In this document: one piece after another, positions 1-28,509 of the stretch
Layout of the letters: each line of letters starts with the position of its first letter
Numbering within the stretch: the first letter of the stretch is position 1
From: a virus
Direction: 5' to 3' (one strand)
IMG/VR virus record: IMGVR_UViG_3300032287_002747
Span: 1 to 28,509 of that record
Length of the DNA stretch: 28,509 nt
Notes under the pieces: generated by a model
Database searches by the model: none
The model's input: only the letters and a program-made list of their open reading frames with translations
What the model was told of the DNA's origin: nothing
Position numbers and translations under genes: made by a program

Positions 1-12
1 GTGTCGGAGCCA
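1..12. repeat. 12-bp terminal direct repeat, left copy
   Basis: The sequence GTGTCGGAGCCA is identical to the last 12 bases of the window and the identity stops exactly at 12. Joining the ends through it keeps a reading frame open. It may be an assembly overlap of a circular map or the duplicated 12-nt single strand of a cohesive end; it lies about 64 bp upstream of the terminase small-subunit start, the relative place of cos in lambda-like phages. Confidence 0.9.
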
Positions 13-557
13 CGCGGAGCCCGGGGGGGGTCAAAAGAGATGCCTTTAGGGGGAGGTTCTGGGGTGTGCGCCGCCGCGTCGAGCTGCGCCTGCACGCTGG
101 CCTGCCGCCGCTTGTCCACAAATGCCAGCATGCCCTTGGCTTGGATGCTGATGGCCTGCTTGGTCACGCCGAACATCTCGCCGATCTCCTTGCCGTTGAG
201 ATGACCAGGTGCCCGGAGGATGAGGCGCATGAGCTCCCAATGCCGGCGCACCCGAGGGTCCCGCGTGTAGCCAAGCATCTGCACCACGTCGTTGACGATG
301 TTGGCCACCTGCTCGCGGGAGATAAACTCATCCTGCTCGACGCGCACCTCGTTGGGCTTGTACGCCCAGATGGCCGCCTGCTCGTAGATTGGGAAGACAT
401 GGTCATGCGTGCGGGCTTCGCTGTAAGGGCCGGCGCCTTCCTCGCGCAGCTTGTCCTGCTGCACCTTGGGCAGGGACTTGAACCAGGCGTCATAGCGCTT
501 GGCGTGTTGGCGGTCCTCCTTGCTCGCCGCGTAGTCGAAGCCGTTGAGCCCGGGCAT
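1..557 (-). CDS. Helix-turn-helix protein upstream of terminase, N-terminal part (crosses the window junction)
   Basis: The gene starts at ATG 557-555, sharing one base with the TGA of the preceding gene (TGATG), and is still open at base 1. Continued from 28497 it ends at 28431, giving about 207 residues. Residues 1-115 are charged and probably helical. Residues about 121-145 (GKEIGEMFGVTKQAISIQAK) read as a helix-turn-helix of the sigma-region-4/recruitment type. The C-terminus from about 165 is a Pro/Arg/Lys-rich low-complexity tail. Family not recognised. DNA binding is inferred from the HTH. Its place next to terminase allows two roles: regulator of the late genes, or accessory packaging/cos-binding factor. 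Confidence 0.75.
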   Translation of the reverse strand, partial: MPGLNGFDYAASKEDRQHAKRYDAWFKSLPKVQQDKLREEGAGPYSEARTHDHVFPIYEQAAIWAYKPNEVRVEQDEFISREQVANIVNDVVQMLGYTRDPRVRRHWELMRLILRAPGHLNGKEIGEMFGVTKQAISIQAKGMLAFVDKRRQASVQAQLDAAAHTPEPPPKGISFDPPRAPRGSD

Positions 558-820
558 CAGTGTATCGGCCCCTCCGACTCGCTCATCCACTCGTCCAGGA
601 ACTCGGCGTCATACTCGCACGTGAACTTCTCGCCGTCGATGTGGACCACCATGCCGGGCCTCTGGTGTGTTTCCTTCTCGGGCGCGTTGATGCCGTATCG
701 GTCAAATGCCGTCCCCTTCTCCTTCTCTATGTTCACGATCTCAACGACCTCCACGGCCGACACGAAGGTCGTGTCAACGTACAGCTCGCCGCGTGTGGCA
801 AGGTCGAGGACGTAGCGCAT
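557..820 (-). CDS. Hypothetical protein, 87 aa, first gene after the main intergenic region
   Basis: ATG at 820-818, stop TGA 559-557 overlapping the next start as TGATG. It is the first gene downstream of the 494-bp non-coding stretch, so it is probably the leading gene of the transcript that continues into the HTH gene and terminase. The protein is acidic, begins MRYVLDLATRGELYVDTTF and has a C-terminal half that looks like mixed beta strands (PGMVVHIDGEKFTCEYDAEF). No membrane segment and no motif recognised. Coupling to the HTH gene suggests it belongs to the same regulatory or packaging block; function unknown. Confidence 0.65.
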   Translation of the reverse strand: MRYVLDLATRGELYVDTTFVSAVEVVEIVNIEKEKGTAFDRYGINAPEKETHQRPGMVVHIDGEKFTCEYDAEFLDEWMSESEGPIH

Positions 821-990
821 GTATGGGCATAGTAATGACTAGCCCAAGCGCCGAGGTAAGGACAAAAGATTGAACCGAAGGCCAAGGGGTCGGATGGGGG
901 TCGTTGTGTAAGCCGATAACCTGCCGTGCTATCCGAAAACAAACTTGTGTTTGGTGTGTCAAAAACAAGACGCCGTGCGTGGCGTATTAG

Positions 991-1004
991 TGCCCGCTCG
1001 GGAA
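991..1004. promoter_or_regulatory. Operator-like palindrome, copy 1
   Basis: TGCCCGCTCGGGAA: inverted repeat CCCG-CT-CGGG. It shares the 12-mer CCCGCTCGGGAA with copy 2, exactly 50 bp away, roughly five helical turns, so two bound dimers would lie on the same DNA face. The site is about 170 bp upstream of the gene starting at 820. Confidence 0.6.
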
Positions 1005-1040
1005 CATTACCCGCCAGATGTGGCGTCCAGCCTAGGATTG

Positions 1041-1054
1041 TTCCCGCTCGGGAA
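1041..1054. promoter_or_regulatory. Operator-like palindrome, copy 2
   Basis: TTCCCGCTCGGGAA: perfect 6-bp inverted repeat (TTCCCG/CGGGAA) around a CT centre. Together with copy 1 it forms a pair of sites likely read by a dimeric HTH protein; candidates encoded here are the 207-residue junction-spanning protein, the 195-residue protein at 5419-6006 and the 117-residue protein at 1315-1668. Confidence 0.65.
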
Positions 1055-1101
1055 TAGGTCCCCACCCCCGTGAGGGTGAGGGTGCTGGTCGGGCCGACTC
1101 G

Positions 1102-1195
1102 GGTTCGGAATACGATACAGCGAAGGTGGGTCAGGTGTTCGTCTTTTAGTCCGAACCTATGGGCGCTCCCATCGTGCTTCTTACACCAACACCTG
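1102..1195 (-). ncRNA. Possible structured RNA leader with competing stems
   Basis: On the minus strand, 1195-1132 can close by CAGGTGTT/AACACCTG and enclose three hairpins: GTGT-AAGAA-GCAC (1186-1174), ATGGG-AGCG-CCCAT (1172-1159) and GTTCG-N10-CGAAC (1156-1137). The last stem shares bases with the closing helix, and GGTTCGGA (1157-1150) can pair instead with TCCGAACC (1109-1102). Such mutually exclusive pairing is what attenuators and RNA switches show. It is not a tRNA: the loop sizes do not fit. Lies in the leader of the gene at 820. Structure inferred by eye only. Confidence 0.35.
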
Positions 1196-1314
1196 TTAAG
1201 TTTTAAGACTACTTTTCATAGTCCGGTTATTACGCTAGGCTGGCCATGTTGCAACAAGTGCCTTTGCTACCCCACCACGGGGCATCGTGTTATCCTGCCG
1301 ATGAACAGTAGAGC

Positions 1315-1668
1315 CTAGACCTTGCCAGCGTCGTCGCCCTTGTCAACGCAGTGGTTCACCCATGCGCCGAACTCGCCCAGGAACGGGTCGTAGGTCATCA
1401 GCTTGTGCCGGCGAAGGCGATGGCAGAAACTCTCGTAGCTTCCCGCGTACTTGCCGTCAAGGAAGGCCAGCAGCTCTTCCTTGGTCAGCGTGGCCGGCAG
1501 GGTGGCGAGGCGGGAGATCAGAGCGGCGTGGTTGTCGCGGCGCACCTGGGCGGCACGGGCGACGGCGCGTTGGCGGATGTTCTCCATGTGCTCGCGGCGT
1601 TCCCTCCAAGCCTTCTGGCGGCGGCGGCGTAGTTCGAGCATCTTCAGGATAGTTTTGGATGTGGTCAT
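1315..1668 (-). CDS. Basic, possibly DNA-binding protein, 117 aa
   Basis: Start chosen at ATG 1668-1666; an in-frame ATG at 1704 would add 12 residues but would overlap the repeat array at 1668-1726. TAG stop at 1317-1315. Residues 10-45 are very rich in Arg (LELRRRRQKAWRERREHMEN) and probably one long helix. Residues about 60-95 (TLTKEELLAFLDGKYAGSYE and the following Arg/His segment) could form a small helical DNA-binding unit. It stands alone between two intergenic regions with repeats, the usual setting of an early regulator. Family not recognised. Confidence 0.65.
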   Translation of the reverse strand: MTTSKTILKMLELRRRRQKAWRERREHMENIRQRAVARAAQVRRDNHAALISRLATLPATLTKEELLAFLDGKYAGSYESFCHRLRRHKLMTYDPFLGEFGAWVNHCVDKGDDAGKV

Positions 1669-1726
1669 AGGTTTAAAGTCTTTGTATTTCCTTAACTGGC
1701 CCACCCTTAGGTTTAAGTAGGTTTAA
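1668..1726. repeat. Three TAGGTTTAA repeats upstream of the 117-aa gene
   Basis: Exact copies of TAGGTTTAA at 1668-1676, 1708-1716 and 1718-1726; the last two are in tandem with a 10-bp period. The first abuts the start codon of the downstream gene, the last contains the palindrome GTTTAAAC. The one-turn spacing fits operators or short iterons that put bound protein on one face of the helix. Confidence 0.55.
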
Positions 1727-1908
1727 ACGTAGGGTTGCCGAGCATCCCACGTAGTGGGTAAATGCGAAGGCATACCCACATTGTAGTATTACAATGACGG
1801 AAACAGATAAGGAAAAAATTACAGAGGTAAGCAACGGCACGGGCTTTGCCAAGGATTGGCTAGGAGGCGATTTAAGGTGGGGGTGCGGCCTTAAGGCTGT
1901 CCTACCCC
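1669..1908. other. Intergenic region (240 bp) with repeats and a palindrome
   Basis: Lies between the primase-helicase stop and the 117-aa gene. Besides the TAGGTTTAA repeats and the palindrome at 1779-1796 it has a CCCAC/GTGGG hairpin (1746-1758), an A-rich patch (about 1800-1827) and the 10-bp palindrome GCCTTAAGGC (1888-1897) just after the primase-helicase stop. That palindrome, flanked by GGTGAGGGG and CCCCCACC on the minus strand, could fold into a long stem ending the replication transcript, but no T-run follows. Candidate promoter region; no consensus -10/-35 pair found. Confidence 0.5.
1779..1796. promoter_or_regulatory. Perfect 7-bp inverted repeat, operator-like
   Basis: CATTGTA-GTAT-TACAATG, 7-bp arms with a 4-bp centre, about 110 bp upstream of the 117-aa gene. 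AT-rich and symmetric, as expected for an HTH dimer site; on the minus strand the TACAAT arm also resembles a -10 element. Confidence 0.5.
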
Positions 1909-3822
1909 TCACCGAATGCTATCCCCGCCCCTAGACCCCTTGGCGGGGCTGGAATGGGGCTTCCCTTGGGCGGGTAGGCTATCCCCTAGGGCATAGACCC
2001 AGCGGAGGGTGCCGGGCTGGGTCGAGTGGGCCAGTTTCACGTAGGGGACGAACTTGCCTTCAGAGTTGCGCAGGCCGGATCGCGTCTGGCGCTTGGAGAA
2101 GCCGAAGCGGAAGGTTGCCTGCTCTTCCCCTTCCTCGGGCTTGGTTCTAAACAAAAACCCCGAATCTCGTGCGAAATTGCACCATTCTGCCGCTCCACTT
2201 CCTAGATAGGCCAGCTGCTGGGGCATCATGCTGTCGAGGTCGAGGCCGGCGGTGGGTTTGTTGGTATGGTGGTAGTAGACCAGGGCGACGCCGGTGCGCT
2301 GGAGGAGCGGGAGGATGAGGCCGCGAAGGAAGGCGGAGGTTTCCTTCTGATCGGCAATCTCGAAGTCCACAAATGCAAGAAGGGGGTCCACCACCACGAC
2401 GTCTGGGTTGTACTGTTTGATGTAACGCTCCAGGGCCTCGACGAAGGCGGCGCCGCGGGCCTTGGTGTTGCGCACGATAAAGAGCTGCTCCTTGAGTCGG
2501 GCCTTCTCGCCCATGGTGAAGTCTCGCGTCGAGCCGGCCCACATCTCGGCCATGTCGCCGAAGTCGTTCTCGGAGTTGATGAGGAGCATCTTGAGCGGGC
2601 GGACTGGCTGGAGGCCGAACAGGTTGAGCCCGAGCGCCCAGTGGGTGCACATCTGCATGCACAGGGTGGACTTGCCGGTGCCGGCGAAGCCGACGATCTG
2701 GAGGGCGTACCCTTTGCAGAGCCAACGGCGCTCACGTCCGACGAGGACAGTGGGGTCGGCGGCGGAGTCGAAGCCGTCCATCTGCTCCAGGTCGAACACC
2801 TCGGTGCCGTCGGCGGCCTGCTGGAGGGCTTCGTCCTGCTGGCCTTTCCACGCGGCCCACGCTTCCCAGTTGGGCAATCCCTGGTTGATGTCAATAAGAG
2901 CCTGCCGCTTGTCGCCACGGATCGCGCAAGGGAGGCGGGTGAAGCGCGACGGGTTCTTGTTCTGCTTATCGGGCGGGCAGTCGGCGAAGAGGGCGAAGAC
3001 TTGGGCGACGCGGGCGTCGTACTCGGCGCGGTCCTTGGCGTCCACGCGGACCCAAGCGTGCACGGACTTGCCGCCCGAGTCCACGATGGCGGTGACGGGA
3101 AGGTTGGAGCGGGCGATGCGGGCGCGCTGCTCTTCCTTGGTGCCGGTGTCCCATTCAAGCAGGACGTGGCGGTAGGCGGTGATGCTGGCGTCCTTGCCGT
3201 CGGCGTCCTTGACGGGGTTGATGCGGACGAAGGAGCCGGCGGGGCCGCCGTCGAGCTGCGCGTCGAGGCCGATGAGGTTGTTCCAGTCGGTGGCCGTCTT
3301 CACGATGCCCTTGCCGGCGGGGCGTCCCTTGCCATCGGCGCCGAGGTCGGCGGGCGTCTCGATCTGCACCTGCTCGTCGGGACGGAAGGCCGCGAAGAGG
3401 AAGTCGGTGAAGGTGAGGAACTCGGAGGGGGCGACGATGGCCGGCGAGGAGGGGGGAGGCAGGTCGGCCAGGGTGGCGGTCTTAGGGGGCTGGCTAATCT
3501 TCACGCTGGGGCTGGCTGGTTTAAAGTCTGGCACGTGGGGCTTGGCGCCGTCGAGCAGCCAACCCTTGGGCTTGTCGTGGGCACGGCGGCCGGCCTCGCG
3601 AATCTTGCGCTCCAGCTCCTTCTCGTCCCAGGAGGGCGAGCACTTGGTGTTGTTGTACTCGCGGAGGAGGTCGAGGGCGGTGGCGTCGTCGAAGGCGTAG
3701 CCGTGGGCCAGCACAGTGGCGGCGCGGAAGAGGGCGTCGTGGCCCTTCTGGCCTTCGATGGACTCGGGGAGGGTGGCAAGGTACTTCCTTGCCCGGGCGA
3801 TTAGGTCGTCGGGGTTTTGCAT
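1909..3822 (-). CDS. Fused primase (AEP-like) and RepA-type replicative helicase, 637 aa
   Basis: Multidomain replication protein. Residues 1-95 resemble the helical primase C-terminal/PriCT type (WDEKELERKIREAGRRAHD). Residues about 190-320 look like an archaeo-eukaryotic primase core: acidic segment LLEWDTGT (about 221-228), SGGKSVHAWVRV (249-260, the S-x-H motif) and PSRFTRLPCA (291-300). Residues about 365-600 are a RepA/RecA-like ATPase: Walker A GFAGTGKST (378-386), Walker B DVVVVDPLLAF (474-484), and YYHHTNKP (516-523). It would prime and unwind phage DNA; no DNA polymerase is encoded, so the host enzyme is presumably recruited. ATG 3822 lies 22 bp after the preceding stop. Last gene of the replication block; its 3' end holds half of an 18-bp dispersed repeat. 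Confidence 0.88.
   Translation of the reverse strand: MQNPDDLIARARKYLATLPESIEGQKGHDALFRAATVLAHGYAFDDATALDLLREYNNTKCSPSWDEKELERKIREAGRRAHDKPKGWLLDGAKPHVPDFKPASPSVKISQPPKTATLADLPPPSSPAIVAPSEFLTFTDFLFAAFRPDEQVQIETPADLGADGKGRPAGKGIVKTATDWNNLIGLDAQLDGGPAGSFVRINPVKDADGKDASITAYRHVLLEWDTGTKEEQRARIARSNLPVTAIVDSGGKSVHAWVRVDAKDRAEYDARVAQVFALFADCPPDKQNKNPSRFTRLPCAIRGDKRQALIDINQGLPNWEAWAAWKGQQDEALQQAADGTEVFDLEQMDGFDSAADPTVLVGRERRWLCKGYALQIVGFAGTGKSTLCMQMCTHWALGLNLFGLQPVRPLKMLLINSENDFGDMAEMWAGSTRDFTMGEKARLKEQLFIVRNTKARGAAFVEALERYIKQYNPDVVVVDPLLAFVDFEIADQKETSAFLRGLILPLLQRTGVALVYYHHTNKPTAGLDLDSMMPQQLAYLGSGAAEWCNFARDSGFLFRTKPEEGEEQATFRFGFSKRQTRSGLRNSEGKFVPYVKLAHSTQPGTLRWVYALGDSLPAQGKPHSSPAKGSRGGDSIR
1931..1948 (+). 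repeat. 18-bp dispersed inverted repeat, copy A
   Basis: CTAGACCCCTTGGCGGGG on the plus strand, inside the 3' end of the primase-helicase gene; its exact reverse complement is at 11683-11700. In the minus-strand transcript this copy also sits in a potential hairpin CCCCGCC/GGCGGGG (1948-1922). Confidence 0.8.
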
Positions 3823-3843
3823 GGCTTGCGGGGAGGGGTATGC

Positions 3844-4140
3844 CTAGCGGGTGGGCTTCTGTCGAGCCTTCTTGCGGGCGGGGCCGTAGTAGGGGGCGCG
3901 GCGGACGTACTTGCCGGTGTAGCGGCGCAGCTCGATGCGCTCCAGGATGCCGGCCTTGACGCCTTCGCCGAGGTAGCGCTTGGCGCAGGAGCGTTTGCAC
4001 TTCCAGCGCTTCTCCCAGTAGTCGATTGGGTGGAAGCCTGGCGGGGCCTTCTCGGCCTGCTTCTGGATCTCGGAGACGATGGCGTCGAGGATGTCGTCCT
4101 TTACGCGGAAAGACGCGACGATGCTGTTTCCTTGGCTCAT
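3844..4140 (-). CDS. Small basic protein, 98 aa, possible DNA-binding
   Basis: ATG 4140-4138 overlaps the stop of the metallophosphoesterase gene as ATGA. The protein begins MSQGNSIVASFRVKDDILDA and becomes strongly basic (KRWKCKRSCAKRYLGEGVKA, then a C-terminus with RRAPYYGPARKKARQKPTR). The middle, CAKRYLGEGVKAGILERIEL, could be a winged-helix recognition region, as the pattern 'xxYLxxGVKxGxLxRxxxxRYTGKY' is common in small winged-helix proteins. Gene context (just upstream of the primase-helicase) suggests a replication or regulatory accessory role. Family not recognised. Confidence 0.7.
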   Translation of the reverse strand: MSQGNSIVASFRVKDDILDAIVSEIQKQAEKAPPGFHPIDYWEKRWKCKRSCAKRYLGEGVKAGILERIELRRYTGKYVRRAPYYGPARKKARQKPTR

Positions 4141-4919
4141 TTGGCGCGGGGGTCCCAGAAGTTGACAGTCGTGGGCATTATCCAGCGGCGGCCGACGCGG
4201 TGCACCAGCCAGCACTTATAATCGTCGCCGTCGATGATGCCGGCCCCGAAGCCGTTGCCCCACCTTGACGTCATCATGCGCGTGCCAGCGTAGCGTTGGC
4301 GGGGGATGTCGCAGAGGCAACCAGCGGAGAAGGCCACGCCGCCGTGGAACTTGGAGAGGTTGACCTGGGCGAGTGTGTGGTCGTGGCCGGCCATCCAGAA
4401 GCCGCCCTCGGGGGCGTAGTGAAGGCCCTGCTTCACAGTCGAGCCGGCGCCGAAGGCATAGCCGTGGCCCCATCGGCCAGGGCCTACGGAAAGGATGCCC
4501 TCTTCGGCGTGGTATGGCAGGATCTCCTTGAAGCCGTAGCAGCGGGCGTTGGTCTCGACCTCTTTCCAGACGGACTCGACGCGCTCGACGAGCAGGGCGT
4601 TGGTCTCGGTCTCCATGATGTGGTGCACGCGGGCCTCGTGGTTGCCGGGGAGCCAGACTTTGCGGGCCTTCTTGCCGGCGGCGCGGCCGAGCTGGCGCAT
4701 GAACTCGTTGCCGGCCTTGATGTCTTCCTTGAGGGATTGCCCGGTCTCGCCCTTGCTGGCGTTCTGGCGGAGGGAGCGGAAGTCGTACTGATCCCCGCCG
4801 GCGATGACCAGGTTGGGCTTGAAGAAGGCGATGTACTGCATGAGCGCGGCCATGGAGTCCTTGCAGACCATGTCCCCGTGGGAGTCGGACGCGAAGACGA
4901 AGCGGACGGGCTCGCTCAC
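4137..4919 (-). CDS. Calcineurin-like metallophosphoesterase, 260 aa
   Basis: GTG 4919-4917 overlaps the preceding TGA (GTGA), matching the coupling rule of this genome. All metal-ligand motifs of the family are present in order: FASDSHGD (D12, H14), AGGDQYD (D43), PGNHEAR (N93, H94) and AGHDHTLAQ (H179, H181). The fold is therefore secure; the substrate is not. Phage members include SbcD/Mre11-like nucleases, nucleotide hydrolases and uncharacterised enzymes. The immediately upstream, coupled partner is a long coiled-coil protein, so a nuclease-plus-coil arrangement is conceivable, but the 260-residue length leaves no room for the extra domains of SbcD. Confidence 0.85.
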   Translation of the reverse strand: MSEPVRFVFASDSHGDMVCKDSMAALMQYIAFFKPNLVIAGGDQYDFRSLRQNASKGETGQSLKEDIKAGNEFMRQLGRAAGKKARKVWLPGNHEARVHHIMETETNALLVERVESVWKEVETNARCYGFKEILPYHAEEGILSVGPGRWGHGYAFGAGSTVKQGLHYAPEGGFWMAGHDHTLAQVNLSKFHGGVAFSAGCLCDIPRQRYAGTRMMTSRWGNGFGAGIIDGDDYKCWLVHRVGRRWIMPTTVNFWDPRAK

Positions 4920-5422
4920 GACTGCTTGCCCTCCTTGGCATCGTTCCATTCATCGGCAAGAGCTTTGGGGCGTTCTCCGGCCATGCCCTGGAGGCCGCTG
5001 GCCATAGCGTCCCCGGCCTTGGTCAGCCGCTCGACCTCGGCCTTGAGGCTATCGCATTCGACTGCCAGCACGCTGTTCTCCGCTTGGCGGGCTTGGCACT
5101 CGGCCTTGAGGCGGGTCTGGTCATCAATCAAGGCGGCGACCTGTGTCTGCAAACCATACACCTCGTTGTTGGCTTTCTGCCATTCACGCACAAGTCTGTC
5201 CTCGTTCTCCTTTTCCATCTGAATGTCGGAAGTCAGCCGCTCGACCTCGGCCTTGAGGCGGGCGATGGTGTCCTTAGACTGCTCGGCGGCGTAAAGGTAG
5301 GCGGTGGTCATGTCACGCTCGTCGCCCTTGCGTAGCCTTTCGACCTCGGCCTTGAGGCGGGCGTTCTCGGCCTTCAGCTCGCCGATGCGCTTCATCATCG
5401 ACGCTTCGAGAGAGATGCTCAC
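4916..5422 (-). CDS. Coiled-coil protein with LKAEVERL repeats, 168 aa
   Basis: GTG 5422-5420 overlaps the stop of the HTH gene (GTGA); an in-frame ATG lies nine residues in. Nearly the whole length is heptad-rich: RLKAEVERL occurs at about 23-31 and 55-63, a degenerate RLKAECQ near 104, and SLKAEVERL near 124-132. The repeats are also near identical in DNA. No ATPase motif, membrane segment or signal is present. It is sandwiched by overlaps between an HTH gene and the metallophosphoesterase. It probably forms a rod or oligomerises; function unknown. Confidence 0.75.
   Translation of the reverse strand: MSISLEASMMKRIGELKAENARLKAEVERLRKGDERDMTTAYLYAAEQSKDTIARLKAEVERLTSDIQMEKENEDRLVREWQKANNEVYGLQTQVAALIDDQTRLKAECQARQAENSVLAVECDSLKAEVERLTKAGDAMASGLQGMAGERPKALADEWNDAKEGKQS
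5022..5363. repeat. Intragenic 24-28 bp direct repeats in the coiled-coil gene
   Basis: A 28-bp block at 5022-5049 recurs exactly at 5232-5259; its core TCGACCTCGGCCTTGAGG extends to a 24-bp match shared by 5241-5264 and 5340-5363. All encode LKAEVERL-type heptads in the same frame. Exact DNA identity indicates recent duplication or ongoing recombination rather than only protein-level selection. Confidence 0.85.
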
Positions 5423-6006
5423 AGGCGCACCTTGCCTTTCACAGTGCGGGGGCGGTAGACCTTGGCGATCGTGATGCCCAGGCGGCGGGAGCCCGCGTAA
5501 AGGGTCGGGTAGGGGATGCCGGACTCGGCCGCAGCTTGACGGAGTGTCAGGCCGCAGGCCCGGGCCTTGAGCAGGGTCTGCTCCACGCTGTCGCTGGTCT
5601 TGCGCTGGGGCGTGGCCTTGATGTTGGACGCAAGCAGGTTGCCTCCCTCTCGTCGGGCGTTGAGGGTCGAGCCGCCGCCCCAGGCTAACTTCCGCCGGCA
5701 ACCAGCGGGCCACGTGGCGCCGACCTTTTCGAGGAAGGCGTTGACGACCTCGACCTTGACCTTGGCCATCTCGGCGGCCTCGTGGGCGGTAAAGTTCTGG
5801 CGGTAGGCAAGCCGGCATTGGGCGGCGAGGCGCTTCTCTTCGGGGGTCCACTTGCCCTGGTCCTTGAGCCAGTTGCGGTGGATGCCGGAAGGGCAGCGAG
5901 AGAGGAACTTGAGGCGGGCCGGCGTGATGGCCCACTTCTTGGAGAGGTCGTACAGGTCGGCGGGGGTGTCCCCGTAGCCGGCGAGGGTGAAGGGGTCGAT
6001 GCTCAC
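5419..6006 (-). CDS. Helix-turn-helix DNA-binding protein, 195 aa
   Basis: GTG 6006-6004 overlaps the stop of the kinase gene (GTGA). Residues about 152-175 (GLTLRQAAAESGIPYPTLYA) are a clear HTH of the transposase/recruitment type. A second HTH-like segment is at 71-95 (NFTAHEAAEMAKVKVEVVNA). The linker (100-135) and C-terminus (AKVYRPRTVKGKVRL) are basic. Two HTH units in one chain suggest recognition of a long or bipartite site. It could be a transcriptional regulator of the block, or assist replication; family not identified. Confidence 0.72.
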   Translation of the reverse strand: MSIDPFTLAGYGDTPADLYDLSKKWAITPARLKFLSRCPSGIHRNWLKDQGKWTPEEKRLAAQCRLAYRQNFTAHEAAEMAKVKVEVVNAFLEKVGATWPAGCRRKLAWGGGSTLNARREGGNLLASNIKATPQRKTSDSVEQTLLKARACGLTLRQAAAESGIPYPTLYAGSRRLGITIAKVYRPRTVKGKVRL

Positions 6007-6560
6007 AGGTTCCAGAGTTTGGCGGTGCGGATGCCGGCGAGCAGGACGGACTCCTCGTCCCCGCTGGTGGCGAAGTGGGTTTCATCCATGGGGACGGCGG
6101 CAAGTATCTCGTTGAGGTTCATTTCCTCCTCATCGTTGGCGGCCTTCCAGCCGTGGCGAACCACGTGTACAGTGTGCAGTTTTACGGACCACTTATCGCA
6201 GATCTCCTTGGCAACCTCGTACTCGTTAAGGTAGCGCCAGTCGGTCACTACGATGGACTGCTCGGCTCGCAGGTTGATGATGGCGTTCTCCAGGATCCTT
6301 GCGAATACCTGCTTATTGCGCCGGCGCATGGCCTTGCCGAACTCGACGAAGAGCGGCCTGTCGATGGCCTTTTCGGCGTCGTCGTTGTAATCGACTTTGA
6401 TGCCAAGTTCGTTGGCAGCAACTTCGAGGGCGCGCTTGAGCTTGTCGGCGTACGCAAAGCGGATGGCGTCGGTGGCCCTAGCGCGGATGCCCTTGGCGAA
6501 GGTGTCTTTGCCGGAGCGGGCAAACCCGCAGACCAGAATGAGATGTTGAGGCAGGCTCAT
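6003..6560 (-). CDS. Deoxynucleoside monophosphate kinase-like P-loop protein, 185 aa
   Basis: ATG 6560-6558, three bases after the previous stop. A P-loop of the form GFARSGKDTFA lies at residues 12-22, the arrangement seen in phage dNMP kinases (T4 gp1 family) and related adenylate-kinase-fold enzymes. Downstream are VTDWRYLNEYEVAKEICDKW, the usual 'D-x-R' segment, and a charged C-terminus. The expected role is phosphorylation of dNMPs to feed phage DNA synthesis in the cytoplasm. Substrate specificity cannot be read from sequence. Its stop overlaps the next GTG. Confidence 0.78.
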   Translation of the reverse strand: MSLPQHLILVCGFARSGKDTFAKGIRARATDAIRFAYADKLKRALEVAANELGIKVDYNDDAEKAIDRPLFVEFGKAMRRRNKQVFARILENAIINLRAEQSIVVTDWRYLNEYEVAKEICDKWSVKLHTVHVVRHGWKAANDEEEMNLNEILAAVPMDETHFATSGDEESVLLAGIRTAKLWNL

Positions 6561-6562
6561 GG

Positions 6563-6976
6563 TCAGAAGGTATCGGGCGGGGTGAGCGTCTGGCCCTTCT
6601 TGGCCCAGGTCAGCTTGTACTTGTAGGTGGGCTGGCCGTCGCGGGGCTCGCCCGGGGTGACTTCGACGAGCGTCTCGGTGGTCTTGCCGGCGGCCTTGGA
6701 GACGTAGGCCACGTAGTCCTCGGGGGTCTGGCCGGCGAAGGCGCTGACGTACTGGCCGGACATCTTGCCGACCATCATGGCGAGGGAGTTGGCGTACTTG
6801 GTGCCGTAGGACTGGGACAGGCAGTTGCCTTCGGCGTCCATGAAGAAGACGCGGCAGGACATCGTGCCATCGTCCCAGGTGCGGACCTTCTCGACCTTGG
6901 GCTTGCTGACGCGGAGGTTGTAGATGCCGGTCTTCGTGATGGTCTTGAGGGCCGGGCGTTCGGGGGGCTGGTTCAT
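6563..6976 (-). CDS. Hypothetical protein, 137 aa, in the recombination block (possible ssDNA-binding role)
   Basis: ATG 6976-6974, 21 bp after the exonuclease stop, with a leader rich in ACCACCCAACC. Beta-rich N-terminal half (TKTGIYNLRVSKPKVEKVRT, then CRVFFMDAEGNCLSQSYGTK) followed by a helix and a basic C-terminal strand region (YKYKLTWAKKGQ). Small beta-rich proteins next to an exonuclease and kinase are often OB-fold or DUF669-like ssDNA-binding proteins, but no diagnostic motif is visible, so this is a guess from context. Confidence 0.7.
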   Translation of the reverse strand: MNQPPERPALKTITKTGIYNLRVSKPKVEKVRTWDDGTMSCRVFFMDAEGNCLSQSYGTKYANSLAMMVGKMSGQYVSAFAGQTPEDYVAYVSKAAGKTTETLVEVTPGEPRDGQPTYKYKLTWAKKGQTLTPPDTF

Positions 6977-6997
6977 TTGTTCTGGGTGGTTGGGTGG

Positions 6998-7843
6998 TTA
7001 GGAAAAGGAGAGGGGGATGGCTTCGCCGGGCTTCTTGTAGGGCTCGACTTTGATGATCTCGGCCGGGTAAGTCGGCCAGGAGTCGAACTCGGTGCACTTC
7101 TGGTAGGTCGTGATGGCCTCCAGCATCTTGATGCCTCCGTCGGCAATCAGCTCCTGGTCGAGTTCAAAGACGGCGCCCTCGTACGGGGCCTCCTTCTCGA
7201 CGGCGATGATGCGGAACCCCTTGGGCGACTCGCCAAAGTTAAGTTTCCAGAGGTGCATGTACCAGGCGGCCTGCAGGCGGAAGTCCGGGTTGCGCTGCAG
7301 CTCGCGGCCGAAGCCGTAGGCCGTCGCCTCTTCGCGGGTCGTCTTCAGGTCGTAGATGTAGCCGTCGGCGCCGAGGAAGTCGATGCACCCCTTGAGCGGG
7401 ACGCACATGTAGGTGGCCGACAGGGCGATCTCGGCGGCGTGCACGCGGATGCCGTGGGCGGCCATCACGGCGCGGAGGCCGTCGGCGTAGTGCAGGGCGT
7501 TGTCGTACTCGTCGCAGTCGCAGGGCAGGTCGGTGTCGGCCAGCGTGCTTTTCCAGTAGTCGTACGCCGCTCGGCCTTCCTTGGTGTTCTTCTTCACGTC
7601 CGGCTCGGGCTTGTAGCGCGCGAACAGGTCGGGCTGCAGGACGGCGGCGTGGGTCATGATGCCCTCGCGGAGGGCGGCGGTGGCCTTCGGGGGGTTGGCC
7701 AGGGCGTGGCGGTACTTCGCCGGCGAGCGGAGGAGCACCTTCGCCATGGTCTGGTTGAGGTAGCCGGTCAGGGTGTCGTAGCCCGTGCGGGTGATGGTGA
7801 ACGCCTTCGCGGCGATGTCTTGGGTGGTGGGTAGGGACTGCAT
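6998..7843 (-). CDS. PD-(D/E)XK exonuclease of the RecE/DUF3799 type, 281 aa
   Basis: Start at ATG 7843-7841, directly after a CCCAACCCAACCCAAC leader; an upstream ATG at 7912 would run through a hairpin region and is less likely. Family features: SPAKYRHAL (40-48), GIMTHAAVLQPDLF (61-74, H65), catalytic CIDFLGADGYIYDLKT (153-168: D155, D165-x-K167) and FRLQAAWYMH (188-197, the Q-x3-Y motif). The enzyme should resect 5' ends of dsDNA to give 3' overhangs for the ERF annealing protein encoded at 8755-9366, making a two-component phage recombination system. Confidence 0.85.
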   Translation of the reverse strand: MQSLPTTQDIAAKAFTITRTGYDTLTGYLNQTMAKVLLRSPAKYRHALANPPKATAALREGIMTHAAVLQPDLFARYKPEPDVKKNTKEGRAAYDYWKSTLADTDLPCDCDEYDNALHYADGLRAVMAAHGIRVHAAEIALSATYMCVPLKGCIDFLGADGYIYDLKTTREEATAYGFGRELQRNPDFRLQAAWYMHLWKLNFGESPKGFRIIAVEKEAPYEGAVFELDQELIADGGIKMLEAITTYQKCTEFDSWPTYPAEIIKVEPYKKPGEAIPLSFS

Positions 7844-7879
7844 GTTGGGTTGGGTTGGGTGGGTGGAAAGGGGAGGGGT

Positions 7880-7944
7880 GCCCTGTGAACTATGGAACAT
7901 GCCCGGATCCAATCGGGCGAAACACAGGGCGACCCCAAAGGGTC
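7880..7944 (-). other. Nested hairpin region between the 111-aa gene and the exonuclease gene
   Basis: An outer 8-bp inverted repeat, GCCCTGTG (7880-7887) with CACAGGGC (7923-7930), encloses an inner GCCCG/CGGGC stem (7901-7905, 7914-7918). Next to it GACCC-CAAA-GGGTC (7931-7944) overlaps the stop codon of the preceding gene. No T-run follows, so it is not a standard intrinsic terminator; it may be an RNA processing site, an attenuator or a protein-binding site in the 99-bp gap. Confidence 0.5.
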
Positions 7945-8278
7945 AGAGGGTGTCGTCGGGGTTGTCCACGGCGTCCTCGACGGCCGACATGGTGGTGTGC
8001 ATGCCCTCGGCCTTCTCATGCATGTTGTGCAGGGAGACCAGGAGCACGGAGATGCCGGAGCGGAGGGAGTTGAGGCGCTCGCGCAGCTCGTCGAGGTCGT
8101 GGACGTCGTCGATGTGGTTGAGGTCGGTGACGGCCAGCACGGCGCGCAGGCGGGTGAGGTCCTCGCCGATGCGGTTGATGTCGGTCTGGGTGACGAAGGC
8201 CAGCAGGTAGGACTGCAGGGCGTTGGCCTCGGAGGAGAGGCGCTGGAGGTTGGCGCGGGCGGAGTCTTGGGGGCTCAT
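7943..8278 (-). CDS. Hypothetical helical protein, 111 aa
   Basis: ATG 8278-8276 overlaps the preceding TGA as ATGA. Almost wholly helical by composition, with heptad-like segments (SARANLQRLSSEANALQSYL and LDELRERLNSLRSGISVLLV) and an acidic tail (VEDAVDNPDDTL). No transmembrane segment or signal. Third of three short genes between ERF and the exonuclease. Function unknown. Confidence 0.72.
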   Translation of the reverse strand: MSPQDSARANLQRLSSEANALQSYLLAFVTQTDINRIGEDLTRLRAVLAVTDLNHIDDVHDLDELRERLNSLRSGISVLLVSLHNMHEKAEGMHTTMSAVEDAVDNPDDTL

Positions 8279-8520
8279 GTGCGGGAAGGGATGGTGATCT
8301 CCTTGATGTCGCCGGGAGACTTCACGAAGTAGCGGACTTGGGAGCGCTTGAGGGTTGGGTAGGTGTGGACCTTCCACGCCCGCATCGTCGTCTCCAGCCC
8401 CTTGGCCGTCGCGGCGGTGCACTCCCAGAAGGCTTCCCCGTCCAGCAGGATCAGGAGGCCGTAGAGGTAGACGCCGTCCTTCTCGGCGAGGCGGATGATG
8501 GACTTGGGGATTTCAGCCAT
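8275..8520 (-). CDS. Hypothetical protein, 81 aa
   Basis: ATG 8520-8518 overlaps the end of the previous gene by 8 bases and its own stop overlaps the next start (ATGA). Mixed alpha/beta composition (KSIIRLAEKDGVYLYGLLIL near the N-terminus, SQVRYFVKSPGDIKEITIPS at the C-terminus). The N-terminal hydrophobic stretch is too short and interrupted for a membrane helix. No family recognised; the context is the recombination block. Confidence 0.7.
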   Translation of the reverse strand: MAEIPKSIIRLAEKDGVYLYGLLILLDGEAFWECTAATAKGLETTMRAWKVHTYPTLKRSQVRYFVKSPGDIKEITIPSRT

Positions 8521-8758
8521 GGCGGCGCTTGTCGGCCCACTGTTGGCAGGCGTCGATGATGTCCTGGGGCGTGCAGTCCGGGGCGTGGCGGACGACGTAC
8601 CAGAGTTGGTCGCCGGCCTCGCGCATGAACTCGTTGCGCTCTTCCAGCTGGGCGATGCGGGCCTTGGCGGCGGCGAGTTCGTTGATGCGCTCCAGGTTCT
8701 TCATGGCCTCGCCGATCGGGTCGAAGGGCTGGCCGCCGGGGGTGAGGAAGTCGCTCAC
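8513..8758 (-). CDS. Hypothetical coiled-coil protein, 81 aa
   Basis: GTG 8758-8756 overlaps the ERF stop (GTGA). A heptad region (MKNLERINELAAAKARIAQL, then EERNEFMREAG) occupies residues about 19-50. It is followed by a short helical domain ending in HAPDCTPQDIIDACQQWADK. Coupling to ERF suggests co-production in fixed ratio; possible accessory of recombination, function unknown. Confidence 0.7.
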   Translation of the reverse strand: MSDFLTPGGQPFDPIGEAMKNLERINELAAAKARIAQLEERNEFMREAGDQLWYVVRHAPDCTPQDIIDACQQWADKRRHG

Positions 8759-9366
8759 AGCTGGGCCTCCTTGGCGACGGCCGCGTTGAAGGCCGGGTTG
8801 TTGGCGATGCTGGTGAGGTGCTCGGGGGTGAGGTCGGCCAGCCCCTGGCCTTCCTTGAGCCAGCCCTTGCGCTGCAGGACGCGGACGGCGGCCTCGGGGT
8901 GGGCGAGGTATCCCGACGGGCGGATGGTTTGAGGGGTCTGGCTGGCCGCAGGAGGCGTTTTGATGGAGGGGGAGAGGGTCAGTCCGTTCCCGTCGAGGTC
9001 GAGGTCCACGCTGACACAGCAGGCGGTCTGGATGGACTGCCGGCGGATGTAGGTCAGGGCGGCGCCAATCTTCTGGGGCTCGAGGCCGTCGGCCCGGATG
9101 AAGAGGTCGCCCCCGTCAAAGGTCGCGCCGTCGCGGTGGCGGAAGGAGGTGACCACGCCGATGCGGCCGTCGGGCAGGGTCCGCACGATCTGGGTGAGGG
9201 CCAGGTTGTGCTTGGCGAGGACGGGCTTCACGGCGTCCAGCAGCTGGTCGAGGGAAACGTACTTCGACCCCTTGAAGGCCGGGTTGGACTTGTTCGCGCT
9301 GACGTTCTCCAGCGCGTTGAGGGCGGCGACGAAGTCCGCGTTGGCGTCGGTGGCTTGTTTGCTCAT
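8755..9366 (-). CDS. erf: ERF-family single-strand annealing protein, 203 aa
   Basis: ATG 9366-9364, 16 bp after the preceding stop. The ERF core is recognisable: NPAFKGSKYVSLDQLLDAVK (residues about 28-47), PVLAKHNLALTQ and KIGAALTYIRRQSIQTA, the equivalent of the conserved 'GSALTYARRY' segment. The C-terminal third, after a Pro/Thr-rich linker, has a small helical domain (HPEAAVRVLQRKGWLKEGQG). The protein should bind and anneal complementary ssDNA in phage recombination and genome circularisation, with the RecE-like exonuclease as partner and the RuvC-like enzyme resolving junctions. Confidence 0.88.
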   Translation of the reverse strand: MSKQATDANADFVAALNALENVSANKSNPAFKGSKYVSLDQLLDAVKPVLAKHNLALTQIVRTLPDGRIGVVTSFRHRDGATFDGGDLFIRADGLEPQKIGAALTYIRRQSIQTACCVSVDLDLDGNGLTLSPSIKTPPAASQTPQTIRPSGYLAHPEAAVRVLQRKGWLKEGQGLADLTPEHLTSIANNPAFNAAVAKEAQL

Positions 9367-9382
9367 GGGTGCAGGGAAAGGC

Positions 9383-9604
9383 TTACTTGCCGGCGGCGAT
9401 GTCGTCGATGCTCTGCTGGTTGAGCACCTTGAGGTGGCCGTTGACGGAGAGGGACCAGTAGTTGATGTTGCCCTTGCGGCGGGGCTTGAGGCGGGCGGCG
9501 ACAGTGCCGTCGTGCAGGATGATGTAGCGCGTGTCCTTGATGGGGACGGGCGGAGTGACCAGGGACTGCGTGGTCTGCTCGTTGACGGGGATGGGTTGTT
9601 TCAT
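9383..9604 (-). CDS. Hypothetical protein, 73 aa
   Basis: ATG 9604-9602 with leader TAACTTTCCCACCT, similar to that of the gene at 13525. Small and basic in the middle (DGTVAARLKPRRKGNINYWS), with an N-terminal Pro/Thr-rich part. The pattern of a short beta sheet with Arg/Lys suggests nucleic-acid binding at most. Lies between resolvase and ERF genes. Function unknown. Confidence 0.62.
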   Translation of the reverse strand: MKQPIPVNEQTTQSLVTPPVPIKDTRYIILHDGTVAARLKPRRKGNINYWSLSVNGHLKVLNQQSIDDIAAGK

Positions 9605-9615
9605 AGGTGGGAAAG

Positions 9616-10086
9616 TTAGTTGATGGCGCCACGGCGGGCGGCGTCCAGGATGAGCAGGGCGTCGGCGTTTGCCAGAGTCACCTTGAGCTCAGAGCCGAAG
9701 AGCTCGCCGGCGCGGGCCTTCAGTTTATTCTTCCAGGCGGTGGTGGTCAGGTCGCCCTTGGTGCCGACGGGGTGGGCCTTCTGCCAGATCGCGGGGCGGA
9801 CGCGGTGGACCTCCCAGCCGCAGGCCACGGCGGCGCCGTAAAGGACGCCGGTGTTCCACATCAGTTTGCCGATGGCCGAGCCGGGGATGTTGCGGCCCGC
9901 GTAGAGTGGGGGCTCTTCGAGGTATAGCACCACCTTGTTGGCCTTGGTCGTGATGTCGGCCACTAGCTTACAGACCTCCCAATCGGTGCCGGGCATGTTG
10001 TACGACTCCAGCCCGAGGTTGTCGTGGAAGGTGACGATGGCGCCGGAAACGCCGGGGTCCACGGCGACGAGCAAAGGCTTGTTCAT
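9616..10086 (-). CDS. RuvC-like Holliday junction resolvase, 156 aa
   Basis: ATG 10086-10084 overlaps the lysin stop (ATGA). RNase H-fold motifs: VAVDPGVSGAIVTF (D10), VVLYLEEPP (E57/E58) and the C-terminal NADALLILDAA (D142, D149), the acidic set of RuvC-type resolvases. GSAIGKLMWNTGVLYGAAVA matches the helix after the second acidic motif. Length agrees with phage RuvC-like proteins. It should cut branched DNA during recombination and before packaging. It marks the switch from lysis genes to DNA-metabolism genes although the transcript seems continuous. Confidence 0.85.
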   Translation of the reverse strand: MNKPLLVAVDPGVSGAIVTFHDNLGLESYNMPGTDWEVCKLVADITTKANKVVLYLEEPPLYAGRNIPGSAIGKLMWNTGVLYGAAVACGWEVHRVRPAIWQKAHPVGTKGDLTTTAWKNKLKARAGELFGSELKVTLANADALLILDAARRGAIN

Positions 10087-10523
10087 TTGGTGCGGGTCGC
10101 TTTCGCCAATCGGGCAACGACGACCCGAGTGATGGCGGGGCAGCGGGATAGGTCAAACCCTTTCGCCCTGAAGCCCGAGAAGCCTAGTTGGTGGGCGGCG
10201 TAGACTTCGCCGATCGTCGGGCGGCGGCCGAGGGCCTTGGTCAGGCGCTCCTCGTTGTACGTCAACCAGGAGGTGGCGTACTGGTGGCCGGCGATGGGGT
10301 CGAGGGCCAGGTCGTAGGAGTAGACGGGCAGGCCGTGGGCACGGCGCCAGCGGGAGGTATCGGCCCAAGCTGCGGGGAAGAATTGGCAGAGGCCACGCTC
10401 GCCCAGCCGGCCGATGGCGCGGGGGTTGTTGGCGGACTCGACGCGGATGATGGCGTCAACCTGGGCGGGAGTGATCGCGGGGAGGCACGTGGCCGACGCG
10501 AGCAGGAAGAGCAGGGGCTTCAC
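10083..10523 (-). CDS. Secreted lytic transglycosylase / endolysin, 146 aa
   Basis: GTG 10523-10521 overlaps the previous TGA (GTGA). An N-terminal hydrophobic segment (KPLLFLLASATCLPA, residues 2-16) is a signal peptide or signal-anchor. The catalytic domain shows the SLT signature: IIRVESANNPRAIG (catalytic E29), GERGLCQFFPAAW (41-53) and TIGEVYAAHQLG (103-114). It should cleave the glycan of peptidoglycan. A signal sequence implies host Sec export, so the holin may act by depolarisation or timing rather than passage. It could alternatively be a virion lysin, but its position near the lysis genes favours an endolysin. Confidence 0.82.
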   Translation of the reverse strand: MKPLLFLLASATCLPAITPAQVDAIIRVESANNPRAIGRLGERGLCQFFPAAWADTSRWRRAHGLPVYSYDLALDPIAGHQYATSWLTYNEERLTKALGRRPTIGEVYAAHQLGFSGFRAKGFDLSRCPAITRVVVARLAKATRTK

Positions 10524-10804
10524 GACTGGGAGGTGGGGTGAAGGTTGCCGGTGAAGAGCTCGCCGTCCTTGTCGCGATAGCGCCACTTGAGCAGCGCACG
10601 GCCGGAGGGGGAGAGGTGGGCGTAGATGTCCACGTCGGTGCACCCGAAGAAGACCAGCATCTGCTCGGCCTCGGCGGCCTGTTGGGCCACCTGCTCGTTG
10701 GCGTACTTCGGGGTCCAGTCGCCCTGCATGACGCGGTCCCGGGCGTAGGCGATGCCCTGGATGAGGGTCTGCACCTCTTGGGAGGGGTTGCCGAGGTAGC
10801 TCAT
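10520..10804 (-). CDS. Hypothetical protein, 94 aa
   Basis: ATG 10804-10802 shares one base with the previous stop (TGATG). Helical N-terminal part (NPSQEVQTLIQGIAYARDRV, then EQVAQQAAEAEQMLVFFGCT) followed by a short beta-rich basic part (SGRALLKWRYRDKDGELFTG). No membrane segment. Directly upstream of and coupled to the lytic transglycosylase. Function unknown. Confidence 0.68.
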   Translation of the reverse strand: MSYLGNPSQEVQTLIQGIAYARDRVMQGDWTPKYANEQVAQQAAEAEQMLVFFGCTDVDIYAHLSPSGRALLKWRYRDKDGELFTGNLHPTSQS

Positions 10805-11127
10805 CAGTTGAGGGGCTGGCGGGCGGTGTAGGTCAGGCGGATGTCGCCCAGGTCGTCGCTGTAGTCGAGGAAAGCCTCGATGCGGCCGAGCGCGTTGACG
10901 TTCACAGTCAGATCGCGGATGCCGGAGGCGGAGAGCACGGCGGTCAGGTCGCTGACGGCGTTGTTCACGACGTCCTTGGCCGACCCCTTGGAGCCGCCGG
11001 CGAGGAGCCACTGGGCGCCGTCGAGGTTCTCGCAGAAGTTGGCCAGGGCGTTGCGCACGGGGTCGTCGCGGTGGGCCTTGCGGATGGAGGGACGCATGTC
11101 GGGGGCGTGGGCGTTGGCGTCGGGCAT
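10804..11127 (-). CDS. Hypothetical protein, 107 aa
   Basis: ATG 11127-11125 follows the preceding stop by one base. Residues 1-30 are polar and His/Pro-rich (MPDANAHAPDMRPSIRKAHR); the rest is helical then beta (DLTAVLSASGIRDLTVNVNA, DYSDDLGDIRLTYTARQPLN). Its stop overlaps the next start as TGATG. No signal or transmembrane segment. Function unknown. Confidence 0.68.
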   Translation of the reverse strand: MPDANAHAPDMRPSIRKAHRDDPVRNALANFCENLDGAQWLLAGGSKGSAKDVVNNAVSDLTAVLSASGIRDLTVNVNALGRIEAFLDYSDDLGDIRLTYTARQPLN

Positions 11128-11128
11128 G

Positions 11129-11236
11129 TTAGAACTTCGGGTTGTCGATGATCTCCAGCAGGGACGGGCCGTCGGCAAGCAGGAGGATGTAGGCCGCCAG
11201 CGCGAGGCCGGCGAGGAGGGCGAGGATGAGCTTCAT
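11129..11236 (-). CDS. Small membrane peptide, 35 aa
   Basis: ATG 11236-11234, TAA 11131-11129. Residues 2-20 (KLILALLAGLALAAYILLL) form a single transmembrane or signal-anchor helix, followed by a short polar tail DGPSLLEIIDNPKF. The leader has AACCCAACAACAAGCC. Position between neighbours with one-base spacing and a lysis-region context argue it is real despite its size. It could be a lysis regulator or an antiholin-like peptide; nothing specific is recognisable. Confidence 0.6.
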   Translation of the reverse strand: MKLILALLAGLALAAYILLLADGPSLLEIIDNPKF

Positions 11237-11258
11237 GGCTTGTTGTTGGGTTGGGAGA

Positions 11259-11552
11259 TTAGAGGGAGCCGGTGAGGCAGAGCGCGGTCCGCAGGGTGCT
11301 GGTCTGCTCCTTGTTGATGCGCTTGCCTTTGATGAGCTGCAGGGCGGCATGGTAGGCCACGCAGGCGATGATGTGGGAGTCGTTGGCGTCCTCGAGGTCG
11401 CACTCGTAGGCGTCGTGATCGGCGTAGAGGCCGGCCTTGTAGGTGGCCTGCACCTGATTGAGGTTGCGGACCTGTTCTTCGACGATGGCCGCGAGGGCGA
11501 GGAGCACGCTGGGCTTTTCGACGATAGTGACGAGTTGGGTTTCGGTAGTCAT
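11259..11552 (-). CDS. Hypothetical protein, 97 aa
   Basis: Start chosen at ATG 11552-11550, which follows the recurring AACCAAGCC leader; an in-frame ATG at 11606 would add 18 unrelated residues. Helical protein: LVTIVEKPSVLLALAAIVEE, then an acidic/His middle (YADHDAYECDLEDANDSHI) and a helix with a basic turn (YHAALQLIKGKRINKEQ). The N-terminal hydrophobic run is amphipathic rather than membrane-spanning. Function unknown. Confidence 0.65.
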   Translation of the reverse strand: MTTETQLVTIVEKPSVLLALAAIVEEQVRNLNQVQATYKAGLYADHDAYECDLEDANDSHIIACVAYHAALQLIKGKRINKEQTSTLRTALCLTGSL

Positions 11553-11615
11553 GGCTTGGTTGGTGGGTACGGGGATGAGTAGGCAACACCTTTGCCAAGG
11601 TTGCAAGGCAAATGT

Positions 11616-11632
11616 TTTGGAAAGTTTCCAAA
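11616..11632. promoter_or_regulatory. 17-bp perfect palindrome, operator-like
   Basis: TTTGGAAA-G-TTTCCAAA: 8-bp arms with a single central base, unusually AT-rich for this genome, 64 bp upstream of the ATG at 11552. The symmetry suggests a dimeric regulator site controlling the segment from 11552 downward. Confidence 0.6.
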
Positions 11633-11682
11633 GGGGGGTTTGCCGGAGGTCATTTGGATACTCCCACCCGTCCCCTAGATAC

Positions 11683-11700
11683 CCCCGCCAAGGGGTCTAG
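11683..11700 (-). repeat. 18-bp dispersed inverted repeat, copy B
   Basis: Read on the minus strand this is CTAGACCCCTTGGCGGGG, identical to plus-strand 1931-1948. It starts 7 bp after the stop of the two-TM protein gene. The two copies are in opposite orientation relative to transcription, so their transcripts would be complementary over 18 nt. Confidence 0.8.
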
Positions 11701-11706
11701 ATTGCC

Positions 11707-12048
11707 CTAGGAAGCCTTTTGAGCCCGGGGACGATAGAAGACCCGCACCAGCACCGCCGCGAGGACGGAAAAGGACCCGACCGCCAACGCCCACCCGAAG
11801 TCGCGGATGGTCTGGAGGGCCAGCGTGGCCGTCGATAGTTGCCGCTCCAGGTTCGCGTCGTCGCTCTTCAGGTCCTTGCCCCCGTCCACGATGATGAGGG
11901 CCATGGTCTGGGAATTGCCGAAGGCCGACAGGACTGTCTCGCAGATCCACGCCGACCCGAGGGCCGAGGCGCCGGCCGCCAGGGTGAGCAGCACCACCGC
12001 CCAGAGCAGGTTCGTGTCAGCGCTTCCGCTTTGCTGGTCGCTTTGCAT
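11707..12048 (-). CDS. Two-transmembrane protein of the lysis region, 113 aa
   Basis: ATG 12048-12046 overlaps the holin-like gene by 32 bases. Two hydrophobic helices, about 14-33 (LLWAVVLLTLAAGASALGSA) and 85-104 (GWALAVGSFSVLAAVLVRVF), flank a polar 50-residue loop; the C-terminus is basic (YRPRAQKAS). The overlap with a holin-like gene and the topology suggest an antiholin, a second holin or an inner-membrane lysis accessory. Not assigned to a family. Confidence 0.7.
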   Translation of the reverse strand: MQSDQQSGSADTNLLWAVVLLTLAAGASALGSAWICETVLSAFGNSQTMALIIVDGGKDLKSDDANLERQLSTATLALQTIRDFGWALAVGSFSVLAAVLVRVFYRPRAQKAS

Positions 12049-12394
12049 TGGCCTTCTCCTTCTTGGGTTTGCCTACGATGCCGGCCTGCGTGGCCTGCAG
12101 CTTCTTCTTCGCGGTGTCCTCCGCCCACGCCACGATCTGCAGGGCCATGTAGCCCGACAAGCCGTTGAGCGCCCAGAGCATCTTCTTGTTCTGGATGTAC
12201 TCCTCCAGGGCGAAGCCGGAGAGGATGGCCACGGCGCACGCGACGACGAGGTGGCCGATGACACGGCCGACACTCAGCTTCTCGTCCGTGAGGATGATCT
12301 TCACAGTCATGCCCATCATGCCCAGGAGCCCGGCGATGCCGGCCTGTTTCACTTCGGGCCCGATGTCGTCGGGGTTTAGAGGGGCGGCGCTCAC
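12017..12394 (-). CDS. Holin-like membrane protein, 125 aa
   Basis: GTG 12394-12392 overlaps the metallopeptidase stop (GTGA). Hydrophobic helices at about 18-35 (AGIAGLLGMMGMTVKIIL), 45-65 (VIGHLVVACAVAILSGFALE) and 72-91 (MLWALNGLSGYMALQIVAWA), then a highly charged basic tail (KPKKEKANAKRPAKRKR). Up to three membrane helices, small size and a Lys/Arg-rich cytoplasmic tail are typical of holins and resemble LydA-type proteins. It would permeabilise the inner membrane at the time of lysis. Confidence 0.72.
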   Translation of the reverse strand: MSAAPLNPDDIGPEVKQAGIAGLLGMMGMTVKIILTDEKLSVGRVIGHLVVACAVAILSGFALEEYIQNKKMLWALNGLSGYMALQIVAWAEDTAKKKLQATQAGIVGKPKKEKANAKRPAKRKR

Positions 12395-12684
12395 GAGATG
12401 CGGACGGGGGTGGTGTGCTTGCCCTGCACGATGCGGCGGTAGTTCTCCTGCCAGAGGACGGCCGACACCACCTTGCCGGCTCGGTCCACTTCCTTCTCGC
12501 TCATCTCGGGGAAGGCGATGTGCAGGGCTTCGTGGGCCAGCACCTCCAGCTCGCGGCGGGGCGAGAGGCGAGGGTCAATCTCGATGGTCGGATGATTGGG
12601 GTCGGTCTCCGCCTGCCCCCACGCGCGCTCCTTGCCGAGCGGACGCCAGATAACCTTAACCTTCTTTGCTTTCTTGCGCGGCAT
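12391..12684 (-). CDS. Small HExxH metallopeptidase-like protein, 97 aa
   Basis: Start chosen at ATG 12684-12682 (MPRKKAKKVKVIW), overlapping the lipoprotein gene by 29 bases; a longer in-frame start at 12735 lies deeper in that gene and is unlikely. A zinc-binding motif HEALH is at residues 51-55, preceded by ELEVLA and followed by IAFPEMSEKEVDRAGK, where E64 or D67 could be the third ligand, as in SprT-like and other small phage metallopeptidases. The N-terminus is basic. It sits inside the lysis cluster, coupled to the holin-like gene. Substrate unknown; no signal peptide, so it acts in the cytoplasm or after lysis. Confidence 0.75.
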   Translation of the reverse strand: MPRKKAKKVKVIWRPLGKERAWGQAETDPNHPTIEIDPRLSPRRELEVLAHEALHIAFPEMSEKEVDRAGKVVSAVLWQENYRRIVQGKHTTPVRIS

Positions 12685-13357
12685 CGGGGCAGGGAGGTTT
12701 GCGGAACTGCAGCCAACCGAAGACCAGGGCGACAAGGACCAGCACGCCCACGGCCGGCATGAAGTAGGGGGAGTTGAAGACGAAGGGCAGGGAGCCGATG
12801 GCGCCGCCGATCAGGAAGGCCGCACCCGCCCGGAGGTACTGCCCAAGGAGGGCCATGGCCAACGCCGCAAGGAAGCAGATGCCGGCGGCCACCGCGAAGG
12901 CGTTGCGGACCCCCTCCGTGCGGACCTGCTCGACCTCGGCCTTTAGCGCCGTGATCTGCTTGTTGGCGTTGTCCAGGGCGGCCTTGTTCTTGGCGGCGTC
13001 CTGCTCGGCCTTGGCGAAGTTGGCGTCGATGACGGCCAGCAGCTTGCGGCCAGCGTCCTCGGCCCGCTTGTACTCCTCGGCGTTCGCCCGGGCCACCCTG
13101 TTGCGCACGTAGTCGATGTGCTGCGCGTCGGCCTTGGGGAGGTAGGACGCGGCCACGCCGAGCTCGGCCTTCACGACCCCGGGCTTATCGGCGTTCTCGG
13201 AGGCCACCGCTATGCTGGCCGCCACCCGCTGGTCGGCCTTGTCGATTTGCGTGCCTAGCGTGCCGAGGTCCGCCGTGGGCGTGCCCGTGCCGGCGGTGTC
13301 AGGCGTAGGCGTGCACCCGGAGAAGGCCAGCAGGGTGATTACCAAAATCATGCGCAT
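12656..13357 (-). CDS. Multi-TM lipoprotein, possible unimolecular spanin-like protein, 233 aa
   Basis: ATG 13357-13355. The N-terminus MRMILVITLLAFSGC has a lipobox with C15. Residues about 85-150 are a long helical/coiled-coil segment (KAALDNANKQITALKAEVEQ), and hydrophobic helices follow at about 153-172, 177-194 and 199-217. Lipid anchor, periplasmic coil and C-terminal membrane helices together match the plan of a u-spanin linking outer and inner membranes, although known u-spanins have one C-terminal TM, not three. If so, the host is diderm. The alternative is a superinfection-exclusion lipoprotein. Confidence 0.72.
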   Translation of the reverse strand: MRMILVITLLAFSGCTPTPDTAGTGTPTADLGTLGTQIDKADQRVAASIAVASENADKPGVVKAELGVAASYLPKADAQHIDYVRNRVARANAEEYKRAEDAGRKLLAVIDANFAKAEQDAAKNKAALDNANKQITALKAEVEQVRTEGVRNAFAVAAGICFLAALAMALLGQYLRAGAAFLIGGAIGSLPFVFNSPYFMPAVGVLVLVALVFGWLQFRKPPCPDAAQESKEG

Positions 13358-13384
13358 CGTATTCTGGTAAGCCCTGTTATTCGA

Positions 13385-13525
13385 TTACTTGCCCTTGAGG
13401 GCGTCGAGCAGCTTGCGGCCTTCGGACTCGGTGGCCTTCAGGCGCTCCGCGTGGCGGCGGGCGAAGAGCACACCGGCAACGAAGCCGCCCAGCAGGGAGA
13501 GGGTGATGGCGATGAGGTAGAGCAT
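13385..13525 (-). CDS. Small single-TM protein with basic tail, 46 aa
   Basis: ATG 13525-13523, TAA 13387-13385, leader TTAACTTTCCT. The sequence begins MLYLIAITLSLLGGFVAGVL (one membrane helix, residues 2-20) and continues FARRHAERLKATESEGRKLL, a charged helix. N-out/C-in topology by the positive-inside rule. It opens the lysis region immediately after the fibre genes, so it may be a small holin, an Rz-like inner-membrane subunit or a pinholin-like peptide. Confidence 0.68.
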   Translation of the reverse strand: MLYLIAITLSLLGGFVAGVLFARRHAERLKATESEGRKLLDALKGK

Positions 13526-13532
13526 AGGAAAG

Positions 13533-13934
13533 TTAACCGATAAACCAGACGTTCGTGTCGGCCTTGGTCAGGGCGGTCTTGGTTTGGTTGCCCCAGACAG
13601 TCGTGCCGTAGAGGGTGACGCCAGAGCCAGCGAACAGGTAGACTGTGTTCCCGTTGTTGAAGCACAGGTCAATCTTGGTGCCGATCGGGAAGGGCACCGA
13701 AGTGTCGTCGGGGACTGTGATGTTGCTTCCCGGGTATCCCGAAGCGCCGTTGACGTAAAGCACCTTGCCCGCGTCGGCCAGCACCAGGGTGTAGTCGGTG
13801 GTCACGTTGGTCACGCCGCCGCCGACGGCCACCCATGCGGCGTCCTTGCGGGCGTAGGTCGTGCCGTCGCTCGGGGCGTCCGACAGTTTGCCGGACAGAA
13901 GCTCGTCGGTCTTGGCCTTGTCGTAGAGCTGCAT
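13533..13934 (-). CDS. Tail fibre / receptor-binding tip-like protein, 133 aa
   Basis: ATG 13934-13932, three bases after the previous stop. Residues 1-38 resemble the 'SDAPSDGTTYARKDAAWV' segment commonly ending phage tail-fibre shafts. The rest is a beta-rich domain: YTLVLADAGKVLYVNGASG, then NITVPDDTSVPFPIGTKIDL and GNTVYLFAGSGVTLYGTTVW, a pattern shared by C-terminal fibre domains. Two Thr-Val pairs here use ACA-GTC, the rare alternative to ACT-GT. Probably part of the adsorption apparatus with the 702-residue fibre. Confidence 0.75.
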   Translation of the reverse strand: MQLYDKAKTDELLSGKLSDAPSDGTTYARKDAAWVAVGGGVTNVTTDYTLVLADAGKVLYVNGASGYPGSNITVPDDTSVPFPIGTKIDLCFNNGNTVYLFAGSGVTLYGTTVWGNQTKTALTKADTNVWFIG

Positions 13935-13937
13935 GGT

Positions 13938-14147
13938 TTAGAGTCGGGAGAGGAGGGCGGACAGTTGAGCCTCGAGCTCGGCGATGCGGTCGGCGTCGGT
14001 CTTGGGCGCCGGAATGTACGCCACGCTGACGAGATACTCGTCGGTCATCTCGGCGTTGCCTTGGACGATGCGCCCGTCCTCGCAGGTGATGGACAGGCGG
14101 TCTTCCGATCGCGTCCAGGTCAGTCCGTTTTGGTCGATGTAGGCCAT
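13938..14147 (-). CDS. Small fibre-associated protein, 69 aa
   Basis: ATG 14147-14145, five bases after the fibre stop. N-terminal beta part (MAYIDQNGLTWTRSEDRLSI) and C-terminal leucine-rich heptads (DADRIAELEAQLSALLSRL). Size, coil and place between two fibre genes suggest a fibre chaperone or trimerisation partner; no family recognised. Confidence 0.68.
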   Translation of the reverse strand: MAYIDQNGLTWTRSEDRLSITCEDGRIVQGNAEMTDEYLVSVAYIPAPKTDADRIAELEAQLSALLSRL

Positions 14148-14152
14148 GCGCT

Positions 14153-16261
14153 TTAGGTGTAGGTGATGATGATTGCGCGTCCATTACCACCAGCCCCGCC
14201 AGCGCCGCTGGTGAAGCCCGTGTCGGTGCCGCCGCCACCGCCACCGCCGCCACCGGGCCAGCCTCCAGCCGCACCAGCGCTTCCGGCAAAAGCGGTTCGA
14301 TAATAGCCGCCGCCGCCGCCTGTGCCGCCGATGTAGGAGTTCGTGCTGGTTGTGCCCACAGTCGGAGCAACAGGCCCAGAGGGGTTGCCTCCGTTGCCCC
14401 CGGCGATGCTTACGTTCAAACCAGAGTTATTTAGGGCAAAGGCCATAGACCCACCGGCGCCGCCGGACTGGATGCCCGTTCCGCCAGCAAGGCCACCAGC
14501 GCCGCCGCCGCCGCCAGTAGGTGCATAGAATACGGACGTAGTCGTCACAGCGGTAGTTCCGCCGCCGGTGGCACCATTGCCGCCACCCCCGTTGAAGGAC
14601 AAAGTGGTCAGCGCCAAAGACTGACGAGCTGCGCCAGCGGCTGCGCTGCCGCTTGAACCACCATTACCAAAGTTTCCGCTGACCGCGCGATAGTTCTTGA
14701 ACGTCGTCTGGCCTCCCGCGGTTCCGTTGTTTCCGGTGGTAGTCGTAACTCCAGCCCCGCCATTTCCGCCCGCACCGACGACGACGGACTCGGTTGCGTT
14801 CAGTTCGGCGGGGTCAAGGATCACAAACAAGTGAGTCCCACCAGCGCCGCCGCCGCCTCCCGAACGGCCGATGCTTGTGGAATTGCACGAGCCAGATCCG
14901 CCGCCGCCGCCGCCGCTCCAGAGGTGCACGTGGACTTGCTTGGCGTTCGCAGGCTTAGTCCAGGTGAACGTGCCCGAGGTCGTCGACGTGCCAAAGGACT
15001 GCACGTTTGCGCCACCGCCGCCGCTCGGGGTCGCCCATGCGTCATCCCAGTCGGCGTTGGAGAGTTTAGTGAGCACCTGGCCCGTCGTGCCGCCGGCGGG
15101 GACGAGCTTCGTGGCCGGCTCCATGGCCGCCGTGCCGAGGCCGAGGTTCGTGCGGGCCGTCCCGGCGTTGGCCAGGTCGGAGAGATTCGACGCCTTGGCG
15201 AGCTTTGCGTCGAGACTTCCTTGGAGGTCTACCTGCGCCGAGAGCGTGCCGGTGATGTCGCCCCACGCCGTCGAGGTCACAGGGGTGACGCCGCCCACGT
15301 TGACCACCCAAGCCGAGTACGTGCCCGACCCGGTGTGGTGGTTGACGTCCACAGTCATCGCACCCGTGCCGGTGTTGTACGTCAGCACCTCGCCGTGCAT
15401 GTGGTGCGACGCGTCAAAGGAGATCGTGACGTTCTGGGTCGGCGTGTACGAGAGGCCCGTGCCCACAGTCAAAGACTTGGTGCCGTTGCCGATGGTCAGC
15501 GAAGTCGTCGAGCTCGTCAGGTAGCGGTCACCGGGGACGATGGTCGCCCAGGTCGTGTCGTAGTTCGTGCCGCTCGCCTTGCTCAGGAATTGCCCCGTGC
15601 TGCCGCCAGCTGCCACGCCAGGGCCAACGGCGCCAGTCGCACCCGTCGCACCCGTAGCCCCAACGTCGCCGCGAGGGATGGTAAAGTTAAAGACAGCCGC
15701 GCTGGTAGTGCCGACGTTGACCACCGAGGCCGAGGTGCCCGGGGCTCCCGTCGTCGTGGTGCCAGCCGTGGCCGTGGCCGCCGTGCCCGCAGGGCCTTGA
15801 CTGCCCGTGGCCCCCGTGTTGCCGGTATCGCCCTTGTCGCCCTTGTCCCCGCGAGGGATGGTGAAGTCAAAGACGGCCGCCGAAGAGGTGCCGGAGTTGA
15901 CCACGCTGGCCGACGATCCAGCCGCACCCGTGGACGTGCTGCCCACCGCGATGGTCGCCGCCGCACCCGTGGCGCCGGTGTTGCCCGTGTCGCCCTTCAG
16001 GCCGGCAGGGATGCCGAAGTTGAAGACGGCCGCAGAGGACGTGCCCGCGTTGACCACAGTGGCCGCCGCCCCAGGGGAGAGGGTCGTGGTCGTGCCGACG
16101 GCGATGGTGGCCGCAGGGCCTTGGGCGCCCGGGGTGCCCAGCTCGACGGAGAGGACGGCCGGCGCCGTGGCCAGCACCGAGAGGGCCAGGGTGCTGTTGC
16201 TCCCCTCGACCTCAACGGACAGGGAACCCAGTACCAGCGAGGAAACGGAGATGGAGGACAT
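14153..16261 (-). CDS. Collagen-like and polyglycine-rich tail fibre, 702 aa
   Basis: ATG 16261-16259. Residues about 51-214 contain three related units of 51-60 residues, each with a beta segment (VVNxGTSSAAVFNFTIPRGD type) followed by G-x-y collagen-like triplets (GDKGDTGNTGATG). Residues 340-375 carry the common fibre segment DLANAGTARTNLGLGTAA. Residues about 410-700 are extremely Gly-rich with runs up to eight Gly, consistent with a polyglycine-II type bundle like that known for the adhesin tip of T4-like phage S16. A trimeric shaft with a variable receptor-binding tip is the expected architecture. DNA repeats make it a likely site of recombination. Confidence 0.86.
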   Translation of the reverse strand: MSSISVSSLVLGSLSVEVEGSNSTLALSVLATAPAVLSVELGTPGAQGPAATIAVGTTTTLSPGAAATVVNAGTSSAAVFNFGIPAGLKGDTGNTGATGAAATIAVGSTSTGAAGSSASVVNSGTSSAAVFDFTIPRGDKGDKGDTGNTGATGSQGPAGTAATATAGTTTTGAPGTSASVVNVGTTSAAVFNFTIPRGDVGATGATGATGAVGPGVAAGGSTGQFLSKASGTNYDTTWATIVPGDRYLTSSTTSLTIGNGTKSLTVGTGLSYTPTQNVTISFDASHHMHGEVLTYNTGTGAMTVDVNHHTGSGTYSAWVVNVGGVTPVTSTAWGDITGTLSAQVDLQGSLDAKLAKASNLSDLANAGTARTNLGLGTAAMEPATKLVPAGGTTGQVLTKLSNADWDDAWATPSGGGGANVQSFGTSTTSGTFTWTKPANAKQVHVHLWSGGGGGGSGSCNSTSIGRSGGGGGAGGTHLFVILDPAELNATESVVVGAGGNGGAGVTTTTGNNGTAGGQTTFKNYRAVSGNFGNGGSSGSAAAGAARQSLALTTLSFNGGGGNGATGGGTTAVTTTSVFYAPTGGGGGAGGLAGGTGIQSGGAGGSMAFALNNSGLNVSIAGGNGGNPSGPVAPTVGTTSTNSYIGGTGGGGGYYRTAFAGSAGAAGGWPGGGGGGGGGTDTGFTSGAGGAGGNGRAIIITYT
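15620..16111. repeat. Three tandem fibre repeats of about 150-180 bp
   Basis: The segments at 16111-15959, 15958-15779 and 15778-15620 encode homologous units (ATIAVGTTTT..., ATIAVGSTST..., ATATAGTTTT...), each with the AAVF-(N/D)-F-x-IP strand and collagen triplets. Sequence similarity is visible at DNA level but not perfect. Boundaries are approximate. Confidence 0.75.
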
Positions 16262-16264
16262 GGT

Positions 16265-16579
16265 TTAGTTCGTCACCTGGTCGATGACAGTCAGACGGAA
16301 GGTGTCAGAGAAGAAGGTCGTGCCGCCGTAGACGAACTTGATGTCGCTGCGGGCGCTGCCGAGGGAGAAGCCGGCCGTGGTCGAGGCGGGGAGGAAGGCC
16401 ACAAAGGACAGTCCGTCGCCGGCCATGGTGATCGTGCAGGGGTAGACCACGCCCGCTGAGTCGATGATGTCGGACGTGACAGTCGTGGTCAGGAGGTTCG
16501 CGGGGCCGCCGGCCGCCGGGGTGTAGGTGACAGTGCCCGAGTAGGTCGTCCCCCGCTTGAAGGTCACAGTGTTGCTCAT
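16265..16579 (-). CDS. Small beta-sandwich tail/baseplate protein, 104 aa
   Basis: ATG 16579-16577, preceded at 8 bp by the CCCAAGGTTAAGA leader. Entirely beta-type sequence: VTFKRGTTYSGTVTYTPAAG, then LLTTTVTSDIIDSAGVVYPC and SDIKFVYGGTTFFSDTFRLT. This pattern resembles the N-terminal beta-sandwich of BppU-type or Ig-like baseplate proteins. Position before the fibre suggests it anchors the fibre to the tail tip. Confidence 0.72.
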   Translation of the reverse strand: MSNTVTFKRGTTYSGTVTYTPAAGGPANLLTTTVTSDIIDSAGVVYPCTITMAGDGLSFVAFLPASTTAGFSLGSARSDIKFVYGGTTFFSDTFRLTVIDQVTN

Positions 16580-16582
16580 CTT

Positions 16583-16595
16583 CTTAACCTTGGGC
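16583..16595 (-). promoter_or_regulatory. Leader motif upstream of the 104-aa tail gene
   Basis: Minus strand GCCCAAGGTTAAG, with AAGG ending 8 nt before the ATG at 16579. One of six copies of a recurrent element in front of structural genes. Confidence 0.6.
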
Positions 16596-16600
16596 GGGGG

Positions 16601-17407
16601 TTAAACCTGCACAGTCGCCGCGCTGGAGTCCTTGGTGTAACCCGACCAGGAGCCCAACCAGTCATTAAGCTGGGGCTCGTAGTTGGGGGTGTAGGGGGCG
16701 ATGTTGGCCACGTCCAGCCCCTGGAACTGAACGGGGTTGGCTAGGGATAGGGCGCCTAGGTGCATCTGCTCGACGACGAATGTGCCGCCCTCAAAGGTCA
16801 GGTCCGCGATCTTCCACTTCTGGCAGTTGTAGTTGTACTGCACAAGGGACCCGGTGTTCTGGATGGTCAGGTAGGTCGAGCCCGTGGGGGTCTCCACCTC
16901 AACCAATTCTTGGCTCTGGGTCTGGCGCACGATGATCTGCGGGTCGGAGCCGTTGAAGAAGTTGCTCTTGGTGTCGGCGTCGGAGCCGTCCGCGATGATG
17001 GCCAAGTAAGGCCAGAAGCCGTCCATGTCGCTCCCGCAGCCGATGATGTAGACGCCCCAATTGTCGGACCCGCCCTCGACGCTCGCCGGCTGGATCTGGA
17101 CGTACCCGCCCAAGTCAACCAGCGGAGACTCGGCCGCAGTGGCGAAAGGGCCGACAGTCTTGGAGCCGTCGGGGAAGCAGTAGTACTTCTGCACCTCGGC
17201 CTGCCAGCATCCCCACGACCAGGCGTCGGAGTTGCGGGAACTCGTGAAGCGCACAAACCCCTTGCGGCACTGCACCCCGTAGCCCGAGCCGGTCTTGATG
17301 ACAGTGACGCGGAACTGCTCCGGGTCGCCCGCGAGCTGCGGGTCGTCGATGGCCAGGGTGATGCCGGCCTGCCCGCTGGTCAGGTTATAGCCAAAGCCGG
17401 GTTGCAT
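16601..17407 (-). CDS. Putative distal tail protein, 268 aa
   Basis: Start taken at ATG 17407-17405 (MQPGFGYNLTSGQAG), sharing one base with the preceding stop (TGATG). An in-frame ATG at 17437 adds ten residues but overlaps the upstream gene. Beta-rich, aromatic- and Cys-containing protein (SDAWSWGCWQAEVQKYYCF; GVYIIGCGSDMDGFWPYLAI), soluble, without signal or TM. No family recognised. Its place between tape measure and fibre makes a tail-tip or baseplate role likely. Confidence 0.72.
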   Translation of the reverse strand: MQPGFGYNLTSGQAGITLAIDDPQLAGDPEQFRVTVIKTGSGYGVQCRKGFVRFTSSRNSDAWSWGCWQAEVQKYYCFPDGSKTVGPFATAAESPLVDLGGYVQIQPASVEGGSDNWGVYIIGCGSDMDGFWPYLAIIADGSDADTKSNFFNGSDPQIIVRQTQSQELVEVETPTGSTYLTIQNTGSLVQYNYNCQKWKIADLTFEGGTFVVEQMHLGALSLANPVQFQGLDVANIAPYTPNYEPQLNDWLGSWSGYTKDSSAATVQV

Positions 17408-18288
17408 CAGAGCTCGGGATTGACTGCTCCGACCCATCCCTCGGCGTTGAAGCGGATGGTGTAGTTGATTTTCTTTACGTTCAGGCCGAAGTCCTCAAAG
17501 TTGACGCTGGCCAGCAGGAGCTGCGGAAGCGCGGTTCCCGAGCCAATTGGCGTGCTCAAGAAGGTCGAGCCAAGGTACTCGGGCAAAAGGTATGGCAGGT
17601 TGCCATCCCAGTTGCGAGTGCTCGACGAACGGCCTACGGCGTTTTGCATTTCGATAACGATGTCGCTGTCCGTGGTATAGATTACGCCGGAATAACCAGT
17701 CTGCGGGGCGAGGTAGGACTTGCGCCCATAGTAAAGGGGATACTGCGGGTCGAGGAAGCCTACGAATTGGCCACCCGTCTTCTGGGTGAAGTGCGCCCCG
17801 TTGGCACCTTTGTACAGGGTCGCCGCGTCGCTTGTCTTGGCTTTGAAGGTGCTTGCCTCGTAGATCGGGGCAGTGGCAGTCCCGGTGCCGACGCCTGCAA
17901 TGGCCTCAGCGCCAATCGTAGCTACAAAGAAGTTGGGGTGTGTCTCAATTCCCTCGCTCGACGTGCTCACGGCGCCGCTGACGTTGGGGCTAGTCGTATT
18001 AGATGTAGCCCCTTCCGCCGTGTTATTGATGCCGACGTAATCGATGGTTACGTTGGCAATTCCGTTTCGGTCATAGGAAACCGAAAAGGTGTTGCTGAAC
18101 ATATACGTGTCAAAGGGCTCGACGGGATGCGGAAGCCCGCGCTCAAAGTCGGCCACGTTGACGGCGTAGGACTTGTCCATCTTGTACATGCAACGCCCGG
18201 TGAATAGGCCGTAGCCGTCCTGCTGGATGGTCCAGCCTGGCTGGAGTACGGGGGAAGATAGGTCGTTGCCTTTGTCGATGCGTGCCAT
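17407..18288 (-). CDS. Putative tail tip protein, 293 aa
   Basis: ATG 18288-18286, one base after the tape-measure stop. Beta-rich with Gly, Ser, Thr and aromatic residues (YGLFTGRCMYKMDKSYAVNV; NTFSVSYDRNGIANVTIDYV; LLASVNFEDFGLNVKKINYT). Thr/Ser-rich stretch at about 90-110. No enzymatic motif. Follows the tape measure, the place of distal tail (Dit-like) proteins; homology cannot be confirmed by eye. Base composition is visibly less GC-biased in parts than in neighbouring genes. Confidence 0.72.
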   Translation of the reverse strand: MARIDKGNDLSSPVLQPGWTIQQDGYGLFTGRCMYKMDKSYAVNVADFERGLPHPVEPFDTYMFSNTFSVSYDRNGIANVTIDYVGINNTAEGATSNTTSPNVSGAVSTSSEGIETHPNFFVATIGAEAIAGVGTGTATAPIYEASTFKAKTSDAATLYKGANGAHFTQKTGGQFVGFLDPQYPLYYGRKSYLAPQTGYSGVIYTTDSDIVIEMQNAVGRSSSTRNWDGNLPYLLPEYLGSTFLSTPIGSGTALPQLLLASVNFEDFGLNVKKINYTIRFNAEGWVGAVNPEL

Positions 18289-18289
18289 G

Positions 18290-19105
18290 TTAAGCGGTAT
18301 GGGTATAGTCCTTGTAGTTGACCTGGGAGGCCATGCCCCCCGTCTGGTCCTTGGTGAAGTCGCCCGGGCCGCCGGCGGAGGCCGCGATCACCGCCAAGTA
18401 CTCGTTGGCCTGCTTCTGCAGTTCGACCTGCTGGTTGAGGATGTTCATCTGCGGGGAGTTGCCGATGCCGAAGACGCTGTTGTCGCCGGTGAACATGCCG
18501 GGCGGGGTGGCGCTCTTCTTCTTATCCTCCTCTGTCTTGGCCTTCTCGGCCGCAAGGGCCTTCTTCATGTCCTCCTGCACAATCTTGAAGACGTCCTCCT
18601 GGACGCCACGGAAGCGGGAAAACTCCTTCTCCGACATGGAGAAGCCGCCCGTCTCGGTGTCGATGCCTACGTTCTTTCGGAAGTACTCCTGGCCTCGGGG
18701 GTCGCGCTTGAGGAACTCCTCGACGACAACGCGCTTGGCCAGCTCCGCCTTCTTCTGCTCCTCCTCCGTGCGGATGTCCACCTGCAGCTTTTGGGCCATG
18801 TAGCGGGTAGTCTGTTCGACGGGGGACTTGTTCACGTCCTCAAACTTGACGCCGGCGGCGAAGTCCACCGCATCCTTGGCGTCCTGCCGCGCCTTCTCGA
18901 TGGACTGGCTGATGAAACCGATAGCCTCGCGGATGAGCACCATCGGCGCAAGGAAGCCCAGGAACAGGTCCTTGCCGATTTCGGTGAACTTCTTGCCGAT
19001 GGCGGCCGTCTGCTTGTCCAGTTCCGACATGGCCTTCTTGGCCTTCTCGGTCTGCTGTGGGACGTCGGACGTGCCCTTGATTTGGTATTCTACGACTTGG
19101 GCCAT
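18290..19105 (-). CDS. Short tape measure protein candidate, 271 aa
   Basis: ATG 19105-19103, with the CCCAAGGTTGAAGA variant of the leader motif. Predominantly alpha-helical and charged: KAKKAMSELDKQTAAIGKKF at the N-terminus, one hydrophobic segment (LFLGFLAPMVLIREAIGFIS, about 47-66) and a Lys/Glu-rich helix (DMKKALAAEKAKTEEDKKKS, about 180-200). Position after tube and chaperone candidates and the N-terminal pattern are those of tape measures. At about 0.15 nm per residue it predicts a tail near 40 nm, far below lambda. It could instead be an internal or neck protein if this phage is not a siphovirus. Confidence 0.68.
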   Translation of the reverse strand: MAQVVEYQIKGTSDVPQQTEKAKKAMSELDKQTAAIGKKFTEIGKDLFLGFLAPMVLIREAIGFISQSIEKARQDAKDAVDFAAGVKFEDVNKSPVEQTTRYMAQKLQVDIRTEEEQKKAELAKRVVVEEFLKRDPRGQEYFRKNVGIDTETGGFSMSEKEFSRFRGVQEDVFKIVQEDMKKALAAEKAKTEEDKKKSATPPGMFTGDNSVFGIGNSPQMNILNQQVELQKQANEYLAVIAASAGGPGDFTKDQTGGMASQVNYKDYTHTA

Positions 19106-19113
19106 GGGTAGGT

Positions 19114-19126
19114 CTTCAACCTTGGG
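19114..19126 (-). promoter_or_regulatory. Leader motif upstream of the tape measure gene
   Basis: Minus strand CCCAAGGTTGAAG, one mismatch from the common form; it overlaps the stop codon of the chaperone candidate. Confidence 0.5.
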
Positions 19127-19655
19127 AAGTCGTAAAGGCCGCCATGGCCTCCTCCTCCTCCGTGGTCATCACGTTGACCTCGACCCCCTTGAGCCCGGAG
19201 AAGGCCGTGCTCATCCAGATGGCCTGACACTCGGGCATCTCCCACGCCCGCTTCTCGTCGATGCCGTTGGCGATCAGGTTGGCCACCACGTTGATGGCCC
19301 AGGGCATGCCCGTGCCGGTGGCCTTCTTGTTCTGGTCCGTCTCCCAAAACTTGGGCCAGTGCCCTTCCAGCATGTAGGTGCGGAAGTCCTGCGCCGTCTT
19401 GATGAACAGGTCGTCGTCCCTCTGAAGCCTCACCAGCGTGGCCTTGTCCTTGCCGGTGATGTCGTCCAGCGGAAGCTCCGCGCACGTCTTGATGGCGGCC
19501 AGCAGGTGCGAGAGGGTCATGTCCCCGGGCACGACGTAGGGCGACCCGATGGCGTGCAGGCGCACGCGGTACTTCAGGCAGAAGGGATAAACGACGTAGC
19601 CCAGGATGTTAACCTGGGCCGGGTCGGTGAAGGCGTTGATGAAGCGGGCGTCCAT
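19116..19655 (-). CDS. Putative tail assembly chaperone, 179 aa
   Basis: ATG 19655-19653. Largely helical, acidic C-terminus (MTTEEEEAMAAFTTSQG), with a region typical of small helical chaperones (LSHLLAAIKTCAELPLDDIT). It lies directly before the tape measure, where gpG-type chaperones are encoded. No slippery heptamer giving a longer -1 product was found, so a lambda-like G/GT frameshift is not supported. Its last codons contain the leader motif of the next gene. Assignment is by position. Confidence 0.65.
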   Translation of the reverse strand: MDARFINAFTDPAQVNILGYVVYPFCLKYRVRLHAIGSPYVVPGDMTLSHLLAAIKTCAELPLDDITGKDKATLVRLQRDDDLFIKTAQDFRTYMLEGHWPKFWETDQNKKATGTGMPWAINVVANLIANGIDEKRAWEMPECQAIWMSTAFSGLKGVEVNVMTTEEEEAMAAFTTSQG

Positions 19656-19666
19656 GCCCGCTAGTC

Positions 19667-20041
19667 TTAGACGTAGGACGCGATGGAATCAAGCTGGCGG
19701 AACTTGATGCTGACCCGGACGAAGTCCTTGTTGGAACCCTTCTCCGAGACACCTTCGATCACCCCGTTGACCTCGTTGGAGGGGCCCGTGTCGGTCTTCA
19801 GCTTCACAGTGATGGCCGCGCCAATCTCGGGCATGTCGGCCGTCTTGGCGATGCCTTCAACAGTGCCCGTCCGCTCGGGGTTGTCGTAGCGCAGGGTGAC
19901 AGTCTTGCCGTCCTCGTCGGGGGCCTTGTCGTTGAGCTCGAAAACCTTGTCGCAGGACACCGACTGGCAGAGGAAGTTGGAGATGCCCGACTGAACGGCC
20001 ACCCCGAAGAGTACAGTCACGCCTTTGAGTACAGCAGCCAT
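19667..20041 (-). CDS. Putative tail tube-like protein, 124 aa
   Basis: ATG 20041-20039 preceded by CCCAAGGTTAAGAACTACCT. Beta-rich: KGVTVLFGVAVQSGISNFLC, then GKTVTLRYDNPERTGTVEGI, GAAITVKLKTDTGPSNEVNG and DFVRVSIKFRQLDSIASY. Gene order (terminator, this gene, chaperone, tape measure) is that of tail tubes. It is shorter than lambda gpV (246 residues), which may fit a very short tail, but identity is by context. Confidence 0.62.
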   Translation of the reverse strand: MAAVLKGVTVLFGVAVQSGISNFLCQSVSCDKVFELNDKAPDEDGKTVTLRYDNPERTGTVEGIAKTADMPEIGAAITVKLKTDTGPSNEVNGVIEGVSEKGSNKDFVRVSIKFRQLDSIASYV

Positions 20042-20049
20042 AGGTAGTT

Positions 20050-20062
20050 CTTAACCTTGGGC
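20050..20062 (-). promoter_or_regulatory. Leader motif upstream of the tail tube candidate
   Basis: Minus strand GCCCAAGGTTAAG, AAGG 13 nt before the ATG at 20041, inside a 27-bp intergenic gap. Confidence 0.6.
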
Positions 20063-20068
20063 GGGTGG

Positions 20069-20506
20069 TCAAGGCGCCAGGACGCACACCACCGAAAGGC
20101 GCAGGACAGTGGCCCACGACCCCGTCTGCTCGTCCAGCCCCTGATCTTCAGACACCACAGTCACGTCGTAGAGCAGGGCGTCGCCCTGGGTGGCGAACTG
20201 GGAGGTCATCGCGTCAAGGTCGGCCAGCGTGGCGACCATGGCGGCGGCCCGGGCTCGGTGGGTGGTCAGGGTGACGTCGTTGGCGTTGTCGTGCAGGACG
20301 CAGCGGACCTGGCAGTCGTAGTTGCCCAAGCCGTCGGGAAGGCCGTTGGGGGTGTTGGCCGAGTCGCAGACCACGACCACCTTGGGCATCACCGCGTCGG
20401 CCGTGCTGTCGCCCGGGTAGATGTTCACGGCGCTGAAGGTCGCTTCGGCCTGAAGCATGGCGACGAGGTTGCCCTCGACGATGTGGCGGATGGATGAGGT
20501 GCCCAT
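20069..20506 (-). CDS. Putative tail terminator / completion protein, 145 aa
   Basis: ATG 20506-20504, four bases after the preceding stop. Alpha/beta mix with central strands (MPKVVVVCDSAN; GNYDCQVRCVLHDNANDVTL) and a C-terminal strand VLRLSVVCVLAP, the general layout of gpU/gp17-like completion proteins. Position between a gp10/gpZ-like protein and the tube candidate supports this. Confidence is in the position more than in sequence homology. Confidence 0.65.
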   Translation of the reverse strand: MGTSSIRHIVEGNLVAMLQAEATFSAVNIYPGDSTADAVMPKVVVVCDSANTPNGLPDGLGNYDCQVRCVLHDNANDVTLTTHRARAAAMVATLADLDAMTSQFATQGDALLYDVTVVSEDQGLDEQTGSWATVLRLSVVCVLAP

Positions 20507-20510
20507 GGGG

Positions 20511-21497
20511 TTAAGACTTTGCGTTATTGTTGAAATCGTCCACGTCCTTCTTCAGGCGGCGGGCAAGGTCAAGGTGCAGCTGTTTGTAGCGCAGGCCAAT
20601 GACAGTCTCCTTCACGTCCGCTTCTGTGCTGACGTTGTTCATGTCGGCGATGCCGTTCCCGATGATCAGGTTGAGGTTGGACGGGGTTTCGTTAAAGTTG
20701 AAATACCCAGCATTGCCGGCGTGGACCTTGATGTAGTTGGCGATGCCACCCGTGCCGAAGTTCGTCTTGCCCTCGCGGGAGGAAGGCTTGGGCAGGCCCA
20801 TCAGAATCTTATACCAGCCGGCCTTCAGGCGCCCGACCTTGGGGGTGCGGCTGGCGATGTACTCTTTGATTTCCTCGTCCGTCTCGACGAGGATCTTGTC
20901 GCGCCAGTTGGTCAGGGGCTGGAAGGGCTTCCCGTTCTGCTTAAAGCGGCCGCCAGCCTTAGCCAGGAGCATCTTGTGCACGGGGCGCAGGTCGCGCTGG
21001 TAGCCCAGGGTGCCGTACTCGGTGCTGCGCAGCTGGGAGCGGTTAAAGTAGTTCTTGGCCTTCTTGAAGGCACGCTCGTCGTCGTAGTCGTTGGCGATGG
21101 CCTGCAGGATACGGGTGCCGCGCTTCAGCGCCGTGCGGGCCGCGCCGTCGAGCAGGGCCCGAAACTCCGCCGGGTTGCCGTTCCTGGTCGAGTAGGCCAG
21201 CTTCTTGGTGAGGATGAGCAAAGGGGCGATGCCCTTGCGGTTGTCGGCCGCCACGTAAATCTTCCGCACGTCCGCCGCGATGGCCCGCTTGCCGGCCTTC
21301 TCGCCCGTCACAGTCAGGCCCCCCTTGCCGCCGGCGCCCATCGGGGGAGTCAGCATGATGGAGTCGCGGCACATCAGGGCGGCGTTCTTTAGGCCGATGT
21401 CCTTGATGGTTTCGCGGCAGGCAAAGGCGTAGCGGGTCATGGCCTCCTGGAATTGGGCCATGCTCTTCGGGCCGACAGTTAGCCGGACATTAATCAC
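20511..21497 (-). CDS. Minor tail / neck protein, gpZ- or HK97 gp10-like, 328 aa
   Basis: GTG 21497-21495 overlaps the preceding TGA (GTGA). The N-terminal part MINVRLTVGPKSMAQFQEAM and the basic, mixed alpha/beta body with KRAIAADVRKIYVAADNRKG resemble large minor tail proteins found between head connectors and the tail terminator. C-terminal helix KQLHLDLARRLKKDVDDFNN. No enzymatic motif or membrane segment. Likely forms part of the head-tail junction. Confidence 0.68.
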   Translation of the reverse strand: MINVRLTVGPKSMAQFQEAMTRYAFACRETIKDIGLKNAALMCRDSIMLTPPMGAGGKGGLTVTGEKAGKRAIAADVRKIYVAADNRKGIAPLLILTKKLAYSTRNGNPAEFRALLDGAARTALKRGTRILQAIANDYDDERAFKKAKNYFNRSQLRSTEYGTLGYQRDLRPVHKMLLAKAGGRFKQNGKPFQPLTNWRDKILVETDEEIKEYIASRTPKVGRLKAGWYKILMGLPKPSSREGKTNFGTGGIANYIKVHAGNAGYFNFNETPSNLNLIIGNGIADMNNVSTEADVKETVIGLRYKQLHLDLARRLKKDVDDFNNNAKS

Positions 21498-21877
21498 TGG
21501 TTGAGCAGGATGACCTGCAGAGTCACCCAGGCGCTCGGGCGCTTGTGGGTCTGGCTTACGATCCGCAGGCTCTTCCCGTCTACGGCAATTACTTTGCCAA
21601 TCCCTAGGGAGGCGATGGGGGTCTGGTCCACGACGATGGCCGCCGAGGCCCCATTAGACCCGTCTGGGAGGCTCCAGGAGGCCGTTGCAGCGGGGATGCG
21701 GACAGAGTGCTGGGTCCGGTCCACAAAGCCCCCCTCTTGGAAGGACTGCGTCACCATCGGGTCGGAGATCAGGCAATGGAAGGTGATGGCCCCCGCGTTG
21801 CACGACCCGGACACCCCGAAGTCGGCCACCATCAGCTTGGCGTCGTCGAGAAAGGTGCCGTCAGCGTAAAGGCTCAT
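21494..21877 (-). CDS. Putative head-tail connector, 127 aa
   Basis: ATG 21877-21875 with leader CCCAAGGTTAAGACGAAC, downstream of the capsid terminator. Beta-rich sequence (LMVADFGVSGSCNAGAITFH; SAAIVVDQTPIASLGIGKVI; SLRIVSQTHKRPSAWVTLQV) of the size of head-completion or connector proteins. Immediate position after major capsid and before a minor tail/neck gene supports the role. Family not identified. Confidence 0.65.
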   Translation of the reverse strand: MSLYADGTFLDDAKLMVADFGVSGSCNAGAITFHCLISDPMVTQSFQEGGFVDRTQHSVRIPAATASWSLPDGSNGASAAIVVDQTPIASLGIGKVIAVDGKSLRIVSQTHKRPSAWVTLQVILLNQ

Positions 21878-21883
21878 GTTCGT

Positions 21884-21895
21884 CTTAACCTTGGG
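21884..21895 (-). promoter_or_regulatory. Leader motif upstream of the head-tail connector gene
   Basis: Minus strand CCCAAGGTTAAG, AAGG 11 nt before the ATG at 21877, directly after the capsid terminator, so a new transcript or a fresh ribosome entry at this point would make sense. Confidence 0.6.
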
Positions 21896-21903
21896 ATGAG
21901 GTC

Positions 21904-21933
21904 AAAAAAAAGGGGCCCCCGTTAGGGAGCCCC
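21904..21933 (-). terminator. Intrinsic terminator downstream of major capsid gene
   Basis: On the minus strand GGGGCTCCC-TAAC-GGGGGCCCC forms a 9-bp stem (one T-G wobble) with a 4-nt loop, followed at once by eight T. It lies 23 bp after the capsid stop and ends just before the leader of the next gene. This is the best terminator in the window and would trim capsid mRNA relative to the downstream tail genes, or partly terminate to set head:tail ratios. Confidence 0.9.
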
Positions 21934-21956
21934 AGTCGTCGGCGCTTGGCCCGCTA

Positions 21957-22823
21957 TTAGGCGGACTTGATGCGGCGGAGGTTCGAGCGGCCCTTGGCAG
22001 CACCGAAGCGGATGGCCGCGGTGAGGTAGAGGATGCCGCCCGTGTATTCGGACTCGACCAGGACGGAGAGACCGCCGGAGGTGGCGACGCCGGAGTTCGG
22101 GGCCATGGACCAGACCGAGCCGGTGCCGATGCAGATGGCGTCCTTGGCGGCCGCGAAGCCGACGAGGTTTTCGCCGTTGGCCGGAAGGCCGGCGTACTGC
22201 ATGACCTGCAGGGTGCCGATCTGGCCGACGATGCCCGTGCGGACGACGCTGTTGTTGCCCTGGGTGTTGAACGCCGAGGTCAGCTTGGCGTCCTTGCGGA
22301 GCGCGCCGATGTAGGAGGAGTTGAGGACGAGGCCGCGCTGTTCCGGGGCGAGCAGGTCGTCGAGGGCGGTGTCGAGGTCAACCACGTCATTGTAGTCGAA
22401 GTCGGCGGCGGCGATGACGATGTTGCTGGAGTAGTTCGCGTTGGTCACGAGGGCGGCAACGGCGGCGTTGGCGCGCTTCACGATCTTGGCGACGGCCTCT
22501 TCGCGGAAGGCGTTGATGACACCCTCGGCACCCCAAGCGGCGAGCTCGGAAGCGTCGAAGCTGCGGGTGGCGTGGTAGTGGACCAGGTTCACCGAAGCCT
22601 TGGTGATGTCGGCGTCGCCGGTCTGGCGGTAGCCGCCGTCAGCCTTGGAGAAGGTGATCGCGTCGTCGCCCGCCACGAAGGGGACGTCGATGGTGATGCC
22701 GCGGTCCTCGGTGCTCTGCGCGAGGGTCGTGAACATGTCGAGGACGGGGAGCTTCGGGCGCAGGTCGGCGACGATGATGTCAGCGAGAGCGGCCGGGGCG
22801 ATGTCGAAACCGGAGTTAGCCAT
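21957..22823 (-). CDS. Major capsid protein, HK97-fold candidate, 288 aa
   Basis: ATG 22823-22821, leader CCCTACTAATCACACCT. Starts MANSGFDIAPAALADIIVAD; contains VDLDTALDDLLAPEQRGLVL, ENLVGFAAAKDAICIGTGSV and a C-terminal strand GGLSVLVESEYTGGILYLTA, in line with the E-loop/P-domain/A-domain order of HK97-type coats. Residues RSFDASELAAWGAEG resemble the capsid spine-helix entry. Length and position after portal, protease and scaffold candidate are as expected. It builds the icosahedral head. Confidence 0.82.
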   Translation of the reverse strand: MANSGFDIAPAALADIIVADLRPKLPVLDMFTTLAQSTEDRGITIDVPFVAGDDAITFSKADGGYRQTGDADITKASVNLVHYHATRSFDASELAAWGAEGVINAFREEAVAKIVKRANAAVAALVTNANYSSNIVIAAADFDYNDVVDLDTALDDLLAPEQRGLVLNSSYIGALRKDAKLTSAFNTQGNNSVVRTGIVGQIGTLQVMQYAGLPANGENLVGFAAAKDAICIGTGSVWSMAPNSGVATSGGLSVLVESEYTGGILYLTAAIRFGAAKGRSNLRRIKSA

Positions 22824-22865
22824 AGGTGTGATTAGTAGGGATTAGGGATGAATGAGGGGGAAAGG

Positions 22866-23291
22866 TTACTTGACGCGGCCAAAGAGGATGGCGGCCTTGT
22901 GCTTCTGCAGGAAGGCCACGCGCTCGGCGCCGGGCTTCATCGCGGCATACTGCTCGCGGACCTGCTCGACAGTGAGGGCGGGGGCTTCGGCCTTCTCGGC
23001 GGCCACGGGGGTCGTGCCGGTGGAGGCGACGATCTCGGCGGCCTGCTTGGCGGCGGAGACGTGGGTCAGTTCCAGGGCGGCGACCTTCTCGGCGAGGGCG
23101 GCGACTTCGGCGGTGAGTTCGCCGATGCGGGCATCCTTGGAAGCAATGTCAGCCTTGGCGGCGGACAGTTCGTCGGCGGCGCCGACAGTCAGCTTCTCGA
23201 CAGTGGCACGCAGGTCGTCGCGCTCAGTCGTGAGGGCGAGGGCAACAGTGCGCAGCTCGGAGAGTTCAGCCTCGGGAGTCAGTTTGCTCAT
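22866..23291 (-). CDS. Coiled-coil protein, probable scaffold, 141 aa
   Basis: ATG 23291-23289, leader motif variant CCAAGTTTAAGAA. Residues 5-85 are nearly continuous heptads (LTTERDDLRATVEKLTVGAA; SKDARIGELTAEVAALAEKV), then an Ala/Pro-rich linker and a C-terminal helix (GAERVAFLQKHKAAILFGRV). Scaffolding proteins of HK97-fold phages are often such coils encoded between protease and capsid, with the C-terminal helix docking to capsid. No decoration-protein signature. Confidence 0.72.
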   Translation of the reverse strand: MSKLTPEAELSELRTVALALTTERDDLRATVEKLTVGAADELSAAKADIASKDARIGELTAEVAALAEKVAALELTHVSAAKQAAEIVASTGTTPVAAEKAEAPALTVEQVREQYAAMKPGAERVAFLQKHKAAILFGRVK

Positions 23292-23296
23292 GTGTT

Positions 23297-23308
23297 CTTA
23301 AACTTGGA
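23297..23308 (-). promoter_or_regulatory. Leader motif variant upstream of the scaffold candidate
   Basis: Minus strand TCCAAGTTTAAG, two changes from the common form, upstream of the ATG at 23291. Confidence 0.45.
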
Positions 23309-23322
23309 GATGTGGTCAAAGG

Positions 23323-24117
23323 TCAGAAGGCGGCGAGGGCCTCTTCAAACGAGTCGGCCAGCCCGGTGACGAGCCCAAGGCGCACGGCCTCGCGGCCTGA
23401 GAAGGTGCCGCCGGTGAAGGCGTCCTGCGAGACGTTGACACGGGTGGCCTTCACGGACTCCTGGAAGTCCTGGGCGATGCCGTCAACCTGGCGCTGGAGG
23501 TCGGCCACTTGGGCCTCGGTAAGGGACGTGCCCTCGATGCCTGCACCCTTGAGCGGGGACTGGCTGGACTTGATGACCACCATCCGCACGCCTGCGTCGG
23601 CGTAAGCCTTGGAGTAGTCAGGCACGACCATGTAGACGCCCACGCTGCCGATGGAGCCCGAAGGCATCGCGACGAAACGATCGGCGGCGGCGGCCAGCCA
23701 CAGGGCGGCCGAGTTTGCTTCCTCGCCGTAGGCCATCGTGGGCTTCTTCATGCGGCGCATCTTGTTGGCGAGCTCAGGCACTCCGGCGACAGTCCCGCCC
23801 GGGGAGTTGACGCGGAAGGCAATCTTCTTCACGGCCGGGTCGGCCTCCATCTCGTCGATAGCCTTGGAGATGGCCAGCACGTCGGCGGCGCCAAGCATGC
23901 CCTCAAGGGGCGAGATGCCGCGCCCAATCGGGCCATCGATCGGGATGACGCCCTTGCCGTCGGGGGTAACGTAAGCCTCCGGGCGGGCGCCCAGGAGCTT
24001 CGACAGCACGTCGGAGAAGCCGTACTTGTCCAGGCGGCCGGCGTAGTCGCTGGCCTTGGTGGGGTCGATAAGCAGGGGCTCAAGGCCCTTGAGGCCGTTG
24101 GAGAAGATGAGTTTCAT
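23323..24117 (-). CDS. Capsid maturation protease, S49/SppA-ClpP-like (lambda gpC type), 264 aa
   Basis: ATG 24117-24115, three bases after the portal stop. Family segments: IAFRVNSPGGTVAGVPEL (99-116), the catalytic region GEEANSAALWLAAAADRFVA (131-150, with S136 as probable nucleophile) followed by PSGSIGSVGVY (152-162), and VVIKSSQSPLKGAG (180-193) with K183 a candidate general base. It should cleave scaffold and/or portal during prohead maturation. Unlike gpC it has no visible scaffold (Nu3-like) C-terminal extension, consistent with a separate scaffold gene downstream. Confidence 0.88.
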   Translation of the reverse strand: MKLIFSNGLKGLEPLLIDPTKASDYAGRLDKYGFSDVLSKLLGARPEAYVTPDGKGVIPIDGPIGRGISPLEGMLGAADVLAISKAIDEMEADPAVKKIAFRVNSPGGTVAGVPELANKMRRMKKPTMAYGEEANSAALWLAAAADRFVAMPSGSIGSVGVYMVVPDYSKAYADAGVRMVVIKSSQSPLKGAGIEGTSLTEAQVADLQRQVDGIAQDFQESVKATRVNVSQDAFTGGTFSGREAVRLGLVTGLADSFEEALAAF

Positions 24118-24120
24118 GGG

Positions 24121-25689
24121 TTAAGAGTTGGGTTCTTCTTCGGAGTCGTCTTCCATGTCGTCGCTTTCTTCGGGGACGGCCGACGTGCCGGACTCCGCTT
24201 CGTCCTCGGCCTCGTCCTCTGGGCTTTCTTCCGCTTCCTTGGCGGGGGCCTGCATGTTGGCGAAGCGCTGCATGGCCTCCTCAAAGGCCACCTTGCCGGC
24301 GGTTGCGGCGGTCACTTCCTTGGCGTAGAGGATGTCCTCGACGAGCTCGGAGAAGGTCTTGCGGAAGTCGCCGCCCCGCTTCTTGGCGATTGCGGAAAAG
24401 GACGTCAGGCCGGCACGCAGGTCCTCGCGGTCATTCGCGCTGTCGCGGCCGTTGTCGATGCTGGGGCTCTGGGGAACGCTGAACTCCACGTCCGCCCACT
24501 TCGGGTCGTCGGGAAGTTCGCCGGCGGCGATGGCCGAGCCGATGCGCCACTGCCAGTCTGGGATGAGGTAGCAGTCGTGAAGCATGCACTGCTTGTCGCC
24601 GACGTAGCGGTCCGCCTTGCCGAGCACCATGCGTACTAGGGCGGAACCCGCCTTGCTGCCGTCGTTTACCACCTCGTAGGGTAGGCCACCCGCCGCGATC
24701 ATGCGGGCAAGCACCGCGTTAAACATCTCCATGCTCTGGCGCGGGAAGTTGGGGGCAACGCTCTTCAGGTCTTCCCCTGGTTCCAGCACCAGGAGCTTGC
24801 CGCCCATCTGGGCGCCGATGTTGCCGAAGTCCGACGACGCGGTGCCGTTCAGGTCGGCCGCCATGCTGTCGTCGATAGCCCCGCCGTTCTTGGTGAGGAT
24901 GGAAGGCACGTCCGTGACCTGCTTCGTCGCACGCTTCTCGAGCTCGATGATCTCGGTCTGGTCCTGCATCGAGTTCAGAGCGTGGGCCATCGGGGGCAGG
25001 CCGTGGGCGCCGCTCGCCCGCTTGAAGTCGGCGATGTGGAAATAGGTGCCGGACTTCTTGAGCTCGTACTGTCCCTCGCCGAACTGCACCCAGATGCCGA
25101 TGACCTCGCCGTACTTGCCGAAGACGAAGCCGTCCCACGTGTCGGGGGTCACTTGGTTGGGCATCGTCGGGTTGACCACCCGGTGGCCTTCGATGATCTG
25201 CGTGGTCGCCTTGCCCTGGGCATCGGTGACCTTGAGGGCGAAGACCTCGCCGTCCACCGCCCAGGTGTTGACGATGATGCGCTGGAGCTGCTCGCCCGTG
25301 TAGCGGCCGGTGATGTCGGCCTTGCGCGTGGCGCGGTAGTAGTAGTCCTCGTAAAGGCGGGCCTTCACAGGGTCGGACGCGTGGCTCGTAGGCTTGGAGC
25401 CGTCCCCGACCACGTACATCACCATGTCGTTGACGTACTGCACCATGGACGGGTAATTCTTCTCCGCGTAGCGAGCCTTCTGCAGCAGTGACTGGCGATC
25501 GTACTGGCTCACGTCCTTGCGGGCGTCCTGCGGCGTCGAGCCGTACCAGGCGCGGCGGGCAAACGACATCCCCGCGTTCTGGAAGTTCGACGACCAAGCC
25601 TGCGCGGCCTGCGCCTTCGGAACCCCCTGCGCGCCGGCGGCGGGCTTCGGAACTTCGACGGCCTTGATGGTCTTCTTGCGGGGGGGCAT
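24121..25689 (-). CDS. Portal protein, lambda gpB family, 522 aa
   Basis: ATG 25689-25687. Core segments of the lambda portal family: QSLLQKARYAEKNYPSMVQY near residue 65, EGHRVVNPTMPNQVTPDTW, GEVIGIWVQFGEGQYELKKS, QTEIIELEKRATKQVTDVPS and YEVVNDGSKAGSALVRMVLG. The C-terminus is strongly acidic (EESPEDEAEDEAESGTSAVP, then DDMEDDSEEEPNS) and probably disordered. Forms the dodecameric vertex through which TerL pumps DNA and to which the connector binds. Starts four bases after the gpW-like stop. Confidence 0.88.
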   Translation of the reverse strand: MPPRKKTIKAVEVPKPAAGAQGVPKAQAAQAWSSNFQNAGMSFARRAWYGSTPQDARKDVSQYDRQSLLQKARYAEKNYPSMVQYVNDMVMYVVGDGSKPTSHASDPVKARLYEDYYYRATRKADITGRYTGEQLQRIIVNTWAVDGEVFALKVTDAQGKATTQIIEGHRVVNPTMPNQVTPDTWDGFVFGKYGEVIGIWVQFGEGQYELKKSGTYFHIADFKRASGAHGLPPMAHALNSMQDQTEIIELEKRATKQVTDVPSILTKNGGAIDDSMAADLNGTASSDFGNIGAQMGGKLLVLEPGEDLKSVAPNFPRQSMEMFNAVLARMIAAGGLPYEVVNDGSKAGSALVRMVLGKADRYVGDKQCMLHDCYLIPDWQWRIGSAIAAGELPDDPKWADVEFSVPQSPSIDNGRDSANDREDLRAGLTSFSAIAKKRGGDFRKTFSELVEDILYAKEVTAATAGKVAFEEAMQRFANMQAPAKEAEESPEDEAEDEAESGTSAVPEESDDMEDDSEEEPNS

Positions 25690-25692
25690 AAA

Positions 25693-25953
25693 TTAGAAGC
25701 TGCGCGCGTCCCAACGGACGGCCACGACAGAAGTCCGGCGGAAGGCCGCGTACTGCTGAGGGTCGAGGTTGTACAGGGCATAGCCGACCTCGTCCAACAT
25801 CTCCTTCGGAGGGAGGGCCCACTGCTTGGAGACGCTCGACCCCGAGTCGGAATAAGACACCACGTTCAAACCCTGAGTGATCGCGGCGACGGCCTTGGCC
25901 TTGATGGCCAGCAGCTCGTCTTCCGTAAGTCCGATGAATAGTCCTTGGGCCAT
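25693..25953 (-). CDS. gpW-like head-tail joining protein, 86 aa
   Basis: ATG 25953-25951 with leader CCCAAGGTTAAGAACTGACC. Helical N-terminus TEDELLAIKAKAVAAITQGL and a C-terminal helix EMLDEVGYALYNLDPQQYAA, the size and position (between TerL and portal) of lambda gpW. The middle (SYSDSGSSVSKQWALPP) is a short loop. It should plug the portal after packaging. Confidence 0.7.
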   Translation of the reverse strand: MAQGLFIGLTEDELLAIKAKAVAAITQGLNVVSYSDSGSSVSKQWALPPKEMLDEVGYALYNLDPQQYAAFRRTSVVAVRWDARSF

Positions 25954-25961
25954 GGTCAGTT

Positions 25962-25974
25962 CTTAACCTTGGGC
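25962..25974 (-). promoter_or_regulatory. Leader motif upstream of the gpW-like gene
   Basis: Minus strand GCCCAAGGTTAAG, AAGG 13 nt before the ATG at 25953 and downstream of the 11-bp stem at 25989-26065. Confidence 0.6.
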
Positions 25975-25988
25975 TGGGGGTAAAGAGG

Positions 25989-26065
25989 GGACTGGCCGAC
26001 GTGTTCCATGCACCCGAGCGCCGCAAGCCATTACAGCACCCCAACAACGCACCATCGGCCAGTCC
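25989..26065 (-). ncRNA. Possible structured RNA between terminase and gpW-like gene
   Basis: GGACTGGCCGA (25989-25999) and TCGGCCAGTCC (26055-26065) are a perfect 11-bp inverted repeat enclosing 55 bases, in a 148-bp gap that is large for this genome. The long stem is unlikely by chance. No T-run follows, so it is not an intrinsic terminator. It could be an mRNA processing site, a translational switch for the head operon, or a DNA site. Internal folding is not clear. Confidence 0.5.
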
Positions 26066-26101
26066 TGGAGCAAAGGTGCCAACACTAGGAGAAAGGTCAA
26101 G

Positions 26102-27895
26102 TCAGGCATCGAGCGGCGCGGCCTCCCCTGCCCCTTCCCTCCCGACGATACCCCAGCGGACCGCCACCAACATGGCCAAGAGCTCGCAGTCCAGGGCGTG
26201 GTTGTCCTTCTTGCCGGCGGGCAAAATCCACTGAGGTTTCCCCGTGCGGGAGTCGCGGACCCGGACCTCGGCGTTCATCTGCTCCACGTAGTCGGCCACA
26301 GTGTCGCGGGCGTAGGTGTGCACCTTTCGCACCCGCAGTCCGGACAGTAGGTCCTTGCCGGCGAGGTTAGACCAGACGATCAGGCGGGCGCGGTTGGCCT
26401 GCCCGGGCACCACGTAGCTCTGCACGTCGGAATAGAAGCGCTTGCTGGTCTGGCCGTCCCGCCCTTTGACAGTGAAGTCATCCTGGCCCGAACCCTTGGC
26501 GCACTTCCACCCCCGCTTCGCTGTCTCGGCGTAGACCACCTGCGCGTTGTCGCCGGCATCGACGACGACCAGGGCACGATGCACCCCGTGCGCCTTGGTG
26601 AAGTTCTCGACATCGCCCCAAGTCTCGAGCCGCGCGAAGGCACGCAGGCGACTGTGCCCGGTCTTGCTCCAGCTGCGGACAACCCCAAAGAAGTGCCCGC
26701 GCTGACAGTCGATTCCCGCCGTGCGGAAAGGCACCGACCCCTGCGGCGCATCCTTCTTGTCGGCCAGCGTAGCCTTCGGGGTGATCATGGCCTCGGCCTC
26801 CCATTCGTCCGCGAGGGCGTAGTCGCTGGCCGTGGCGGCCGTCACCATCGTGCCCCCATCGTCTGACCAGGGCAGGGCGAGGTACTTCTGCTTGAAGATG
26901 CGGCGTGGCTCCTCGTCGCCGTAGGTATCGCTGGCTTCCTTGGCCTTCAGCATGTCCACGCCCAACGACCCCCAGCTCGTCGAGGCTAGCGCATTGACGT
27001 GCAGGCCGACCCAGCCCCGCTTCTGGCTGACAGTCATAGGCACGAACTCCCCTTCGGCGTTGCACCTGATCCGCGTGTCGTTGGTGTCGGGCAGGCGGGC
27101 CGCGCACTTGGCGCACTCGTATGTCGTGCCGTCCTCGACCTTGCGATGGTCCCAGCCGGCGTCCGTCTTCGCATCGTCGGGAAACCTAACCATCTCCCAA
27201 ACCCAGGGCTGGAGATGCCCGCAGGCCACGCACCTGAACTGCCATTCCCGCTGGTCTGTCGTGCCGTACAGGTTCGCGAAGTCGTCGCCCACTAGACCGG
27301 GCTGGCTCGCGTACAGCTTCTTGCTCGTCCACTCGTACGCCTTCGTGCGTGCCATCGACTCCTGCAGGGCGCCCTTCTTCCACTGCCACAGCTCGTCGCC
27401 GAAGACGTAGCGCGTCGAGATGCGCTGCAGGTCCTTCTCCGTGCCTGCCGAGTTGTTGTAGACAATCGTGCCGTCGGCGAAGTCGATGGTGTCGCTCTTC
27501 GCGTTGTCGTTCGGCGAGAGGATGTCTCGCACCGCCGGCACGACGTTGAAGATGGGACGCAGGTAGCGGAGGGTGAAGTCCTTCGCGTTGTCCTGGTTGT
27601 CCATGTAGATGACCATGTTGCCCCGATCGTTGGCCATCAGGTGCGTCGCCAGCAGGCGCATGGTCAGGGTCTTTCCGCACTGGATTGCCCAGGGCATCAC
27701 CATCACCCGCGTCGCCGGCTCGCTGAAGATGCGGATGGCGTGCGCAATCCACGGCCAGCGTTCGGGCCGATACCCGCCCTTGAAAGGCGAGTCGGGAATG
27801 TTGGTCACGTTCTTGGCAAGCCACCGCACCGGGTCGGCGTTGTCGGGCGGGCTCAAAGCCTTGCGGCCGATGGCCAGCAGCTCGGCGCCGTTCAC
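26102..27895 (-). CDS. terL: Terminase large subunit, lambda GpA-like, 597 aa
   Basis: GTG 27895-27893 overlaps the TerS stop (GTGA); an ATG at 27973 in frame would overlap TerS by 82 bp and is rejected. ATPase motifs: Walker A-like VMVMPWAIQCGKTLTMR (about 64-80), Walker B RYVFGDELWQW (162-172, D167/E168). A Cys4 zinc-binding pattern CVAC (222-225) and CAKC (261-264) is typical of the GpA family. Nuclease region: AGIDCQRGHFFGVV, ALVVVDAGDNAQVV, and ILPAGKKDNHALDCE near the C-terminus. It cuts and translocates DNA into the prohead with TerS and portal. The GpA family normally acts at cos sites. Confidence 0.92.
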   Translation of the reverse strand: MNGAELLAIGRKALSPPDNADPVRWLAKNVTNIPDSPFKGGYRPERWPWIAHAIRIFSEPATRVMVMPWAIQCGKTLTMRLLATHLMANDRGNMVIYMDNQDNAKDFTLRYLRPIFNVVPAVRDILSPNDNAKSDTIDFADGTIVYNNSAGTEKDLQRISTRYVFGDELWQWKKGALQESMARTKAYEWTSKKLYASQPGLVGDDFANLYGTTDQREWQFRCVACGHLQPWVWEMVRFPDDAKTDAGWDHRKVEDGTTYECAKCAARLPDTNDTRIRCNAEGEFVPMTVSQKRGWVGLHVNALASTSWGSLGVDMLKAKEASDTYGDEEPRRIFKQKYLALPWSDDGGTMVTAATASDYALADEWEAEAMITPKATLADKKDAPQGSVPFRTAGIDCQRGHFFGVVRSWSKTGHSRLRAFARLETWGDVENFTKAHGVHRALVVVDAGDNAQVVYAETAKRGWKCAKGSGQDDFTVKGRDGQTSKRFYSDVQSYVVPGQANRARLIVWSNLAGKDLLSGLRVRKVHTYARDTVADYVEQMNAEVRVRDSRTGKPQWILPAGKKDNHALDCELLAMLVAVRWGIVGREGAGEAAPLDA

Positions 27896-28434
27896 TGGCT
27901 CAGGTCCTCCCGCGTCTTCCGCACCCAAGCCGCCAAGACCTCCATGGCCTTCGGCGGGTCGTTGGGGTTGCACGACTCCCCGATCTCCGCCGGCATCTTG
28001 TCCAGGCGGGCGATGACCTCGCCGACGATGCGGAGCATGGCCTCCTGCGCTTCGCTGGCCTTGATGTAGTCGCGGGCCAGCAGGGCGCGGCGCTCCTGCT
28101 CCTCCTCCAGCGCGATCAGGGTCTTCAGGCTCTGGTTGTACGCGGTCTGGTACTTCCCCTGGTTAGGGTCGCCCATCTCCATCGCGGCCTCCCACACCCC
28201 ACGCGCCCGACCGACCAGCCCCCGGTGCTCCTCGATCGTGTCGGCCAGGCTGCCATCGTCGAGCTCGGCGACCTTGGGCTTGGGCGCTCCCCGCTTCTTC
28301 GCGGCCGTCCGCTCTTCGCGCCAAGCCTTTGCCGCGTCTACGCTGTCACCGGGCATTCCCTCTTTGAGCAGAATCGAAACGCGCTGCGTGGTCAGGCCCA
28401 AACCTGAGGCCAGTTCTTTGAGCTTTAACGTCAT
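27892..28434 (-). CDS. terS: Terminase small subunit, Nu1-like, 180 aa
   Basis: ATG 28434-28432 overlaps the stop of the junction-spanning HTH gene (ATGA). Residues 3-25 (LKLKELASGLGLTTQRVSIL) form an N-terminal HTH as in Nu1-type small terminases; then a basic linker (KKRGAPKPK) and a long helical oligomerisation region (LIALEEEQERRALLARDYIK, SEAQEAMLRIVGEVIARLDK). It recognises the packaging site and stimulates TerL. Adjacent to and coupled with TerL. Confidence 0.85.
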   Translation of the reverse strand: MTLKLKELASGLGLTTQRVSILLKEGMPGDSVDAAKAWREERTAAKKRGAPKPKVAELDDGSLADTIEEHRGLVGRARGVWEAAMEMGDPNQGKYQTAYNQSLKTLIALEEEQERRALLARDYIKASEAQEAMLRIVGEVIARLDKMPAEIGESCNPNDPPKAMEVLAAWVRKTREDLSQ

Positions 28435-28509
28435 TTTTTGCGGGGGGCTCGGTCAACCGATGAAATTCGCGGAAAAGAGGCTCTTTTTTTGGACGGGGTG
28501 TCGGAGCCA
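28431..28509 (-). CDS. Helix-turn-helix protein upstream of terminase, C-terminal part (continuation of 1..557)
   Basis: This is the 3' end of the junction-spanning gene. With the 12-bp repeat collapsed, the codon made of bases 2, 1 and 28497 leads into a basic tail ending in RAPRKK and a TGA at 28433-28431. That stop overlaps the terminase small-subunit ATG (28434-28432) as ATGA, the coupling used throughout this genome, which supports the reading. An A7 run (28490-28484, minus strand) and an A6 run next to the stop lie in this tail and would be sensitive to sequencing indels. Confidence 0.7.
   Translation of the reverse strand, partial: GSDTPSKKRASFPRISSVDRAPRKK
28498..28509. repeat. 12-bp terminal direct repeat, right copy
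   Basis: Exact copy of bases 1-12. Because 12 is a multiple of three, the frame across the junction stays open whether the two copies are collapsed (207-residue product) or both kept (211 residues), so the frame proves the ends join but does not say how many copies exist in the virion. Confidence 0.9.

Follow-up and report, generated by a model that had tools for sequence, protein, structure and literature searches.

The analysed DNA is a 28,509-nt stretch of the IMG/VR virus record IMGVR_UViG_3300032287_002747 (hereafter the window), in which six structural genes on the minus strand are each preceded by a copy of one short motif. This motif, GCCCAAGGTTAAGAA, is exact on the minus strand at 16581-16595, 20048-20062 and 25960-25974; it recurs with 2 mismatches at 21882-21896, a copy that a preliminary description had listed without marking it as a variant, and with 3 mismatches at 23295-23309, and the most degenerate copy, spelled CCAAGGTTGAAG, lies at 19114-19125. 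Seven matches to GCCCAAGGTTAAGAA with ≤3 mismatches were seen in the window versus 0.46 expected, and none of 100 shuffled sequences contained seven, so the recurrent leader noticed in that description is real. Its core, CCAAGGTTAAG, has four exact copies in the window, all on the minus strand. The distance from AAGG to ATG, previously put at 8 to about 14 nt, was measured at 8, 13, 11, 10, 14 and 13 nt for the six copies. The motif had also been said to occur nowhere else in this orientation, but two more partial minus-strand matches to GCCCAAGGTTAAGAA were found at 457-471 and 6888-6902; both lie within ORFs, encode ..PKV.. and lack the second box of the element.

This second conserved box, TT[T/G/A]AC[C/G] (box A), lies 5–6 nt upstream of each of the six copies, and the element is therefore bipartite and 22–23 nt long, with the full consensus TTNACC-N5/6-CCAAG[G/T][T/G]TA[A/G]G, of which the motif noted earlier is the 3′ half (box B; Table 1). 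Box A can take in the stop codon of the gene before it, namely the TGA of g145 in the g124 element and the TAA in the box A of g104, which reads TTTAAC.

Table 1 Elements, candidate reader gene and terminator, in window coordinates
Feature	Position	Strand	Remarks
Element before g86 (start 25953)	25962..25984	-	TTTACC-CCCAGC-CCAAGGTTAAG; orthologous copies found
Element before g141 (start 23291)	23297..23319	-	TTGACC-ACATCT-CCAAGTTTAAG
Element before g127 (start 21877)	21884..21905	-	TTGACC-TCATC-CCAAGGTTAAG; begins where the T-run of the terminator ends
Element before g124 (start 20041)	20050..20072	-	TTGACC-ACCCGC-CCAAGGTTAAG
Degenerate element before g271 (start 19105)	19114..19136	-	TTTACG-ACTTC-CCAAGGTTGAAG; overlaps the 3′ end of the preceding ORF
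Element before g104 (start 16579)	16583..16605	-	TTTAAC-CCCCGC-CCAAGGTTAAG
Candidate degenerate seventh site, terS leader	28435..28456	-	TTGACCGAGCCCCCCGCAAAAA then ATG; box B not conserved, uncertain
Helix-turn-helix (HTH) protein gene, candidate element reader	3..557	-	Cut by the left end of the window
Intrinsic terminator	21904..21933	-	Stem of 9 bp followed by T8; separates the major capsid gene from the g127 element

Across 51 related contigs (485 kb), the coding strand carries 113 copies of box B. All of them (113/113) follow a box A and precede an ORF start by 11–20 nt, an arrangement that no copy on the other strand shows. The element was found before virion-gene starts in more than 100 related contigs, always within about 20 nt of the start codon. 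An IMG/VR-wide scan showed that it is almost confined to the family of the window phage, where it is kept before the same genes even at 36–60% protein identity; chance matches in unrelated contigs were mostly away from starts. Enrichment upstream of orthologous genes in relatives, on which the preliminary description had staked its proposal, was thus borne out. Two relatives (G002 and G003) hold extra copies of CCAAGGTTAAG that lack box A and lie away from starts. A host-encoded signal was rejected, as the sole exact match in an Opitutae metagenome-assembled genome that contains a phage contig lies on this contig. A pattern scan of genomes returned eight loci, of which seven have no phage homologues nearby and look like chance hits, and no portal relatives were found in GTDB genomes. 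Searching Rfam with the element returned no family.

The same genes are preceded in a second clade by another element, TTCCAA-N4/7-GCA (type II, the former being type I). Among contigs with at least two typed sites, 90 are all type I, 43 all type II and 4 mixed, a count that includes duplicates and in which the mixed ones represent two distinct contigs. The spelling is thus switched genome-wide, and this near-uniformity within contigs, with a second spelling at the same genes, points to a shared trans-acting reader. That the elements are conserved linkers for modular recombination between phages, with no role in expression, is scarcely credible: the genomes are indeed mosaic, but this would not explain why the element has two boxes, why it is confined so strictly to starts and why all sites change in concert.

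The candidate for such a reader is an HTH protein, the type of which equals the element type in 25/25 distinct records (8 type I, 17 type II), and the proposed recognition helix of which reads TKQAISIQAK in one type versus SHFTMRYRAR in the other. Its gene lies directly upstream of terS, contiguously so in the near-complete relative G008. This genome is otherwise type II-like, with a TerL and an MCP that are 0.90 similar (normalised bit score) to those of a type II genome, yet it carries type I elements together with a type I HTH protein, the latter being among the 3 of 34 G008 proteins that are closer to type I genomes. Since most other genes also track the element type through clade structure, the link between the HTH protein and the element rests largely on G008. 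A lipoprotein-like gene (12659-13357), the product of which is another of these three proteins, also follows the type in G008 but was discarded as a reader because it is discordant in three other contigs.

As to the nature of the HTH protein, Pfam gave sub-threshold MarR/HTH_11 (MarR_2/HTH_11) matches for the type I members, alongside other matches that are not to regulators, and no match for the one type II protein scanned; no arpU, rinA or sigma family was among these matches, and Sigma70_r4 was absent among those at E≤1. The fold models were poor (pLDDT 50.5 and 61.4), that of the type I protein being too poor for use. The top structural match was AlpA from an AlpA-loaded complex (Z 6.7, a weak value below 8 obtained with a low-confidence model), and many sigma-4 chains matched at Z 3.8–4.8 (model pLDDT 61). 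An AlpA likeness, the terminator in the late region and an asymmetric site in one orientation with a putative phage HTH reader could all be accommodated by an operator- or stoperator-like site, the protein then being a repressor, a roadblock or a Q/AlpA-like antiterminator rather than an activator of initiation. We regard this as unlikely, given that the sites are at late-gene starts only and that the structural match is weak and stems from a low-confidence model.

The constant nearness of the element to the start codon would fit a translation signal equally well. The element might accordingly be a start-associated sequence in RNA, that is, an mRNA-leader element to which the ribosome or a translation factor responds and which marks starts that cannot count on translational coupling, a reading that we judge possible but on the improbable side. 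It accounts for the restriction to starts and for their distribution, starts ≥18 nt from the upstream stop nearly all having the element and those within 11 nt lacking it, and published start-associated sequences were given a translational interpretation from the same kind of evidence (PMC3203893). However, both rules have an exception that speaks against it: the major capsid gene has no element, and g271 retains one even though, in many genomes, a single nucleotide (1 nt) separates its start from the preceding stop. Nor does the element have extended Shine-Dalgarno complementarity. Its sole Shine-Dalgarno-like part is AAGG, the second G of which is replaced across the whole type I g141 family (by T in most orthologs and by A in a few), and Shine-Dalgarno pairing was rejected on this variation. 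The distance to ATG is not constant even among members of one gene family: box B is 0–9 nt away in type I, and more than that at some type II sites. A ribosome entry element, the first of three functions offered in the preliminary description, is likewise disfavoured. Finally, it is an HTH-type protein that the genome-wide switch follows, which also speaks against a signal in RNA.

Also at the RNA level, a hairpin, CUUGACC-N9/10-GGUUAAG, could sequester or expose the start. Seven pairs are possible in 34 of 105 distinct elements, and the mean MFE is -3.66 versus -2.26 for simple shuffles. Yet there is no covariation, the mean number of paired positions being that of randomly re-matched arms; the g141 variants break a pair while the partner C is unchanged; and the stem is absent from type II elements, all of which makes such a hairpin very improbable.

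The surroundings of the g127 element bear on a role in transcription. A terminator is conserved in position before this element in both element types: in type I a strong terminator ends directly at the element, and in type II a different terminator does, which leaves little room for another promoter. A sigma70 promoter at the elements was rejected, because transcription initiated 36 nt after box A, as such a promoter requires, would begin within the coding sequence and because a scan for -35/-10 hexamers 16–18 nt apart found none at the elements and one plus-strand match in the late region. A T7/T3-like promoter (TTAACCC..AAGG alike by eye) was rejected too, as the box spacing shifts by 1 nt among g127 orthologs. 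No unassigned ORF of a size suitable for a phage single-subunit RNA polymerase exists in the window or in G008; a PF00940 search was silent, and so was its control. It counts against a promoter that no known promoter architecture fits the element. The cultured Verrucomicrobia phage P8625, a relative, offers a parallel in that four sigma70-like sites, TTG[A/C]CA-N17-TAT[T/C][G/T]G-N7-ATG, stand before late genes, including the gene preceding portal and one just after a terminator. The P8625 form (TTGACA-N17-TATTGG-N7-ATG) differs in that its distance to ATG is constant at 36 nt. This phage yielded no HTH homologue, and its genome paper mentions neither promoters nor terminators. For the family of the window phage itself, no isolate was found.

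Of the two further functions suggested in the preliminary description, a binding site for a translational regulator is conceivable, and a late promoter giving short-leader mRNAs is the best supported, although short of proof, by the g127 terminator, the co-variation with a DNA-binding-type protein and the P8625 elements. The element is most likely a site at which late genes are switched on, read by that co-varying protein. The more specific view, in which a late regulator encoded by the phage binds the elements as DNA and these work as compact promoters that leave very short leaders, has in our judgement about an even chance. The HTH protein, the gene of which closes the early region directly upstream of terS, would read the 22–23-nt bipartite site TTNACC-N5/6-CCAAGKKTARG abutting the starts of a fixed set of virion genes and, once bound, would recruit or modify the host RNA polymerase; each late transcript would then start only a short way before its start codon, and its brief leader would be devoid of a Shine-Dalgarno sequence. 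Binding of the protein to the element, action at the level of DNA and initiation of transcription by the element are what we infer here. More tentatively, Opitutae phages may possess a hitherto undescribed late-transcription system in which a small sigma-4-like or AlpA-like protein reads a 22-nt start-abutting promoter before ~6 virion genes, protein and site having switched specificity together between clades. The elements and their candidate reader also offer an initial glimpse of how phages of Verrucomicrobiota control their late genes.

Phage sigma factors of the T4 gp55 and SPO1 gp28 type serve many dispersed late promoters. The proposed arrangement resembles theirs in having one phage factor and many cognate sites before late genes, but the HTH protein has no sigma family sequence match and its resemblance to sigma region 4 is weak and structural. 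In staphylococcal phages, late regulators (RinA, Ltr) are established to be encoded directly upstream of terS (PMC13123087), as is the HTH gene here. These act at a promoter upstream of the terminase genes, through repeats upstream of the start site, whereas here ~6 sites abut individual late genes, and the HTH protein has no Pfam match to the known late-regulator families (RinA/Ltr/ArpU). Stoperators of Cluster A mycobacteriophages (PMC3203893, PMC4351075) are likewise asymmetric and oriented with transcription, but they are dispersed and not tied to start codons, unlike the elements described here, which are all at starts.

The closest known counterparts, next to the staphylococcal late regulators, are the Start-Associated Sequences (SAS/ESAS) of Cluster K mycobacteriophages and Cluster EF Microbacterium phages (PMC3203893, PMC7302621). 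These, too, are short asymmetric repeats directly upstream of the starts of a subset of genes, mostly in one orientation and before the same gene families across genomes, sometimes enclosing the stop of the preceding gene, and accompanied by a second upstream feature of subgroup-specific spelling. They share no sequence similarity with our element, which does not match the SAS consensus GGGATAGGAGCCC or GGGAAAGGACCCC, and the Cluster K SAS contains a Shine-Dalgarno core able to pair with the 3′ end of 16S rRNA, whereas the element offers at most AAGG, lost in the g141 variants. The element also differs in its fewer copies (6), its restriction to virion genes and the co-variation of its spelling with an identified candidate protein. 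The actinobacteriophage SAS was noted in 2011 without a function or a reader (PMC3203893), and as late as 2020 its role was described as unclear (PMC7302621). Because a candidate reader is at hand here, along with a specificity swap that occurred in nature, the question raised by such signals can be reduced to simple binding and reporter tests. If the more tentative reading above is true, start-associated sequences of other phages may likewise serve as promoters or regulator sites and not in translation.

The 15-mer that the preliminary description had placed before six virion genes on the minus strand of the window (g86, g141, g127, g124, g271 and g104) was borne out: three exact and three recognisable copies lie at the reported distances from start codons, a count far above the shuffled expectation. 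Upstream of every copy we found a second box, giving a full unit of 22–23 nt in total that reads TT[T/G/A]AC[C/G] (box A; TTTAAC at g104), 5–6 nt, then CCAAG[G/T]TT[A/G]A.. (box B, the part corresponding to the 15-mer). A hairpin between the two boxes was unsupported, the pairing being without covariation. Virion genes that lack the element (window 14000–28509) mostly start no more than a few nucleotides from the upstream stop, as in TAACCC-ATG, which suggests widespread translational coupling with little Shine-Dalgarno use. The sole far-spaced virion gene without the element encodes the major capsid protein; its leader is almost G-free and CCTAA-rich in all relatives, and is perhaps an unstructured ribosome-loading leader.

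The check proposed earlier, namely whether the motif recurs at orthologous genes in relatives, was run and passed. In the window and 51 contigs whose portal proteins relate them to it, the coding strand carries 113 copies of box B, all of them accompanied by box A and followed by a start codon (113/113); the opposite strand holds one unrelated near-match. The distinct versions number 68. Scanning IMG/VR with the pattern TTKACCN6CCAAGKKTARGA returned 104 stretches, most from the window's phage family and before the same gene families; in contigs without homologues, matches lay mostly away from any start.

The window, a virus record of 28,509 bases with its genes on the minus strand, carries from right to left the small terminase, large terminase, portal, maturation protease and major capsid protein, then tail genes, with replication genes at the left (PHROGs profiles). 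Judged by the portal protein, Verrucomicrobia phage P8625 and Akkermansia phage Moulinsart are among the nearest named phages (~23% identity), and one contig of the family, L167, lies within the Opitutae MAG UppL6_bin-0046, a hint of the host group. Because a near-complete relative, G008 (28,411 bases, both ends midway through the late region), has a gene set of the same kind with the gene for a helix-turn-helix (HTH) protein directly joined to terS, the window probably represents an entire genome (~28.5 kb) that was cut open between the HTH gene and terS. Its ends (1 and 28509) fall there, many relatives' contigs end nearby too, and the terS leader contains an A/T-rich inverted repeat; the region may be the end of the genome or a site of packaging.

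Coordinates of features in the window and in phage P8625
Feature	Record	Position	Remark
Genes preceded by the element (g86, g141, g127, g124, g271, g104)	Window (-)	25953, 23291, 21877, 20041, 19105, 16579	Start positions
Major capsid gene leader	Window	22824-22865
Strong intrinsic terminator	Window	21904-21933	Directly after major capsid gene
Lipoprotein-like gene	Window	12659-13357	Lysis region
HTH protein gene, truncated at the window's left end	Window (-)	3..557
Late genes with sigma70-like sites	P8625 (L151)	5412, 9620, 10736, 15558	Four late genes

A second spelling, TTCCAA-N4/7-GCA (type II, the window's being type I), stands before the corresponding genes in a different clade of relatives, with TACCAA or TGCCAA replacing TTCCAA at g127 and sometimes with a box B resembling that of type I (GCAAGTTTAA). 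A pattern scan recovered type II at g124 in many further contigs of the family. Among contigs with at least two typed sites, 90 carried type I alone, 43 type II alone and 4 a mixture, counts that include duplicate loci, the mixed ones being two distinct short metagenome contigs each counted twice. These two (L039 and L038), in which both types occur together, would be either recombinants or chimeric assemblies. Since separate sites change spelling in concert, a shared trans-acting reader is called for.

The HTH protein is the candidate for this role. We compared proteins with those of the window by normalised bit score in 12 near-complete or long records, and G008 was the clearest case: although its elements are type I, type II genomes are the nearer match for most of its proteins, among them terminase (0.90), capsid (0.90) and portal (0.73). 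Of its 34 proteins, just 3 lie nearer to type I: the HTH protein (0.54 versus 0.22 to type II), a lipoprotein-like protein (0.48 versus 0.20) and g124 (0.64 versus 0.51). HTH protein type agrees with element type in 25/25 distinct typed contigs. Discordance is likewise zero for g124, g179, g271, the protease and two small early genes, and shared ancestry makes many genes track element type; the G008 contrast therefore carries most of the weight. The lipoprotein-like gene, discordant in 3/29 distinct typed contigs, was set aside; it tracks element type in G008 for no obvious reason. The HTH protein has ~180–200 residues, with the helix-turn-helix at its C-terminal end (LNGKEIGEMFGVTKQAISIQAKGML in type I, LDSRTIGKMHGISHFTMRYRARKIM in type II). 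Weak Pfam matches (MarR_2/HTH_11) were obtained for type I proteins only. An AlphaFold2 model of a type II protein (mean pLDDT 61; ~70–85 in the HTH region) resembles AlpA as found in an AlpA-loaded complex, at Z 6.7, and numerous sigma region 4 domains, at Z 3.8–4.8; these are weak scores that serve as leads only.

As to how the element acts, we judge a late promoter or activator site the most likely reading, held with middling confidence. Acting on DNA would fit the co-variation with HTH protein type, the variable distance to the ATG within one gene family, and retention of the element before g271 even though that gene starts 1 nt past the upstream stop in many genomes. It would also fit a conserved layout after the capsid gene, where a strong terminator extends up to the g127 element in type I and type II has a different terminator at that position. 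That the sites are found at starts only, and at almost precisely the ones for which translational coupling is impossible, speaks for an RNA-level start signal, which we rank next and consider rather unlikely; the ribosome-entry option raised in the preliminary description is weakened, Shine-Dalgarno pairing not being conserved among the elements.

A late promoter or activator site would have a counterpart in phage P8625, whose layout is comparable: sigma70-like TTG[A/C]CA-N17-TAT[T/C][G/T]G-N7-ATG stands at four late genes in fixed geometry, once directly after a terminator. If used as promoters, these sites would yield leaderless mRNA. For gp13, the TTG annotated as its start (9620) is probably an error, and the ATG at 9656 fits.

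The element differs from stoperators in being confined to starts. It shares its anatomy with the start-associated sequences (SAS/ESAS) of Cluster K and EF phages, namely an oriented conserved sequence at the starts of a gene subset and a second feature upstream that varies from one subcluster to another (PMC3203893, PMC7302621), but by sequence it is not a member and it is without their Shine-Dalgarno core. The Cluster K authors considered that the upstream feature might be recognised by DNA-binding proteins that differ in specificity (PMC3203893), and the window's phage family supplies, in the HTH protein, a candidate of that kind. By gene position this protein is also like the late regulators of staphylococcal phages, whose genes sit immediately before those of the terminase (PMC13123087).
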